Below, piece by piece: positions 1-64,000 of a stretch of 64,000 nucleotides of DNA. The notes under the pieces are model-generated. The model saw only the letters and a program-made list of their open reading frames with translations. It was not told where the DNA came from and searched no databases. Each line of letters starts with the position of its first letter. The first letter of the stretch is position 1. The stretch lies in assembly GCA_029261355.1 (NCBI GenBank), contig JAJDBM010000047.1, forward strand, positions 124,001 to 188,000, read 5' to 3'. The DNA comes from Nitrospirales bacterium (lineage in GTDB: Bacteria > Nitrospirota > Nitrospiria > Nitrospirales > UBA8639). The translations under genes and the position numbers were made by a program.

Positions 1-839
1 GGGGAAGATTGCTCACTTAAAGTGGTGATTCCAACAATAGCGATTCGATGACTATTGGCCTGAGCCAGAACAGACTCTCGATCAAGCATGACCGAACGTC
101 CAGCCTCCAAAGCCAATACCGAAGCATGAACTTCAATCATCCGTTCAAGAGAAGTCGGCCCGATTGCTGGAAGATCAAACCGTAAATCTTGACTCGGCTT
201 GCACCGCTTCACTACAACGGCATCTTTTTGCGCAAGAAGACCACCTCGTCGAATTGTTTCGTCTGTTCCTTCAGCAGCCTCAACCGCAACAACCGATTGA
301 CGTTTGACTACAATGCACTGGCCAATGTCTAAACGTCCAATATCATAGGCCACCTTCCATCCATATCGAATATCATCCCATTCTTTTTTTGTCGGGGCTC
401 TCTTCGTTAAGGTACCCTCCCTGACAAGGATATCATCTAATCCAAAGGTTGACTCTATGATACGGATTCCCTCACTCTCGAGCTCCCCGGCTATTCCTCG
501 TAAGATACCGTCATCATTCCAGTTTGATAATCGTCCAAATAAGGCGAGGGCACGGAGGTCTGGTCGGAGAGTCGTGAAGGCATGGATCTTTTTAATCCCA
601 CCAAGCATGACGGCTTGTTGGACCTGTTCTTTCTTGAATGCATGGATAATCTTATTGAGTTGCCCGATCTTGACCCAGGTGATCGACTCAACTGATTGCT
701 CCAGTTCTGATGTAGTCTCCCCCACATGAGCCACAGCAGAAACGGCATATCCTAGGCGCCGTGCATTTTCAGCAAAGATAATCGGAAATCGTCCGCTCCC
801 AGCAATCAATCCGATCCGTTTCTGGGGGGAATCCTTCAT
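1..839 (-). CDS. lpxI: LpxI-type UDP-2,3-diacylglucosamine pyrophosphatase (runs off left edge)
   Basis: Reading left from an ATG at 839 gives an uninterrupted frame to the window edge, about 279 residues without a stop. It begins MKDSPQKRIGLIAGSGRFPI, the glycine-rich N-terminus typical of LpxI (DUF1009), and contains the internal stretch QAVMLGGIKKIHAF and a C-terminal part with DLPAIGPTSLERM. LpxI hydrolyses UDP-2,3-diacylglucosamine to lipid X and UMP at the inner membrane, the step that E. coli does with LpxH. Family proteins are usually about 270-280 residues, so only a few residues should be missing. The start lies 22 bases after the lpxA stop, which fits one lipid A operon. Only the extreme C-terminus is unseen. 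Confidence 0.85.
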   Translation of the reverse strand, partial: MKDSPQKRIGLIAGSGRFPIIFAENARRLGYAVSAVAHVGETTSELEQSVESITWVKIGQLNKIIHAFKKEQVQQAVMLGGIKKIHAFTTLRPDLRALALFGRLSNWNDDGILRGIAGELESEGIRIIESTFGLDDILVREGTLTKRAPTKKEWDDIRYGWKVAYDIGRLDIGQCIVVKRQSVVAVEAAEGTDETIRRGGLLAQKDAVVVKRCKPSQDLRFDLPAIGPTSLERMIEVHASVLALEAGRSVMLDRESVLAQANSHRIAIVGITTLSEQSS

Positions 840-861
840 ACTGTTCAGCAACTGACTCCCA

Positions 862-1695
862 TTAATCTTGCGCGCGACGTAACCTTAGGTCTTTCTCATC
901 GTCTTGTCCACGTTTACCTCCATGGCTGATACCCCGCCTAGAACTCTCAATGAAGGTGACTAACTTCAAGACATCTTGACTATGCTCATATTGTGATCGC
1001 GCAATTTTGGTCGCTTCGCTCAGACGATACTGTTGCCTGAATAACAAACGGTAGGCCTCTTTAAGCATAGTAATCCGTTCGTTTCCGAATTTATGGCGGC
1101 GCAAACCAATGGAATTAATTCCAAAAAGTCGAGCTGGATAGGATCCTGATGCACGCATAAAAGGCGGAACATCTTGGGGTACTGCCGAACACCCACCCAC
1201 CATCGCATGCTCTCCAATTCGTACATATTGATGAATACCTACCAACCCGCCGATGACGGCATGATTGCCAATCGCAATATGTCCGGCCAAAGTCGCGGCA
1301 TTGGCCATCACAATATGATCCCCTAATTCGCAATCATGAGCCACATGGACATAGGCCATGAGAAAATTATGATGACCAAGACGAGTCACTCCTCCCCCGA
1401 AGCTCGTGGCACGATTCACAGTCACGTATTCGCGAAAAATATTATGATCACCTATCACAACTTTGGTCGGCTCGTCTTGATATTGAAGATGTTGAGGAGG
1501 AGACCCAATCGAAGAGTAGGGAAAGAATTTACATTGCGCCCCAATATCAGTATGGCCTTCCACGCAAACATGCGAGACAAGTTCTGTCCCACGTCCAATC
1601 CGCACATGCTCGCCCACAACACAATATGGACCAATCAGGACGTCTTCTTCAATCTCAGCTTTGGGATGAATGATGGCAGTTTGATGTATGCTCAC
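862..1695 (-). CDS. lpxA: Acyl-ACP--UDP-N-acetylglucosamine O-acyltransferase
   Basis: LpxA transfers a 3-hydroxyacyl chain from ACP to UDP-GlcNAc, the first step of lipid A synthesis in the cytoplasm. The 277-residue product starts MSIHQTAIIHPKAEIEEDV and shows left-handed beta-helix hexapeptide repeats through about residue 190. The conserved ANAATLAGHIAIGNHAVIGG segment contains the expected catalytic histidine, followed by GIHQYVRIG and a helical C-terminal domain. The tail, rich in charged residues after GISHGGKRG, makes it slightly longer than the usual 255-265. The start is GTG at 1695; no better ATG is available. It lies 31 bases downstream of fabZ and 22 bases before lpxI. Confidence 0.95.
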   Translation of the reverse strand: MSIHQTAIIHPKAEIEEDVLIGPYCVVGEHVRIGRGTELVSHVCVEGHTDIGAQCKFFPYSSIGSPPQHLQYQDEPTKVVIGDHNIFREYVTVNRATSFGGGVTRLGHHNFLMAYVHVAHDCELGDHIVMANAATLAGHIAIGNHAVIGGLVGIHQYVRIGEHAMVGGCSAVPQDVPPFMRASGSYPARLFGINSIGLRRHKFGNERITMLKEAYRLLFRQQYRLSEATKIARSQYEHSQDVLKLVTFIESSRRGISHGGKRGQDDEKDLRLRRAQD

Positions 1696-1726
1696 AAATG
1701 TTTAATCCGAGATAATAATCACTCGC

Positions 1727-2179
1727 TTAGGTTGTCGGTTCGTTTGTCACCATTGCGGTCATTTCCGCCTCACAGACCACCTGGGAATCAACAAATGTTT
1801 GACCACGCATTTTCCAGAATGAAGATTTATGTCTCAGCACCTCGACTTCAACCCGAAGTTGATCTCCAGGTACAACCGGCTTTCGAAATTTCGCTTTATC
1901 AACACCAGCAAGATAAACAATAGGACGTCCTGGGCCTTCAGTAGTTTTGAGAGCTAACACTCCGCCAACTTGAGCCATCACTTCAAGAATCAAGACCCCA
2001 GGCATGACAGGGTGACCAGGGAAATGACCAGCGAAAAATGGTTCATTGAACGTGACATTTTTCACTCCAACAATTTTCTTCCCTGCTTCAAATTCCACCA
2101 CTCGATCAACTAATAAAAATGGATAACGGTGTGGTAGAATCGATTGAATGTCCAGGCTGTTCAGCTCAATAGCAGCCAC
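1727..2179 (-). CDS. fabZ: 3-hydroxyacyl-[ACP] dehydratase FabZ
   Basis: FabZ dehydrates 3-hydroxyacyl-ACP in type II fatty acid elongation and competes with LpxA for the 3-hydroxyacyl-ACP pool. The 150-residue protein has the hot-dog signature: ILPHRYPFLLVDRV near the N-terminus and FFAGHFPGHPVMPGVLILE at about 47-66, which carries the active-site His and, further on, the Glu in EVMAQ. Length is normal for the family. The start is GTG at 2179, supported by an AAGGAG Shine-Dalgarno seven bases upstream. It sits between ompH and lpxA, the classical position, although lpxD, which often lies between ompH and fabZ, is absent. Confidence 0.96.
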   Translation of the reverse strand: MAAIELNSLDIQSILPHRYPFLLVDRVVEFEAGKKIVGVKNVTFNEPFFAGHFPGHPVMPGVLILEVMAQVGGVLALKTTEGPGRPIVYLAGVDKAKFRKPVVPGDQLRVEVEVLRHKSSFWKMRGQTFVDSQVVCEAEMTAMVTNEPTT

Positions 2180-2264
2180 GTGTGCACTCCTTCCCTAAAA
2201 TGGTGAAGATCTTCAAAAAACAACGTCAGACTTTCCCTCAACCAAGACAACTCATCAAAATAAT

Positions 2265-2843
2265 TTAGGAAGCATCGTCATCCATCTTTTGAATAATATC
2301 ATCAGAAATATCTAATTGGGAGCGGTGATAGAGAGTGGACGTGTTATCGCCACGCTGGATGACAATAGAAAAATTCCGTTCTTCTGCAACCCTTGTCACC
2401 ACTTCTTCAACATCCGCACGAAATCCAGACATCAGATCATTTTGCTTTTCTTGAAGTTCCCGAGACAACGCGGCTTCTTTTAATTGATAATCTCGCACCC
2501 GCCGTTGAAACATCTCTTCACGTTGTTTCCGTGCCGAATCACTTAATACACTCCCTTGATTAACCAAGTTGTTTCGAATTTCCTGTATTTCTTGCTGTTC
2601 AAGTTCAAGTAACACTTGTCGATCTTTCATGAAGCTATCAAAGGTCCCTTTGAGATCTTTCCCTGCGCGCGTTTCTTCTAAGACGCGTTGAAAGTCCACC
2701 ACAGCAATTAATATATTCCGTTCGACAGTTGATGGACCAGCTGTACAGCCTGCAAAACTCACTATGGCCAAACACATGCCAATACTGACGCACTGAAGCC
2801 TGACCAGGGACAACGTCTTGAACAGATAAGAATGTGAAATCAT
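2265..2843 (-). CDS. OmpH/Skp-like periplasmic chaperone, possible lipoprotein
   Basis: A 192-residue Skp/OmpH-family protein. The region from about residue 45 (IAVVDFQRVLEETRAGKDLKGTF) to 160 is the family pattern: a short beta strand followed by long charged helices forming the coiled-coil tentacles, with a closing NFSIVIQRGD strand segment. Skp carries unfolded outer-membrane proteins to the BAM complex, which fits its place 20 bases after bamA. The N-terminus is hydrophobic and ends in SFAGCTAG, so it may be cleaved and lipidated at that cysteine rather than released as soluble Skp. The start ATG at 2843 follows an AGGAC ribosome binding site. Confidence 0.88.
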   Translation of the reverse strand: MISHSYLFKTLSLVRLQCVSIGMCLAIVSFAGCTAGPSTVERNILIAVVDFQRVLEETRAGKDLKGTFDSFMKDRQVLLELEQQEIQEIRNNLVNQGSVLSDSARKQREEMFQRRVRDYQLKEAALSRELQEKQNDLMSGFRADVEEVVTRVAEERNFSIVIQRGDNTSTLYHRSQLDISDDIIQKMDDDAS

Positions 2844-2863
2844 TGAAGTCCTAGTATTATATG

Positions 2864-5122
2864 TTAAAAAACTGATCCAACAGAGAACTCAAACACGCCA
2901 CTCTTTTCCCCTTTTCTCTTACTCAACGGAATCCCATAGGCCGCCCGTAATGGACCAAATGGAGATATCCACCGTACCTCAAAGCCTGATGCCGGCCTCA
3001 AATTGCAACAAATATTCGAGGTTTTGGTTTTAGTGAATCCCTCTCCATAGTCAAAGAACACCACACCATTTAATTTAGCATCTGGCAGGATGGGGAAAAT
3101 TAAATCAACATTAAAGATTAACTGCTTCCTAGCCCCAAGCAATGTGTTACTTGATGTCACAGGGCCAGCACGCCCGAACTTAAACCCACGTACGGTGTTA
3201 ATACCCCCAACGAAAAATAATTCGGTTAAAGGAACTGGATCTCCATTATAACCGTGGGCAAAGCCGAAACGACCTCTTGTGGCAACACGTAGGTCCCAGA
3301 ACGGCAAGGGCGTGTACTTCAGAGCATCGAATGCCAGGGAATAAAAGTCATTCGTTCCACCCAATACTTCGGTACCAAAACTCGCATTGACCCCAATCCT
3401 TGCTCCTTTGCGAGGATCAAGGAAATAGTCTCGAGAATCTCGAAAAAGTGCAGCACGCAACCCCGTAGTTGTCTGGGAACCTACCTGGTCTAAGATGAGC
3501 TGAGGCGCATCGGACCGTGGATTCCGAATTTTAATGCGTTCGGCAACAAACGTAATACTGCCAGAAATAAACTCAGAAAAAGATCGTCCAAATGTCAGGG
3601 TACCACCACCCTTCTTTTCCTCATAGGTCAAAAAGTCTGTATTAGTTTGAAAACCGTCTATTTGCATAGAAGTCAAGCCATCATATAGGGCTGGATTCCG
3701 AAAGGTTATGACTCCCAACGTCCGTCGTCCACCAACTTGACCACGAATTCTACCCGTATACCCAAGCCCAAAGAGATTGCCTTCGGTAATATCAGCGATT
3801 GCGGTAAACTGATCAAGGGTACTAAATCCACCTCCAATACTAAATGACCCAGTCGGCTTCTCTTTTACTTTCACTTCCAGATCAATTTCACCGGCATCAA
3901 TTTGTTGAGGTAATATCTCAACTGTTTCAAAGAAATTAAGGTTATTAAGACGCTCAAAACTTCGTTTCATCGCCACTGAATCGATCATATCTCGCTCATC
4001 GACACGAAGTTCACGACGAATAACATTATCCCGTGTTTTATTGTTCCCTGTAATACTGATCGTTCGAATGCGAATTAATTCACCCTCTTTAATCGTAAAC
4101 ACCACTTGCGAACTTCGGCTGACCGGGTCCGGTTCTATAGAAGGATTAGGCTCGGCAAAGGCATATCCACGTTCACCATATAAATCAGTTAAGCGAGTAA
4201 TTTCTTCTCGAACCTTGGCTCGTTGGAACACTTCTCCAACACGAATACTCATTCCTTCTTTTAATTCTTTATCTGTGAAAATGGTATTCCCTTTTATGGT
4301 CACGCCACTCACAATGTAAGGTTCTCCCTCCACAATAGGAAAGATCACATCAAACCACTCTTGACTCTCGTCTAATTCAATAGACGGCATACCGACCTGT
4401 ACATCTAAATACCCTCGATTCATATAGGCTTCTTTAATACGCTCAACATCGTTCGGAATCTCATCTTGTTTGAGAATTCCACCATCTGTCACCCATGACC
4501 AGGGTAGAGACCACTCTCGAGTCGCCATTCCTTCAAGCAAATCATTTCGTGAAAAGATCGTACGCCCCTCGAATTTCACACGTTTAATATGGGCTTGAGG
4601 ACCTTCTTGAATGAAAAAAGTCAGTCGATTACGATTTTCTCCCACAACCTCCACAACTGGAATAACTCGCGCGTGATAATAGCCTTTCTCCTGATAGGAT
4701 TGGCGTATATTTTCAGCGCTCACATTCACTTGCTCTTGATCTAAAAACACTTGACTACGAACGGTGACCTTCTCTTTAAGGTTGTCTTCTGATAATTCCT
4801 CATTACCATCGAACACAACTTCAGTATTAAAGGGCTTTTCCCGAACAAGGAAAATCACATTGACCCCTTCAAGCGTCTTTTTCGTCTCGACTTGTACGTC
4901 TTCGAAAAACCCCATTCCATATATGTGCTGAATCTGAGCGCGAACCGCTTCTTGATGAAACGGCTCACCGACGAGCAAGGTGAGTTTGGATTGAATGGCT
5001 TGCGCCTCTATATGCTGGTTTCCTCGTATTTCAATTGAACGAATGGTCTCGATATTTGATGCCGCCGACACGGGTAAAGCCAACAGGCACAACGCCAGGA
5101 TAAGACCACTCAGTATCTTCAT
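2864..5122 (-). CDS. bamA: Outer membrane protein assembly factor BamA
   Basis: BamA is the essential Omp85 core that folds beta-barrel proteins into the outer membrane. The start chosen is ATG at 5122, which gives an immediate signal peptide (MKILSGLILALCLLALPVSA) and a 752-residue protein; an in-frame ATG at 5188 would add 22 residues before it. Five POTRA domains follow, each with a recognisable G-N/F-xx strand (IEIRGNQHI, VVFDGNEEL, VKFEGRTIF, VTIKGNTIF, ISITGNNKT). The C-terminal barrel includes the conserved VRGF motif (GGINTVRGFKFG) and ends in phenylalanine, the usual beta-signal. It is the first gene of the bamA-ompH-fabZ-lpxA-lpxI run. Confidence 0.96.
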   Translation of the reverse strand: MKILSGLILALCLLALPVSAASNIETIRSIEIRGNQHIEAQAIQSKLTLLVGEPFHQEAVRAQIQHIYGMGFFEDVQVETKKTLEGVNVIFLVREKPFNTEVVFDGNEELSEDNLKEKVTVRSQVFLDQEQVNVSAENIRQSYQEKGYYHARVIPVVEVVGENRNRLTFFIQEGPQAHIKRVKFEGRTIFSRNDLLEGMATREWSLPWSWVTDGGILKQDEIPNDVERIKEAYMNRGYLDVQVGMPSIELDESQEWFDVIFPIVEGEPYIVSGVTIKGNTIFTDKELKEGMSIRVGEVFQRAKVREEITRLTDLYGERGYAFAEPNPSIEPDPVSRSSQVVFTIKEGELIRIRTISITGNNKTRDNVIRRELRVDERDMIDSVAMKRSFERLNNLNFFETVEILPQQIDAGEIDLEVKVKEKPTGSFSIGGGFSTLDQFTAIADITEGNLFGLGYTGRIRGQVGGRRTLGVITFRNPALYDGLTSMQIDGFQTNTDFLTYEEKKGGGTLTFGRSFSEFISGSITFVAERIKIRNPRSDAPQLILDQVGSQTTTGLRAALFRDSRDYFLDPRKGARIGVNASFGTEVLGGTNDFYSLAFDALKYTPLPFWDLRVATRGRFGFAHGYNGDPVPLTELFFVGGINTVRGFKFGRAGPVTSSNTLLGARKQLIFNVDLIFPILPDAKLNGVVFFDYGEGFTKTKTSNICCNLRPASGFEVRWISPFGPLRAAYGIPLSKRKGEKSGVFEFSVGSVF

Positions 5123-5656
5123 CAGTATAGGATTATATGGCGCGAACACATCAACTGAATCCAGTATTCGGCCCTGCAGGTCCTTCATTTATAGTTCCAT
5201 TCCTCGCGATTCCTGAGAAGAATCACACGCATACTTCCCCAGTACGGAGTAAAATAAGTCAGATAAACATGGAGGATGAAAGGGTTATAACAAGACAAGG
5301 AATTATTGACTGGCAATTCTCAACCAAAAGGGAAAGATGATGATTAACGAAGGTTTTGGTAATAGTTAGTAACGCTACATCGAATACCACTAGACTGACC
5401 ACATAAATAGTACGTCAGCACCATAAATGTCGGAAGTAAACCTGGCTCTAAAGCGGGACACCCTATCCAGTTTGAAAGACGTATAGATATAATGTAGATA
5501 AAGACAGTGAATTATATCGTCGAATGTCAATTCTTGTAAAGTACAATTACTGAGGCCGTTGAAAGACTAATGAATCGATTACCTTGACATTATTTTTACC
5601 CTTCTCCTAGTATCAGCACCATCATTCTCCCTAGATCTGAGGTACGTAATTTAAAC
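5123..5656. other. Intergenic region between divergent bamA and lon
   Basis: About 530 bases separate the divergent bamA and lon genes. The reading frames inside are short and show no family resemblance. The stretch is A+T-rich and must contain the promoters of both genes; a plausible sigma-70 site is seen on the lon side (5584-5613). No tRNA, CIRCE-type inverted repeat or clear operator was recognised. Confidence 0.6.
5584..5613 (+). promoter_or_regulatory. Candidate sigma-70 promoter of lon
   Basis: A perfect -35 hexamer TTGACA at 5584-5589 is followed, after 18 bases, by TAGTAT at 5608-5613, which matches four of six -10 positions. It lies 44 bases ahead of the lon ATG. The -10 is weak and the spacing one base long, so this is only a candidate. 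No heat-shock consensus was convincing. Confidence 0.4.
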
Positions 5657-8146
5657 ATGATGCAAGACCCCTCTTCCCTGGAAGATCGTTCCGAAACAGA
5701 AATCCCTTCGTCGCTGCCACTCCTGCCTGTGCGAGATATTGTTGTATTTCCCTATATGGTCTTGCCACTCTTTGTGGGACGTGACGTCTCGATTAAAGCC
5801 ATTGAATCAGCCCTGGCTAATAATCGCATGATCTTTCTGACGACGCAAAAAAACCAAGACACCGAATTACCCAAACCAGATGAACTGCACAGTATTGGCA
5901 CTGTGGGCATCATCATGCGCATGCTCAAACTACCAGATGAACGAATTAAGATCTTAGTCCAAGGTTTGGCCAAAGCTCGAATAATCGACTACATCCAATC
6001 AGAACCATTTTATACCGTCAACATTGAAACAATCGTCGAAGCCCATGTTTCTCCGACACAGCTAGAACATGAGGCCCTCATGCGCACCACCAAAGAAGCC
6101 TTGGAACAATTGGTGGCTCTTGGCAAAGTCATTATGCCAGATGTCATCACCGTCATTGAAAATCTTGATGAACCAGGGCGTCTTGCCGATATTATTGTCT
6201 CCAACCTTGGATTAAAAGTTGAATCAACCCAGGAAGTGTTGGAAATTGACGATCCCCTAATCCGCCTCGCCCATGTTGGAGATATCCTCACCAAAGAGCT
6301 TGAAGTCATGACGATGCAGCAAAAGATTCAGGCGCAAGCTAAGGGAGAGATGGATAAAACTCAACGTGAATACTTCCTCCGTGAACAACTCAAGGCGATA
6401 CAAAAAGAACTCGGAGAGCTTGATGACCGCACCGAAGAAGCGTCTGAATTCCGTGCACGAATGAAAGATGCCAATATGCCAGAGAACGTCTTGAAAGAAT
6501 GTGAAAAGCAACTCAAGCGTCTAGAAAAAATGCACCCTGATGCTGCGGAGTCTGGCACCGTGCGAACCTATCTAGAATGGATCGTGGACCTTCCCTGGAG
6601 TCACCGGTCACAAGATAATTTAGATATCGAAGCCGCGGCACAAGTGCTTCATGAAGACCACTATGATTTAGAGAAAGTCAAAGACCGCATATTGGAGTAC
6701 CTGGCCGTACGAAAACTTAAAGATAAAATGAAAGGTCCCATTTTGTGCTTTGTGGGTCCTCCTGGAGTTGGCAAAACCTCATTAGGAAAGTCCATCGCAC
6801 GTGCCTTGGGTCGTGAGTTTATTCGTATAAGTCTAGGCGGAACCAGAGATGAAGCAGAAATACGCGGACATAGACGGACGTATGTTGGTGCGCTTCCCGG
6901 TCGCATCATTCAAGGACTAAAACAAGCTGGAACGAACAACCCAGTATTCATGCTCGATGAAATCGACAAAGTTGGCATGGACTTTCGTGGTGACCCATCG
7001 GCTGCACTTCTTGAAGTCTTGGACCCAGAACAAAACCACGCCTTTACTGATCACTATCTGAGTTTGCCGTTTGATCTCACTGACGTCATGTTTATTACCA
7101 CCGCCAATTTAACGGATCCCATTTTGTCGGCGCTGCGAGACCGGATGGAAATCATCCAAATACCGGGGTATTCGGAAGAGGAAAAGCTTGGAATTGCCAA
7201 TCGGTACCTTATTCCTCGTCAGTATGAAGAACATGGCATTTCCACTGACCACCTACGGCTCACCGAGCCTGCAGTCCAACACATTATTTCTCAATATACA
7301 CGAGAAGCTGGCGTCAGAAACCTCGAACGAGAAATCGCCAATGTCATGCGGAAAATCGCAAGACGTGTAGCAGAAGGACAACTTACAAAGGTCACCGTCA
7401 CCCCGAGTAATCTCAATAAATATCTTGGCGTACCGAAGTTCCTTCCTGACGAAGAACAAGAAATTGATGAAGTGGGAGTCGTCACAGGTCTGGCCTGGAC
7501 GGAGAGTGGTGGCGATGTGCTGTACATCGAAGCCTCCACCACCAAGGGAAAAGGACAACTCACATTAACAGGACATCTAGGTGATGTGATGAAAGAGTCA
7601 GCTCAGGCTGCTCTGAGTTATATCCGGACTCAAACAAAATTATTGGGCATTAACACAGAAACTTTCACGAAAAATGATATTCATATCCATGTCCCAGCAG
7701 GGGCGATACCCAAAGACGGTCCATCGGCAGGCATTACCATGGCCACAGCCTTAGCATCAAGCTTGAGCAATATGCCGGTCCGAAGCGAGATTGCGATGAC
7801 AGGAGAAATTACCCTGCGAGGCCGAGTCTTACCTATTGGTGGACTAAAAGAAAAAATTCTTGCCGCAAAACGTGCAAAATTAACATGCGTCATCATTCCC
7901 AAGCGTAACGAAAAAGATTTAGACGACATCCCCAAACATCTACTCAAAGGCCTTGAATTTGTGTTTGTCAATTCCATGGATGAGGTCTTGAAGTCAGCTC
8001 TCCGACAAAAACCCAAAACTCGAACGAAATCTCAAACCGTGAATGGAAAAGCCCCCGCTTCTCAACAAAAAGTCACATCATCTGTAGGGCAGCGCCCAAC
8101 ACAAAGAAAAAAGCTTATTAGTAAAAAACCTGTATCCCGTCGATAA
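5657..8146 (+). CDS. lon: ATP-dependent protease Lon
   Basis: Lon is a cytoplasmic AAA+ serine protease that degrades damaged and selected regulatory proteins. The 829-residue product has the N-terminal LON substrate-binding domain ([19 protein letters not shown]), a coiled region, the AAA+ module with Walker A GPPGVGKT at residues 367-374 and Walker [12 protein letters not shown], and the protease domain with catalytic Ser690 in PKDGPSAG and Lys733 in GGLKEK. The spacing of 43 residues equals that of E. coli S679/K722. A basic, Lys/Ser/Gln-rich tail of about 45 residues extends beyond the usual end. It heads a plus-strand run with thiL, one base downstream. Confidence 0.98.
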
Positions 8147-8147
8147 T

Positions 8148-9191
8148 ATGACACGCTCTCCATCAAGGGGAACCATTTCAAACCTAGGCGAATTCGAAAT
8201 AATCAGGCTTATTCAACGTAGCATCTCCCAATCATCACTTCCTTCCCCACATGGTATCGGTGACGATGCCGCCCTGATAAAACCTCACGTGAATCACGAA
8301 TGGCTGGTCTCTAAAGACCTCTTAGTTGAAGGGATTCATTTTGACACTCGCTTATCATCTTTTTTAGATATTGGTTATAAAGCTGCAGCGGTCAACCTCA
8401 GTGACATCGCCGCCATGGGTGGAACCCCCCTCTACCTCTTGCTTGGCCTAGCGATCCCGTCATCGACACCAACGGTGAACATTCGGAGTCTCTACCGTGG
8501 GCTCAACGCGTTTTGTAAAAAATTCGGGGTAAAGGTTATAGGAGGCGACACCTGCGCTTCGCGCACAGACATCTGTCTCAGCATAACCATTATTGGAAAA
8601 ATCAAGGCAAGACATGCCCTCTGCAGAGACGGAGCCAAAGCTGGAGATCGGATTTATGTCAGTGGAACGCTTGGGGACTCAGGAGCAGGACTACGTCTCT
8701 TACAAAAGAAGAAAAACAGAAACCCTGGACAACTTCCGCAGTCCGTCGTACGATTTCTTATAATGAGACATCAACGTCCAACTCCACGCGTCGAATTAGG
8801 ACAGCTCTTATCCAAACATCAGATCGCCAGTTCTGCCATAGATCTTTCAGATGGATTATCAGGTGACCTGCATCATATTTGCCAAGCAAGTCAGGTAGGT
8901 GCCAGCATTGATACGCCAGAGTTACCTATATCTCGTCAATGCACATCCTATATGAAGTATAGCCGTGATTCACTCATGGAGCTCGTACTCAATAGTGGTG
9001 AAGACTACGAACTCCTCTTCACTGTTCCACCACAGAAACAACTTCAACTTCAAAAGTTTACCAAAAGTCTCGGCCTACAGATTACTCCCATTGGGATCAT
9101 CCAACACCACAAGCAGAAGATTTATAGCAAACTGGCGGATGGATCCTGCATTCCCATGAATAGAAAGAGTTTCGATCACTTCCACCAATAA
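8148..9191 (+). CDS. thiL: Thiamine-monophosphate kinase ThiL
   Basis: ThiL phosphorylates thiamine monophosphate to the active cofactor thiamine diphosphate. The 347-residue protein shows the AIR-synthase/PurM-like fold signatures of ThiL: GEFEIIRLI near the N-terminus, GIGDDAALIK (metal binding) at about 37-46, SKDLLVEGIHFD, NLSDIAAMGGTP, GGDTCAS, DLSDGLSGD and NSGEDYELLF. Length is at the upper end of the normal range. The ATG lies one base after the lon stop, so translation is probably coupled. Confidence 0.95.
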   Translation: MTRSPSRGTISNLGEFEIIRLIQRSISQSSLPSPHGIGDDAALIKPHVNHEWLVSKDLLVEGIHFDTRLSSFLDIGYKAAAVNLSDIAAMGGTPLYLLLGLAIPSSTPTVNIRSLYRGLNAFCKKFGVKVIGGDTCASRTDICLSITIIGKIKARHALCRDGAKAGDRIYVSGTLGDSGAGLRLLQKKKNRNPGQLPQSVVRFLIMRHQRPTPRVELGQLLSKHQIASSAIDLSDGLSGDLHHICQASQVGASIDTPELPISRQCTSYMKYSRDSLMELVLNSGEDYELLFTVPPQKQLQLQKFTKSLGLQITPIGIIQHHKQKIYSKLADGSCIPMNRKSFDHFHQ

Positions 9192-9209
9192 TCTGATAAA
9201 GCCAGACGT

Positions 9210-9668
9210 GTGTTATCACTAAAATCTCTGCGCGGGCAACTTGCTCAAATTCTCCATCTGCAAGAATCGCCACAGCGAACGGCCTTTGCGTTTGCCTTAG
9301 GCGTATTCATTGCATTTGCCCCTCATTATGGATTCCACACACTCAGCGTCGTGTTTTGTGCATGGGCCTTCCGATTAAATTATGTCGCCTTATTCCTCGG
9401 TGCGTTTATTAACAATCCGTGGACCTTAGCGCCCATCTTGGGGCTCACACTCTTAACCGGGGTAACGGTTTCAGGAAGCACATCAACAGCGGCTTTCGAC
9501 GTATCAAGTCTTCAACTCGACAATCTGTATGAAACGCTCACGCCCTTTTTACTCCCTTTTTTCATGGGAGGGTGTATCCTAGGCTTAGTTGGAGCGCTTC
9601 TCGCATATCCGATTATGTTGTTTTGCATTCAACAATATCGCTCAACAAAGTCCCAGAAAACCCCATAA
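9210..9668 (+). CDS. DUF2062-family small membrane protein
   Basis: A 152-residue integral membrane protein of the DUF2062 family, recognised by QRTAFAFALGVFIAFAPHYGFHT, the segment NNPWTLAPI and hydrophobic stretches near residues 27-70 and 115-142. The function of the family is unknown; members often occur beside glycosyltransferase or lipid genes. The start is GTG at 9210, 18 bases behind thiL. It belongs to the plus-strand lon-thiL run. Confidence 0.85.
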   Translation: MLSLKSLRGQLAQILHLQESPQRTAFAFALGVFIAFAPHYGFHTLSVVFCAWAFRLNYVALFLGAFINNPWTLAPILGLTLLTGVTVSGSTSTAAFDVSSLQLDNLYETLTPFLLPFFMGGCILGLVGALLAYPIMLFCIQQYRSTKSQKTP

Positions 9669-9710
9669 GGCAAGGCATCCGAACAGTCGCTATCTCTCAT
9701 CACGTTCATC

Positions 9711-11123
9711 ATGACGATACCAATAACCACTGTTGCAACAGACCCACGGCTACCCCATGATGGGACCTCGCTCATTGCTGACCCCATTCACGGATACATC
9801 ACATTCACCGTGCCGTTCTCGACCGCTCATAAAAACGAACAAACAGAAAAAGATTTACTCGATTCTCCGTGGTTTCAGCGATTACGTTATATTTATCAAC
9901 TGCAAAGTGCTCATTGGGTTTACCCATCGGCGGAACATACGCGCTTTCAACATTCCTTAGGTGCCATGCATCTTGCTGGTCGCTTAGCAAATCATCTGTA
10001 CCCAACATTGAAGAAAACCAAATCGAACGTCCCCTCGCAACCCTATATAGAAGAACTGCTTCGAGTCACGGCCCTCCTACACGATATTGGACATGGTCCA
10101 TTTTGTCATTTCTTTGATCATCACTTCCTGAATCAATTTCATCTTACCCATGAACAAATTGGACAAGCGATAATCAGAACCCAACTTGCCACGATCATCA
10201 AGGGAATCACTCGAAGCCCCTCTGGCTCCTTCGCACCAGACGAATTCCTCAATCCCGATCAGATTGCCTTCTTAATTCTTAAGGATCCCTACAAAGATAC
10301 CAAGGGATACCCTCCTTGGCTCCTCGCCTTACAACCCATCATGGGTGGCGTGTACACTGCAGATAATTGTGATTACGTCCTTCGAGATTCCTATATGTGC
10401 GGAGTGGCCATTGGGCCTGTGGACATTGAACGATTACAACATTATACGTTCTTCACCACCAAAGGCCTCACCATCCATCAGTCCGGATTGCCCGCACTTC
10501 AAATGTTCCTTCATGCACGACTCTATCTCTATTCAAATGTATACTATCATCGGACAACCCGAGCCATCGATATTCATTTACAAGAAATTTTTTCTAAAAC
10601 GATGCGCTATCTCTTTCCGCACAACCCTCTTGATCGAATGGAAGAATATCTCAATCTTACAGATTGGAGCGTCATTGAAGCCGTACGGCAGTGGACGAGA
10701 GAACAACACACCATAAAAAAACGACTGGGAAAAGAATGGGATGGGATTCTGAGACGAGACATTAAATGGAAGATGGCCTATTCAACCTTGTTACCATCAC
10801 CCACTAACGGGCGTATTCGCAAACGATTCACGCCAGAAATTCTCGAAGCCCGAATTCGAAAGGCACTCCCGGCTCGTTTTCGCGAAATAGAATTTCGAGT
10901 TGATATGGCTCACAAAGATTCACGCCCGATTAATCTCTTGAATATGGGTGGTTTCCAAATTTTTGTTTACGACCCATCAACACGAAAAATTGAAAAAGAG
11001 CGACTACAAACATTTTTTGAATATTTACCGGCGCGAATGGTTCAATTTCGGCTTTACGCCAAATCCCACACCACAGATGCGGCATTGGCCAAAGCCGCTG
11101 AAAAAGTTTTACAGGTAAACTGA
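9711..11123 (+). CDS. HD-domain phosphohydrolase (dNTPase/SAMHD1-like, COG1078)
   Basis: A 470-residue cytoplasmic HD-domain hydrolase. The metal site is laid out as in the dGTPase/SAMHD1-like group: HTRFQHSLGAMHLAGRL at about 76-92 gives the first His, ALLHDIGHGPFCHFFDH at about 120-136 gives the HD pair, and a later Asp lies in TADNCDYVLRDS. The N-terminal DPIHGYI is also characteristic of this group. Bacterial relatives hydrolyse deoxynucleoside triphosphates or other phosphates; the substrate here cannot be read from the sequence. It follows the DUF2062 gene by 42 bases and ends facing the flagellar operon, with no clear terminator between. Confidence 0.9.
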   Translation: MTIPITTVATDPRLPHDGTSLIADPIHGYITFTVPFSTAHKNEQTEKDLLDSPWFQRLRYIYQLQSAHWVYPSAEHTRFQHSLGAMHLAGRLANHLYPTLKKTKSNVPSQPYIEELLRVTALLHDIGHGPFCHFFDHHFLNQFHLTHEQIGQAIIRTQLATIIKGITRSPSGSFAPDEFLNPDQIAFLILKDPYKDTKGYPPWLLALQPIMGGVYTADNCDYVLRDSYMCGVAIGPVDIERLQHYTFFTTKGLTIHQSGLPALQMFLHARLYLYSNVYYHRTTRAIDIHLQEIFSKTMRYLFPHNPLDRMEEYLNLTDWSVIEAVRQWTREQHTIKKRLGKEWDGILRRDIKWKMAYSTLLPSPTNGRIRKRFTPEILEARIRKALPARFREIEFRVDMAHKDSRPINLLNMGGFQIFVYDPSTRKIEKERLQTFFEYLPARMVQFRLYAKSHTTDAALAKAAEKVLQVN

Positions 11124-11186
11124 CACACCAACGAAACAACGCATCTGACACCAGAGTTCTTTTGACCCATATACGATGAGTAAATA

Positions 11187-12866
11187 CTAGGGAATTTTTT
11201 CTCCAAGTCCGACAAATTGCAAGTCTTTCAGTAAATCTAATTGTATACGAAAAACAAAATTTTCTTCTTCAGACAAGTTTTCAACTGATTCATCATCACA
11301 GAGGAGCAAGCACGTTCCAACGAATCTGGTGACCAGATGCTTCACATCCTCCATCAAAAATCGCTCATTTATTTTCTGCAAAATTTTAACATCTTGAATT
11401 GTCCCCTTATCCACATTCACACGTAATTGAATCACTCGTCTATTCCCTGGCAAATACCCTAATACAGGAAGAGACTCCATGACAGGTGGTTCCCAATTCA
11501 CAAAAAGCCACCGTTCCAACTTCCGCTGTAACATCATTTGATGTTCAAAAAATGAGGCTGAAGGAGACATCTCTTCAGCATGTATTTCAATTGGCTCAAC
11601 TGAAATCAGTCGTTGCTCCTCAGAAACAGGAACCACTCTCGCATCAAAACGTGTAACACTAGGATGCTGTGAAAGAATCGTCGCTTCAAATCCTGCATCG
11701 CCGTCAATGGCATGCTCAGGCCACACAGGCATAGAAGTAGAACCATCTCCCCTGAACTTCAGGGTACGGTCAACCCTCCAAGTCCCTGCTGAAAAGACAC
11801 TCACTATTTCGCCATCCTGCGAAATGGCTCGCACGAATAATCGACGTGGAACACGAAGTCGTTCTGTAAATATTCTGAGCGTACTCGGCCCCTCACTTTG
11901 CAAAATGAGACGACCATGAATAGATGAACCATCTGTTGGTAAAATGGAAAAAAGCAGCGCGTGATGGATGTCACGAAGCTTTTCTGGTTGAAAAAAAGTA
12001 GAAACTGGCAGCCACAATACCTCCTCATTCACACCAAATTCAATCTGCCCATCACGACTAAAAAAAGACGGATCGCCCAATTCAATAGAAAATCCCTGAC
12101 GCCACACTTCATCTGCCAACAGCAGGGCCTCTTCCCTGAGCCGTTGCAAGCGATCGAGCCGTAACGGCACATCGACGGAAAGAATCTGACTCAGGGATCC
12201 ATTCGACTGATGCTCAGCATGAACCGTCATAGATCTTTCTCTACTGACCACATTTTTTTCAACAATAGTAGAAAGGCCTTCATCATTACTCAGATGATCA
12301 GGGCTGACGATATGTGATATCTGAGTCCCAAAAAATGCACCAATTTCTTGGGAAAGTTGCCGAGCAAGGCCAGGAACAAATTCAAGATCCCCCTTCACTC
12401 TGGCAGTTCGGACAACAAGACCGCTCTCCACATCAAGAACATGAATATCCACGAAAAGTTCAGGTCCTTGAGGATACACCGTTCCCTTCACGAGATATCG
12501 TGCCCCACTCAATTGCCCAAGCTTCACAGCAGAAGCTGACTCGGACATTCCTCGATTTTGAATGAATTGCTCTCTGAGAACTTCTCCTAACAATTGACGT
12601 GAAACTATGTGAATACCTGACCAGAGTGCCAAATCAGTCGTGAGCATCTCAGGAAACCCCTGCTCCAACCATTCTAAATCTGAACGATCAGTATAGGAGT
12701 CAAATGGTAAAATACCGATAGTATGAGGAGATGGAAGAGGGGCCTGAATTTCAAGTGTAGGAGAATGATTACTGGAGGTTAGCGAAATTGTTGGAGAACA
12801 GCTTATTATTGCCCAGGCAGCAAAGGAAAGAAGAACAAACGGAAAGAGAAAAGTTTTTCTATTCAA
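11187..12866 (-). CDS. FlgO/CsgG-like outer-membrane lipoprotein of the flagellar operon
   Basis: The frame is open from 13004, but that would overlap the PilZ gene by 146 bases. A TTG at 12866, overlapping the PilZ stop, gives a lipoprotein start (MNRKTFLFPFVLLSFAAWAI followed by ISC) and about 559 residues. No Shine-Dalgarno is visible, so coupling is assumed. Residues about 45-190 (TIGILPFDSYTDRSDLEWLE, then ARYLVKGTVY) resemble the TolB/CsgG/FlgO N-terminal fold, which appears in flagellar outer-membrane proteins. The C-terminal 350 residues are not recognised; SVRPIE-like beta-rich segments suggest a second domain. It is last in the flagellin operon. A role at the outer membrane near the flagellum is inference. 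Confidence 0.65.
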   Translation of the reverse strand: MNRKTFLFPFVLLSFAAWAIISCSPTISLTSSNHSPTLEIQAPLPSPHTIGILPFDSYTDRSDLEWLEQGFPEMLTTDLALWSGIHIVSRQLLGEVLREQFIQNRGMSESASAVKLGQLSGARYLVKGTVYPQGPELFVDIHVLDVESGLVVRTARVKGDLEFVPGLARQLSQEIGAFFGTQISHIVSPDHLSNDEGLSTIVEKNVVSRERSMTVHAEHQSNGSLSQILSVDVPLRLDRLQRLREEALLLADEVWRQGFSIELGDPSFFSRDGQIEFGVNEEVLWLPVSTFFQPEKLRDIHHALLFSILPTDGSSIHGRLILQSEGPSTLRIFTERLRVPRRLFVRAISQDGEIVSVFSAGTWRVDRTLKFRGDGSTSMPVWPEHAIDGDAGFEATILSQHPSVTRFDARVVPVSEEQRLISVEPIEIHAEEMSPSASFFEHQMMLQRKLERWLFVNWEPPVMESLPVLGYLPGNRRVIQLRVNVDKGTIQDVKILQKINERFLMEDVKHLVTRFVGTCLLLCDDESVENLSEEENFVFRIQLDLLKDLQFVGLGEKIP

Positions 12867-13476
12867 GCGAAAGGCCGTGGGACAATACCTGTCGTTGACG
12901 TTGGGAAATGACTTGAGATCGTAGAATGTGCCGAATGATTGCCTCACGATCATCTGGAGCGATCTCTGTAAATTCCACCGCTGTTTCAAAATTGGACGGC
13001 TCACTATCTTTCACCACAGTTGTCCGCAGCACTCTTCCAATAGCTTGAATTGGAATAAACGGACGAATAATTAATCGCAACACTAACAAACTCTCGGCAG
13101 GAAACTCTTGGTCAGAAAAAAATCGAAGACCTGATCCACTCAGATTTACATTCATGAACTGTGGAACCATGTTTTTTAATCGAGGATCTTTACCAAGAGT
13201 CTTCAGGACAGAAGTTAACAGCCAATCTATCCGGGTCAACATTTGCAACATTAATGGATCTTTAATCGTGACATCTTTTTCGTCGACCATCGCTCGAACT
13301 AAATCAGGAGAGACGGCCAATTCGTCCCATTGCCATTGAGCAAGTTGAGCATCCGCTGAATCGACAGCTTCATACGAAAGTGCGAGAGGGACATCAACCG
13401 CGACACAGGCATGAACCGTCGAACGAAAGTCCTTTCGACGCTCATCACTATCAAGATCACTCATACACAACCCCAT
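12859..13476 (-). CDS. PilZ-domain protein (putative c-di-GMP receptor)
   Basis: A 205-residue soluble protein with the two PilZ c-di-GMP contacts: ERRKDFR near residues 12-18 (RxxxR) and NVNLSGSGLRF at about 110-120, where Asn replaces the usual Asp of the D/NxSxxG motif. The arginine motif is at the extreme N-terminus with about 90 residues between it and the second motif, so this is a YcgR/DgrA-like layout with an insertion rather than a minimal PilZ. The start may be ATG 13476 or the internal ATG 13464. Its position behind fliC-flaG-fliD-fliS suggests c-di-GMP control of motility. Confidence 0.75.
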   Translation of the reverse strand: MGLCMSDLDSDERRKDFRSTVHACVAVDVPLALSYEAVDSADAQLAQWQWDELAVSPDLVRAMVDEKDVTIKDPLMLQMLTRIDWLLTSVLKTLGKDPRLKNMVPQFMNVNLSGSGLRFFSDQEFPAESLLVLRLIIRPFIPIQAIGRVLRTTVVKDSEPSNFETAVEFTEIAPDDREAIIRHILRSQVISQRQRQVLSHGLSLE

Positions 13477-13622
13477 TCACCTGGCATATGACATATCACG
13501 GTACTCTTCATTTTCTTCAAGTAATCTTGCCTCAGGAGTAAAATTACGTTAGACGTCGTCATACTATTTGAAATAAGTGGATTTAACAGTTCATCAACCT
13601 GACCAATGAAGCTGTATAGATA

Positions 13623-13895
13623 TTAGGTAGGTTTCCCCATGGAACCAGATTGCATATCAGTTCGTATCTGGACAATGAGTTCACGAGCTTCTTCAGCGGC
13701 TTTATGAATTTTTTCTAAATCATTGATGACCTTTGGATCATGGCAATGACGAAGGGCAAGTTCAGAAAATATCGTGATTGGCAAAAGTTTATTAGCCAAG
13801 GCATGAACCACACGACTCATGCTTTTAGAAGAATCTTCCATAACGACAGATTCGTGAGGACTAGAAGTCACTGGCGGTATAAGGGCGTTATTCAT
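13623..13895 (-). CDS. Small stand-alone HisKA/DHp-like protein
   Basis: A 90-residue protein. Residues about 30-80 read VVHALANKLLPITIFSELAL followed by a second helix with NDLEKIHKAAEEARELIVQI. This is the shape of a histidine kinase dimerisation/phosphoacceptor hairpin, with the H-box pattern HxxxNxLxxI as in PAS-linked kinases. No ATPase domain follows, the frame stops and the next gene begins. It could be a phosphotransfer or decoy partner of a two-component kinase, or simply a structural four-helix protein. Its position in the flagellar operon is the only context. The flanking gaps (13477-13622, 13896-14138) hold no other clear gene. Confidence 0.5.
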   Translation of the reverse strand: MNNALIPPVTSSPHESVVMEDSSKSMSRVVHALANKLLPITIFSELALRHCHDPKVINDLEKIHKAAEEARELIVQIRTDMQSGSMGKPT

Positions 13896-14138
13896 GTGTA
13901 GGCTTATTATTTCATGAACTCCAAAGTATCACGACATAAAAACAGCAAATGTCATACCAGGGCTTTTTTCTGTGTTTTTTTTTCAAATTTAAAGAATAAA
14001 AGTAAGGATCCCGGACAATACAGGAAGTGAGAGTGAGCCTGGTGTCATTCTATTAGACAAAACCTGTCATATTCTTGACCCTGCTGGAAATTTATTGGTT
14101 ACCGCCAGAGGACCCTATCTCTCATTTCAATGAGACAA
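13896..14138. other. Gap between the fliT-like and HisKA-like genes, possible plus-strand relic
   Basis: No complete gene is seen. On the plus strand, 13988-14132 is open and ends with EPGVILLDKTCHILDPAGN and a stop, which vaguely recalls the first strands of a PAS domain, but no start codon precedes it. It may be a relic or chance. Confidence 0.2.
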
Positions 14139-14477
14139 TTACACAGATTTGGTAAAGCGAGAACCAGTTTGATTGGAATGAAGAGTGCGCTGTCTCCATT
14201 GATGAAGTTTACGTCGCCTCATCTGAACTTCGTCCAAATTTTGTTTCGTCGCGGCCTGAACAATTCGTGCACGTTCTTGAATCTTGATATCGACAGGAAT
14301 GAGTCGCTTGACCACAGCTGGAGACAATTCACTCAAAACAAATTCGACAGATCGACGCTGATACAAGGTGACAACACGATCCCAATGTCCAGCTTCCGAT
14401 GCCGACAACGCTTCCTGGGTTAACACTTCAATGGGATGCGTACGAGTAGGGGTGGCTGTTGGTATAGGGTGCTCCAC
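14139..14477 (-). CDS. FliT-like flagellar chaperone
   Basis: The start is taken as the GTG at 14477, which overlaps the fliS stop (TAGTG), giving 112 residues; longer frames run back into fliS. The helical segment EALSASEAGHWDRVVTLYQR at about 18-37, then a leucine-rich second helix and a basic C-terminus, resembles FliT, the export chaperone of the filament cap FliD that follows fliS in many operons. FliT proteins are short (100-120 residues) and poorly conserved, so the call rests on length, helix pattern and position. Confidence 0.6.
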   Translation of the reverse strand: MEHPIPTATPTRTHPIEVLTQEALSASEAGHWDRVVTLYQRRSVEFVLSELSPAVVKRLIPVDIKIQERARIVQAATKQNLDEVQMRRRKLHQWRQRTLHSNQTGSRFTKSV

Positions 14478-14869
14478 TAGACCCCCACAGCTTCGTCCAG
14501 AGATCCTTGACGTGACAATTCCACCCATGCTTCGCGAACAACACCCAGGCATCGAATTGGACCATTTAAGCGAGTCGCATCATGATGAAGATTCGCTTGC
14601 GTCAGCTCATGCTGAACATACTCATACAGACGACGCAAATCGGTCGCAATCGCTCCCCCACGTTCCATATCAAGCGCAGCTGATAACTCATTCACAACAG
14701 CCAACCCCCGATCAAGAAAACGAGCTTTGTCCATCATATTATTTGTCACAATGCCTTCTTGGGCCAGCTTCAAAGCCTGAATCACACCGTCATACAGCAA
14801 CACCACTACTTGTACAGATGAAGCCGTTTGCACTTGAGTTTTTGCATACAATTGAGCACCTTGCATCAT
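14477..14869 (-). CDS. fliS: Flagellar export chaperone FliS
   Basis: FliS binds the C-terminus of flagellin and prevents premature polymerisation before export. The product shows the family pattern: GAQLYAKTQVQTASSVQVVV, LLYDGVIQALKLAQEGI, KARFLDRGLAVVNELSAALD and LRRLYEYVQHELTQANLHHD. The frame is open to a GTG at 14878, but the ATG at 14869 lies nine bases from an AAGG ribosome binding site and is preferred (130 residues). It follows fliD by 28 bases and overlaps the fliT-like gene. Confidence 0.93.
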   Translation of the reverse strand: MMQGAQLYAKTQVQTASSVQVVVLLYDGVIQALKLAQEGIVTNNMMDKARFLDRGLAVVNELSAALDMERGGAIATDLRRLYEYVQHELTQANLHHDATRLNGPIRCLGVVREAWVELSRQGSLDEAVGV

Positions 14870-14897
14870 ACCAGCCACCCTTCCCTAGGTCGTGTGA

Positions 14898-16283
14898 TTA
14901 TAAATTTGCCAAACTATCTAACTGTGACTGCAAACTTGATAATAACCCATCAAGATTAGCGAATTTAATCCGTTGTTGTTCTTCGAATAGCACCAGTCGA
15001 GTTTCGAGAACCGATATTTGCCCACTAAAATCATCAATTTCACCCGTTAAGGAATTCTGCCGTAAAGTCAGAGCACCAAATTCAATGTCGTCCAGTTGAT
15101 CAACCGTATCGAGTAAACGTTCAGCGATCCCGGTCGTTCCGTTAGTCGAATTGTTAATGAATAGTTCTCGTACCTCGTCATAGGAATCACTCAATCGCTC
15201 ATCTAACACGGCATCATCCAACTTAATCGTTCCATCCGCAGTTTGGGTTTGAAATCCAATTTGACCAGCCGAGCTAATCGACGATAACCCACTCACTTGA
15301 TCAGACAATGCACGGCGAATTTTATCAAGAACGTTACGAACGGCTGTCTCCCCAACAAAAATTCCACGTTCTTCCGTCTCAGAATTAAACACAGTCCGTT
15401 CATTGACAAACGAAACCACTTCATTATAGGACTCAACCAATGACGAAATACCCTCTTTCACTGCTGTCACATCTTGCGTCACGGCTATGGTCGCAGGGTT
15501 ACTCAGATCAACCCCTTGAAGATTTAACGTCACGCCGGTAATGACATCTGTCAGAGTATTCGTCGAACGCTGCAAGGTGACTTGATCATTGCCAGCAGAT
15601 CCTAGAACCACTTCTGAATCTAGAGCTGCTTGAAAGGTATCAACTCCACTTGTCACGGTATCAAGCGTCGTATTGTCCGTCGTGATAGCAATGTTATTAC
15701 TCGCGCCAGTGTCGTTAGACGAGAGAACGAGACGATAGGCAGGAGTCGATTCGCTACCAGTATTCAATATCGAAGCACTGGCTCCTGAGCCAAGATCGTT
15801 TATCGAATTTTTTAGATCATCTAGAGTCGCATCACTAGATAAATTGACCGTCTGGACATCTCCACCAGCAACAGTAAAGGAAAAGGTACCAGACCCACCA
15901 CTGACAATGTCCGTGGTTGTTGAAGCGACCGTGGTTGTAGATTTGGAAGCCACTTGATGGGATGTCGCCAACTGATTAACCGTTAACGTATGAGTGCCTG
16001 CTGAAGCGGTAGATGAAACGGAGGCGGTCAAGAGGTTTTGCGAACTGGCTGTCGTGACATCAACTTTCGTTTTGTCAAAACCAATACGTGTCCGAAGACT
16101 ACTTGCGGCACTCTGAAGGCTCAAGAGCTTAGAACCGAGTGATCCAAACTCAGTACGTTTTTCTGTAGCAGAGAGCTTTTTCTCAGTAAGTCGATCAATA
16201 GGCAAACGTTCGGCCTGAACGATAAACTCCACTATTTGTCCAAAGTCAATCCCATTTCCAAGACCACCAAAGCTCACATTCAT
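14898..16283 (-). CDS. fliD: Flagellar filament cap protein FliD
   Basis: FliD forms the cap under which flagellin subunits fold at the filament tip. The 461-residue protein has the N-terminal signature GLGNGIDFGQIVEFIVQAER, Ser/Thr-rich beta domains in the centre (D2/D3), and a C-terminal coiled region (SLTGEIDDFSGQISVLETRL followed by FANLDGLLSSLQSQLDSLANL split across the end). The start ATG at 16283 has GGGAG eight bases upstream. Length is normal for a compact FliD. It lies between flaG and fliS, the standard order. Confidence 0.95.
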   Translation of the reverse strand: MNVSFGGLGNGIDFGQIVEFIVQAERLPIDRLTEKKLSATEKRTEFGSLGSKLLSLQSAASSLRTRIGFDKTKVDVTTASSQNLLTASVSSTASAGTHTLTVNQLATSHQVASKSTTTVASTTTDIVSGGSGTFSFTVAGGDVQTVNLSSDATLDDLKNSINDLGSGASASILNTGSESTPAYRLVLSSNDTGASNNIAITTDNTTLDTVTSGVDTFQAALDSEVVLGSAGNDQVTLQRSTNTLTDVITGVTLNLQGVDLSNPATIAVTQDVTAVKEGISSLVESYNEVVSFVNERTVFNSETEERGIFVGETAVRNVLDKIRRALSDQVSGLSSISSAGQIGFQTQTADGTIKLDDAVLDERLSDSYDEVRELFINNSTNGTTGIAERLLDTVDQLDDIEFGALTLRQNSLTGEIDDFSGQISVLETRLVLFEEQQRIKFANLDGLLSSLQSQLDSLANL

Positions 16284-16400
16284 ATCAAACGCTCCCTGTT
16301 ATCGTTGCGCATCCTGCGTCATGAACAACCCTGTAGCCATCATTTTCACCGAGACAGCATCCCCTCTACTCTCACAAAGATTGGATGCACATCATTAACA

Positions 16401-16862
16401 CTATGCTTCTTCTTCCAATAGAATTCCTGGTTGTTCCTCTAAGAATCGTTGCGCTTGCAAGACTTCCTCAGAGGGAATTTGCCGAATAAGTTCCCCTGTA
16501 TCTCGCTCAACTACTTTGACCACCACTCGATCTAAATCTTCCTCAACAGAAAATTGAACTTGCGAGTCGATCTGATTGATGGAATTTTGAATGAGTGCCA
16601 CTTTTTCTTTAATATCCTGATTAGTAGTCGCAACATCTTTCGCTGCTTCCGCCTCCTGCGTCCCTAAAGCAGTTTGGCCAGTTAAGGATTTTTGTACTTC
16701 TGAAGCATTCGTGCGAGGTTCTGATGGTGAAGCCAACCGAATAGCTGACTTTTTCTCTTGAACATCTGTAGACTCAGAATTCGCCTTGGCCCCAGAACGA
16801 TCGCGTACCCCTTGCCCTATAGACAATGTTACCGATGAAGTTTCTGGAACGCTATGTATCAT
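16401..16862 (-). CDS. flaG: FlaG-family flagellar protein
   Basis: The C-terminal half carries the FlaG domain: VQFSVEEDLDRVVVKVVERD, then TGELIRQIPSEEVLQAQRFL, after a polar, low-complexity N-terminus. FlaG influences filament length and lies beside fliD in many bacteria. The frame is open to a GTG at 16886, but the ATG at 16862 has GAGAGG six bases ahead and is preferred, giving 153 residues. It is separated from flagellin by a perfect palindrome. Confidence 0.9.
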   Translation of the reverse strand: MIHSVPETSSVTLSIGQGVRDRSGAKANSESTDVQEKKSAIRLASPSEPRTNASEVQKSLTGQTALGTQEAEAAKDVATTNQDIKEKVALIQNSINQIDSQVQFSVEEDLDRVVVKVVERDTGELIRQIPSEEVLQAQRFLEEQPGILLEEEA

Positions 16863-16894
16863 AATGTCCCTCTCTTCGTTAACCACTAAGCAGG

Positions 16895-16924
16895 ATGGGT
16901 AAGGCCTCTAGAGGCCTTACCCAT
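16895..16924. repeat. Perfect 30-base palindrome between flagellin and flaG
   Basis: Positions 16895-16909 (ATGGGTAAGGCCTCT) are the exact reverse complement of 16910-16924. On the minus strand the transcript would fold into a hairpin with up to 13-15 G+C-rich pairs directly after the flagellin stop (17 bases away). No run of T follows, so it is not a canonical intrinsic terminator. It may stabilise or partially terminate the flagellin message, keeping flagellin above the downstream genes. Confidence 0.8.
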
Positions 16925-16940
16925 GTCCCCTATCCTCAAA

Positions 16941-17768
16941 TTAGTTCAATAATGAAAGTGCTTGCTGAGGCAACGTATTGGCTTGGGCCAAGATCGATGT
17001 TCCAGCTTGCACTAAGATTTGATTTCGCACAAATTGTGCAGTTTCAAATGCAATGTCAGCATCTCGAATTCGTGATTCAGCAGCCGTCAGATTTTCATTT
17101 CCTACAGCCAAGTTCTGAACAGCAGCATCAATTCTATTTTGCAATGAACCGATTGTGGCTCGAGCACTAGCCACGGAACTAATTGCGCTGTCAATGTTCG
17201 ACAAAGCACTCAGGGCCGAGTCAGACGTTGAGACGTTCGTGGTCGTCAGGTTAAGCGCTGTAGTATCTAGATCATTCAACGCAATCGATAAGGTATCGTT
17301 GGCTGAACTTCTAAACCCAATTTGAATAGAGAGCCCATTATTATCGGCTCCACTCAATAGCTTGACATTATTGAATTCTGTGACGGATGAAATACGATCA
17401 ATTTCAGATCGCAACGCGACGAACTCTTGATCGAGGAACGAACGTTCCGTCGCACCTAAAATTCCACTTGCTGATTGTTCGGCTAATTCTCGTAACCGAC
17501 CCAAAAGGTTACCAACGTTGGCAGCACCACCGTCAGCAATTTGCAAGAGACTAATACCGTCATTCGCATTCCGCGCAGCCTGGTTAATACTTCTAATTTG
17601 GGCCCGCAATGTTTCTGAAATACCCAGACCAGCAGCATCGTCAGCCGCCCGAGTAATACGGAGACCGGAAGAAAGTCGAGCGACAGACCCTGTCAACGAA
17701 TTGGTGTTCTGTTCCAGGTTCCGTTGAGCGTTAATTGAGGCTACGTTTGTGTTAACTACAAGTGCCAT
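16941..17768 (-). CDS. fliC: Flagellin
   Basis: A 275-residue flagellin. The N-terminal D0/D1 helices (MALVVNTNVASINAQRNLEQ through LSSGLRITRAADDAAGLGIS) and the C-terminal D1/D0 helices (ending ILAQANTLPQQALSLLN) are complete and canonical. The central part (about 130-200) is short and rich in Ser, Thr and Asn, with no D2/D3 outer domain, as in other compact flagellins, and would expose possible O-glycosylation sites. An AGGAGG site six bases ahead of the ATG supports the start. It is the only flagellin in the window and heads the late flagellar operon behind a sigma-28 promoter. The glycan island lies just upstream. Confidence 0.97.
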   Translation of the reverse strand: MALVVNTNVASINAQRNLEQNTNSLTGSVARLSSGLRITRAADDAAGLGISETLRAQIRSINQAARNANDGISLLQIADGGAANVGNLLGRLRELAEQSASGILGATERSFLDQEFVALRSEIDRISSVTEFNNVKLLSGADNNGLSIQIGFRSSANDTLSIALNDLDTTALNLTTTNVSTSDSALSALSNIDSAISSVASARATIGSLQNRIDAAVQNLAVGNENLTAAESRIRDADIAFETAQFVRNQILVQAGTSILAQANTLPQQALSLLN

Positions 17769-17773
17769 AAAAT

Positions 17774-17779
17774 CCTCCT
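17774..17779 (-). promoter_or_regulatory. Strong Shine-Dalgarno of flagellin
   Basis: On the minus strand the sequence reads AGGAGG ending five bases ahead of the flagellin ATG, a near-perfect site as expected for a very highly translated gene. Confidence 0.85.
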
Positions 17780-17792
17780 TGATAAACTATCA

Positions 17793-17816
17793 CTTCAGAA
17801 TATCCGTACTCTGAAG
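17793..17816 (-). other. Hairpin in the flagellin 5' leader
   Basis: CTTCAGA at one end and TCTGAAG at the other form a seven-pair stem with a ten-base loop, just upstream of the ribosome binding site in the predicted leader. It could protect the transcript or tune translation; it does not cover the Shine-Dalgarno. Confidence 0.5.
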
Positions 17817-17892
17817 CATGATGAATGAAATAAATGACCTCACCTTCCCCCTTTCTAAGCGTTGACGAATCAACGATGGGTTTCGCTCATAT

Positions 17893-17919
17893 TTATCGGA
17901 GAATTATTATAGGACTTGA
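17893..17919 (-). promoter_or_regulatory. Sigma-28 (FliA) promoter of the flagellin operon
   Basis: Read on the minus strand, TCAAGTCC is followed after exactly 11 bases by TCCGATAA. Against the sigma-28 consensus TAAAGTTT-N11-GCCGATAA this is five of eight and seven of eight matches with ideal spacing. It would give a leader of roughly 115 bases before the flagellin ATG. Confidence 0.8.
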
Positions 17920-18023
17920 GTACTCTGGATGAACACAATAACAACCTCAACCAAAAAGGAAATATCAACAGAAAGTTCAAAGAATATTCCATGATTAGGA
18001 CCCGATCGGTTTCAAAAAGAAAA

Positions 18024-18557
18024 CTAGGAACAATCGGGTAATCGTGGCACAATCTCAAACTCTAAGAGATCGGCCAACTCAACCGTGTCCCCCCGTTCAC
18101 GAGCTCCGATCATTAAATCCAACCAATTAACGATTGAATCGGGCGACGCCTTAGACACACCAACAGTCCTCGAGAGTTCCGCCCATTCTACATAATCTGC
18201 TAAACGGCCAAACCATTCATCAAGTTGACGCAAACGTTTTTCTCCTCGACGAAACGCACGAACCAAACTTTCCCCATCCGTCTTGAGTCCAGCACCGAAT
18301 TCTTGAGCACTTTGTGCTCCACTCTCAACAATGGATTGCATCGGTTGACTGGTTGCAACAACCTTCCCCAATGGCCCAGCTTCTTGTAAGAGCACCGCTG
18401 GGACTAAATCACGATCCGTAAAAGATTGTAGACCAACCGTCAAATTAGTCACTAAACAACCTCTGGCATGTGCCGCATCACTCACACGCGCAATCACTTC
18501 TTCAAGTTTAACCGTATCAGACATTTCCCATGTTTCTTCATCAAGCTGTACTTGCAT
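18024..18557 (-). CDS. Hypothetical protein upstream of flagellin
   Basis: A 177-residue protein I cannot assign to a family. It is acidic at the N-terminus (DEETWEMSDTVKLEEVIARV), has a predicted helical centre (RRGEKRLRQLDEWFGRLADY) and an acidic C-terminus, with no signal peptide or membrane segment. The ATG at 18557 has AAGGAGG seven bases upstream, a strong site, so it is very likely translated. It overlaps the end of the GT9 gene by 17 bases and is the last gene of the glycosyltransferase run before flagellin. An accessory role in flagellin modification or assembly is only suggested by position. Confidence 0.6.
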   Translation of the reverse strand: MQVQLDEETWEMSDTVKLEEVIARVSDAAHARGCLVTNLTVGLQSFTDRDLVPAVLLQEAGPLGKVVATSQPMQSIVESGAQSAQEFGAGLKTDGESLVRAFRRGEKRLRQLDEWFGRLADYVEWAELSRTVGVSKASPDSIVNWLDLMIGARERGDTVELADLLEFEIVPRLPDCS

Positions 18558-20190
18558 ACTTCATCCTCCTTACTGGTAAATGTTCAATTCCTAAACGCTG
18601 AACAACATCCCGTATACGATCCTGATATGTGACATAGGCTCGGGCATGTTCGCATGTCATTCCATAAAGATCGGGTTGACTTAAATTAAATGTATCGCGA
18701 AAACAGGCTGAAGTTATTGGACTAAAGGCCGGAGAACTTCGCCCTATAATTCTGGCTTCACGTGCCAATCGATTGAGTCGATCATGACAGGCATTTAGCC
18801 GAGGAACAGAAAAATGTGCTTTAGAGGTCACCTCAACCATCTCATCAGCTGTGACTCGGAGGGACTGCAACAACGGCTCGAGCCTCAAAAACGTTTCAAT
18901 TACATGAGTATGATCTGGAGGCAATCCACCAGGCATTGACACTTGGCTTGAATAGGGGACACAGCTTTCAAACCAAAACTTCCTCCAAAATTGGCCGTAC
19001 CATTGGAGAAGAGGATCTTCACTTCCCAGACGAAGATGATAGGTGCCAAGTTGGTCCACATCGACACCTGACTCATAGACTCGCATCCCGAGTGTGAAAG
19101 CTGGTAAGGCACCAAGTCCTAACGCATGGGCACAGACCGCAGCAATTGATTGAGGAAGGAGTCGGTCTTTACAACTGTGATGAGAGCAGACTTGATCAAA
19201 CCCACATGGACCGCAGGCAATGTCAGGCTGAATCACCCAATGATTGGGCCCATATGGCCCCGTCTCTCTGAAATCAACATGTCCAACCGACACATTGACG
19301 ATAGGCACTCCCACACCGACAGCAACGTGCATAGGACCGGTATCGTTAGTCAGCATCAAATCACACTGAGATAAGAGTCCAATAAGTTGAGAAATAGAGG
19401 TCTTCCCAATGGCATGGCAGAGAGGAGCCAACCCTCCAGCAGTTTTATATGTGCGAACCGCTTCTTGCATGGTAGGCAGTTCTTTGTTGTTTCCTATAAG
19501 CACAAAGCCAACATTGAGTTGCTGACTCAGCAACGCCATGGTCTGACCAAAATACTCAGGCCGCCAAGCTTTCATCACATCACTTGCCCCGATTTGCACG
19601 CCAATCCAAGATGCTGGAGTCCCAGATGCAGAAAGGAAGTTTCGTGCCCATTCACGATCGGAGTCATGCTGTGTTAATTCGACTGGCACGTAAGGACCAG
19701 GGCCGCTCCCACCTAAGGCATACACATCAACCAAATTAAATCGGTTGAATGAACGATAGGTATGCATGTCAAGGAAATAGGACATCCACGGATCCTTCAC
19801 AATCACATTCCCATCAGGAGCTGTCGTCAACCCACGGATATCAGCCGGAGCCACGTACCCAGTTAAATAGGCACTACGACGGTTAAACGACAGATTGATT
19901 ACACGATCATATCCTTGTGCAAGGAGAGGCTTTGCCCAGTTAGCGACATCTTGATAGAGAGTCACCAAATCGCGAGCCTTCACTCGTGCATCATCCATCA
20001 AGAGTTGAAAATCAAATGAGAGCACGGTACGAAGACCAGGCAGGTGCCCTGCAATTTCAGAAAATTCTGTATCTACAACAAGATCAATCTCGACCCCTGG
20101 CCACTCATACTCCAATCGTTTTAACAATGGAATCATCTGAATCAGATCACCCATACGAGTCACATTGATGATGAGAACCTGTTTATTCAT
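18541..20190 (-). CDS. GT9 (heptosyltransferase-like) glycosyltransferase with C-terminal extension
   Basis: A 549-residue cytoplasmic GT-B enzyme. The N-terminus IINVTRMGDLIQMIPLLKRL and the donor-site motif TNDTGPMHVAVGVGVPIVNV (about residue 283) are those of GT9, the ADP-heptose:LPS heptosyltransferase family. A cysteine group CGPCGFDQVCSHHSC near 327 matches the CxPC...C pattern of this family. About 200 residues beyond the catalytic fold, helical and unassigned, exceed the usual 320-360. GT9 members use ADP-heptose or related activated sugars, which fits the heptose genes at 57-62 kb. Acceptor unknown; flagellin or LPS are candidates. Confidence 0.85.
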   Translation of the reverse strand: MNKQVLIINVTRMGDLIQMIPLLKRLEYEWPGVEIDLVVDTEFSEIAGHLPGLRTVLSFDFQLLMDDARVKARDLVTLYQDVANWAKPLLAQGYDRVINLSFNRRSAYLTGYVAPADIRGLTTAPDGNVIVKDPWMSYFLDMHTYRSFNRFNLVDVYALGGSGPGPYVPVELTQHDSDREWARNFLSASGTPASWIGVQIGASDVMKAWRPEYFGQTMALLSQQLNVGFVLIGNNKELPTMQEAVRTYKTAGGLAPLCHAIGKTSISQLIGLLSQCDLMLTNDTGPMHVAVGVGVPIVNVSVGHVDFRETGPYGPNHWVIQPDIACGPCGFDQVCSHHSCKDRLLPQSIAAVCAHALGLGALPAFTLGMRVYESGVDVDQLGTYHLRLGSEDPLLQWYGQFWRKFWFESCVPYSSQVSMPGGLPPDHTHVIETFLRLEPLLQSLRVTADEMVEVTSKAHFSVPRLNACHDRLNRLAREARIIGRSSPAFSPITSACFRDTFNLSQPDLYGMTCEHARAYVTYQDRIRDVVQRLGIEHLPVRRMKYASTA

Positions 20191-20220
20191 AAGAGAAAAT
20201 ACGAGGTCGTTAAACGAGGA

Positions 20221-22038
20221 TTACACAAAATCCCTTGTTTCTAGACGATATTCGTCCATCATAAGAATCAAGAGTTCATCCCGACTTAATACCGTAGTTG
20301 GGCCTTTGCTTCGAATATTCTTAGCCACATCTTTCAATTCAACTCGATCAGAGGCAGGAAAAGACTGGAGAAGAGGAATCAACTCAGGCGTCTCCTCACT
20401 TTTCCTGATCAAGGATGCCGCGCTACGCTCACCTCTCAACATTTCGCCAAGACGGTCTGGCATGTGAAGACCGACAGTTCCTAGAAGTGTTTCCATTCGA
20501 TGAACATAGGTATGGTGGGCTAGCGTATGTTGCCGTGATGCGTGAGCCATGACTTGACGAGTATCAGGGTCGTGCAGAAACCGTTGTACGACAGGCACAA
20601 TGTCTTCAGGATTGTGAAGACGCCCCAACATGGTCTCATCATAATGTTGTGACAAAAGACTACGAGTATCGACAATCTGAAAAGCGCCACAAGCCGCAAT
20701 TTCAAATGTCCGTGGATTAATCCCATCACCAGCAGGGTCAAACCCTTGACCAGTATAAGAATGTAGATTGAGATTGACCTTTGTTTCGTTAAAAATTTTT
20801 ACACTCGTCTCTGAATCGATTCGCTCACCATTTCGCTGTAACGCCGCACCCAATGGACCAGGATTGTCCCATTCATTTCCCCAGAGCTTGAAGGACCAAT
20901 CTTGATTCAATAAAGATGGTAACAACTGCCGCCGATTGGGATACCCTGCACCGAGAAAGGACACATCAGCGCCTAATTCTGCTTGCTCTTCTTGACTGCA
21001 TGACATCGGTCTATGAACATCAGGATTGGCCGCTAAAGGCAAATAGCTCACGTGCTTGGCTCCCGCATGCGTTAACGCGTCAATACAGGCTTGTTGTTGC
21101 ATCACGAACCAAAAGTCATATCCGGACGCGACCTGCTGCCAATAGGTCAGATGACGAAAGTTTTCGACAAACCACATGGCGGTCACAACCTTCTTTTTAC
21201 GTAATTGCTCCAATACCTGAATTGACAATGGCGCTTGGGCCATCGCAATGACAAGATCTGGCGGATCCTCGGCGATATGAGCCAGGCTCACGACACCAAG
21301 CAGGTCACCAAATCGACTCTGCATCGTCATCCGTAATTGGGGATCTCGAAGGGTGTCCAAAGATTTAAATCCAGGATGATGAATCGAATGGTCAATCCAT
21401 GAGACACGATGTCCTAGATATTCCAATGCAGAAACTACATGACGCGTAACAGACAATGAGCCTCCATAAATTGGACCAACGACACCAACATGAAGCTTCC
21501 CTCCACATTGATGCGACACTCGATCACGTAGGGCTTGTTGAAACTCCCTGACATACGGTTCATGAAGAGCCGAGGAGGGAGCGTGACTGACAAAACGTAT
21601 TCGAGAGTATGACTGACTGACATGCTTGACCATGTCTTCGATGTTTCCCCATAACCACTGTATACGTTCACCCCATTTCGCGAGAGGTCGAACTGTGAGT
21701 GCATCAAACAGCTCTCGTTGATCAGGAATCAACATCAAAATCGGTGTGTCTTTAGATAACTGCTGCGTCAAGGCTTCAACGTGATAGAGAAGCCCTACTC
21801 CAATCACCAAGAGAGCCTCTCCTGGTTGATAGTCTTGAATAGCATGCTCCGCCCAGGCTTGAGCCTCTTTCCAGGGATCATAGGCACTATGAATCCACTG
21901 CTCATGCACACGGGCTGTGGGCATACCATTCTTCGCAAGCTGAATCGTGAACAAGCCCCCTTTTTCATCTCGAAGCTGGCCAGCAAGAAGAGGGTCGTAC
22001 AGACGAAGAAAACGAAGATTATCTTGAAACACGTTCAT
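20221..22038 (-). CDS. CgeB-like glycosyltransferase with Maf-like N-terminal region
   Basis: A 605-residue protein with two parts. Residues about 1-170 include GMPTARVHEQWIHSAYDPWK and EALLVIGVGLLYHVEALTQQ, which resemble the Rossmann-like region of Maf/DUF115 motility accessory proteins that modify flagellin. From about 180 (GKLHVGVVGPIYGGSLSVTR) to 520 it is a GT-B transferase of the CgeB/DUF3880 plus Glyco_trans_1_2 type, with NLNLHSYTGQGFDPAGDGIN followed by RTFEIAACGAFQIVDT. The C-terminal 80 residues are helical. The Maf resemblance is pattern-level only. It follows the GT9 gene by 30 bases and has an AGGAAC ribosome site. Confidence 0.78.
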   Translation of the reverse strand: MNVFQDNLRFLRLYDPLLAGQLRDEKGGLFTIQLAKNGMPTARVHEQWIHSAYDPWKEAQAWAEHAIQDYQPGEALLVIGVGLLYHVEALTQQLSKDTPILMLIPDQRELFDALTVRPLAKWGERIQWLWGNIEDMVKHVSQSYSRIRFVSHAPSSALHEPYVREFQQALRDRVSHQCGGKLHVGVVGPIYGGSLSVTRHVVSALEYLGHRVSWIDHSIHHPGFKSLDTLRDPQLRMTMQSRFGDLLGVVSLAHIAEDPPDLVIAMAQAPLSIQVLEQLRKKKVVTAMWFVENFRHLTYWQQVASGYDFWFVMQQQACIDALTHAGAKHVSYLPLAANPDVHRPMSCSQEEQAELGADVSFLGAGYPNRRQLLPSLLNQDWSFKLWGNEWDNPGPLGAALQRNGERIDSETSVKIFNETKVNLNLHSYTGQGFDPAGDGINPRTFEIAACGAFQIVDTRSLLSQHYDETMLGRLHNPEDIVPVVQRFLHDPDTRQVMAHASRQHTLAHHTYVHRMETLLGTVGLHMPDRLGEMLRGERSAASLIRKSEETPELIPLLQSFPASDRVELKDVAKNIRSKGPTTVLSRDELLILMMDEYRLETRDFV

Positions 22039-22052
22039 AAAACTGTTCCTGC

Positions 22053-23123
22053 TTATAGACCGAGTTCATGATGAATCTGATGACTCACATGTCGAAACTT
22101 CTCTGCCACAGCCAACCGTTGACGATCCATGGAAGCAGAATCAGAATATCGTTGCCTGGCTTTCTCATAACAGGAGGCCACGTACTCATAGACTGGCGCT
22201 ATTAAATAGAGGATTTCACCCTGTCTCGCATGACGTTGATGAAGCACGGCCTGGCTATCAATAGAGGCCAGTGTATCGAGAATTGTTTGTGCTCGATGAA
22301 CACCAACATGTTTGGCTAACACTTCTGAGCGACCGCAAGAAGCAATCCCGTCACGTTCCTCTTCATGCGACATATAATATTCGGCAATCTGAACAATTTG
22401 TTCGATGTTTCCCTTTTCATAAAACACACAATGAGTCTTATCCTGGAATAAATCTTCTAGCCCATTTCCAATATGTTCCATCAGCAATAAGCTGCCGCAG
22501 GCCATAGCCTCAAAGGTCCGAAAATTAATATCATTGTCAACACATTGATTCAGCACCATTTGAGATTGCAGATACACCGGAACGTACTCACCTGTTTCAA
22601 CATTGAGTGGATACATCTGTTGTACGGCTTCGAGTAACTGATATCTGATGGGATTACGGTCAGGATCAATTGTTCCGACGAAACTCAAATTGTGAATTCT
22701 ATGCGCCTGTATAAACTTGCTCGGATCCGAGAGTGAAAACAAAGGAAGCCAACTGACAATTTGCCTGGAATGATCTCTCACATAACTTCTAACAAAATCT
22801 CGTTGTGCAACAAATATTATATCGAATACAGCTGCGTATGCTTGATGCCAGTGATGGTGAAGATGCGAATCAATTGCATACCAACCCAAAGGAACATCAA
22901 GTCGTTCCAATCCTAAGAATAGGGGATGGGTACTTTCATCAGTGAGTAACACAAAGTCAGGCTCCCACCCCTGTGGCAATTGCTGCCACAGACGGTCAAT
23001 TGAAATGGGGAACTCCGTCATCCAAATATCACCCGTATTACTTGTCGTGCAGGTCAGGACATCATGACCCAACTCCTGAAATCCCCGTTTCAACGCTGAC
23101 AGTCCTAACAAGAGTATTTTCAT
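22053..23123 (-). CDS. CgeB-like glycosyltransferase, tandem paralogue B
   Basis: The start is set at the ATG at 23123, which overlaps the previous stop (ATGA) and gives MKILLLGLSALKRGFQELGH, identical in style to the neighbouring paralogue; the open frame extends seven residues further. About 356 residues: an N-terminal Rossmann-like half and a C-terminal half with CVDNDINFRTFEAMACGSLL and YEKGNIEQIVQIAEYYMSH, the donor-binding part of GT-B Glyco_trans_1_2/CgeB proteins. The last 80 residues are helical. It is a clear duplicate of the next gene. Acceptor and donor are unknown. Confidence 0.78.
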   Translation of the reverse strand: MKILLLGLSALKRGFQELGHDVLTCTTSNTGDIWMTEFPISIDRLWQQLPQGWEPDFVLLTDESTHPLFLGLERLDVPLGWYAIDSHLHHHWHQAYAAVFDIIFVAQRDFVRSYVRDHSRQIVSWLPLFSLSDPSKFIQAHRIHNLSFVGTIDPDRNPIRYQLLEAVQQMYPLNVETGEYVPVYLQSQMVLNQCVDNDINFRTFEAMACGSLLLMEHIGNGLEDLFQDKTHCVFYEKGNIEQIVQIAEYYMSHEEERDGIASCGRSEVLAKHVGVHRAQTILDTLASIDSQAVLHQRHARQGEILYLIAPVYEYVASCYEKARQRYSDSASMDRQRLAVAEKFRHVSHQIHHELGL

Positions 23124-24223
23124 GAGAACACAGGCCCCACACACCCCATCCTTCGGTCTGATGACTGAATAATCTTGGCATTACAGGCCAGATACATATC
23201 TCTAACACGCAAGCAATACTCATATTTCGATAGAGATGCTGAATAACGTTGACTCGCAACTTCATACACATTTGCCACATGCTCATACACAAAGGATAGG
23301 GCATTCAGAGTCACTGCGTAACAGGATTTCCTCATCATAATCAGTGACTGCACATCAGCAATCTGAATATGTTCCACAATAGTCTTTGCGCGATGAGTCA
23401 TCGTATGTAATTGAAGTACGGCCTCCCGACCAGTGAATGCAATTCTCTCTCTCTCTGATTCATGATCGAGATAATATTGAATCAACTCAACGACCTGATC
23501 AAGATTTCCCTTATCGTAGGTCACCAAATGTTTTTCATTTTCAAATAACTCATTAAACCCGTTTTCAACCTGTTCGGTGAGAAGAAAACTCCCACAAGCT
23601 AAGGCTTCAAAGGTTCGAAAATTTACTTCATTGGCCGCACATTCATTGAGCACAATCTTAGAACGATTAAAAACGCTCACGTACTCCCCTGATGTCACAA
23701 AGAGAGGCGTTCGTTCCTGAAGGGCATTGATGAATTGGGTACGTCCTGGTTTTCGTTGAGCATCCAATGTCCCTACAAAGCTGACATCATCGATTTTTGG
23801 TAATTGACCATATCGATCTCGATTGGGATTACAGAACAATGGCAACCACTGAACGACTTGGCGATTGGCATCGAACTCATAGTGAGACACAAAGCTCTGT
23901 TGCGCCACAAACACAAAATCAAAAATAGCGGCATAGGCTTTATGCCAATGTAAATGAAGGTGTGAATCAAAGACATACCAAACTAATAGAACATCTAACC
24001 GTTCTAAGCCTAAGAACATAGGCTCTGTACTCTCATCAGTCAGAAGAATACAGTCAGGATCCCATCCCGAAGGGAGTCGTTCTAAGACACAACTGATATC
24101 GACAGGAAATTCAGATATCCAAATATCGCTAGTTTCATCAGTTGTGCAGCAAGTCACCACTTCATGACCCAGCTCCTCAAACCCTGCTTTCAAAGCTGAA
24201 AACCCAAGCAACAAAATCTTCAT
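23120..24223 (-). CDS. CgeB-like glycosyltransferase, tandem paralogue A
   Basis: The ATG at 24223 is two bases after the preceding stop and aligns with the paralogue start (MKILLLGFSALKAGFEELGH); the longer frame would overlap the GT9 gene. About 367 residues with the same layout as its neighbour: DCILLTDESTEPMFLGLERL, an Asp-Ser-His segment (VFDSHLHLHWHKAYAAIFDF), and the donor half CAANEVNFRTFEALACGSFL. The two proteins are similar along their whole length, pointing to tandem duplication with later specialisation. They may add successive residues of one glycan. Confidence 0.78.
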   Translation of the reverse strand: MKILLLGFSALKAGFEELGHEVVTCCTTDETSDIWISEFPVDISCVLERLPSGWDPDCILLTDESTEPMFLGLERLDVLLVWYVFDSHLHLHWHKAYAAIFDFVFVAQQSFVSHYEFDANRQVVQWLPLFCNPNRDRYGQLPKIDDVSFVGTLDAQRKPGRTQFINALQERTPLFVTSGEYVSVFNRSKIVLNECAANEVNFRTFEALACGSFLLTEQVENGFNELFENEKHLVTYDKGNLDQVVELIQYYLDHESERERIAFTGREAVLQLHTMTHRAKTIVEHIQIADVQSLIMMRKSCYAVTLNALSFVYEHVANVYEVASQRYSASLSKYEYCLRVRDMYLACNAKIIQSSDRRMGCVGPVFS

Positions 24224-24225
24224 AG

Positions 24226-25503
24226 TTAACTTTGTGAGACGTAAGATGGTCCGGACACGCTCATGAGCTCTAGAACTGAATCCCAATCAACATTGTCACA
24301 GTTGTGAAGTTTTCCCCAGATCTGCTCACGGTATCCGGGCGATTCTAGATTCGGGTCTCCATGTTGAATAAAATGCGCTCCCCAATCATCCTGTTGACTA
24401 CTCCAAAGGCTCCATCCTTTAGGTATGACTGAGCAGGTTTCCGTCAGCAAGAGTTCAACACTTTCCTGAACTGGCCAATAATCCGGCCTGACACCCTCTG
24501 CTACATTTTGCACCTTGCATTGGAACTTTTGACTGAATACATCTTCCGCCTGCCACACCCAATGACCATGTCCGTAAGGACCCGTTTCGTGAACCCGTGC
24601 GCGCGAAAAATAAAAACCCTGAACCTTAGCCCCACAGGCCACTCCTAAATGAAGAGGGCCTGTGTCTGAACCAACAACCCAATCACAACGAGACAATATA
24701 TTCGCTAATTGCGGAAGTGACGTCTGTCCACACGCATCCCAAATCCGTCCTTGATACAAAGATGGCATTCGGTCTAAAAGGATATGAGACAATTCCCTCT
24801 CCCCTGCTCCACCCACAAGGATGACTTGTCCCTCAGGACATGCCGAAAGAAACTGTGTTATCCATTGCTCAATGACACGAAGTGGAATCCGACGATCGGC
24901 ATCGCCTGACCCTACAACAAGAGCCACTCGCTTCCTGTCACCTGAAAAGAAACGACTCACGCGAGTTGGACTGTCCTTTTCAGGATCTGGCCCTTGTAAT
25001 GTCGGAACTGTCGTTGGAGGTATGACTCCACACAGACCACAAAAGGCATCAGCTAGGTGAACACGATTTCCCCCACGATGTGTCGCGACAAGTTTCAAGT
25101 AATGCATCCAATCTGGATCAAGAGATGACAGTGGGCCATGGCAACCAGGCCCGGTCACCGCTTGGGCAAAAAGATGAGCAGCCAGGATTGCACGTGGATG
25201 GTTATTCAAGTTATAGGCCATAGAATACGGATCTAATTGTTGACGATTTAGGCTCTGTAGAGCTCGCGCGAATGCATTGCCTCTACTTTTGGACCAACTT
25301 TTTGCAATTTGCCCCCATTCACCTCCATCCAAGGGAAAAACCTGCCCAAGGGCTGGGAAATTTTCACCTAGATGCAACAATGGAGCTGCACACAAAAGAT
25401 CAAAGGTGTCCTCAGGATACAGCTCCCGCAACGAGGTCATGGCGGGTAAGGATTGAAGCAAATCCCCCAACCTCGCTAATTGAATAATGAGACGATGTGT
25501 CAT
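24226..25503 (-). CDS. GT9 (heptosyltransferase-like) glycosyltransferase
   Basis: A 425-residue GT-B enzyme of the GT9 family: N-terminal RLIIQLARLGDLLQSLPAMT and donor motif GSDTGPLHLGVACGAKVQGF around residue 278, followed by RVHETGPYGHGHWVWQAEDV. It lacks the CxPC...C group present in the other GT9 protein of this island. It is the first gene of the 18-25.5 kb minus-strand run; the ATG at 25503 is followed upstream by a 475-base divergent gap. A relic of a second copy of this gene's 5' end lies at 31380-31468. Confidence 0.85.
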   Translation of the reverse strand: MTHRLIIQLARLGDLLQSLPAMTSLRELYPEDTFDLLCAAPLLHLGENFPALGQVFPLDGGEWGQIAKSWSKSRGNAFARALQSLNRQQLDPYSMAYNLNNHPRAILAAHLFAQAVTGPGCHGPLSSLDPDWMHYLKLVATHRGGNRVHLADAFCGLCGVIPPTTVPTLQGPDPEKDSPTRVSRFFSGDRKRVALVVGSGDADRRIPLRVIEQWITQFLSACPEGQVILVGGAGERELSHILLDRMPSLYQGRIWDACGQTSLPQLANILSRCDWVVGSDTGPLHLGVACGAKVQGFYFSRARVHETGPYGHGHWVWQAEDVFSQKFQCKVQNVAEGVRPDYWPVQESVELLLTETCSVIPKGWSLWSSQQDDWGAHFIQHGDPNLESPGYREQIWGKLHNCDNVDWDSVLELMSVSGPSYVSQS

Positions 25504-25978
25504 ATTCTTGGTTATTCTCGGTTGTTTGTGTTCAGCTCTTTAATTTATTGAGTGCCAGCCTAAACGGCTGAATGCTCCATCAAGATGAAACGTGACATCA
25601 CAATTAGGGGTAATCAAAAAAACTTACATTTCTTCGTAAGTGCATGTAATCCACGTGCAGAAAACCAAAAGTCATTGACGCGGACATGAGAGGTTGAGCA
25701 CAGGGCAACGACACAATCGAGAAAAAAGAGGGTATCTAGTGAAGTCCGCAAAATACTTCATTGAAATTCCACCGCATAAAGAATGACATGCCCAATGTCT
25801 CCCCATGTTTCCGTTCTCGTATACAGTCAAAAAGACGTGAACGAACTGGCAATGGTCTTGCATTTTCTAATCGATACAAAACACTTCAACCCTCTGACAG
25901 CATTCAAGACAGATTGAGACTTTTGCTCAACACTCACCATGCTTGGAATTCTAAAATTCTAGCGGTAAGTCCCGAATA
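25504..25978. other. Divergent intergenic region with a possible glycosyltransferase relic
   Basis: The region separates a minus-strand GT9 gene from the only plus-strand gene of the island. On the plus strand, 25783-25917 encodes 44 residues including HVSVLVYSQKDVNELAMVLH, which looks like the first strand and helix of a GT2 domain, then stops; the adjacent frame continues with LRLLLNTHHAWNSKILAVSP to 25978. This pattern suggests a short frameshifted relic, but it is too short to be sure. Nothing else was recognised. Confidence 0.3.
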
Positions 25979-26986
25979 ATGAATATTGCACAAAAAATGA
26001 AACGAGAGTGGAATCAACGTGCCCAACACCATGCTCAGTATTGGGTCGCCACCGAAAACTTTCATGATGATAAGGAGTTTTCGAAGTCTGGAGAAGAAAC
26101 AGCACAGGCCCTTTTATCGTGCATTCAACCTCTTGCTGACGCGTCTTGGACGGTCCTAGAAATAGGATGCGGAGTTGGCCGCATCCTCAAACCTCTTTGC
26201 AGTCATTTCAAGCGGCTTGTCGGAATTGATGTTTCGGGAGAAATGATTCATCAAAGCAAGAACTGGTTAAAAGGATTGAATAATGTAGAAACCATAGAAA
26301 CGTCGGGGGTCGACTTAAAATCATTTCCTGACGAGACATTTAATCTGGTGTATTCATTTGTCGCCTTTCAACATATGCCCAGGCCGGTGTTTTTACGATA
26401 TTTAGAAGAAAGTAATCGAGTGTTAAAACACCAGGGATACCTATTATTTCAAATTCCAATCGGTACAATCCGAGATACTGCTATAGAAGATACAGTGACA
26501 ATGCGACAGTACAGTACCAATGAACTTGCAGATGAATTAGAGCGATGTGGGCTCGAGTCGACGGATCACTATCCTGTAGATTCCGAATTAAGACACCACA
26601 GAGAGGAAGTACCTGGTAGGATTTTTCACCTTGCAAAAAAAACAGGGACCGTTTTGTATTCAAATAATACCGATTGGTTGGAATCTGAGTGTGGAGAGAC
26701 ATTTTCACTCTTAAACACAAGAATGTATTTATGGTTTGCCGAACAATGTCTTCAAAAAGGACAGGACGACGAAGCGTTGCGAACCTATCTCGCCTTACGA
26801 GCACAAGATCCACGCAGTCTTGAAAAATGGATTCGCACTGTGGAGATCCTCGTTCAACAAGGAAAACATGAGGAGGCACAGGACACACTTGAAAAACTCA
26901 CAATTGCCATTCCAATCTATGAAACACTTACCGCATTACTTGAATCAAAAAATTGCGTAAGACTAGAAAGAATGTCAAACGGTTGA
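25979..26986 (+). CDS. SAM-dependent methyltransferase with TPR-like tail
   Basis: A 335-residue class I methyltransferase, and the only convincing plus-strand gene between 18 and 64 kb. Motif I is VLEIGCGVGRILKPL near residue 58, followed by LVGIDVSGEMI and the post-core NLVYSFVAFQHMP. The C-terminal 80 residues (CLQKGQDDEALRTYLALRAQ and ILVQQGKHEEAQDTLEKL) read as two or three tetratricopeptide-like repeats. It probably methylates a sugar or glycan of this island; the substrate is not visible. No strong ribosome site precedes the ATG. After the TGA the same frame stays open for another 71 codons. Confidence 0.8.
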   Translation: MNIAQKMKREWNQRAQHHAQYWVATENFHDDKEFSKSGEETAQALLSCIQPLADASWTVLEIGCGVGRILKPLCSHFKRLVGIDVSGEMIHQSKNWLKGLNNVETIETSGVDLKSFPDETFNLVYSFVAFQHMPRPVFLRYLEESNRVLKHQGYLLFQIPIGTIRDTAIEDTVTMRQYSTNELADELERCGLESTDHYPVDSELRHHREEVPGRIFHLAKKTGTVLYSNNTDWLESECGETFSLLNTRMYLWFAEQCLQKGQDDEALRTYLALRAQDPRSLEKWIRTVEILVQQGKHEEAQDTLEKLTIAIPIYETLTALLESKNCVRLERMSNG

Positions 26987-27025
26987 GCAGGAAACATCCT
27001 AACAAGGCTATGTGCATCAGCATGC

Positions 27026-27202
27026 ATGCGTACAGACCTCCTCATCTCACCGCCTCGCTTCATCATTCAATTCTCAGACGTGGCCAGCTTAGGACTATAC
27101 AAACAATTCATAGAATTCTTTCGCATCAACATGCCTAAAAAACAATCAAGGAGACTAGGATTTCCTCAAATTATACGAGATAAAATGGAGGGAGAGTATT
27201 AA
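27026..27202 (+). CDS. Small ORF or relic in frame behind the methyltransferase
   Basis: After the methyltransferase TGA (26984-26986) the same frame remains open through 27202. From the first ATG at 27026 it encodes 58 residues including RTDLLISPPRFIIQFSDVAS and FIEFFRINMPKKQSRRLGFP, which look protein-like. No ribosome binding site is evident. It may be the lost C-terminus of a longer protein, a decayed gene fragment or chance. No family is recognised. Confidence 0.25.
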   Translation: MRTDLLISPPRFIIQFSDVASLGLYKQFIEFFRINMPKKQSRRLGFPQIIRDKMEGEY

Positions 27203-27214
27203 GCAGTAGTATCT

Positions 27215-28243
27215 TCAGCAAACCTGACAACTGGACAAAAAATAACGATTCGTACGATTCCAAAGCATATAAAAATTTGACGACAGTTTTGCCCCACCCA
27301 GCATGGTATACTGCTCCTGTACTTCGGCCACCGCGGTCTTGACACCCTCAACTAAATAGTCATCAACAAGAATAATTCCATTTTCTTGAAGCTTCGGTAC
27401 AATGAGCTTGAGGCTCGACAGGGTCCCTTGATATTGGTCCGTATCAACTAACGCAAATGAGACATGTGGCTCTCTGGACAACACTTCAGGCAGTGTGTCC
27501 TGCACAAGCCCTTTAACCAGAGTCGTCTGTTGACCCAAGCCATGCTCCTGAACATAATGAGTGACTCCCTCAAATGATGTATCTGTAAAGAGACCCTCCA
27601 GATCAGTTTCTCGATCAGGTGCAGTAGACGCCGGCATACCGGCAAAGGTATCAAGGGCATACACTCGCCTCGCATCACCCCATTCTCTCAAGAGAAGACC
27701 CATAAACACGGTCGTACCACATTTGAAGGATCCACATTCTAAAATACACCCGTCATAGGTAGAAAAAAGAGCATGTGCGACAAGACTCAACTTTTGAACT
27801 GTCAAACATGTATCTATTCGCTTCGCCTTGGCAAGCGCCATCTTAACACCAGAACGAAATTTTCTAAGTAACAACACGGGGCACGTTAATATATTGGCTC
27901 CAGAAAAATATGTGCTCAATTTTTGAAGGAGAACATCTTCGTCATCTTGTGAGTCTGCCCCGACAATGAGTAGGTCATAATCAGCACAACGTAATTCTTC
28001 AATTGGCTTATTTTTAAAGAACACATCGCCAGGATTTCCAGCAAAATAGTCAATAATCTTAAGCCTGCTATCAATTAAATCTTCCGCAATTCGAAATAAG
28101 GAAGAATCAACACCAATACCAGCTACTCGCAGGGTAGGCTTTTGGCAAAATGCAGACAAAGCAGCGCCATAACGCTCATAAAGTGTAAGATCAATTGCTT
28201 CATTCATAAACCAAGCAAGTGATTGGTTTAACGATGTAGTCAT
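27215..28243 (-). CDS. TylF/macrocin O-methyltransferase-like protein
   Basis: A 342-residue protein in two parts. Residues about 30-130 form a Rossmann-like region (LRVAGIGVDSSLFRIAEDLI, PIEELRCADYDLLIVGADSQ) of the kind found in sugar-modifying proteins. Residues 150-330 are a TylF-type O-methyltransferase: ILECGSFKCGTTVFMG, ALDTFAGMPAS, the metal/substrate loop VDTDQYQGTLSSLK and ILVDDYLVEGVKTAV. TylF relatives O-methylate sugar hydroxyls with a divalent metal. A GGAGG site precedes the ATG. A decayed second copy of its C-terminus lies at 28592-28845. Confidence 0.82.
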   Translation of the reverse strand: MTTSLNQSLAWFMNEAIDLTLYERYGAALSAFCQKPTLRVAGIGVDSSLFRIAEDLIDSRLKIIDYFAGNPGDVFFKNKPIEELRCADYDLLIVGADSQDDEDVLLQKLSTYFSGANILTCPVLLLRKFRSGVKMALAKAKRIDTCLTVQKLSLVAHALFSTYDGCILECGSFKCGTTVFMGLLLREWGDARRVYALDTFAGMPASTAPDRETDLEGLFTDTSFEGVTHYVQEHGLGQQTTLVKGLVQDTLPEVLSREPHVSFALVDTDQYQGTLSSLKLIVPKLQENGIILVDDYLVEGVKTAVAEVQEQYTMLGGAKLSSNFYMLWNRTNRYFLSSCQVC

Positions 28244-28858
28244 ATATCTTCATCCCTCCTTTTTTCTATCAATGATTACTGAGGCACATAGAAGAAAAAT
28301 ATTCGACCAAACATATTCCAACACATGAGCACGGAGGCACAACGTAAAAATATCTCTAGATCTATCGAGGTCATTCGTAGCACGAGTCAGAGCATAGATT
28401 CTTTCAGATGTGGCATATTCTTTCTTGTTGTCGGCAATTCCTATTCAATTCGTTACTACTTTCGGACAAGCCTGAGATAAAGACGACGGCCTAGAACGTG
28501 AGCGAGCTATAAGTGGAAAAGAAAACAGGATCATGAGAACCTTGAAGAATGGAAGAGACGACATGGAGGAGAAATAGTAAAAAGACTTGCTTCAGCAAAC
28601 CTGACAGTTGATAAAAAATGGCGATTCATATGAATCTAATACATAGAAAAGATTGCAGACATCTTTGCTTCACCCTCCATGGGTACTGGCCCTAAACTTC
28701 AAACATCTCGTCTTAACACCTTCAATCAGATTCTCATCAACAAGAATTCCCCCATTTCCTTGAATCTTCGCCACAATGCGTTTTAAAGCACGACTGATTT
28801 TCTTCTTGCAAATATTCCTCAGAGGAAAACGTATCCCACGGCTACTCAGCCAATCATA
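28244..28858. other. Gap holding a decayed methyltransferase copy
   Basis: This 615-base gap has no intact gene. Its right half (28592-28845) is a relic of the adjacent TylF-like gene. The left half (28244-28590) shows no recognisable coding or RNA feature beyond the leader of the TylF-like gene. Confidence 0.6.
28592..28845 (-). pseudogene. Relic of a second TylF-like methyltransferase (C-terminal part)
   Basis: On the minus strand this stretch encodes, in two frames, ALKRIVAKIQGNGGILVDEN then LIEGVKT, which parallels the intact neighbour (LKLIVPKLQENGIILVDDYL then VEGVKT). After a stop and frameshift it ends NLFYVLDSYESPFFINCQVC, matching the neighbour's NFYMLWNRTNRYFLSSCQVC. Base-level resemblance to 27215-27440 is also plain, for example CTTCAGCAAACCTGACA in both. 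The N-terminal two thirds are gone. This is a degraded duplicate rather than a functional gene. Confidence 0.85.
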
Positions 28859-29638
28859 TCAACATTTTTCCTGTTGAGCTTCCCACTGCCTTCTGTAAAA
28901 TCCCTGTTGAGGATTGACTCCCCAAACAGAATCTTGTGTCTTGGTCGCCGAAAAAAATGTACCAAACATATCACGTCCTGCAAAGGTCTCCTTATTAAAT
29001 CCACCCACTGAAAACTTATCTAACATTCCAGGCTTGTAGTCGATTAAAATGGGTTCCTCATTATGGTTCATAGGAGTTTTTTGTCCAACAAGCAGTGACG
29101 TACTTATTTCATATCTGTTGCTCAAATAATAGTCTGAAAACAAGGTAGGCGAAAACATATAAAAACCATGATCGACATAGTTATGGGTGGGCACAAAATG
29201 AATAATCTTGCCTTTCTCTTTTAACATACAGTGGATGTTTCTTAGGACATTAGGTATATGAAAAACATGTTCACATGTACCGCCGTCATAAATTAAATCG
29301 TAACGATCATATAAGCTCTCCGGAACAGGAGAGTTTAAATCCCAGATGTACGTACTATCTTGAGAAGGGTCAACATCAAGACTATGAGCGGCATCAAACC
29401 CAAGAGACTGAAAAAAGCAATGATCATCAATTGTGTCTAAATCAGGACACCAAGGATTCGCTCGCTTTGTGATCTCTGCAAGTTGCGTTAGAGGAATATT
29501 TAACTCTTTAGACTGCTTAGTAAAATCATCATATGAGAAATAAATATCTTGGCGCCCCAACTGCAACGCTACCCCTTGAAACGGCATTTTCTTCGATTCC
29601 AGTAACAGTAAGGCTGATCCACTAAGAGCTATCCCCAA
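28859..29638 (-). CDS. Putative class I methyltransferase-like protein
   Basis: A 259-residue protein. The middle section YDRYDLIYDGGTCEHVFHIP then NVLRNIHCMLKEKGKIIHFV matches the second half of a class I SAM methyltransferase fold, and FDAAHSLDVDPSQDSTYIWD resembles the loop after motif II. A clear glycine-rich motif I is missing, so SAM binding is uncertain. Similar proteins appear in polysaccharide clusters annotated as methyltransferase-like. It lies in the same orientation between the TylF relic and the gmd gene. Confidence 0.55.
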   Translation of the reverse strand: MGIALSGSALLLLESKKMPFQGVALQLGRQDIYFSYDDFTKQSKELNIPLTQLAEITKRANPWCPDLDTIDDHCFFQSLGFDAAHSLDVDPSQDSTYIWDLNSPVPESLYDRYDLIYDGGTCEHVFHIPNVLRNIHCMLKEKGKIIHFVPTHNYVDHGFYMFSPTLFSDYYLSNRYEISTSLLVGQKTPMNHNEEPILIDYKPGMLDKFSVGGFNKETFAGRDMFGTFFSATKTQDSVWGVNPQQGFYRRQWEAQQEKC

Positions 29639-29960
29639 AATTCCCCCTTGGTTCGTAGTGAGGAAAAGATTAAAATTAAGAGAATGGAATCAGGGTCATT
29701 TTTTGTATCGCTATCCATGTCTTCGCCACCTTGGGAATATACATAAAGATGCAACTTTATTCGCATGAGACCCTCGTGTATCTAATCCCCATATCCTAAG
29801 AGTAACTCACGAAAAATAAATATCTCCAGGAAAATCACAGGAATTGCTTTCGCCTTATTACTGCTGATAAGTAAAGAGATACTCATCATGGCTCTTTAAG
29901 TAAGCGGGGAGGTCATTCGTTACTACGTCTCTGGAAGATCATAAATATTGAATACACAGT
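29639..29960. other. Intergenic stretch upstream of the methyltransferase-like gene
   Basis: About 320 bases, A+T-rich, with no recognisable gene or structured RNA. It probably carries the promoter for the 28859-29638 gene; no convincing consensus was seen. Confidence 0.5.
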
Positions 29961-30980
29961 TCACCGAGAATATGTGAGGCTCAAAATCTTAGCTTTCTTG
30001 AGATTTACGTCATCGGTCTCAAGCAATTCCATATCGGTGTCTACCATTTCTCGCACTAAATCCTGAAACTTGATCTGAGGGGTCCACCCTAGTCGTTCTT
30101 TCGCTTTGGAAGCATCACCTAATAATGTTTCCACTTCGGCTGGTCGATAGAATTGCGGATCACTCACCACATACTCTTGATAATCTAATCCCAGATGAGA
30201 GAAGGCTTCTTCTGCAAACTCTCGCACTGAATGTTGCTCTCCGGTCGAGATCACATAGTCATCTGGGTCGTCCTGTTGCAACATCAGCCACATGGCCGTC
30301 ACATATTCACGAGCATGCCCCCAATCTCTCAGAGCTTCAAGATTCCCAAGTTGCAACTCATTCTTCAGTCCGAGTTTAATAGCTGCTGCATGAGAAGAAA
30401 TCTTTCTGGTCACAAATTCAAACCCACGTCGAGGTGATTCATGATTGTAGAGAATGCCGCACGATGCTTGGACCCCATAGGCCTCACGATAGTTCTGTGT
30501 GAGATGATATCCTGACACTTTGGAAATACCGTAGGATGATCGTGGATGAAAGACAGTCAACTCATCCTGCGGGACCCGTGCGACCTTTCCAAACATTTCA
30601 CTAGAGGCTGCAAAGTAGAATCGACAATCAGGTGCACAATCTCTGAGGGCAGATAACACATGATGAGTTCCATTAATATTGGTATGTAACGTCGAAAATT
30701 CATCTTCAAAAGAATAGGTAACAAAACTCTGCGCGGCCAAATGGTAGCATTCATCAGGCACCACCTCTTTAAAGACGCGATACAAACTTGGCAAGCTTTC
30801 CAATGACGCTGCATGTAAATGCACATCGTCTTTTAAATGCCGAATTCTCCATAAACGACGATCTGGATCTTCCATAGCGACTCGCCGAACAATGCCATGT
30901 ACCTCATACCCTTTTTCAAGCAAGAGCTCAGCAAGGTATGACCCATCTTGCCCTGTTATACCAGTGATAAATGCTTTCAT
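29961..30980 (-). CDS. gmd: GDP-mannose 4,6-dehydratase-like SDR
   Basis: Gmd converts GDP-D-mannose to GDP-4-keto-6-deoxymannose; relatives act on GDP-heptoses. The 339-residue protein has the NAD(P) motif ITGITGQDGSYLAELLLEKG, HLAAQSFVTYSFEDE, the catalytic Ser/Tyr/Lys set in AASSEMFG and YGISKVSGYH, and the Gmd-specific NHESPRRGFEFVTRKIS and GNLEALRDWGHAREYV. This is much closer to Gmd than to the other SDRs of the island. Given the HddA/HddC-like genes nearby, GDP-D-glycero-manno-heptose is a possible alternative substrate (inference). Confidence 0.9.
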   Translation of the reverse strand: MKAFITGITGQDGSYLAELLLEKGYEVHGIVRRVAMEDPDRRLWRIRHLKDDVHLHAASLESLPSLYRVFKEVVPDECYHLAAQSFVTYSFEDEFSTLHTNINGTHHVLSALRDCAPDCRFYFAASSEMFGKVARVPQDELTVFHPRSSYGISKVSGYHLTQNYREAYGVQASCGILYNHESPRRGFEFVTRKISSHAAAIKLGLKNELQLGNLEALRDWGHAREYVTAMWLMLQQDDPDDYVISTGEQHSVREFAEEAFSHLGLDYQEYVVSDPQFYRPAEVETLLGDASKAKERLGWTPQIKFQDLVREMVDTDMELLETDDVNLKKAKILSLTYSR

Positions 30981-31379
30981 AGGTCACCTACGAGTAGTAA
31001 AAGATATTTATTTATTTGTTTCCTCACAGACAGTCCTTTCATTGGAAAAGCTGAAACCTTCTGAATAAGATGGACTGAATGCATATGTGTTGCCATCGCG
31101 AAAAATAAAAAGTATAGAAATATGAAAAGAAAGAAATGATTGGGTATTTCAGATAATAATGATTTCACCATTCAAGATATGGGCCAGGGAGCAAGAGCCA
31201 GGCTATCGTTTGTCAAGCAATCAGCAGCCTACCTGAGAGGGTTTTACCTCATAGACATCTAATATTTTTGTACAATCTCGTCTCACTCCATTTCATCACT
31301 GGGTAAAAACTTCCCAATACCCTGAAAAATAAACCTAAGAAAATCAATGGAGCCACACATAAAAATCGAGATAACCTTC

Positions 31380-31468
31380 TAGATGATGAGAGGGCAACGC
31401 GGAAACGGCAGGTAAAGCTTTGAGAAAAGCTTCTAATCTTACCAATTGAATAATAAAACGATGTACAT
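31380..31468 (-). pseudogene. Relic of the 5' end of a GT9 glycosyltransferase gene
   Basis: In one minus-strand frame this reads HRFIIQLVRLEAFLKALPAV, directly comparable with the start of the intact GT9 protein at 24226-25503 (HRLIIQLARLGDLLQSLPAM). An indel near the ATG shifts the frame, and downstream similarity is lost quickly. The upstream bases share CTTTAATTTAT with the leader of the intact gene, so the duplicated segment included part of the promoter region. Confidence 0.8.
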
Positions 31469-31510
31469 ACATCTCTCTTGTTATGGGCACTTCTTGTTCA
31501 ATACTTTAAT

Positions 31511-31965
31511 TTATACAGGACTATAGTGACTTAACTTACAAAGAAGATTCCCCTCTCCTCGCTCTATTTCCTCAGAGACAAGGGGAAATTGTATATTCGT
31601 TGAAAGCGTAGTTTCCATAGAGCGATACCAAATAGAACGCTCTCGACTGAGGTCGTGCGATACAAAAGTCCAAAATGGGTTGAAAGCAATAGAGTGAGGG
31701 GGAACGATTCCACATGCGAAAGCCGCCAGGAAAGCAATAGCAGAACGTTGGGAGCTTGGACAATTTAAAACGATAAAGAAGAGATTTATAGAACAAAATT
31801 GAGTTCAACACACTCGGCAGCTTGATAAAAAGTGAAGCCGACTAAAGGGCGGAACTTCTGCAATTCCTTGCAATAGAGTTTGAGGGAATTTATCTCCCAA
31901 GGATGCCATTCATTCAGGTGTAAAGCAAGGAGCTTTCTGGAATGGGTTATGACGTAAAAAGTTTA
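31511..31965 (-). pseudogene. Frameshifted coding relic directly behind the FkbM gene
   Basis: Directly after the FkbM stop (TAA TAA) and in the same frame the sequence reads SRKLLALHLNEWHPWEINSL then VGFTFYQAAECVEL before a stop. A shifted frame then reads IVLNCPSSQRSAIAFLAAFA and HSIAFNPFWTFVSHDLSRER to a stop at 31511-31513. Both halves look like real protein. The HPWE segment recalls the end of some polysaccharide deacetylases, but I do not firmly recognise the family. It is best explained as a gene or C-terminal domain inactivated by stops and a frameshift. Confidence 0.45.
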
Positions 31966-32802
31966 TTAGGCAATTGGTAAAGTTGATCGTTCTTGCAAAG
32001 AGACCGCCAGATGAACAGCTTCAGTGATGGGCATAAGACGATCGGAGGTAAAAAGTTGAAGGTGTGTCGTTCGCTTTATCGCAAGAACGTTGCAAAGGAA
32101 ATGTGGACAAATGAATACATCGTCGTCAAAGAATGAAAATATTTTATTGTTGAGTTTGTTGTTTGACGAATCTGCAATATTCGTCCAAGAAAAGGGTGGA
32201 CTCCCAAGAAGTTGTACGAAATCAACTATGCAAAGCATGTATCCAAGACTTCTGAGAGTATCGAAATGTTGAGGAAGAGGGCTTGGGGAATCGAAAAAAG
32301 AATACTCAAATAACACCGAAGCATGAGACTCTTGGAGAACGTCAAGCATTCCACGAAACACTCGATTTTCGGCTCCCTCTACATCAATTTTAATGAAATC
32401 GGGAAGTATGTTAAGCTCTTTGGAGAAATAATCCAATGTAATAGTTTTAACCTTGAATCGTTGCATGTCAGACCCTAACCGATATGAATTCGCTCCTTCT
32501 ATGCAGAGAGTCGATGCCTGATTTGTTGATGGGTCATGAATGTCACCTCCCGCATATAACACCTCCTGGCCAATCATATCACACACCCCATACGAAAATG
32601 GAAAGATGTTGGCTGCGGGGCAACGGACAGCTAGATTTTCGAGAGCAAGAAATATTTCAGGATGAGGTTCAAAACTGTAGACTCGTCCTTGTGGCCCAAG
32701 AACGTCACTAAAAGTACGAGCATAGTCTCCAGCATGTCCTCCGACATCAAAAACAACATTGCCGGCGGAAAGGATTTCATTGAACAGTAAAGTGTGGTCC
32801 AT
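31966..32802 (-). CDS. FkbM-family methyltransferase
   Basis: A 278-residue FkbM-type SAM methyltransferase: motif I VVFDVGGHAGDYARTFSDVL near residue 16, VYSFEPHPEIFLALENLA, and the family signature IKIDVEGAENRVFRGMLDVL near 140, followed by VLFEYSFFDSP. FkbM enzymes O-methylate hydroxyls of sugars or polyketides. The C-terminus after about 235 is unassigned, and coding-like sequence continues in frame beyond its double stop, so the gene may have been longer once. It lies in the minus-strand modification block. Confidence 0.85.
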   Translation of the reverse strand: MDHTLLFNEILSAGNVVFDVGGHAGDYARTFSDVLGPQGRVYSFEPHPEIFLALENLAVRCPAANIFPFSYGVCDMIGQEVLYAGGDIHDPSTNQASTLCIEGANSYRLGSDMQRFKVKTITLDYFSKELNILPDFIKIDVEGAENRVFRGMLDVLQESHASVLFEYSFFDSPSPLPQHFDTLRSLGYMLCIVDFVQLLGSPPFSWTNIADSSNNKLNNKIFSFFDDDVFICPHFLCNVLAIKRTTHLQLFTSDRLMPITEAVHLAVSLQERSTLPIA

Positions 32803-32891
32803 AGGTTAACAACTTCTTACTTCTATTATCATTTACTTGGGCAAAAGACTCTTCAAAACTCTTACTCCCTATTGTAAATTCCGGCCAAGGG

Positions 32892-33821
32892 TTAGGAGTT
32901 CTTTAACACGATCCAGTTTTGAAAGCTGAATTTTTCAGGAGGAGGGAGCAGTTCAAGTACCGTCATATACCTGTTCCAGTATTTTTTAATGATTTCTTCT
33001 TTATAAAACGTCTGACTGACTTCAGGATTGCCATAGAAAAAGAAATCGGTATCTATTTCAGGTTTTTCCAGCATTGATGGTGGATGGTTGTCTTTCACCC
33101 AGTCTAGTTCCTTATTGGTGTGATAAAAATCCCAGGCAAACTCACACTGGACAGTCTGAATGCACAGACCTCCTGGTTTCAGTACTCTACTGAGTTCTGC
33201 CAACCAAAAATCCCATAAATATTTGGTGTGAGTAAAGACTGAAATTCCGTAAATCACGTCGAGAGAAGAGTCCTTAAACGGAAGATGGGGAAAAGTAGAA
33301 CCGGTCATGACTTTAATGTCATTAGGGAAATATCTCCTCATCCATTCAACTAAGAATGCCTGAATATCAGTGCCATTTAATTGCCAATAATATTTCTCCT
33401 GTTCTTTTATAAAATGACGCAACACTCGTCCGGATGAACACCCCCAATCAAGAATACTCATATGATCTTGGATCCCATGATGCTGTTCGATCAGTGTCAT
33501 AATCCTGTCATGATCATATTTACCCCATTCAAGGTATTTCTCATCATCATCAGGAGAATAACCAGGCCGGCACATTGGGGGCGGAATGGGAATGGATTCT
33601 CCCTCCATTTCAATATTCGGTCCAAAAAGCGGAGGCGAACTTTCTTTAGCATCGTCCATGGGGTAATGATACATATACTTTGCTCTGAGAAAGTCATGCT
33701 TCATAACAGGCAACTGCTGCTGAAACTCTTGTTGAACTAATGCTTTCACGAATTCGGCAATAAGTCCTCCCAATTGCCCAGATTTTTCTATTTTGTTTTC
33801 AGGCATGTATCCATTCTCCAT
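32892..33821 (-). CDS. SAM-dependent methyltransferase
   Basis: A 309-residue class I methyltransferase. Motif I is ILDWGCSSGRVLRHFIKEQE near residue 128, followed by NGTDIQAFLVEWMRRYFPND, LPFKDSSLDVIYGISVFTHT and LSRVLKPGGLCIQTVQ. The first 100 residues, with a Pro-rich IPPPMCRPGYSPDDDEKYLE, precede the catalytic fold and are typical of methyltransferases in polysaccharide clusters. Substrate unknown. The frame starts at ATG 33821; the internal ATG at 33806 (MPENKI) is possible. Confidence 0.8.
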   Translation of the reverse strand: MENGYMPENKIEKSGQLGGLIAEFVKALVQQEFQQQLPVMKHDFLRAKYMYHYPMDDAKESSPPLFGPNIEMEGESIPIPPPMCRPGYSPDDDEKYLEWGKYDHDRIMTLIEQHHGIQDHMSILDWGCSSGRVLRHFIKEQEKYYWQLNGTDIQAFLVEWMRRYFPNDIKVMTGSTFPHLPFKDSSLDVIYGISVFTHTKYLWDFWLAELSRVLKPGGLCIQTVQCEFAWDFYHTNKELDWVKDNHPPSMLEKPEIDTDFFFYGNPEVSQTFYKEEIIKKYWNRYMTVLELLPPPEKFSFQNWIVLKNS

Positions 33822-33948
33822 GATCTAATCTATGCTCCATTTGGCTACGGACTATTTCAAACTCAATTTCTACAGCTTTCCGCTATATGCCAGGTTCATT
33901 CTTAGACCAGGCCACACCATTCTTACATCGCCATGTGCATACTTGACC

Positions 33949-35133
33949 TTACGTTGTTTGAGCCAGATGGCTCCTGACCTTGTCCCGTAATGCCCCTTGA
34001 TCTATCAACGATCTTGAAACACAGAATCGACAGGTCGTGTCTAAATCACCGGAAAGTAAGTTTTGACGAACTTGCTTGATGTTGGAGTTATTTAGAATGT
34101 CGTTGAGGCTCTGTCCGGAAGCCAAAGAGCCAACTGGTTCACGTTGACAACATGGACTCACGTTCCCATCCGCCCTCACAATGGCGTAGTTCCACGGATC
34201 AAGACAATCTCTTGTTTGTCCGCTTCGTGGGTGTGCAGAATAGGTCGTGACGCTTGATCGATCCTCCTTCCATGACGATCGCTCCTTAACTTGCATTCGA
34301 TTCGTCGCATCCTCTGGCTTCGCGGCCTCCTGATTAGCACGAGCATGGATACTATCCAACAATCCAGCCTCACAACACAATTCCACACCAAACTTTTTGA
34401 TCAGGTTCATGGCACGTTCCAAGCTTCCTAATGCATTATAAAACTGTTCGTGCGGCATTTCACACACGTGGTTAAAGCTATCAGCATGCGGGAGACTCGA
34501 AAGCTTGGATAAATTATTCAACGCGAATTGCGTGACGCCTAAACTAATTCCCGTCGCCACGAAATTCTCTAAATCTAGAACATTCTGATCGGTCACAACA
34601 CACGTCCACCCAAACCTTGGAACCATATGACCATTTTTGCATGCTGCCGCTCGAACACGTCCCATGTTATATGCGAGCGTACGAAAATCCCCGCCTCGGC
34701 GAAGCTTGCGAAATAATTTAAGATCTACCGTATCGCAACTCACATTAATTTGGGTCAGCCTCGCCAAAGTATCATAGTCTTCCTGTTCCATTTCACGCGC
34801 AAAATTGCTGATCAAGGTGAGCGAAAAACCAGCGACCAGTAACTTCTGACAATAGGATCGCCAGTCTTTGTATATAAGAGTCTCTCCGGTTCCATTAATA
34901 CAGATGTGACGGAGATTTCGAGCTTTGAGTTCTTTGACAAAAGAGTCAAACTCTCCGACAAATGTCAGATCTTGCCCAACATAATCTGTACCACTAACTG
35001 AGCAATACACGCATCGTAAATTACAACGTGACGTAAATTCCAAATTGAGAGACCCCGTTGTCGGGGCCTCAAGAAGATGACTGAGGCTACTCCCTATTTC
35101 CACATGACGCTTCGGATTCACAAGCTCAATCAT
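33949..35133 (-). CDS. Radical SAM/SPASM protein, paralogue 1
   Basis: A 394-residue radical SAM enzyme. The [4Fe-4S]-binding motif CNLRCVYC lies near residue 38 and the barrel follows with ICINGTGETLIYKDWRSYC and INVSCDTVDLKLFRKLRRGG. The C-terminal SPASM region carries CLDPWNYAIVRADGNVSPCC and later CRFCVSR, which would bind a second cluster. SPASM enzymes act on peptides, or on sugars such as aminoglycoside precursors. The gene is a close duplicate of its neighbour at 35220. Presence in a glycan island suggests radical chemistry on a sugar or on a protein to be modified; this is inference. Confidence 0.85.
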   Translation of the reverse strand: MIELVNPKRHVEIGSSLSHLLEAPTTGSLNLEFTSRCNLRCVYCSVSGTDYVGQDLTFVGEFDSFVKELKARNLRHICINGTGETLIYKDWRSYCQKLLVAGFSLTLISNFAREMEQEDYDTLARLTQINVSCDTVDLKLFRKLRRGGDFRTLAYNMGRVRAAACKNGHMVPRFGWTCVVTDQNVLDLENFVATGISLGVTQFALNNLSKLSSLPHADSFNHVCEMPHEQFYNALGSLERAMNLIKKFGVELCCEAGLLDSIHARANQEAAKPEDATNRMQVKERSSWKEDRSSVTTYSAHPRSGQTRDCLDPWNYAIVRADGNVSPCCQREPVGSLASGQSLNDILNNSNIKQVRQNLLSGDLDTTCRFCVSRSLIDQGALRDKVRSHLAQTT

Positions 35134-35219
35134 ACAATCCCTCTCTTTTGATTCTGACCTCGGCCCTCACCATGTCGCCTCATTTACGCACTGAGTGCTC
35201 GCCCACGGTCTACAACTAT

Positions 35220-36407
35220 TCACGCGGTTTGAGCCAGATGGCCCTTGACCTTATTCCGTAGGGCAACAGATTCCGTTACCGGCCTTCCTGGACATACTCG
35301 GCAGCTCGTGTCCAAATCACCGGAAAGTAAGTTCTGGCGAATACGCTTGATAGTGGTGTTATTCAAGATGTCGTTGAGGCTCTGCCCAGAGGACAGTGAT
35401 CCAACTGGCGAATGAAAACAACATGGCGTCACGTCTCCATTCGCCCTCACGATGGCATAGTTCCATGGATCAAGACAATCTCGTGTTTGCCCGTTTTGCG
35501 GGTGTACGGAATAGGCAGTTACACTAGAACAAACAAGCTCTTTCCATTCCGGTGGCGCATCACTTTGCGTCAAACTCGTCGCCTTCCCAGCTTTCGCATG
35601 CTCGTGATTAATGCGAGCATGGATACTATCCAACAAACCATCGTGACAGACAAATTCCACACCAAACCGCCCGATCATTTTTAAGGCGCGTTCTAAGACC
35701 CCTACGGCCTCATAAAACTGTTCTTGGGGCATTTCACAAACATGATTGAAGCTATCAGCATCCGGGAGATCCGCAATCTTCGCTAAATTACAAAAATTAA
35801 ACTGCCTGACTCCCAAACTAATTCCCGTCCCCACATAGTTTTCCAAACCTAGAACGCTCTGATCGGTCACAACACAACTCCATGCGATTAAGGGTGGCTT
35901 ATGACCATTCTTGCATGCTGCCGCGCGAACCCGCGCCATGTTATAGACGAGCATACGAAAATCTGAGCCTCGACGAAGTTTCCTAAATACCTTGAGATCG
36001 ACGGTATCGCAACTCACATCAATTTGGGTCAATCTCGCCAAGATATCATAGTCTTCCTGATCCATTTGACGCGCAAAATTACTTGTCAAACTGAGTGAAA
36101 AACCCGCCGCCAGCAATCGCTCACAATAAGAGCGCCAATCTTGGAGAATAAGAGTCTCTCCAGTCCCACTTATACAGATATTATGAATATTTCTAGTTTT
36201 CAAGTCTTTCACAAAAGACTCAAAGTCTCCGACAAATGTCAGATCTTGACCAACATAATCTGGATGACTGAGTGAGCAATACACACATCGTAAATTACAG
36301 CGAGAGGTGAATTCCAAATTGATAGACCTCGTGGTCGACGCCTCAAGAAGATCACCGTCAGGACACTCTAGTTTCACTGGATGCTCGACATGAATGAGCT
36401 CAGTCAT
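35220..36407 (-). CDS. Radical SAM/SPASM protein, paralogue 2
   Basis: A 395-residue tandem duplicate of the previous gene, alike across its whole length and also at base level. It has CNLRCVYC near residue 38, ICISGTGETLILQDWRSYCE, and the SPASM part CLDPWNYAIVRANGDVTPCC with CRVCPGR near the end. All visible cluster cysteines are kept in both copies, so neither looks inactive. The ATG at 36407 has GGGAGG six bases upstream. The two genes are 86 bases apart and probably co-transcribed. Confidence 0.85.
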   Translation of the reverse strand: MTELIHVEHPVKLECPDGDLLEASTTRSINLEFTSRCNLRCVYCSLSHPDYVGQDLTFVGDFESFVKDLKTRNIHNICISGTGETLILQDWRSYCERLLAAGFSLSLTSNFARQMDQEDYDILARLTQIDVSCDTVDLKVFRKLRRGSDFRMLVYNMARVRAAACKNGHKPPLIAWSCVVTDQSVLGLENYVGTGISLGVRQFNFCNLAKIADLPDADSFNHVCEMPQEQFYEAVGVLERALKMIGRFGVEFVCHDGLLDSIHARINHEHAKAGKATSLTQSDAPPEWKELVCSSVTAYSVHPQNGQTRDCLDPWNYAIVRANGDVTPCCFHSPVGSLSSGQSLNDILNNTTIKRIRQNLLSGDLDTSCRVCPGRPVTESVALRNKVKGHLAQTA

Positions 36408-36760
36408 ATCATACCTCCCGACCAGATCAATCCATATCTAGCAATGATGTCATCGGATTTCATCATGTTTCGTCACTCCCCTCACGTAAATCCAGCAATG
36501 TACGACGACCTCATCATTTCGCTGAGAGTACGGTTCCTCAGTTCGTTTCGAGCCATCACAATAAAAGATACCCTCAGCAGGACTACGAGGTATTCCGAGG
36601 AACATTGATTTAAAAATCCCCTAAACCCTATTTCCAAAGGGGAGGCCTAAGTGGTAACCCCGTAGCTTGAGTTCAAAGCTTAGATTGATAGGTCTTGTGT
36701 TGATATCGGAACTTTCTGCTCGATGCTTGAGTTTCTTTCACATTATGACGAGTGCTCTAC
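36408..36760. other. Intergenic region without recognised genes
   Basis: Between the radical SAM gene start and the end of the giant glycosyltransferase there are about 350 bases with no credible reading frame. The ribosome site GGGAGG for the radical SAM gene is at its left edge. No terminator with a T tract was found. Confidence 0.5.
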
Positions 36761-39700
36761 CTATGCGGATTTTCGGTGATGACTTGCGGAAAGACAAGCA
36801 GAGTCTACTCCCTCCAAAGTTCGTTCAATATCATCTAGCCCCTCAAAGTCTGGAGAAAGAAGCTTGAGAGTATTCATATGAATTTTGCCTTCTTCAATTT
36901 TTCCCAGCCTGATTTTCACGCTTGCTAAGGCAAATCGGACAGAACAGTTGGCAGGATTACGCTGCAGATAGGAATCGAGAGAATTCTCAAGTTTTCTCCA
37001 ATCCTCTAGGGCCGTGCATGCACGAATCAACCAATGCATGGCCTCCTCATCATCTGGATGATCCTTGAGGACCGCTAAAAGAACTTCTTGAGACTCTCTT
37101 GCTTCTCCCTTACCTATCAATGCCATAGCAAGGCCCATTCGACATTTTCGATCATCTCCGCCATAACGGTGAGCCTTACGAAAGGCCTCGCCAGCTTCAC
37201 AAAAACTCTGGGTCTGCATAAACAGAACGCCAGATGCCAACCACCCTTCAGAATGGGTTGGATGATGTTGAAAGAGATATTCAAGATGCAATTTAGCATC
37301 CTCAATTCTTCCCTGCGAAAGAGCCTCCTGGGCATCTTTCAGTTTAGCATCCATCACAAGAACAGCAGGCTGATCAGTATGAGCGGTCGAAGAAGAAAAG
37401 GAAACATCTTGAACCCTGGATTCTTGCACTTGACTCAGAATATCATGATACAGACCCACCAACTGTTCAACTGTTCTCCTCCAAGTGTATTGCGAAACAT
37501 CATCCCGAAGAATTTGCGGAGGCAAAGTCTTCATAGCCTGAAGAACGGCCTCTCGAATACTATTCGGATCGTCAGGCTCACAATAGTGAACCCCATTGGG
37601 AAGATAATCTTTGAGCGTTCCCCACGACGTGGCAGCGACAGCACAACCAAACCGAGCTGCTTCAATTGTCACTATCCCAGGCAATTCATACCAACTTGGC
37701 AAACAAAATACTTTGGCTCCTCGATAACATGATGCCAGCATGTCATCTGACAAACGATCAAGGAATAGAGTAGTTGCATTTCGTGGAAATCGTCGACAAA
37801 GGTCTTCATATTCTGGGTTATAGTTTACGCCACCAGTAACAAAAACAATTGGAAGCTGCTCATGCTGAAGAGCTTTCAAGAGCATGAGTTGGTTCTTTCT
37901 GGTCTCAAGCCGGCCCACACATAGAATATAATCTTTTACCTTATATGTATTGCAGAACAATTCTGGCCCAACATCAGCATTGAGATGGTCCATTCCAAAT
38001 TTCAAGACTTCAACACGTTGATTATCAGGATAAACTTCAAGCAATCGACGGCGTTCCACTTCGCCACTCGCAAACAGACAGGCTGCATGCTTGGCAACAA
38101 AAGAATTCTCAGAAGGTGGAACAGAAGGAAGACCACGAATCTGGCTTAAGTATGTTTCAAACTTTTGTTCATCAAACCCACTTGAAAAATACTGTTGAAA
38201 CAAGTCAATCGAAGCAGAGCACTTTGAAAGAAATTGTGGCCAGTCTTCAAATAGAGCCGTAACCACAAATGGAATCCCGGCTTGGATGGCTTCTCTTGCG
38301 CATTGCTCAGTATATTTTGGAGTTGCAAAATTAAACAGATGTACAAGATCGTATCCTTTTAATGATGATTTCCCCAACGCAATATCTACCTGTACACCCA
38401 GTTGTTCAAGACCATCCTTAAGCTTGTTCATGACCAATGTATCTCCGCCAGGATGTGACGCGGCATTTAGTCGATTTTGAAATAACACTCGGAGAGACCG
38501 ATCTTGCGAACTAGCGTAGTTTTTTTCGCTTTTAGATGAGTTAGGAACAGCATCATTAACCAGAGGAGGCTTCACTCCAGGTCGAATATCTCCCGTCGAG
38601 CTGTTTGGATTCAAATCTCTAGAAGTCAGACTCTCAACATCCTCTTGTTGCTTCTTCCAGGTTAGCGCTTGCGCCTGTTCTAAAATAGGTCTGGCACGAT
38701 CATAGTCTTTAGTTCCACGCAACAACTCGTCACCTAACAACCAATAGGCATCAGAACATTGAGGTGATCGCGTCGTCGTTTCTTGGAGTAGCTTCACCAC
38801 TTCAGAGTTCACGCCGCAACCACGGAGTACAAGTGCCAGTCCAATTTGCGCCCATTCATCATCAGGAGAAGTAATGGGTTCTTTCGACTGCATCAGATAA
38901 GGCAACCGATAACGGTAGTAGTCTTTCCAGAAATGGATTCGTTCCACTTCACTAAGATGATGTTGAAAAGTTGTCGCTGTCTCTGTCCAACTTTCTTCTT
39001 GTTCCTTTTTAGGCAGAGCAGACTTTCCACTCTCGCGAAACAGTCGAGACTGTGAGAGCACATGATCGATATAATGAAAGGAAAACCCTTTGGCTGCAAT
39101 TCGGAGCCAGTATTCGTAATCAATGGAAAAAAATAAATCTTCTCGGTATTTTCCTATTGTTTGAATAAGCTCTTTCGAATAAAAAATCGAAGGCTGATAG
39201 AGTTCTGGTAGGTCAAACCATCTCATCAATATAGGTAACGTAATTGGCACTCGGGGAATCTGCAACCACGCAATGGCTTGCGGGTCATCAGTCAAGAGAG
39301 TTTTTCCGTAGACAAAATGTCTACCCTCAGCAGAATTCATTTCCGATGACACAACTCGAAACACGTCATAACCAAAATAGTTATCATCAGCATTGAGCCA
39401 CGAAATGATATCCCCGTCTGCCAGAGCCAGAGCCTTATTCAAGGCTTCTGCTTCGCCATTATCAGGCTCAGATATCCATTTGAGATGTGGATATTCTTTG
39501 AGAATCTCAACAGTTTCATCTGTTGAATCGCCATCGACGATGATATGCTCGAAGTTGTCATAGTTTTGTGCTAGCACACTTTCAATGCACCCACGAATAT
39601 ACTTGGCACAGTTTTTCGTTGGAGTCACAATCGAAATCTTAGGTTCTGGGTTCGAGACTTCTTGTAACGTAGACATAGCATTGACCTTTTCCGGACTTTG

Positions 39701-40993
39701 AGATTTCTGAGATAGAGAAACTGTTTCGGTAATTCCTACTGTTCGCTCTTTGGCTGCGTCGATGGCGGTTCGCCAACGTTCCACGACCTGATCCAATGAA
39801 AACTGCTCAGCGATCGTTCGTCGTGCAGCAACTCCAAGCCTCCGACATAATTCAGAATCGGTATATAACCGGATCGTATATTGAGCAAATTCCGCGGCAT
39901 CTTTAGCAATAAACCCATTCACCCCATGTTCGATAGGCGATGATCTGGCAACGGCGTTCATCGCAATAACGGGAACGCCATGCGCCATAGACTCGAGTAT
40001 TTTTATTTGACACCCTGTTCCTCCCAGCATAGGACAAATTGTGAATCGACTTGACGAATACAGAGGTTTTAAATCGGAGACGTATCCTAACAGCTCAACC
40101 CCATGCACCCCTTGAACTTTCCCTGAAAAACCACCAACAGCTTGCAAGAGAAATCCTGGAACCTTCGGCAACACCAAAGGCAACACTTTACGGACAAAAT
40201 ATACATACCCTTGGACATTGAGTGGATTATTTGACCCCACGAACAAGGGCGCTCCATTGTATGCATTTGCTAGATAGTGAACAGAACATGCCGTCGAGAC
40301 AGTACTAACTGATTGACTGATCGTGTGGGACTGTATGGTCTGAGCATCTGTGTCTGTGATGGCCACGACGCCATCGTATGCATTATAAATTTCAATTTCC
40401 TTGGACTCGTTTTCGTAAGAATGATTCAACAATTCATCATAAAATGATTCTTCAATAACTGATGAATCTACCTGCTCTGGGATAACAGGCTCCTTTAAGA
40501 AAGGTAAAACCTTATTCGTTAATTGTCCATTAATTTCTAGCAAGTCGACGCTTCTGAGTATGCGAGTTGCTGACTTGCATACGTCACCAACAGCCAGTTT
40601 CCCCCACCAAGCATAATTGATGAGGATAAGATCCGGCTTCACTTTCAACACGACATTATGAAACTCTCTCAAAAGCCAAGGGTTTTGAAACTTCCCCCAA
40701 GTCTCTTGATGACCATGCTGTTGATTGTGAAGAAACATCCATTCAATCTTACTCGCCTGCGAAAGATGAACCTTTATGTTGCTTGCCTTCTCAAACTTTC
40801 TCATATCATCAGTATGCCAATTGGTATCTGGGTCTCCGAATAAGTTTGAAGCGAATAATGTGACTTCGTACCCTAGGCGCAACATTGCCATCAAATCAGC
40901 AAGCTGAACATAATGCGCACCTGTCCGTGAACCCAATGCGTTAAATGGCCAAAAAATCAAGGCTTTCTTTGCACAATCATGATCAAAAGACAT
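36761..40993 (-). CDS. Giant multidomain glycosyltransferase (GT4-GT2-TPR-GT4-TPR)
   Basis: A 1410-residue protein. Order of parts: residues about 1-420 a GT-B group 1 transferase (GVELLGYVSDLKPLYSSSRF, then GCQIKILESMAHGVPVIAMN); about 450-700 a GT2 domain (PKISIVTPTKNCAKYIRGCI, HIIVDGDSTDETVEIL, SWLNADDNYF); about 735-790 a helical TPR-like part; about 834-1190 a second GT-B transferase (YILCVGRLETRKNQLMLLKA, YELPGIVTIEAARFGCAVAA); about 1215-1395 TPR repeats. Three transferases in one chain suggest assembly of an oligosaccharide block on a protein or lipid carrier, with the TPRs recognising a partner. No signal peptide. It is the last gene of a run beginning at 43483. Confidence 0.85.
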   Translation of the reverse strand: MSFDHDCAKKALIFWPFNALGSRTGAHYVQLADLMAMLRLGYEVTLFASNLFGDPDTNWHTDDMRKFEKASNIKVHLSQASKIEWMFLHNQQHGHQETWGKFQNPWLLREFHNVVLKVKPDLILINYAWWGKLAVGDVCKSATRILRSVDLLEINGQLTNKVLPFLKEPVIPEQVDSSVIEESFYDELLNHSYENESKEIEIYNAYDGVVAITDTDAQTIQSHTISQSVSTVSTACSVHYLANAYNGAPLFVGSNNPLNVQGYVYFVRKVLPLVLPKVPGFLLQAVGGFSGKVQGVHGVELLGYVSDLKPLYSSSRFTICPMLGGTGCQIKILESMAHGVPVIAMNAVARSSPIEHGVNGFIAKDAAEFAQYTIRLYTDSELCRRLGVAARRTIAEQFSLDQVVERWRTAIDAAKERTVGITETVSLSQKSQSPEKVNAMSTLQEVSNPEPKISIVTPTKNCAKYIRGCIESVLAQNYDNFEHIIVDGDSTDETVEILKEYPHLKWISEPDNGEAEALNKALALADGDIISWLNADDNYFGYDVFRVVSSEMNSAEGRHFVYGKTLLTDDPQAIAWLQIPRVPITLPILMRWFDLPELYQPSIFYSKELIQTIGKYREDLFFSIDYEYWLRIAAKGFSFHYIDHVLSQSRLFRESGKSALPKKEQEESWTETATTFQHHLSEVERIHFWKDYYRYRLPYLMQSKEPITSPDDEWAQIGLALVLRGCGVNSEVVKLLQETTTRSPQCSDAYWLLGDELLRGTKDYDRARPILEQAQALTWKKQQEDVESLTSRDLNPNSSTGDIRPGVKPPLVNDAVPNSSKSEKNYASSQDRSLRVLFQNRLNAASHPGGDTLVMNKLKDGLEQLGVQVDIALGKSSLKGYDLVHLFNFATPKYTEQCAREAIQAGIPFVVTALFEDWPQFLSKCSASIDLFQQYFSSGFDEQKFETYLSQIRGLPSVPPSENSFVAKHAACLFASGEVERRRLLEVYPDNQRVEVLKFGMDHLNADVGPELFCNTYKVKDYILCVGRLETRKNQLMLLKALQHEQLPIVFVTGGVNYNPEYEDLCRRFPRNATTLFLDRLSDDMLASCYRGAKVFCLPSWYELPGIVTIEAARFGCAVAATSWGTLKDYLPNGVHYCEPDDPNSIREAVLQAMKTLPPQILRDDVSQYTWRRTVEQLVGLYHDILSQVQESRVQDVSFSSSTAHTDQPAVLVMDAKLKDAQEALSQGRIEDAKLHLEYLFQHHPTHSEGWLASGVLFMQTQSFCEAGEAFRKAHRYGGDDRKCRMGLAMALIGKGEARESQEVLLAVLKDHPDDEEAMHWLIRACTALEDWRKLENSLDSYLQRNPANCSVRFALASVKIRLGKIEEGKIHMNTLKLLSPDFEGLDDIERTLEGVDSACLSASHHRKSA

Positions 40994-41017
40994 AAATATC
41001 CCTATTCGTTGCGCTGC

Positions 41018-43483
41018 TCAGTCAAGTTGATATGCATTATCCAATGGAAGTTCACCAAACAGACGTCGCACATCAGGATCCTGCGACTCTAAGGCCAATG
41101 CCCACTCAAAAGCTTGGCCTGCCTCTGGGAATTTACGATGCTGAGAAAGTTTCTCTCCATATAAACCAAGTAGATTGGCGGATATCAGAAGGGAATTTCC
41201 TGAAGAATTTTCAGGTCTACAGGTTAAGAACTTATAAAAGAAATCTGGATCAACTTGTCTAAACTCACGATACGCAAGCAAAAATCCTGTGATACTTTCC
41301 TTACAAGCAGAAAACTCGACATCTTCCCCCTTGTAATAGTCTCTGCTGTGGAGGAGCCGAAAAGCATAAAAATCCTTAAAAAAATGAATTTTCTCACCAA
41401 CTTCTAAGCATGGGAGATATGCCAGACAGATCTCCCACCATTCTTTGGCCTTTACCGCATAAGGAGTTTCAGTTTTCCCTCCAGATCGATAAATCATGGA
41501 TTTTGAAAACACTTGATCTACAAAATGAAATTGATAACCATTTAATGCAACCCTGAACCAATATTGATAGTCGGTTCCGTAACAAAGATGTTGACTAAAA
41601 AGACCAACGTCTTCAAATAACTCTCGAGAGAAAAAAATAGAAGGTTGAAACAGATTGAGATTAAACCATCGTGTTAGGGAGACAACATTTATTGGAGCTG
41701 CCGGCATCACCCAATGCGTCGGTTCTTTCTCGTCGTTTATAAAAATGGTTTTTCCATATACCAGATGCCGTCCCTCTCCAGGACTTAGCTCATCGGCCGC
41801 ACGATTCAAAGCGCCATCGACATAACAATCATCAGCATTGAGCCAACCAATTACATCGCCACTCGCCATTCGCAAGGCTTTATTTAATGCCTCAACTTCT
41901 CCATTGTCAGGCTCAGAAATCCACTTGATATGCGGGTATTCCTTTAAGATCTCGATTGTATTGTCTGTTGAACAACCATCAACGATAATATGCTCAAAAT
42001 CATCATAGTTTTGTCGGAGTACACTCTCAATACAGTCACGAATCAATGACCCACAGTTATAGGTAGGCGTCACAATAGAGAACTTCGGACGTTTGCTTTG
42101 AGGTGTAAGTCCATCTTGAAGCAGAGGTAGAGGTGTCGCCGGATCTGATGATGGCTCAGATTTTTGGGAAATTGAATTGGTTTGTACAGTGTCGCAACGA
42201 TCTTCATTTAACCCGTTCAACCTTTCCTGAGCGCGCAGATGAGAAGAATCCATTGCGACAAGCTCCTCTAAGATATGAATGGCAGACGTAATCTGCCCCG
42301 TACGTTCATACGTCATTGCCAATGCATAACGCACAGCAATGTTAGAAGGAAACCGAGAGATTGCCATAGCTAGAGATTTTTGGGCACGGTGGTCATCGCC
42401 TAATGCTGTATGGATAAATGCCAACGCCAAATAGGATTCAACCAGTTGAGGATGCTCTCGAACCAATCTCATGCAAAATGGTAAAGACTCAGATAAGCAC
42501 GCTCGTGCAAGCCGCGGCTCAGAACACGTCATCGCAGACTCAACGTTCTTTTCATACATCGAATACTGATCAAACGATGAAGGCCTCATCGTCTCTCCCT
42601 GAGGGTTTCGACTCCACTGCCAAAAAGGATAATGAATAAGTAGTAGGGTCTCCAGGTCCCAATGTTCAGGAGCCTCTAAGACCGCACTAATTATTTCATC
42701 TCCAAAGTGATTCATCACCTTGCCTCGAACGAAATAGGGAAGGACATCAAGGTAAGACGGAGATTTAACCATGAAGAGAATACGTTGAAGAACCTGAGAC
42801 TGGTCTGCCCATTCCTTTCTACCCGCAGAGGAATAACTATCTGAGCGTATCCTCATGGTCGCAAGGGGTTCAGGGATGTAACAAATACCATGTCGAAAAC
42901 CGAGAACAAGATACGTAAACCAATCACAATGCCATCTTAATTCAGAAGGGTACCCACCAATTTCCCGCAATGCGGCTAACTTTGTTACAGTTGTGTGACC
43001 TGCAATCCAGTCTCCGTTAATAACTTCGGCAAATTCTTCTGGCGAGAGGTAGCCAGGCCTGTCCTTCCACTCAAGTTTGCTAACCCTCCTCTTATTGCTC
43101 TGCTCATCAAGCCATGCAGGATCAGAGCAACAGAGCGGGGCATTTGGATGCTGAGCTAGAAGACTCATTGATTTTTCAAGAAATCCTGGAAGAAATGTAT
43201 CGTCAGCCGAACACCCAGCACTATATTCTCCCTGCGCGAGCTTTAAAAAACGATCTATTGAAAAAGGAAGCCCCTTGTTGCTGTCATTCTGAACTAATTT
43301 GATATTCGAATTTTTTCGACAAAATGCATCAATAACCTCAAGGCTGTTATCAGTAGAACAATCGTCGATAATTATTATCTCAGTAGGCTTGAAGGATTGA
43401 CTAAGAATCGCGCCTAGAGCCTCTTCAAGATAATGGGCATCATTGTAGTTTGGGACAAGTACCGACAGCGTGTGGCTTTGCAT
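41018..43483 (-). CDS. Bifunctional GT2-TPR-GT2 glycosyltransferase
   Basis: The ATG at 43483 starts MQSHTLSVLVPNYNDAHYLE exactly at the first GT2 strand; the frame is open 27 residues further but without family resemblance. About 821 residues: GT2 domain one at 1-250 (DDCSTDNSLEVIDAFCRKNS, CSADDTFLPGFLEKS), a helical TPR-like middle (SYLALAFIHTALGDDHRAQK), and GT2 domain two at about 460-720 (PKFSIVTPTYNCGSLIRDCI, GWLNADDCYVDGALNRA). The second domain closely resembles the GT2 domain of the giant neighbour. Both domains keep the DXD-type acidic residues. It lies 24 bases upstream of the giant gene. Confidence 0.85.
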   Translation of the reverse strand: MQSHTLSVLVPNYNDAHYLEEALGAILSQSFKPTEIIIIDDCSTDNSLEVIDAFCRKNSNIKLVQNDSNKGLPFSIDRFLKLAQGEYSAGCSADDTFLPGFLEKSMSLLAQHPNAPLCCSDPAWLDEQSNKRRVSKLEWKDRPGYLSPEEFAEVINGDWIAGHTTVTKLAALREIGGYPSELRWHCDWFTYLVLGFRHGICYIPEPLATMRIRSDSYSSAGRKEWADQSQVLQRILFMVKSPSYLDVLPYFVRGKVMNHFGDEIISAVLEAPEHWDLETLLLIHYPFWQWSRNPQGETMRPSSFDQYSMYEKNVESAMTCSEPRLARACLSESLPFCMRLVREHPQLVESYLALAFIHTALGDDHRAQKSLAMAISRFPSNIAVRYALAMTYERTGQITSAIHILEELVAMDSSHLRAQERLNGLNEDRCDTVQTNSISQKSEPSSDPATPLPLLQDGLTPQSKRPKFSIVTPTYNCGSLIRDCIESVLRQNYDDFEHIIVDGCSTDNTIEILKEYPHIKWISEPDNGEVEALNKALRMASGDVIGWLNADDCYVDGALNRAADELSPGEGRHLVYGKTIFINDEKEPTHWVMPAAPINVVSLTRWFNLNLFQPSIFFSRELFEDVGLFSQHLCYGTDYQYWFRVALNGYQFHFVDQVFSKSMIYRSGGKTETPYAVKAKEWWEICLAYLPCLEVGEKIHFFKDFYAFRLLHSRDYYKGEDVEFSACKESITGFLLAYREFRQVDPDFFYKFLTCRPENSSGNSLLISANLLGLYGEKLSQHRKFPEAGQAFEWALALESQDPDVRRLFGELPLDNAYQLD

Positions 43484-43560
43484 AGTTGTATGATCTTTCA
43501 ATAAATGTATCCAGTGTTCTAAATGTCTAAATTGATTTACCCCACCAAATCTTCTTAAAA

Positions 43561-43849
43561 TCAATCAATCGCTTCAGCATCTGCCCCATCTAAACAACAT
43601 AGCGAAAATTCTGTCGTATCTTCCAAAAATGGCGCCTTGGTTGCCTCATGAATAATTGCCAACATCGAGAGAGGAAAGATTGCATGTCAAATATCACCAC
43701 CCAATCTGCACATACATGCCACACAACGTTCTGCAGGGACTAGTCGTATCCGGCGTGTAACTTGGCATTCGCTAAACAACACAGCAAGGCGTTCATCTTC
43801 AAGCACGAGAAATATTTCACTTTGTCTGAATAGAATGATGATGAATTCT
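43561..43849 (-). pseudogene. Possible small coding relic between glycosyltransferase and aminotransferase
   Basis: One minus-strand frame reads SEIFLVLEDERLAVLFSECQ and RRIRLVPAERCVACMCRLGG, meets an in-frame TGA near 43685, then continues AIIHEATKAPFLEDTTEFSL and CCLDGADAEAID to a stop at 43561. The composition looks protein-like on both sides of the stop. No family is recognised and no ribosome site seen. It may be a decayed gene, or two tiny genes, or chance. Otherwise the stretch 43484-43849 is empty. Confidence 0.3.
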
Positions 43850-45145
43850 CTAATCCCAGTTCTTCGCAATAGTTTTGAACGAATCAACGAATGCCGTTAA
43901 GGCTCGGAATAATTCAGCCTCCGTGATCGTCAACATTGGTGAAAACGCAAAACGATGCCATTTCCCATCTACGATGATGTTATGTCGCTGTAACAAATTG
44001 TGGCTGACAGCTATCCCAAACTCATTTTGTTTTGGGCAATCATATTCAACTGCCAGCCTCAATCCACGCCCTCTGATATTCCGAAAGAATGGTTCACTAC
44101 TTAATTCACGTTCTATAAATTGACGAAACCATGCACTTTTCGCATTAACATCATCAAGAAACCCCGATTCATGAATGATGGTTTGTACAGCTAAGGCGGC
44201 AGCTGTTCCCAAACTGTGTCCCTGATGAGTAGTTGAATGCTGTATACGTCCCTGACCCGCGCGAATTACGTCTTCTATTCCGGAATGAGTCAAGACAATA
44301 CTAATAGGACAATACCCGGAAGCAAGAGTTTTCCCTAAAAACAAGAAGTCTGGGCTAATCTGGTCCCAATCACAACAATATATTTTCCCACTCGTACCAG
44401 TTCCACAGATCACTTCGTCAAGTATGAGGTGAACATCATGACGATCACAGATCTCTCTCACGTATTTCCAATAGTTTTTTGCAGGAGGAACAAAACCAAC
44501 AAGACCACCTTGAATGGTCTCGGCAATGAAGGCTGCGACGTTGTCAGATCCAATTTCCAGAATCGCCTTTTCTAGTTCGTCTGCAGATCGCCTTGCGTAT
44601 TGCTCCTCACTTTCGTCATCATACATTTCACGGTATGGGTTTTGTTCTGGGACATGTACGCGCTTATTGGGATAGAGGGGTTTTAAAAATTTCAGGTTGG
44701 GTCGGTCTCCAACAGACAGCGCATCTGTTGAAGAGCCATGATAAGATTGCTCACGAGAAATAAACCAATTCTTTGTCTGTTTACCTGAATCATAATGAGC
44801 CTGATAGCTCAGTTTCATTGCGGCTTCACAGGCCTCGCCACCAGAGTTCCCAGAAAAATAGACTCTATCTAAATCGTGCTCTGCCTGTGAAAGTAACAGT
44901 TCACTAAGCTTTTCTCTGTTTTGATCCACATAAACTTTATAGTCAATATGGCAAATTCGATCAATCTGGTCTTTCATGACCTCAATGACTCGCGGGTTCG
45001 ACCAACCCACGATACAATGCGATGTCCATCCACCAGTCATGTCAAATAGCTCACTCCCATCATTGAAATAGAGGGTCGAGCCGTTTCCTTTCGACACAAT
45101 TTTATTTTTTTGATAATCGGGGTAGGTATGTAGTAATTTCGTCAC
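43850..45145 (-). CDS. Class III PLP-dependent aminotransferase
   Basis: A 431-residue aminotransferase of the class III (glutamate-1-semialdehyde aminomutase/DAPA transaminase) fold. Visible features: GNGSTLYFNDGSELFDMTGG at the N-terminus, the cofactor phosphate loop SGNSGGEACEAAMKLSYQAH, VHLILDEVICGTG (PLP-ring Asp) and the PLP lysine in FLGKTLASGYCPIS. Sugar transaminases are usually of the DegT type, so a class III enzyme in a glycan operon is unusual and may act on an open-chain or side-chain carbonyl. It overlaps the formyltransferase gene by four bases (ATGA), so amination followed by N-formylation is likely. Confidence 0.85.
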   Translation of the reverse strand: MTKLLHTYPDYQKNKIVSKGNGSTLYFNDGSELFDMTGGWTSHCIVGWSNPRVIEVMKDQIDRICHIDYKVYVDQNREKLSELLLSQAEHDLDRVYFSGNSGGEACEAAMKLSYQAHYDSGKQTKNWFISREQSYHGSSTDALSVGDRPNLKFLKPLYPNKRVHVPEQNPYREMYDDESEEQYARRSADELEKAILEIGSDNVAAFIAETIQGGLVGFVPPAKNYWKYVREICDRHDVHLILDEVICGTGTSGKIYCCDWDQISPDFLFLGKTLASGYCPISIVLTHSGIEDVIRAGQGRIQHSTTHQGHSLGTAAALAVQTIIHESGFLDDVNAKSAWFRQFIERELSSEPFFRNIRGRGLRLAVEYDCPKQNEFGIAVSHNLLQRHNIIVDGKWHRFAFSPMLTITEAELFRALTAFVDSFKTIAKNWD

Positions 45146-45744
45146 TGCGAGCTCACCTTTCGATGATATAATACTCTCGCCATCTCAATCGTTGTTTTCC
45201 AACCATCAGCGAGTACATCGCTAACGTGAGCGAAATCTTTCTTATAATGAATAGTTGCCATGTTATGATTCTGACAAATTCGCGAATTGACCCTTTTCCT
45301 CACGAGCGGCCAATTTTCCATAAACGTGTGAAACAATCCCTCTTGTATTCTTACCCACGTATCATAAAAGGTTTCTTCATCAGTGTAGTCAATCGAAAAT
45401 TGATCAATAATGTCTCCGGTATCAATCCCAGCGTCTATGTAATGCAATGTTCCTCCTAGTTTCGGTCCTTCCAAAATCCCCCAGAAATTTGGATTATTCC
45501 CTCGATTATATGGCAAAAATGAGTTGTGTAAGTTCAGGATTCTATCCTTATACCGTGAAAGAATAGGTTCTTTGATCAAAAAAGGATATCGATCACTGAT
45601 CAGATAATCGAATAGATTTGCCTGAAAATAATCGTCGGTTAACCTGTCATGATATGTCTCTACAAATTCCCCCTGACTCCTCAAATAATCTGGGAGGACA
45701 TGCTGATTCCATGACTTTGGATTTGTTAGATACAAGACGCGCAT
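45142..45744 (-). CDS. Formyltransferase-family protein (sugar N-formyltransferase-like)
   Basis: A 200-residue protein with the formyltransferase core: ILNLHNSFLPYNRGNNPNFW near residue 90 supplies the catalytic Asn and His, and GGTLHYIDAGIDTGDIIDQF supplies the catalytic Asp. It lacks the C-terminal OB-fold of methionyl-tRNA formyltransferase and is the size of sugar N-formyltransferase catalytic domains. Such enzymes move a formyl group from N10-formyl-tetrahydrofolate to an amino sugar. Translational coupling to the aminotransferase supports amino-sugar formylation. Confidence 0.82.
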   Translation of the reverse strand: MRVLYLTNPKSWNQHVLPDYLRSQGEFVETYHDRLTDDYFQANLFDYLISDRYPFLIKEPILSRYKDRILNLHNSFLPYNRGNNPNFWGILEGPKLGGTLHYIDAGIDTGDIIDQFSIDYTDEETFYDTWVRIQEGLFHTFMENWPLVRKRVNSRICQNHNMATIHYKKDFAHVSDVLADGWKTTIEMARVLYHRKVSSQ

Positions 45745-45830
45745 AGTTGAACGAATCCGATTCGTATCGCCCAGTTCTTGTAGAGTGAAGAACAGAACAA
45801 TTCAATCTCCCCGGTAATACATTCTTTATC

Positions 45831-46391
45831 TTATGGACGTGGCAAAGCCCACTGATTGACCTGCTCCTCCAATGACACCATATAATCATTCACAAGTCTA
45901 TTCTCTAGAAAACTCGGAGCCCAAGAAGCATGAATGGTTTGGCTCTGACGAAAAGGGCCTGGAATTATTTCATGAAAACCAAAGCTCTCTGACCGAATGA
46001 CCAAGGTATGAAATACATTTTCTGGAATGCGGCAATAAAGCTCAGCCTCCTTGCCTAAAGAAAGAATATTTACAATCTCACCATCTTCATTAAAATACAG
46101 AAGATCGGCCTCCCCCATCGTGACATGAATCGATTCATTCTTAGATGGATGTTTATGAGGTGGAATATATGCTCCTTTCCGTATCACAATAAACATTTCT
46201 TGAACCAGGTCGTCATAGCTGTTGTGGCAACAAATTCTTGCCTTTCCATCTTCATTACAACGAGCAAGCTCATCCAACCACCGAAGCGCAGAAGGTCCAA
46301 TACTGGAAGACCCCAAATCAGAGAAAAAGACATCCTTATCAGAAAATACTCTTGTGAAATTCAACATATAATTTTTCAATATGTTCCTCAT
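45831..46391 (-). CDS. WbuC-like cupin protein
   Basis: A 186-residue protein with the WbuC-type cupin pattern: ARICCHNSYDDLVQEMFIVI, GAYIPPHKHPSKNESIHVTM, DLLYFNEDGEI and RIPENVFHTLVI. The His and Glu residues of PPHKHPSKNES would bind a metal. WbuC proteins occur in O-antigen loci and have no settled biochemical role; isomerase or epimerase activity has been suggested from the fold. It lies upstream of the formyltransferase in the same orientation with an 86-base gap. Confidence 0.78.
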   Translation of the reverse strand: MRNILKNYMLNFTRVFSDKDVFFSDLGSSSIGPSALRWLDELARCNEDGKARICCHNSYDDLVQEMFIVIRKGAYIPPHKHPSKNESIHVTMGEADLLYFNEDGEIVNILSLGKEAELYCRIPENVFHTLVIRSESFGFHEIIPGPFRQSQTIHASWAPSFLENRLVNDYMVSLEEQVNQWALPRP

Positions 46392-46684
46392 AACAACAAT
46401 CTAGAATCTTGAATTAAATTACGGGAAATCACTGTATTTACCCTAAATCAACGGAACGAATTCTGAATGAGAATTTGAATAACTGAAGAGCCAAATCCTA
46501 TTCTATAACTCGCTCTCCATCATTCCCCCTGCTAGAAGTATGAAGCAAAGACATGAAATCAACGCATTGCTTATCATTACCCACTTTCCGCAAGCGTTCA
46601 TCCCCTTGAACTCAAAGGAAACTGGAAGCATCACAGACAATGACGCTCTCCAAAATCGATACCGATCGTGATCCCAATGACATT

Positions 46685-47368
46685 CTACGCACGTTTACCT
46701 ACCCCCATCATAAACAGGTAATGCGCCATAGGATAAAAGCCAGTGTGGACAACTTCATCATTCATTGAAAACATGAAAACATTTCGAAAATACTTACAGC
46801 CTAATTCCCGAAGCTCGTGATGGTTTTTACAATTAATATGTCCTTCTTTACTTCCAGGTGAGGCGTATTGTTGAGACTCTATAGAAGGAGTCCCAAGAAT
46901 TAATACGCCATCCGCCACTAACGATTCGCTAATATTTTCAATAAAATGTTCTTCATCAGACTGCGAAATATGCTCGATCACATCGAGAGAGTACGCTCCT
47001 TGAAATGTTCCAAAGAAAGGACTTTTCGTCATGTCATGTACCTCGCAATTAAACCGACAGGTCGCTGGCATTTCATTTTGCGCGTTTTCCACGAAAACAG
47101 GGTCAAAATCAACAGCAGTGACCTCATTGACCTCCTGTGCAACAACTCGAGTGCCAAAGGCATCAGCACATCCCACTTCTAAAACACTAGAAAATCCACT
47201 TAACATTTTCGAAACAAATTTATAGCGTGACAGGACGAAACACAGCCGTTTCGGATCATCAATCCAGGTCTGATTCGTCATGAGACCTAAATTCGTTGGT
47301 CCGAATGCTTCTCGTAATTTGATTCCTCGTTGATATTGAGGTTCTCTGGTCGTATTCATTTCATTCAT
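46685..47368 (-). CDS. Class I SAM-dependent methyltransferase
   Basis: A 227-residue methyltransferase: motif I VLEVGCADAFGTRVVAQEVN near residue 60, VTAVDFDPVFVENAQNEMPA, GAYSLDVIEHISQSDEEHFI and LVADGVLILGTPSIESQQYA. The ending (MFSMNDEVVHTGFYPMAHYL) is that of small methyltransferases common in polysaccharide loci. It starts two bases after the preceding methyltransferase gene, so the pair is coupled. The 293 bases downstream, to the WbuC gene, hold nothing recognisable. Confidence 0.8.
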   Translation of the reverse strand: MNEMNTTREPQYQRGIKLREAFGPTNLGLMTNQTWIDDPKRLCFVLSRYKFVSKMLSGFSSVLEVGCADAFGTRVVAQEVNEVTAVDFDPVFVENAQNEMPATCRFNCEVHDMTKSPFFGTFQGAYSLDVIEHISQSDEEHFIENISESLVADGVLILGTPSIESQQYASPGSKEGHINCKNHHELRELGCKYFRNVFMFSMNDEVVHTGFYPMAHYLFMMGVGKRA

Positions 47369-47370
47369 TT

Positions 47371-48033
47371 CTACTCAAAAAAGATAAATGAGTAATCGCC
47401 CTGATAACCACATTCATGGAAAATCCATTTCCATTCTTCTGGAGTCAAAAAGGCACGACATGTCAATTGCCAATACATAAGATTCACTTTTTCTCGTTCA
47501 TTCCGATATCCTTCGACAACAACATAGCTTGAACCTCGCGAGACTCTTTCGATCTCGCGTAATGCACTGCTTAATTCATAGTTAAAGAGATTGTGCAATG
47601 TATTGATTGAATACACAAAATCGAATGTTCGATCATGAAATGGAAGTTGTTCTGCCCTTGAGACTTGGAGAGAGCCCGTCAGTTCGTGTTTGGCGGTGCG
47701 TATGCCATATTCAGAAAGATCGACTCCAACTACAGTCGCATTGGGCAAAATCTTTGAAAACTCGTAGAGTAGAAATCCTCGCCCGCACCCAACATCAAGA
47801 ATACGAGCATCTTGAGCCAAACAATAGTGATCGACTATGGCTTGTGCGACGACACGCCAACGTCCATCATAGCGATATCCTCCATACCCATACTGGCGAT
47901 CGCCATCCCAATAATCTTCACCGAAACGCACTGCCACCGCAGCGCATTCGGCTTTATCATGTTCTACAACTCGCTCCAAATAATTTCGTGTACTCGCAGT
48001 ATGTAATGAAGAAATAAAATCAACGTGTTGCAT
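47371..48033 (-). CDS. Class I SAM-dependent methyltransferase
   Basis: The start is the ATG at 48033, which has AAGGAG six bases upstream; the frame is open to 48051 but would overlap the dehydratase gene. The 220-residue enzyme shows ILDVGCGRGFLLYEFSKILP, VVGVDLSEYGIRTAKHELTG, FVYSINTLHNLFNYELSSAL and SYVVVEGYRNE. It probably methylates the product of the neighbouring sugar enzymes; substrate unknown. Confidence 0.8.
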   Translation of the reverse strand: MQHVDFISSLHTASTRNYLERVVEHDKAECAAVAVRFGEDYWDGDRQYGYGGYRYDGRWRVVAQAIVDHYCLAQDARILDVGCGRGFLLYEFSKILPNATVVGVDLSEYGIRTAKHELTGSLQVSRAEQLPFHDRTFDFVYSINTLHNLFNYELSSALREIERVSRGSSYVVVEGYRNEREKVNLMYWQLTCRAFLTPEEWKWIFHECGYQGDYSFIFFE

Positions 48034-48043
48034 GGAACACTCC

Positions 48044-49033
48044 TTACGCATGATGGCAGTAATTCAATTGTTGTTGAGCGATTGTTGACCAATGTTCCTG
48101 TATCCAATCAACCACTTCATCCAACCCGTCTTCAAATGATATTTGAGGTGACCATTGCAACGTCTCTTGAGCCTTGCTCGAATCAATAATATAGGTTGCA
48201 TCTTGCCCTGTTCGTTCTTCTACCTCACGAACATGATTGTGGAAATCAATGCCTAATCGCTGACTAATTTTATGGACGACATCTCGTACAGCAATTCCTG
48301 AACGAGGAGAAAGATGATAGATTTCGCCAATAGTCCCGCGCTCCAAGACTGCTAATTCACCTCTGGATACATCTCGTATATGTATATAGGACTTTACGGC
48401 ATGTCCCCCACCATGAAGTTCAATCGACTGCTCTTTTGAAAAATTTATGATAGTCCGAGGTATAATCTTGTATAACTGTTGTCGTGCTCCGTACACATTC
48501 GTGGATCGCACGGTAAGAAGGGGAAAATGATATTGTTTTGCATACACATCAAGGAGACAATCTGCGGCAGCCTTTGAAGCGGCATACGGAGTACTCGGAC
48601 GACAGGGTGAAATCTCTGTAACTTCCCCATCACACGATCCATACACCTCTGGAGAAGAAATATGGAGATATCGCTGCAGATATGTTTGTTTCCTCAGGTA
48701 GTTCACTAATCGGCCAAGTGCGACACAATTGGTTTGATACCAATGTTCAGGAAAATCCCAGCTTGGAGCTACTTCACTTTGTGCAGCAAAATTCACAATA
48801 TAATCTGGGCACTCAACATCTAAGAGGCTAAGTACATCATCCATTTGCACATTAAAATCAAGCTGATGAAATTGATACCTAGACAGATTCTTTAGATGAG
48901 AATGCCTTAAGTACATCGGGGGTTTTTCTGGAGAACGACTGATCCCTATGACTGAATATTGATCATTATCAAGGAGGAGATCAATAAAGTCTTGACCAGA
49001 AAATGAATTCGCTCCAAGCACCACAATTTTCAC
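48044..49033 (-). CDS. NAD-dependent 4,6-dehydratase/epimerase (SDR)
   Basis: A 329-residue extended SDR: Gly-rich VVLGANSFSGQDFIDLLLDN at the N-terminus, NFAAQSEVAPSWDFPEHWYQ, HISSPEVYGSCDGEVTEISP and the Tyr-Lys pair in YAASKAAADCLL. The EVYG segment and the RSTNVYGARQQLYKIIPRTI loop are as in dTDP-glucose/GDP-mannose 4,6-dehydratases, although the N-terminal motif is looser than usual. It overlaps the APH-like gene by four bases. Product probably a 4-keto-6-deoxy sugar nucleotide. Confidence 0.8.
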   Translation of the reverse strand: MKIVVLGANSFSGQDFIDLLLDNDQYSVIGISRSPEKPPMYLRHSHLKNLSRYQFHQLDFNVQMDDVLSLLDVECPDYIVNFAAQSEVAPSWDFPEHWYQTNCVALGRLVNYLRKQTYLQRYLHISSPEVYGSCDGEVTEISPCRPSTPYAASKAAADCLLDVYAKQYHFPLLTVRSTNVYGARQQLYKIIPRTIINFSKEQSIELHGGGHAVKSYIHIRDVSRGELAVLERGTIGEIYHLSPRSGIAVRDVVHKISQRLGIDFHNHVREVEERTGQDATYIIDSSKAQETLQWSPQISFEDGLDEVVDWIQEHWSTIAQQQLNYCHHA

Positions 49034-50133
49034 AAGTAGGCTCCTCTCGATTCATAGCCCTCAAAAACAGCCTCAGACATAATATTTTCATTTAATAAGG
49101 AGTCAAGCATCTGTTTAGCTTTTTGAAACTGCTCACGTTTCACATACTCGTGTTCTAATTTGGGTCTAGCAAAATCACGACGCCTTGCATCAACTGGTAA
49201 AAACTCATTCAGTAAAATACACGCCCACTTTATTTGATAGAGTGGAAGTAACATCTTTGCCCGACGTTTATGACGCTCTGAATCAGGGAACTCACTCATT
49301 ATTTCTTTCACAAATATATCGAACCACTCAATCGGAGCTTGAACTTCTGGTTGACAGAAGAAATCGCAGGAAAGTTTCGCCGGGTCATCCCAGCCAGCAT
49401 ATTCAAAGTCAATGAATTTTAGCGTTCCCTCTTTATTAAGTAGAGCGTTATGAAACCCAAGATCTGACGGTGACACACATCGCTCAGACAAGTTTAATGT
49501 TTCATTCAATGCTGAAGAACTTACCGTAGACATGACTCTTTGCTTGTGTTCTTCCCAACACCCAATGAGCGTGAGCTGAAAAAATCTCTTCACCTCGCGC
49601 TCCAAAATTGTTTCTTCTCGTATGAATTGTAATCTCTTCACTCGCGCCTCAATACACTGTATATGGTCGGAAATGCTAAAACACGACTCAGATGCCGTCA
49701 AAAGATTTAAGGCTTGCCTAGAATGTTTTTGACGATTCATGGCTTGCACAAAGTCTATGATTTGCAGCAAATATTGGAACTGGACTTCACCAGGTAGAAC
49801 TTTTCGGCCAGGAATATATTCGAACAACGTCATTCCCATATTTTCCTCGCAAATCAACGGACAAGGCACCTGAGTACTTCCCCCATCCCACATGAATCGA
49901 CAGAAATCATACTCAGTCCGTTGTCGTTCTCGAGTATCGTCAGGATCATCAAAATATTGTTTCGCGATCCATGCCATCCCATTCGCCTGTACTTGCCAAA
50001 CGCGATTATTTCGTCCTCCCATTACTTCAATTACCGTCAACACTCCAGTCACGCCGTGTTTTTTTAACAAACTTGTAATTTTTGACATCATGCCGTGGCT
50101 ATGCATCGATTCATCTACTCCCTTGACATGCAC
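49030..50133 (-). CDS. APH/choline-kinase-like phosphotransferase
   Basis: A 367-residue kinase-like protein: N-terminal nucleotide lobe with NNRVWQVQANGMAWIAKQYF (invariant Lys), GMTLFEYIPGRKV hinge, and the catalytic part SPSDLGFHNALL followed by KFIDFEYAGWDDPAKLSCDF (metal-binding Asp). These are the marks of the aminoglycoside phosphotransferase/choline kinase superfamily, whose members phosphorylate small hydroxylated molecules. The catalytic loop has SDLGFHN in place of HGDLHxxN, a usual variant. It overlaps the HAD gene by 19 bases; the start could be 50133 or internal ATGs near 50103. A kinase paired with a phosphatase suggests processing of a phosphorylated sugar. Confidence 0.78.
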   Translation of the reverse strand: MHVKGVDESMHSHGMMSKITSLLKKHGVTGVLTVIEVMGGRNNRVWQVQANGMAWIAKQYFDDPDDTRERQRTEYDFCRFMWDGGSTQVPCPLICEENMGMTLFEYIPGRKVLPGEVQFQYLLQIIDFVQAMNRQKHSRQALNLLTASESCFSISDHIQCIEARVKRLQFIREETILEREVKRFFQLTLIGCWEEHKQRVMSTVSSSALNETLNLSERCVSPSDLGFHNALLNKEGTLKFIDFEYAGWDDPAKLSCDFFCQPEVQAPIEWFDIFVKEIMSEFPDSERHKRRAKMLLPLYQIKWACILLNEFLPVDARRRDFARPKLEHEYVKREQFQKAKQMLDSLLNENIMSEAVFEGYESRGAYL

Positions 50134-50723
50134 TCTAGAAACTCACCCCAACTACCGACCCGCTGTAGCTCAGTGGATGCACACATCTGTTGATGTGGAT
50201 CAAACACTACCCGATGTACCGAAGAAGGGAAATTCGTATTCAACAAAAACTCAGGAAGATCATCAAGAAATACATCGCATTTCAGTGATCTGATTCGCTC
50301 ACACTTCATAGTTATCGTTGATTCAAAGAATAACCTATCTTCCGAAAGTCCATACTTCATTTGACACGTTATTCCTTGCTGAAACATCCATGTAAACGCT
50401 GCCTGACGAAGATCATGTTGTTCTCCAACATACGGAAACCGTGTCTTATGACTCACCACAAATACCGATATCTTCTGTTGGTTACAATATGCTAAAAACT
50501 CATGGAATCCAGGAAAAGGAATCGCGTCATTCAGATACGGACCATAGGCTTTTGATTGGAATTGAGTCCAAAGAGCCTCTTGTTTAGTCTTTCGAAGATA
50601 GTCACGAACCGCCCTCTTCGTAATCGGAGTCGAAGCCGGAATTGCCCCCTCAGCAAGGGCCATTCGATGAAACAAGGCATCATAGGAAACGATCGTGTTG
50701 TCAAAGTCTAATCCAACGATCAT
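50115..50723 (-). CDS. HAD-superfamily phosphatase
   Basis: The start is the ATG at 50723, giving MIVGLDFDNTIVSYDALFHR with the HAD nucleophile Asp6 and acid/base Asp8; the frame is open 26 residues further but overlaps the MDR gene. About 202 residues: SVFVVSHKTRFP supplies the motif II Ser, and RSLKCDVFLDDLPEFLLNTN the final acidic pair. It is not a GmhB by motif, lacking its zinc cysteines, but could provide the missing dephosphorylation of a sugar bisphosphate here. Coupled with the APH-like gene. Confidence 0.75.
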   Translation of the reverse strand: MIVGLDFDNTIVSYDALFHRMALAEGAIPASTPITKRAVRDYLRKTKQEALWTQFQSKAYGPYLNDAIPFPGFHEFLAYCNQQKISVFVVSHKTRFPYVGEQHDLRQAAFTWMFQQGITCQMKYGLSEDRLFFESTITMKCERIRSLKCDVFLDDLPEFLLNTNFPSSVHRVVFDPHQQMCASTELQRVGSWGEFLECMSRE

Positions 50724-50746
50724 CGTATAGAAATCATATTTTAATC

Positions 50747-51784
50747 TTAGACTGCTATTTTTATTAATGGCCTCAATGACATTCCTTGTTCTAAATCCCA
50801 CATTGCTTGATTAACGGACATTAACGAATAGGGCTCGCTACGAAGCCAATCGAACGCGAGGGTGCCCGCATCAATCATATGTATATATCGCTGAAAATCG
50901 TGGTCGGGAATATTGTCTCCACCCCATGTTCCTCTTAGTTGCTTCCCGCAATTTAATTCCTTAGGATTCACCTCAATATGTTGACCGTGCCTGGCATTAC
51001 CAACAATAACTGCTATTCCGCCCTGTGCTCGGACTGATGCTAAGGCCATTTCCATAGCTGAAGTTTGTCCACTACATTCAACAGCAACATCTAGACCACC
51101 AGGAACTATTTCTCGAATTTGGTCTAATGGGCTTTCTTGCAAAACATCAATACAGTGCGTAGCCCCTATACTCTTTGCGATTCGCAATCGTTCTTCGCGT
51201 ACGTCGAGGGCAATAATAGGAGAGCAGCCACTAAGACATGCACCAGCAATGGCAAAACTTCCTACTCCACCGACACCAAACACAGCAATACTGTTACCTG
51301 GTCGAATTGTGCCGGTATTCACAACTGCTCCGACCCCCGTAGGAACGGCACAACCTAGAAAGGCCCCATCGGATAAACTAATCGAGTCCGGCAGTACCGT
51401 TAGTCTATTTTCGCTCACGACTGAATATTGACTAAATGTTGTAAGCCCACCAGCATTCACGTTCTTTCCATTCCAACTGTATATCGTACCTGGTACATCA
51501 GCCCCGGATCCCTTTATCCATGATAGAATAACCCGTTGACCCACCTTCACTTTCCTGACACCTACTCCAATCTCACAAACTGTCCCGCTTCCTTCATGCC
51601 CCAAGCAATGAGGCAAAAATGGATCCGCTCCTCGATATCCATTACATTCCAAAATCTGTGTATGACAAACTCCGCTATAGGCCACTTCAACCAAAACTTG
51701 CCCTGGAGCAAGCTTGGGAATCTCGAGCTCTTCGAGAACAAGTGGGTTTTTTGTTTCTACGAGAATAGCGGCGAGTGTTTTCAT
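50747..51784 (-). CDS. Zinc-type (MDR) alcohol dehydrogenase-like oxidoreductase
   Basis: A 345-residue medium-chain dehydrogenase. SGVCHTQILECNGYRGADPF and HCLGHEGSGTVCEIG give the catalytic-zinc Cys and His-Glu, and SIAVFGVGGVGSFAIAGACL the NAD(P) motif. The loop with four structural-zinc cysteines of classical ADH is missing. Such enzymes in sugar operons oxidise or reduce a polyol or sugar hydroxyl. It overlaps the transketolase C-terminal subunit gene by four bases, so it is part of the same translationally coupled set. Confidence 0.85.
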   Translation of the reverse strand: MKTLAAILVETKNPLVLEELEIPKLAPGQVLVEVAYSGVCHTQILECNGYRGADPFLPHCLGHEGSGTVCEIGVGVRKVKVGQRVILSWIKGSGADVPGTIYSWNGKNVNAGGLTTFSQYSVVSENRLTVLPDSISLSDGAFLGCAVPTGVGAVVNTGTIRPGNSIAVFGVGGVGSFAIAGACLSGCSPIIALDVREERLRIAKSIGATHCIDVLQESPLDQIREIVPGGLDVAVECSGQTSAMEMALASVRAQGGIAVIVGNARHGQHIEVNPKELNCGKQLRGTWGGDNIPDHDFQRYIHMIDAGTLAFDWLRSEPYSLMSVNQAMWDLEQGMSLRPLIKIAV

Positions 51785-52737
51785 TCAATTAACTCCAGAA
51801 CTCTTTTTTTCTTGCGAAGACACACCTTTGACACGATGGTTTTTGTCATCTTGAGAGGTGTTAAACCAAAAAAGTCACGTGCGAAGTCATGCCCACCACC
51901 CTCGTGAAGGAAGACGTCATCAGTTCCAATACAAACTAACTGAGAGGTAAACACATGATGTTCTGACTGCCATTCGGCAATACTTCCACCGAGTCCCCCC
52001 TTACTACTATGTTCCTCGATCGTCACAATCATCGAAAACTTCGAAAATGCCTCACGAAGAAACTCTTGGTCTAATGGTTTAACTGTCGGCATACTCACAA
52101 CTTGTGTAGAAATGTCTTGATCTTCCAATAACGAAGCAGTCTCTAATACAAGTGACAGCATATTGCCTGTACTAATGAGGCAAACATCCCTTCCCGATTT
52201 AATGATAAGACTTTTGCCTATGGTGATGTGAGGTCGCCCATCATGAATAACTCGTTCACCTTTTTTCCCCAACCGAATATAAACAGGTCCATCCTGAGCA
52301 ATGGCCGCCTGAAGAAGTTGTCGCACTTCCCACGGATCCCCAGGACATAGCACCGTCATTTCAGGAAGCGCCTTAAGCAAGGCAATATCTTCACATGCAT
52401 GATGCGTCCCGCCATTAGCAGCATAGGCTAATCCTGCGCCGACACCGACAATGACCACAGGCACCCGGTGATAACACAAATCAACTCGAATCTGCTCTAA
52501 ACAGCGTGTTGTCGCAAACGATGCAATGGTATAGGTCACAGGCTTCATTCCAGCAAGTGCGAGCCCTGCAGCTACACCCACCATATTTGCTTCCGCTACA
52601 CCACAATTCACAAATCTATCGGGATAATTATGTTGAAATGAATCGAAAAGGCGATTTCCGATATCCCCGGTCAGCAAAGCAAGCCGACGATCTTCTGCTG
52701 CTAAGCTTGTCATGGTCTCCGCAAAAGCATTTCTCAC
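51781..52737 (-). CDS. Transketolase-like, C-terminal subunit
   Basis: A 318-residue protein equal to the pyrimidine-binding and C-terminal domains of transketolase: RFVNCGVAEANMVGVAAGLA contains the catalytic Glu that activates thiamine diphosphate, followed by YTIASFATTRCLEQIRVDLC and, in the C-terminal domain, VTIEEHSSKGGLGGSIAEW. It overlaps the N-terminal subunit gene by four bases. Split transketolases are common in cell-surface sugar loci, where they transfer two-carbon units to make special sugars; housekeeping transketolase is usually one chain. Confidence 0.9.
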   Translation of the reverse strand: MRNAFAETMTSLAAEDRRLALLTGDIGNRLFDSFQHNYPDRFVNCGVAEANMVGVAAGLALAGMKPVTYTIASFATTRCLEQIRVDLCYHRVPVVIVGVGAGLAYAANGGTHHACEDIALLKALPEMTVLCPGDPWEVRQLLQAAIAQDGPVYIRLGKKGERVIHDGRPHITIGKSLIIKSGRDVCLISTGNMLSLVLETASLLEDQDISTQVVSMPTVKPLDQEFLREAFSKFSMIVTIEEHSSKGGLGGSIAEWQSEHHVFTSQLVCIGTDDVFLHEGGGHDFARDFFGLTPLKMTKTIVSKVCLRKKKRVLELIE

Positions 52738-53546
52738 CTCAACACCAACTCCGCAACTGCAGAAGCCAAGTCCTCGTCATTTGGCACACGGTAATGCCAA
52801 TTATTGTCATCCTCCATAAACGATACTCCTTTACCTTTAACCGTATGTGCGACCAAGGCAACAGGCCTTCCCGTCTTATCTGGTACGTCACGAAGGGCAT
52901 CAGCCACCTCTGTTGGATCATGCCCATTCACCTCATGCACACTCCATCCAAACGCTTCCCATTTCTTTGCAAGCGGTTTCAATCCCATGATTTTGTCACT
53001 TCGTCCTGTCGCTTGCCACTTATTATAGTCAATGATAACAGCTAGAGATTCTAACCCTTGAGCCGCAGCGAACAGTGCCCCTTCCCATGTCGACCCCTCA
53101 TTGCATTCTCCATCACTTAACAACGCAAACACCCGATACGCTTTGTGTTGCATGCGTGCAGCCAAACTCAAACCATTCGCTACCGAAAGTCCGTGTCCTA
53201 ACGAACCGGAACCAATTTCTATACCTGGGACACAATTGGGACTTGGATGCTCTGGCAAACAACCACCTGACTGCCCATAGGTCTTAAGAAGATCAACAGG
53301 GAAAAATCCTCGATGAGCTAGCGTCGCATAGAGCGCACTTGCTGCATGTCCTTTACTCAGAATGAATCGATCTCGATCAGGATGTTGAGGAGTACTTGAG
53401 TTGATCCGAAGAACCTTGCAATACAATGCAATTAAAATATCCACACAACTTAACGCTGATCCCAAATGAGGCGCTCTCGCTCTGTGCGACATGTGAATGA
53501 CTTCTCTCCTGATGACTGTGGCAATATCCTTCATATTCACATGCAT
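52734..53546 (-). CDS. Transketolase-like, N-terminal (thiamine-binding) subunit
   Basis: A 270-residue protein covering the thiamine-diphosphate domain: ILSKGHAASALYATLAHRGF, GIEIGSGSLGHGLSVANGLS and the metal-binding LLSDGECNEGSTWEGALFAA with VIIDYNKWQATG. The start is ATG at 53546 overlapping the SDR stop (TGATG). With the next gene it forms a full heterodimeric transketolase, which moves a ketol unit between sugar phosphates. In this operon it might make sedoheptulose-7-phosphate for the GmhA-like isomerase, or a branched or extended sugar. Confidence 0.9.
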   Translation of the reverse strand: MHVNMKDIATVIRREVIHMSHRARAPHLGSALSCVDILIALYCKVLRINSSTPQHPDRDRFILSKGHAASALYATLAHRGFFPVDLLKTYGQSGGCLPEHPSPNCVPGIEIGSGSLGHGLSVANGLSLAARMQHKAYRVFALLSDGECNEGSTWEGALFAAAQGLESLAVIIDYNKWQATGRSDKIMGLKPLAKKWEAFGWSVHEVNGHDPTEVADALRDVPDKTGRPVALVAHTVKGKGVSFMEDDNNWHYRVPNDEDLASAVAELVLR

Positions 53547-54553
53547 CAAGTAAGTGCCAACGACTGCATTCTCTTAATGTTGTAATACTTATCATCTGTC
53601 ATAGGATTCTTTATGTACCCAGCAGCAAAAGCATGTACTAGATCTTCCACAGCTTGTCCCACGGTGTGACTAGGGACAAACCCAAGTTCTCGACGAATTT
53701 TTTCTGAAGAAATATGATACGAACGATGGTCATCAGTCGTTGTGTGAACAATATCGACATCCGGTCCAACTGTCGTCTTCACCATATCGGCAATATCAGA
53801 TACACAATGATTGTGATATCCAGCATTGAAAATCTGACCATCGACTTTCTCTGATGACCATTTCAACGATTGTGTGTACACCTCAACCATATCTTGGATA
53901 TGAATGTTTGGCCTTTTCTGTTTCCCACCGAACACGGTAATCTTTCGATGATTGACAGCGTGGTTTGTCAAAATATTCACCGTGAGATCAAGTCTGAGAC
54001 GAGGGGAATATCCACAAACCGTCGCAGGACGGATCACCACCACTTCAAATCCAGGACATTGTTTTCTCAGGAGTACCTCTTCACACAACGCCTTGTATTT
54101 AGAGTAATCTGTCAAAGGGTCAAGTGTGAGATCTTCTGTCACGTTCTCATCTTCTTTCATACCGTACACAGAAGATGACGACGCGTACACAAAACGTCGG
54201 ACTCCAAACTCTCTGGCGCGATCAACTAATCCTGAAAATGCATCGTAATTAATAGAGCGTCCCAAGGATGGATTCAGTTCAAAGCTTGGATCATTGGAAA
54301 TGCACGCTAAATGAATGATCCCATCACAACCTGGGATCGCTTGCTCAAGTAGCTTCGTGTTTCGTATGTCTCCTTGAATTTCCTCAAGATTCTGATGCCC
54401 ACGAACTTCCTCAAGCGCTGAATCCCCATAGAGATAAAGATCTAACACTTTTACGTGATAGCCTTCGCTCAATAATCGAGGGACTAACGCGGCCCCCACA
54501 TACCCGGCCCCCCCTGTGATAAGAATCTGTTTTTTTTCTTGACCAGACATCAC
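53546..54553 (-). CDS. NAD-dependent epimerase/dehydratase (SDR)
   Basis: A 335-residue extended SDR: ILITGGAGYVGAALVPRLLS, IHLACISNDPSFELNPSLGR, YASSSSVYGMKEDENVTEDL and the Tyr-Lys pair YSKYK. The pattern ACISNDPSFEL with LDLTVNILTNHAV is shared with the SDR at 62595 (LAALVGAPLC, DLLVNDFV), typical of sugar-nucleotide epimerases in surface polysaccharide loci. The substrate is not predictable. Overlaps the transketolase gene by one base, so it is coupled. Confidence 0.85.
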   Translation of the reverse strand: MMSGQEKKQILITGGAGYVGAALVPRLLSEGYHVKVLDLYLYGDSALEEVRGHQNLEEIQGDIRNTKLLEQAIPGCDGIIHLACISNDPSFELNPSLGRSINYDAFSGLVDRAREFGVRRFVYASSSSVYGMKEDENVTEDLTLDPLTDYSKYKALCEEVLLRKQCPGFEVVVIRPATVCGYSPRLRLDLTVNILTNHAVNHRKITVFGGKQKRPNIHIQDMVEVYTQSLKWSSEKVDGQIFNAGYHNHCVSDIADMVKTTVGPDVDIVHTTTDDHRSYHISSEKIRRELGFVPSHTVGQAVEDLVHAFAAGYIKNPMTDDKYYNIKRMQSLALT

Positions 54554-54630
54554 GATCTCCCTTGGAGGAGTAAAATTTTCCGTAACTCTGTTAACGACGA
54601 TACTTTTTGATTTGTCATATTTATATATGT

Positions 54631-56166
54631 TTACTTCAGAAGTGACTCAACACTTCGCTGCAATTGAACACGATCAACCGACGCACTATTTCCAACTGTC
54701 ATGACCGACTGAGCTCCTGCTAAATTTCCAATAAGGCCCACGACATCTGCAGGAATATTCACTGCGACGCATGGAGCGGTTAAGGCAAACAAGGCATCGC
54801 CAGCACCAATACGGTCCACCACCTTTACTGCAAGTGACGGACTCTCAAAATATCCATACTCTTGATGATATAACAGGGTTCCATTTTTCCCTTGCGTCAC
54901 CATGACAGATGGACAGTTAAGATCTTTCGAGAGACCTTCAATCATGGGCTTTAACTCTCCACGTGCGTCGCGACGATCTACACGAATTTCTTTTTCCTGG
55001 ATTGAAATATAGTCCGCTTTCGGATACTTGGAGATTGTATGAAACCCCATATTCGCTGCATTGATTTGTGTATTCACAGCTAAGAACGGGGCCTGTTCTC
55101 CAAGCAATTCAATTGACGATTGAGAAAGGAGACCATGCCCAAAGTCTGCGACTATGGCCACATCACAATTCGCGAGTTTCTCGCTCATCAGGTCAGATAA
55201 TTGTCCATCTTCCCGATCAGTCAGAGGCGCATCATTCATTTCGTAAACTTCTAATAATTTAGAAAATTGATATTCCTCAATAAAGCGACGTTTGACGATT
55301 GTGGGAGAGCCTGACTTGAATACAAAATTTGCAGAAATATTTGTTTTGAGATTTTGACGTATGAATTTTTCATGTGGCTGAATCGTACCTAAATATGACA
55401 CAAGTTCCACATGGTCACAGAAGTTTGCCAAATGGTTTGCGATGGCAAGACTTCCACCAAGCTGTGTATCTTTTGAGACATGCTGCATGGCTAGAATTGG
55501 TTCTTTTGAAGACTTCCCTAGAGCTTGGCAATAAACATATTCATCGAGAATCGCCTCTCCAATCACGAGAACTCGGAGAGCCCGCAAACGTTCTAGGTAG
55601 TCAATGACGTCTTCTGCCGTATACCGTTCTCGAAATTGAACTAACCATCCATTCAAATTCGAAGGAAACATCGACACATAACGATTCAATAGACTCGTAG
55701 AACTAAACTGCACATCATTCGTCGTTTCAAGACGTCCGCCCACTAACTGCACGGCAGCTTCTTCGCGCAAGATCCCACCTGTTAAATCAGGACGTCCAGG
55801 TTTATAGTCTGGACCTTTGACATACACATCTGGCTTCAAGGCCTTAATTGCATTCTCAGCCGTCTCCCACTGATTCATCGCAACATAATCCACGGCATCT
55901 AACGCGGCTATCCCCTCAATGCGAAGATCCTCTTGAAAAGCAGGCCTATGAGGTCCTTTATTGACATAGCAATCTGGCGTCACCGTCACGACCAACACGT
56001 CTCCCAAGGCTTTTGCTTCTTCCAAATGTCGTATATGACCGACATGAAGCAGATCAAACACTCCATGACAATGGACAATAGTTTTTCCTTGATTACGTGC
56101 GTCTTGAAGAATTAACTCTAACCCTTCAAGTGACTGGGATTTTTTCAGTACGGCCACACTTGCCAT
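54631..56166 (-). CDS. HldE-like bifunctional protein, inverted order (nucleotidyltransferase-PfkB kinase)
   Basis: A 511-residue fusion. Residues about 25-165 are a cytidylyltransferase-fold domain: IVHCHGVFDLLHVGHIRHLE with the HVGH motif at 41-44, then RPAFQEDLRIEGIAALDAVD. Residues about 190-511 are a PfkB-type sugar kinase: VIGEAILDEYVYCQALGKSS, and the ATP-site VVDRIGAGDALFA near 457. HldE of E. coli has the kinase first and the adenylyltransferase second, so the order is reversed. It may phosphorylate and nucleotidyl-activate a heptose or related sugar, but the substrate is uncertain. It is two bases from the epimerase downstream of it in the map. Confidence 0.85.
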   Translation of the reverse strand: MASVAVLKKSQSLEGLELILQDARNQGKTIVHCHGVFDLLHVGHIRHLEEAKALGDVLVVTVTPDCYVNKGPHRPAFQEDLRIEGIAALDAVDYVAMNQWETAENAIKALKPDVYVKGPDYKPGRPDLTGGILREEAAVQLVGGRLETTNDVQFSSTSLLNRYVSMFPSNLNGWLVQFRERYTAEDVIDYLERLRALRVLVIGEAILDEYVYCQALGKSSKEPILAMQHVSKDTQLGGSLAIANHLANFCDHVELVSYLGTIQPHEKFIRQNLKTNISANFVFKSGSPTIVKRRFIEEYQFSKLLEVYEMNDAPLTDREDGQLSDLMSEKLANCDVAIVADFGHGLLSQSSIELLGEQAPFLAVNTQINAANMGFHTISKYPKADYISIQEKEIRVDRRDARGELKPMIEGLSKDLNCPSVMVTQGKNGTLLYHQEYGYFESPSLAVKVVDRIGAGDALFALTAPCVAVNIPADVVGLIGNLAGAQSVMTVGNSASVDRVQLQRSVESLLK

Positions 56167-56168
56167 AT

Positions 56169-57188
56169 TTAGACCTCACATGCTTCCGGTTCATTTGCTT
56201 CACGCCCCAGATACCGAAACCAATCTGCCGAAGCTTTGGCAATAGATATTGAATCCCATACCGGAGCCTCATCCCACGAATGAATATGTTGAAGCATGAC
56301 GTTGACACCTTCTTCAAACGTGACCGTCGGAGACCAACCGAGTTGGTGCTTGGCTTTCTGGATATCTGCAAACGTACAATCTGGCTCACCTGGTCGCTTA
56401 GGAATAGAGACGGTTACACCTCCAAGTAATTCGATTAAACGATTGACGCTATAGGTCCCACCCGATCCAATATTAAATACCTCTCCTGAATGCGTAGATT
56501 CTGCAGCCTTGACAAATGCATCAACAACATCCGTCACAAATGTAAAGTCACGAGTTTGCGTCCCATCACCAATAACGGTATACGGTTTTCCTTGGAGCTT
56601 CTGAGCGAGAAACACACCAAATACTGCACCATAGGTTCCTGACGTTCTTGCACGAGGACCATAGACGTTAAAAAGACGAAGTGAGACCACCGGCAACCCA
56701 TAAGTCTGCTCCCAATGCATCACAAGCTGCTCCCCAAGGTTTTTGGTTAAGGCATAGGGATACTGGGGTTGAATTGCTGAAAATTCAGAGGTTGGATAAC
56801 TATCGGGAATGCCATAACATGAGGAGGAAGCCGTATAAATAAATCGCTTGACCTTGGCGTTTCTAGATGCCTCCAGCAGGGTTGCTGTCCCTGTCACATT
56901 GGCATGATAATATTCCAATGGATTGACGATGGACGGGACAATGTCAGCCAAGGCAGCAAGATGGAACACCCAGTCAACTCCCACTAGAGCCTGAGCGACC
57001 GCCTCAGGATCAGACACATCGCCTTCTTGAATGATCAAACGGTCCTGTCCTTGTACATGATCGATATTCTCTCGACGTCCATTTGAAAAATTATCCAGTA
57101 TATGAACCTGATGTCCCTCACTGAGTAATCGTTCCACCAGATGACTCCCAATAAATCCGGCTCCACCTGTCACAAGAATATGCTTCAT
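56169..57188 (-). CDS. UDP-glucose 4-epimerase-like SDR
   Basis: A 339-residue extended SDR: ILVTGGAGFIGSHLVERLLS, HILDNFSNGRRENIDHVQGQ, HLAALADIVPSIVNPLEYYH, ASSSCYG and YPYALTKNLGEQLVMHW with the Tyr-Lys pair. The sequence YGAVFGVFLAQKLQGKPYTV with GDGTQTRDFTFVTDVVDAFV is typical of UDP-glucose/UDP-GlcNAc 4-epimerases and related dehydratases. It is first in the transcription order ahead of the HldE-like gene. An AGGAAA ribosome site precedes the ATG. Confidence 0.86.
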   Translation of the reverse strand: MKHILVTGGAGFIGSHLVERLLSEGHQVHILDNFSNGRRENIDHVQGQDRLIIQEGDVSDPEAVAQALVGVDWVFHLAALADIVPSIVNPLEYYHANVTGTATLLEASRNAKVKRFIYTASSSCYGIPDSYPTSEFSAIQPQYPYALTKNLGEQLVMHWEQTYGLPVVSLRLFNVYGPRARTSGTYGAVFGVFLAQKLQGKPYTVIGDGTQTRDFTFVTDVVDAFVKAAESTHSGEVFNIGSGGTYSVNRLIELLGGVTVSIPKRPGEPDCTFADIQKAKHQLGWSPTVTFEEGVNVMLQHIHSWDEAPVWDSISIAKASADWFRYLGREANEPEACEV

Positions 57189-57349
57189 GATGCTTTTCCT
57201 AAGATCTGCCGTATATCTAATTCCTTTTAATATTTTTGTTTCTCATTCATAAATAAGTCATGGGCTGCAAATACTAGACCCCACTACAAGAGAAGCTTTC
57301 CTCATGAAATAGCAGTCTATCGTTGAAAACCATGTCGTTTTATTCGGAT

Positions 57350-57390
57350 CTTGACACTGGCTACGTCAATACATTGACGTTCCTGTCAAG
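57350..57390. repeat. Nested inverted repeat behind the GmhA-like gene
   Basis: ACGTCAAT at 57363-57370 and ATTGACGT at 57373-57380 form an eight-pair inverted repeat with a two-base gap. Outside it, CTTGACA at 57350-57356 and TGTCAAG at 57384-57390 form a second seven-pair arm. The whole could fold as one stem with an internal loop, 12 bases after the GmhA-like stop (minus strand) and about 160 bases ahead of the epimerase ATG. No T tract follows, so it may be an operator or weak terminator. Confidence 0.55.
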
Positions 57391-57401
57391 AGAATGGATG
57401 C

Positions 57402-58046
57402 TTAGGCAGCAGTGGGGATAGAATTAGAACCAGTTGGGAGTTCTGAATTTTTCTTAGTGGAAGATAAAGCCGTCACAGTGCGAATTTCTGCAATAAGGTC
57501 ACAGACGGATAACAGCCATAACTGATGAAACAACTCAATGACATTATAGTTTTTACTATTTATCCAAAAGTTGATGTCTCCTCGAGCTCTCAAGGAATTA
57601 TGTCGTGAAAATCCGCTAAACGTCACGACGATCAACCCTCGGCTACGCGCAAACTCTGCCGCACGAATCATATTCGGAGACTTACCACTCGAGCTAATGA
57701 GAATAATCACATCTCCAGGCACGGCATAATACTCAAGGGCCTTTTCGACCCATGCTTCATACCCATAGTCATTCGCCAGACAAGTGATCAGCGACGATTC
57801 ATTAAAGTTCATGCAGCGAATCCCTGCCGCTTTATTAAAATCTATGGAACAATGGCTGGCAATGGCCGCGCTCCCACCATTTCCAACAATAATCGCTTTT
57901 TTCCCTTTGGTCTGACACTTTACCAGAAGGTTCTTGAGTGCTATCACTTCATTGGATACATCTGAGCCTACTAACACCTTGTGATATTCTGAAAAGTAAT
58001 CTGCGAGAAACTCCTTCTCGTTCACGGACTTCATGTTTCTTCTCAT
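57402..58046 (-). CDS. GmhA-like SIS-domain phosphosugar isomerase
   Basis: A 214-residue SIS protein. KKAIIVGNGGSAAIASHCSI near residue 50-70 is the GmhA/DiaA sugar-phosphate motif, with VIILISSSGKSPNMIRAAEF the second. GmhA isomerises sedoheptulose-7-phosphate to manno-heptose-7-phosphate. In the C-terminal helix VIELFHQLWLLSVCDLIAE one metal-binding His of GmhA is present but the second position reads Leu/Ser, so exact chemistry may differ. A GAGAGGG site precedes the ATG. With the HddA- and HddC-like genes nearby it fits a GDP-heptose route. Confidence 0.8.
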   Translation of the reverse strand: MRRNMKSVNEKEFLADYFSEYHKVLVGSDVSNEVIALKNLLVKCQTKGKKAIIVGNGGSAAIASHCSIDFNKAAGIRCMNFNESSLITCLANDYGYEAWVEKALEYYAVPGDVIILISSSGKSPNMIRAAEFARSRGLIVVTFSGFSRHNSLRARGDINFWINSKNYNVIELFHQLWLLSVCDLIAEIRTVTALSSTKKNSELPTGSNSIPTAA

Positions 58047-58159
58047 AGTGAACCCTCTCTTGGCCTCTCGTCATGATCCATCAAAGCAAAATATAGCAAT
58101 ATCTAGGCCACAACATACATCTATGCTCTTATAAAGGAACGACTTTGTTGCTGGAGTAC

Positions 58160-59149
58160 TTAGGGACGGTAGAAAATGAGGCGTGACCCTTGGCTTTCAA
58201 AATGAAATGGCACTTCAGGCATGCCAATGAGTGCTTGCCTGACAGCCTCTTGATTATACGGCTCGACGTAGAGCAACAAAAATCCGCCTCCACCCGCTCC
58301 CAACAGCTTTCCACCAATCGCCCCTGCTTGACGAGCTCTCTCGTAGGCATCATCAATCAATGGATTACTCACGGCATCTGATAGTTGTCGTTTATACATC
58401 CAACTTTCTTGTAATAATTCACCAAACTCCCTGAGATCTCGACCGTTGCACAAAATTTTGGCACCCTGCTCAACAAGACCGTGCATATGCTTGAGCTGGG
58501 ATGCCACTTCTCCGTTTTTCGTTCGAGACATTTGACTCTCAAGAATATCGTGAGCGGTTCTCTGTAAACCGGTGTAGAATAAGAGCAACCTATCTTCTAA
58601 CGCCCCGAGTCGTTCTTTTTGAACGATGACAGGCTTTACCGATACGGTATCTTGATCATGAAATTCCAAATTGACGACACCACCAAGGGCACAGGTGTAT
58701 TGATCCTGCAATCCCACACGTTCCTTGATCAATTCTCGTTCAACATAGACACTTTCCTTGGCAAGTTGTTCGGTTGTGACTAATTCGCCTTTATAGGCAT
58801 GCAGAGCATGGAGGAGCCCAACCGTAAATGATGATGACGACCCAAGCCCAGTGCGTGCAGGAAGATCGTTGACCACACTCATTTCTACACCGCCGTCAAT
58901 GTTGACATATCGCAGACATTCACGAACCGACGGATGCTGGATGTCGTCAACTGAAGAACAGAGCTCCATGCGAGAGTAACTAACGCGGATACGATGATCG
59001 AAAAACTTTGTTAACGGTGTCACCGAAATTGTAGTGTATTTGTCAATTGATGCTCCTAAGGTCGCCCCACCATAGGATGAAAAATGCTCAGGATAATCGG
59101 TTCCACCGCCAAAGAAACTTATTCGTACAGGAGTTTGAGTAATAATCAT
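58160..59149 (-). CDS. GHMP sugar kinase, HddA-like (heptose-7-phosphate 1-kinase)
   Basis: A 329-residue GHMP-family kinase. The N-terminus TPVRISFFGGGTDYPEHFSS and the ATP motif PARTGLGSSSSFTVGLLHAL (about 95-114) with the closing AIGGKLLGAGGGGFLLLYVE are those of HddA and related sugar 1-kinases. HddA phosphorylates D-glycero-D-manno-heptose-7-phosphate at C1. It sits between the GmhA-like gene and the HddC-like gene cluster, as in known GDP-heptose loci. The substrate assignment rests on context. Confidence 0.86.
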   Translation of the reverse strand: MIITQTPVRISFFGGGTDYPEHFSSYGGATLGASIDKYTTISVTPLTKFFDHRIRVSYSRMELCSSVDDIQHPSVRECLRYVNIDGGVEMSVVNDLPARTGLGSSSSFTVGLLHALHAYKGELVTTEQLAKESVYVERELIKERVGLQDQYTCALGGVVNLEFHDQDTVSVKPVIVQKERLGALEDRLLLFYTGLQRTAHDILESQMSRTKNGEVASQLKHMHGLVEQGAKILCNGRDLREFGELLQESWMYKRQLSDAVSNPLIDDAYERARQAGAIGGKLLGAGGGGFLLLYVEPYNQEAVRQALIGMPEVPFHFESQGSRLIFYRP

Positions 59150-59153
59150 AGTG

Positions 59154-60092
59154 TTATCGAGCGATTAATGTTTCCGATTTCTTCCATGGCATATACTGTT
59201 CAAACCAGTCAATGGTTCTTGAGAGGCCCTCATCTAACTCTGTAAACCGAAGACTTGGGCTATGTAGCTTGAGTCTTTCAATATTTAAAAACTTTGATCG
59301 TGCCCCAACATATTTCGACTGGTCAAACTGAATGTCCTCAAAAGGGTATTTCACTATTTCACAAATTTTTTGAGCAAAAGATTTAATACTCCGGGCATCA
59401 CCAGTCCCTATATTCACGATGTCGCTCTCACCTCGTTCACTCAAAGCGAGCAGGGAATGAATAAAATCATCCAGATAAATGAGCTCTCGTGTTTGCTCTC
59501 CATCACCCCACAGCACAACTGGTTCTCCGTAATATTTCCCTCTGAGGATTTTTCGAATCAAGTCAAAAATAAAGTGCAATTGACGATCATCCGTATGATA
59601 CCCAGGTCCATAGAGCGTCGAAGGGACAACATACAGATAGGATCCACCGAATTGTTGATGAATTGCTTGTAATCCCACGTACAACATTCTCTTCGTCATG
59701 GCATAGGCAAACAGGCTCTCAATAGGACTACCGTTGAGATAATTCTCTTCGCATGTATCGAGATCAGGTGCGTAGGAACAACTTGTTCCAATACTGATGA
59801 GCTTGGCTTGAAACTGACATTCTTGCCACCACGAAAGAACGGTCGTATTTAGTTTTTGATTAATCAACCATTGTTCACCTGGATGTGATAAGCAAAAGTC
59901 TCCAGCCTGCGTCCAGGCCGCAAGGTGATAGATTCGTTCAAATTTCGATTGATTATACTGACGCAAACTCTGTGAGTTCGTAAGGTCAGCATCTCGAGAG
60001 CCTAATCCAATGACCGTGTGGCCAGCCTCCGTCAAACGTAGACACAATGTTTTCCCAAGAAACCCTGTTGCACCAGTCACCAAAATCTTCAT
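59154..60092 (-). CDS. NAD-dependent epimerase/reductase (SDR, Fcl/WcaG-like)
   Basis: A 312-residue extended SDR: ILVTGATGFLGKTLCLRLTE, YHLAAWTQAGDFCLSHPGEQ, SIGTSCSYAPD and the Tyr-Lys pair YAMTKRMLY. The arrangement CSYAPDLDTCEENYLNGSPI with VPSTLYGPGYHTDDRQLHFI resembles GDP-fucose synthase and the heptose C3/C5-epimerase and C4-reductase group. With a Gmd-like dehydratase in the island it could complete a GDP-6-deoxy sugar. It overlaps the C-methyltransferase gene by four bases and lies four bases before the HddA-like gene. Confidence 0.83.
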   Translation of the reverse strand: MKILVTGATGFLGKTLCLRLTEAGHTVIGLGSRDADLTNSQSLRQYNQSKFERIYHLAAWTQAGDFCLSHPGEQWLINQKLNTTVLSWWQECQFQAKLISIGTSCSYAPDLDTCEENYLNGSPIESLFAYAMTKRMLYVGLQAIHQQFGGSYLYVVPSTLYGPGYHTDDRQLHFIFDLIRKILRGKYYGEPVVLWGDGEQTRELIYLDDFIHSLLALSERGESDIVNIGTGDARSIKSFAQKICEIVKYPFEDIQFDQSKYVGARSKFLNIERLKLHSPSLRFTELDEGLSRTIDWFEQYMPWKKSETLIAR

Positions 60093-61297
60093 GACAACAC
60101 AGGCATCGGATCAATAGGAAAGTAAAATTCTACGCCTTGCTCAATTAATTGTTGATTATTCGCAAGGATTTCTTCTTTGAAATTCCATGCAAGGACATAA
60201 TACATGTCAGGTGGTCCAGCCAACTCATCTTCCATGACAATACGAATATATTGACCTGGAGAATAGAGATCCCTTCGTAATGGATTTTTTTCGACTAAAC
60301 ATTCAACGTACTCTGGCCCAATTTCAAAATAATTCAATAAAGTATTTCCTTTGACCGGAGCACCAAACCCATACACAGTCAGTCCTTGCTCTTTAACGAC
60401 ACCAAGAAATTCGCGATTGCGTGTCTTCATCTTGTCGACCTCTTCAGCAAATGCACGGTACGTCGCCAAATCATTACTCTGATGCAGTTCTTCTTCTTTA
60501 CGAAGCTGTCCTAACCTCTGCGAGAATCCCCGTTTTCCTCTAAGTCCCACATATCCAATAATTGACCCTCCATGAATGGGAGAAAGATACGCATCAAACA
60601 TGGAGAGGCCATGTAAGTTCAATAGAGTTTCTATCGTCTCCACATTATAGTAGAGCAAATGTTCATGATAGATTTGATCAAAAGCCATATTTTCGACAAT
60701 TCGCTTCATATACAGAAATTGCACAACGAATACACCATCCTCATCTAAGATCGATCGGATTCCATCTGTGATGTCATGCAGATCTTCTAAATGAAAAAAT
60801 ACTCCGGCCGCATTAATCACTTGATACTTTCCGGGTAATTTCTTAAGAACTTCGCCACTCACAAATTCGGCCATCGTTTCAACTCCAGCCTTGTTGGCAA
60901 TCTCGGCCGTTCCTTTCGAAGATTCTATGCCTAAGACGTCGTACCCTAATCGTTGGAAATGCTTAAGTTGGGTACCGTCATTTGAACCAATATCTAAGAC
61001 CCGTTTACGTGCTTGATGTTTAAAGAATGTTTCATCCACCTCGGCGGCAACATGCTTAAAATGCGCATCAAGCGTACGAGTCACTCCTGATAAATAAGTA
61101 TGGTCCCCAAACATCACTTCTTTCGAAACGGTATAGTCCAACTGTGGGGTATGACATTGATGACAGTACACAACACGGAGGGGATAATACGGTTCTGTGC
61201 CTATTTCTTCTGCTCGAAGAAAATTATTACACCATGGTTGCTCATGTAAATCTAAAACGAGATCTAAGCTGTTGGAATCACAGACTCGACAGTTCAT
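60089..61297 (-). CDS. Sugar C-methyltransferase (NovU/TylC3-type three-domain)
   Basis: A 402-residue protein with all three parts of sugar C-methyltransferases: an N-terminal zinc site with CRVC at residues 3-6 and a second CHQC near 50, a SAM domain (VLDIGSNDGTQLKHFQRLGY, then HLEDLHDITDGIRSILDEDG), the family segment DQIYHEHLLYYNVETIETLL, and a C-terminal Rossmann-like domain (LTVYGFGAPVKGNTLLNYFE). These enzymes add a branch methyl to a keto-sugar nucleotide, usually at C3. It implies a branched sugar as one product of this island. Overlaps its neighbours by four bases on both sides. Confidence 0.92.
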   Translation of the reverse strand: MNCRVCDSNSLDLVLDLHEQPWCNNFLRAEEIGTEPYYPLRVVYCHQCHTPQLDYTVSKEVMFGDHTYLSGVTRTLDAHFKHVAAEVDETFFKHQARKRVLDIGSNDGTQLKHFQRLGYDVLGIESSKGTAEIANKAGVETMAEFVSGEVLKKLPGKYQVINAAGVFFHLEDLHDITDGIRSILDEDGVFVVQFLYMKRIVENMAFDQIYHEHLLYYNVETIETLLNLHGLSMFDAYLSPIHGGSIIGYVGLRGKRGFSQRLGQLRKEEELHQSNDLATYRAFAEEVDKMKTRNREFLGVVKEQGLTVYGFGAPVKGNTLLNYFEIGPEYVECLVEKNPLRRDLYSPGQYIRIVMEDELAGPPDMYYVLAWNFKEEILANNQQLIEQGVEFYFPIDPMPVLS

Positions 61298-62058
61298 ACT
61301 ATTTGCCTCATAGACTCGGAGTCATTCAGGGGATGGTGGAAAACGCGATCAAATTCTTGTTCAGCTTGAGCATAAGAGGCTGGGGTCCCGATATCAAAGA
61401 ATTCATGTATACCTTCAAACCCATACAGACCCTTCTCTACCCATCTTGGAAATACTTCATGCTCTAGGGAGACACTGCCGTGCTCTGGAATACTCGCCAC
61501 TAAGGAGCCAGACAACACATACATGCCTGCATTTATCCATTCGGAAGACATGGTTTGTCCTTTCTCTGAAAAGGCACTAACAGTGCCTTTATCACATAAG
61601 GTCACATGACCAAAGCGTTGCGAATCACTCACTTTGGTGAGTGCTAGAGTCCCAATCGCATCACGCTCTTCATGAAATTGAATAAGTTCGGCTAGATCAA
61701 CATCACACCAGGAATCCCCATTCAGGACTAATGCGGACTGGGTGTGACGACGTGACCATGCCCAACGAATTGCACCACCCGTCCCCATCGGCTCTCGTTC
61801 TTCCGAATACCGTATCTGCAATCCAATGTTGTGACCATCGCCAAAATATTCACGAATCTTCCACTCCATATACCCCGTACACAACACAATATTTTTAAAT
61901 CCCTTTTTACGTAGCATGACTAGTTGCCATTCAAGAAACGGACGACCACGAATCAACGCCATTGACTTTGGTCTATCAGACACCACTGACTGCAATCGAC
62001 TGCCTTTGCCTCCACAAAGAATAATTACATCAAGAGAATGGGGCTCCGACATACTCAT
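61294..62058 (-). CDS. Sugar-1-phosphate nucleotidyltransferase, HddC-like
   Basis: A nucleotidyltransferase with GGKGSRLQSVVSDRPKSMAL at the N-terminus, GTGGAIRWAW and LNGDSWCDVDLAELI with the metal-binding Asp, and a final HEFFDIGTPASYAQAEQEF. This is the pattern of HddC, which forms GDP-D-glycero-manno-heptose, and of related mannose-1-phosphate guanylyltransferases. The ATG at 62058 (MSMSEPHSLDV) avoids overlap with the Nudix gene; the frame is open to 62142. With GmhA- and HddA-like neighbours, a heptose substrate is favoured; mannose is the alternative. Confidence 0.83.
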   Translation of the reverse strand: MSMSEPHSLDVIILCGGKGSRLQSVVSDRPKSMALIRGRPFLEWQLVMLRKKGFKNIVLCTGYMEWKIREYFGDGHNIGLQIRYSEEREPMGTGGAIRWAWSRRHTQSALVLNGDSWCDVDLAELIQFHEERDAIGTLALTKVSDSQRFGHVTLCDKGTVSAFSEKGQTMSSEWINAGMYVLSGSLVASIPEHGSVSLEHEVFPRWVEKGLYGFEGIHEFFDIGTPASYAQAEQEFDRVFHHPLNDSESMRQIV

Positions 62059-62107
62059 GATCTGTTGAGAAAACCATTTTTGAATAAGATATTCATATCT
62101 ATCTGAC

Positions 62108-62602
62108 TCACCCAAGCTTCCCAAAGACCCCTTGAAACACATCTGTAATTGGTTGTTGGGAAGGTGGAATTAATTCCATCGGCAGATGCTGACTATCAAA
62201 GTACCTCAGCTCGAGACTTTCTTCACTGCATGTTAAGTCTCCTCCACGTACAGTCCCCTCAACAACCACATCAATAATTTGCAAACCATCTGGTCGATCT
62301 GGATACCTCACTATCCGTTCTTCCGGGTTTGAATACACTCCGACTAATCGTATAATTTCAATCTCTAATCCAGTCTCTTCCTTTACCTCACGCATGGCGG
62401 TTTGAGTAATGGTTTCTCCCACTTCCAAACTTCCACCTGGTAGTCCCCACCATCCACAATCTGAACGACGTTCAAGGAGTATTTGATTACGGTCGTCCCG
62501 TATGACCACACCCACTCCAAGTCTCAATGTCGTTTTTGGACCAACAGATCGCTGGGCAAACATGTGGGGAAGTACCGGAGAGGGATCAGCCATGTTAAAC
62601 AT
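62108..62602 (-). CDS. Nudix hydrolase
   Basis: A 164-residue Nudix protein. The box GGSLEVGETITQTAMREVKE then ETGLEIEI fits GX5EX7REUXEEXGU, and LRLGVGVVIRDDRNQILLER is the usual preceding strand. The residues GWWGLPGGSLEVGE are common in GDP-mannose and other NDP-sugar hydrolases. It may recycle or proof-read nucleotide sugars of this cluster. It overlaps the neighbouring epimerase gene by eight bases, so it belongs to the operon. Confidence 0.86.
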   Translation of the reverse strand: MFNMADPSPVLPHMFAQRSVGPKTTLRLGVGVVIRDDRNQILLERRSDCGWWGLPGGSLEVGETITQTAMREVKEETGLEIEIIRLVGVYSNPEERIVRYPDRPDGLQIIDVVVEGTVRGGDLTCSEESLELRYFDSQHLPMELIPPSQQPITDVFQGVFGKLG

Positions 62603-63533
62603 TGGCGTAGTGATTATTCCGTAATATCGTAAAACATTTTCCTAATTCACGAATGCCATCTTCTAACGACCATGTCGTGCGATACCCTGTTTCGAGGATT
62701 CTTGTATTGGACACGATGTAGTCACGCTTATCGGGATCTTCACCAACCGGTGCTTCAAGATAGACAAATTTTGGATACATATATTGAATCGCTTGACACA
62801 ATTCAATTTTTGAAAGATTGGCATCATCTAACCCGAGGTTATAGGGTCGTCCCTTCATTGCATCAAAATGTTCAATTGCATAGATAAAAGCGCGCGCCAC
62901 ATCACGAACATGAATATAGTTCCGTTTAAAGTGTCCCTCAAAAATGGTCACGGCCCGATCATGAATTGCGCGATAGACAAAGTCGTTAACCAAAAGATCC
63001 ATCCGCATTCTTGGAGACGATCCAAACACGGTGGCCAATCTAAACGTCACGCTGGCCTCTCGGTCTAGGACCACTCGTTCAGCATGAACCTTCGATTCTC
63101 CATAGAGCGTCAGCGGACGTAAGGGAGATTCCTCAGTACAGTACTGCCCGGGCTCACCAATGCCATATCCACTATTGGTCACAGGGAACAACACCATTTG
63201 TGATGGAGAAGTCAGCTTACACAGCAATTGAACTGCATCATAGTTGGTCGATTGAGCCCCAATACGATCTTGTTGACACAATGGTGCTCCCACCAGTGCG
63301 GCCAGGGGAATAAAACAATCATGATGACTGACAAGGTCATGCAAGACCTGCTCGTCTCGACAATCCCCTCGAACAATCGTAAATTTTGGATTCGCACAAC
63401 ATTCCATCAGAGTTGACTGCCGATAAGAAAAATTATCTAACACTGTCACGCCATATCCTTCTCCTAACAATGCGGGAACAAGAATTGATCCAATGTAGCC
63501 AGCTCCACCAGTGACAAGAATATTCATGGACAT
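62595..63533 (-). CDS. NAD-dependent epimerase/dehydratase (SDR), first gene of the operon
   Basis: A 312-residue extended SDR: ILVTGGAGYIGSILVPALLG, FIPLAALVGAPLCQQDRIGA, PVTNSGYGIGEPGQYCTEES and the Tyr-Lys pair YGESKVHAE. The overall form matches the SDR at 53546, so the two are probably paralogues with different substrates. It is transcribed first in the run that ends near 58160. An ATG at 63533 is used; an in-frame ATG at 63527 is equally possible. The 117 bases upstream are empty. Confidence 0.84.
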   Translation of the reverse strand: MSMNILVTGGAGYIGSILVPALLGEGYGVTVLDNFSYRQSTLMECCANPKFTIVRGDCRDEQVLHDLVSHHDCFIPLAALVGAPLCQQDRIGAQSTNYDAVQLLCKLTSPSQMVLFPVTNSGYGIGEPGQYCTEESPLRPLTLYGESKVHAERVVLDREASVTFRLATVFGSSPRMRMDLLVNDFVYRAIHDRAVTIFEGHFKRNYIHVRDVARAFIYAIEHFDAMKGRPYNLGLDDANLSKIELCQAIQYMYPKFVYLEAPVGEDPDKRDYIVSNTRILETGYRTTWSLEDGIRELGKCFTILRNNHYANV

Positions 63534-63650
63534 GATTGTTTCTCTTTCATTCTCCTATTTCCTCAAAACTCGGAGTGAGTCCAAAGTGGGAGTAGTGACA
63601 AGTCGTCATTGATGGCGTCTCTTTTTTTCTGTCATTCAGATTTGATACAT

Positions 63651-64000
63651 TCATGAAACATTCGCCCAATATGACGTTTTAAACCTGGCACCTTGTCCTG
63701 AACCTTGCATGCGGTCAGTTAGCCATTTCGCAAACGATAATGCACAAGTCATTCCTGGAGAAACCATATTAAGGACATGAATGGTTCGATTCGTTGATTC
63801 AACGATTAAATCATCAACCAGATGCCCGTCGGTTCGAATCAATTGCGGATGAATACCCACTCGACTTCCGAGTGAGAGTTCCTGCATTTCCAACCCCCGT
63901 AGAACATTACAGGCCTCTCTCCAAAAATACTCGTGAGTCTGGGGATGACTGTCATCTTTCCAGGCAAGACGAAGGAGTTGGCGGTTTCGTAACAAGGCTT
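63651..64000 (-). CDS. LhgO-like FAD-dependent oxidoreductase, C-terminal part (runs off right edge)
   Basis: The frame is open to the window edge, so this is the 3' end of a longer gene. The visible part ends ELSLGSRVGIHPQLIRTDGH, LVDDLIVESTNRTIHVLNMV and SPGMTCALSFAKWLTDRMQG, which matches the C-terminus of L-2-hydroxyglutarate oxidase-type (LhgO, DAO superfamily) enzymes, where the SPGMT/SPGLT segment closes over FAD. About 116 codons are inside the window. It lies 117 bases ahead of the sugar operon in the same orientation; whether it belongs to it cannot be told. Confidence 0.75.
   Translation of the reverse strand, partial: ALLRNRQLLRLAWKDDSHPQTHEYFWREACNVLRGLEMQELSLGSRVGIHPQLIRTDGHLVDDLIVESTNRTIHVLNMVSPGMTCALSFAKWLTDRMQGSGQGARFKTSYWANVS

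Follow-up and report, generated by a model that had tools for sequence, protein, structure and literature searches.

A paralogous pair of Twitch-domain radical SAM genes in a probable flagellin glycosylation island of a Nitrospirales bacterium

Most of the known radical SAM enzymes with sugar substrates come from antibiotic pathways. Among the described systems, BtrN, the 2-deoxy-scyllo-inosamine dehydrogenase of butirosin (PDB 4M7S/4M7T), combines a radical SAM core with a C-terminal Twitch module; its reaction is the oxidation of an alcohol group on an aminocyclitol, and four cysteines ligate the auxiliary cluster (PMC9012708). Flagellin itself is modified by an Fe-S and SAM-dependent enzyme, the lysine methylase FliB, which has a single cluster bound by the pattern CX4CX3CC and lacks the radical SAM core motif (PMC8598068). 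Flagellin glycosylation islands have been described in Enterobacteriaceae (PMC4875605) and Geobacillus (PMC5109656), where they are located beside flagellin genes, vary between strains and carry glycosyltransferases, sugar-nucleotide genes, FkbM and other methyltransferases and a formyltransferase. The main texts of these two surveys contain no mention of radical SAM, an absence that is weak evidence as it concerns the open-licence literature. A single 'radical SAM metalloprotein' gene has been reported in passing in the capsule cluster VII of Campylobacter jejuni HS:19, among methyltransferase, glycosyltransferase and capsule genes (PMC8743553).

The window analysed here is a stretch of 64,000 nucleotides (C47:124001-188000) from the 4.6 Mb genome of a Nitrospirales bacterium. 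It was compared within a set of five genomes of the same genus: the window genome (G000), Nitrospirales bacterium NPIRA02 (G023, L007), G021, G022 and G024. NPIRA02 is the nearest named relative of the window genome and belongs to the same genus by kinship. The window carries two radical SAM genes, A and B, with the following features:

33949..35133, minus strand: rSAM-A, radical SAM/Twitch protein of 394 aa, 77% identical to its NPIRA02 orthologue
34021..34215, minus strand: Twitch module of A, T307-C371, with C310, C328, C329, C368 and C371, four of which align with the auxiliary-cluster cysteines of BtrN
35002..35025, minus strand: CNLRCVYC of A, residues 37-44, predicted SAM cluster ligands
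35220..36407, minus strand: rSAM-B, radical SAM/Twitch protein of 395 aa, 76% identical to its NPIRA02 orthologue
35292..35486, minus strand: Twitch module of B, T308-C372, with C311, C329, C330, C369 and C372
36276..36299, minus strand: CNLRCVYC of B, residues 37-44, predicted SAM cluster ligands

The two proteins share 69% identity over 394 residues with a single gap, in agreement with the original prediction of two neighbouring proteins alike over nearly their full length. Each scores above the Pfam cut-offs, with 44 bits for Radical_SAM and 35 and 40 bits for SPASM, and each has CNLRCVYC and the complete set of five cysteines in its C-terminal module. The claim that the cluster cysteines are kept extends well beyond the pair: in an alignment of 11 family members, eight cysteines are invariant (C37, C41, C44, C311, C329, C330, C369 and C372 in the numbering of B), which is far beyond chance, and E84, W91, N110, R145, W315, R357 and other residues are likewise invariant. 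The orthologues of A and of B show a dN/dS of about 0.2, and both genes are therefore under purifying selection. The gene pair is real and well supported; it is located in the probable flagellin glycosylation island described below and belongs to a Twitch subfamily that is undescribed by a comparison covering the NCBIfam models and the BtrN chains in the PDB.

The C-terminal module had been read as a SPASM end, and this part of the prediction has to be corrected. The SPASM motif comprises seven cysteines arranged, with gaps, as CX9-15GX4C-CX2CX5CX3C-C (PMC6231123). A and B show only C-x12-G-x4-CC followed by CxxC, which is the Twitch or half-SPASM pattern: the first two and the CX2C cysteines are there, together with one adjacent cysteine, and the complete seven-cysteine motif is not found, so that the cysteine count rules out a full SPASM assignment. 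The Pfam SPASM model is nevertheless passed because it covers the half that the two modules have in common. By their sequences, A and B are thus Twitch-domain radical SAM enzymes with a core CxxxCxxC, a half-SPASM module and one predicted auxiliary cluster. Their family is unnamed, as no NCBIfam model reaches its cut-off for either protein. The best match, NF033640 (twitch domain-containing radical SAM protein, N_Twi_rSAM), resembles A and B in that its two halves match both of their modules; however, Twitch is N-terminal there and C-terminal in A and B, which score 73-75 bits, far under the cut-off of 170.

A search of all PDB sequences with the family profile gave BtrN as the best match (E 4e-12, in two aligned segments), and the CX..GX4C and CX2C cysteines of its Twitch module align with C311, C329, C369 and C372 of B. 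Single-sequence phmmer did not find BtrN; the relation seen by the profile is one of distant homology and not of orthology. The profile match is strongest in Twitch, and with a narrower profile (A1) the core retrieves MoaA first and the Twitch module BtrN. A and B share with BtrN the order of the modules and the four auxiliary-cluster cysteines; they differ from it by about 120 additional residues, low identity, a fifth invariant Twitch cysteine (C330 in B) and their location in glycan islands instead of an aminoglycoside cluster. We take BtrN with moderate confidence as the mechanistic model for A and B; the match does not prove that they are members of its family. An AlphaFold prediction was of mediocre quality, with a pLDDT of 68.5 and low values around the SAM-cluster loop. 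Its structural neighbours are tied (viperin, SuiB, PFL-AE, BlsE and DesII, with many radical SAM structures at Z 13-16), and fold comparison was set aside as a means of choosing the substrate class, as these ties among the families listed do not single out a sugar substrate.

The genes surrounding the pair are arranged in the order flagellin, FlaG and FliD block; GT9 and CgeB-like transferases; methyltransferase block; A and B; giant transferases; sugar-nucleotide genes. The principal features outside the pair are:

14898..16886, minus strand: fliD and flaG, flagellar flank of the island
16941..17768, minus strand: flagellin of 275 aa, likely acceptor (Flagellin_N 128 bits, Flagellin_C 86 bits)
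27215..28243, minus strand: TylF-type methyltransferase (PF05711, 71 bits), 66% identical in G021, with which it is common
28859..29638, minus strand: methyltransferase-like protein of 259 aa, cassette gene (weak Methyltransf_23 match below cut-off), 76% in NPIRA02
29961..30980, minus strand: GDP-mannose 4,6-dehydratase-type SDR (gmd), shared island backbone (PF16363, 397 bits), 83% in G021
31966..32802, minus strand: FkbM-family methyltransferase of 278 aa, cassette gene (PF05050, 73 bits; TIGR01444), 73% in NPIRA02
32892..33821, minus strand: class I methyltransferase of 309 aa, cassette gene (Pfam Methyltransf_11, 47 bits), 85% in NPIRA02
36761..40993, minus strand: multi-domain glycosyltransferase of 1410 aa with TPR repeats, 62% in G021
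41018..43564, minus strand: double GT2 glycosyltransferase of 848 aa with TPR repeats, 51% in G021
54631..62142, minus strand: heptose-type sugar nucleotide genes of the same island (HldE-like, SIS isomerase, GHMP kinase, HddC-like guanylyltransferase)

Pfam matches confirm that methyltransferases lie on one side of the pair and giant multi-domain glycosyltransferases on the other, and the glycan island that had been proposed can be specified further by its position. Beyond the window there are genes read as flgL and flgK from their length, order and a flagellin C-terminal match, and in the four genomes with a continuous contig the island is located between flgK/flgL and fliC-flaG-fliD; in G024 its two ends are on separate contigs. 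The glycan genes are thus next to flagellin genes and their content varies between relatives, as in the islands described from Enterobacteriaceae and Geobacillus. The locus is very probably a flagellin glycosylation island; it is by its position that it is assigned to flagellin and not to another surface glycan. The window flagellin (fliC) is 91-92% identical to its orthologues in all other genomes of the genus. Against TIGR01472 the gmd-type SDR scores 382 bits, just under the cut-off of 415. A split transketolase-like pair at 51781-53549 and a C-methyltransferase (Methyltransf_13/14) at 60089-61297 suggest a branched-chain sugar besides the heptose-type sugars. The segment 43565-43849, with 73% DNA identity to a cupin (WbuC-like) gene of NPIRA02 (46669-47190), is apparently a decayed copy. 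The flagellin island of G022 (L062-L065, G022:C7:10000-84000) contains at relative positions 49201-58095 an ORF of 2964 aa, 73% related over 1482 aa to a G024 protein of 1495 aa with short glycosyltransferase-like matches.

Gene-by-gene comparison shows that A and B are part of a cassette of five genes, with the FkbM, the 309-aa methyltransferase and the 259-aa methyltransferase-like genes, present in the window genome and NPIRA02. None of the five has an orthologue in the stretches of G021, G022 and G024 that were compared. G021 lacks the cassette but keeps its surroundings, namely gmd (83%), the TylF gene (66%) and the giant transferases (62% and 51%). The tandem arrangement holds in the window and not in NPIRA02, where both paralogues are kept and the FkbM gene stands between them. 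The flagellin of NPIRA02 is 95-96% identical to those of the cassette-less G022 and G024 and 92% to that of the window, and the distribution of the cassette does not parallel flagellin relatedness. A flagellin signature of the carriers was considered and found unconvincing, as only three residues are exclusive to the two of them. The cassette genes are flanked by relics: the start of the GT9 gene (24226-25503) recurs at 31394-31514 and, shorter, at 28407-28455, and a piece of TylF is present at 28710-28783. These look like scars of island remodelling by past insertions or duplications.

The paralogues are 78% identical to each other in NPIRA02 and 69% in the window, and A is 77% identical between the two genomes. 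The identity within NPIRA02 is thus slightly above that of the A orthologues, which suggests concerted evolution of A and B. Nevertheless, 19 alignment columns distinguish the two paralogues in both genomes. Eight of these 19 fall in predicted barrel strands, versus eight of the 137 other variable columns (Fisher p=8e-5, from four sequences and with strands taken from the model of mean pLDDT 68.5, mostly in its better blocks). None of the 10 genome-specific columns is in a barrel strand, and several paralogue-specific positions alternate along the strands (173/175/177, 204/206 and 253/255), as lumen-facing residues would. The model-based pattern suggests one scaffold with two active sites, which may serve two reactions.

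The family is rare: it was found in two of the 395 genomes of the phylum, in three of 385 genomes of the alphaproteobacterial class and in two of 398 genomes of the phylum of that class (all counts include the seed genomes; the latter two were made at the chosen E-value). The distant relatives carry the same eight invariant cysteines, and the modules occur in three arrangements: Twitch last, Twitch first, or two phage ORFs. Twitch precedes the core in Rhodospirillales MAGs (L008, L009), at 28% identity in the core and 40% in Twitch, and these genes adjoin rplT-pheST and an SDR, not a glycan locus. The five bacterial Twitch-last loci (Nitrospirales, an Azospirillum brasilense plasmid, G578 and G1162, both from one order, and G848) all lie in glycan loci: nucleotide-sugar dehydrogenases, glycosyltransferases and FkbM genes are found in Azospirillum; FkbM, a GDP_Man_Dehyd/epimerase gene, GT2 and an ABC-2 exporter in G848; and GT2 genes, a GDP_Man_Dehyd-like gene and a rhamnosyl O-methyltransferase/CmcI gene in G578. 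Pfam did not identify the methyltransferase-like gene after the radical SAM gene of G578 as FkbM, and it was not counted as such. The trees of the core and of the Twitch module are too deep to tell in which order the rearrangements took place.

Core and Twitch are encoded by neighbouring ORFs beside glycosyltransferases on one viral contig of 178 kb (L031, IMGVR_UViG_3300010885_055964), where they adjoin GT32-like and GT2 genes at 6050-12622; a protein with a weak MptE/Maf-like match is encoded further on. A phage origin of the pair was rejected: the phage collection contained no match, and a further viral scan gave none besides this contig, in which the modules are separate ORFs. In the Azospirillum plasmid glycan region (NZ_CP059454.1, 1-66000; L030, L075) there are four radical SAM genes that differ in type: one is core-Twitch with a Rossmann-like N-terminal extension, one SPASM-like, one Twitch-first-like and one B12-binding-like. 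Several of them lie beside FkbM genes. Its protein P0003 was rejected on comparison as a close relative of A and B. With this region and the C. jejuni HS:19 gene, a possible parallel by its description that concerns a capsule and not a flagellum, the earlier statement that the gene neighbourhood has no obvious known parallel was too strong.

Radical SAM genes are enriched in the islands of this genus: the four islands contain 10, versus 1.1 expected from genome-wide counts (Poisson p=2e-7), or p=9e-4 if the genes are grouped into about six separate families. The G021 island encodes two radical SAM proteins of the B12-binding type, one of them just under the Pfam B12-binding cut-off, and the G022 island encodes three (one under the cut-off) together with a TPR-radical SAM-Twitch protein. 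Each fully covered island has two to four radical SAM enzymes, which sets them apart from the islands of Enterobacteriaceae and Geobacillus as the main texts of the two surveys describe them. It may thus be that radical tailoring is habitual in the flagellar glycans of this genus and that A and B represent one version of it. A wider proposal, which we put forward tentatively, is that the islands edit flagellin glycans by radical chemistry as a rule, with radical SAM classes that vary from island to island (BtrN-like Twitch pairs, B12-binding proteins, a TPR-Twitch fusion). In this view A and B would form a regiospecific pair with a common scaffold, gene conversion keeping the two similar while their active sites stay distinct, and would belong to an undescribed glycan-editing family in which Twitch has been relocated to the end, to the start or to a separate protein.

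We propose that A and B are probably paralogous BtrN-like Twitch enzymes acting on sugars of the glycan destined for flagellin, by oxidation or epimerisation followed by O-methylation. Cleavage of S-adenosylmethionine to a 5'-deoxyadenosyl radical is established for the radical SAM superfamily, and in A and B it would take place at the [4Fe-4S] cluster bound by CxxxCxxC. The radical would abstract a hydrogen bound to a ring carbon of a sugar, which could be a nucleotide sugar supplied by the gmd or heptose genes or part of the growing glycan. The Twitch auxiliary cluster, held by the same four cysteines as in BtrN, could then accept the second electron, converting an alcohol into a ketone; alternatively, a lumen cysteine could return a hydrogen to give the epimer. 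The barrel-strand differences suggest that A and B would act at two positions or on two related sugars. From the composition of the cassette and the island, the FkbM and class I methyltransferases would O-methylate the product and the giant transferases would build the chain destined for flagellin.

The original prediction left the target of the radical chemistry between a sugar and the protein acceptor. The glycan assignment is the firm part of the best explanation, and the substrate is likely to be a sugar of the island glycan, because all bacterial relatives found with Twitch last lie in a glycan context, the substrate of BtrN, the best profile match among solved structures, is a sugar-like ring, and there is neither a peptide-recognition domain nor a conserved small ORF. 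Oxidation is a plausible outcome and slightly favoured, part of the remaining expectation falling to other radical chemistry. Epimerisation following the logic of NeoN, in which a barrel cysteine returns the hydrogen from the other face and inverts a stereocentre without net oxidation, is a somewhat doubtful alternative. It would explain why there are two enzymes, as a pair with different donor cysteines: each paralogue has a barrel-strand cysteine of its own (C253 in A, C206 in B), and C254 is kept in all four Nitrospirales proteins. Yet these cysteines are missing from the distant relatives, save for C206 in the phage protein, and so do not define the family. The complete four-cysteine auxiliary site favours electron transfer of the BtrN kind while being compatible with epimerisation.

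Direct action on the polypeptide of flagellin, or of FlaG or FliD, with an outcome analogous to that of FliB, is improbable. The flagellin genes are close by and FliB provides the precedent of an Fe-S enzyme acting on flagellin (PMC8598068), but flagellin sequence does not track the presence of the pair: that of NPIRA02 is closer to those of non-carriers, and there are just the three carrier-only residues. Moreover, the glycan loci of far relatives have no flagellin gene in the stretches seen, and inspection of the cysteine positions did not reveal the FliB pattern CX4CX3CC in A and B. That the two are RiPP maturases and their cassette simply ended up in the island is more improbable still, even though SPASM/Twitch radical SAM enzymes often have this role and SkfB and SuiB are among the nearest folds. 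Only about 28 residues precede the core, leaving no room for an RRE domain; the bacterial relatives with Twitch last are all in glycan loci; and membership in a known peptide-maturase subgroup, which had been named as the finding that would overturn the prediction, was checked and no NCBIfam maturase model was over its cut-off. The small peptide gene that had been suggested near the pair in related genomes was looked for, and no conserved small ORF near both loci is a plausible precursor: the short conserved stretches are antisense, lie at the edges of genes, or are too weak and too short for one. The reading of A and B as enzymes acting on sugars is thus the best supported.

As there is a sister genome without exactly this cassette, mass spectrometry can put the idea of glycan editing to the test. 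With its three module orders, the family is also a case for studying how Twitch modules get acquired. The probable radical step at a sugar ring carbon is unlisted in the published surveys of flagellin islands searched in the open-licence literature, and its interest would be higher if the radical-editing habit of the islands were confirmed. If A and B act on flagellar sugars, surface glycans can bear modifications beyond those made by ordinary sugar-nucleotide enzymes, and a class of tailoring enzyme is being overlooked when glycan islands are annotated.
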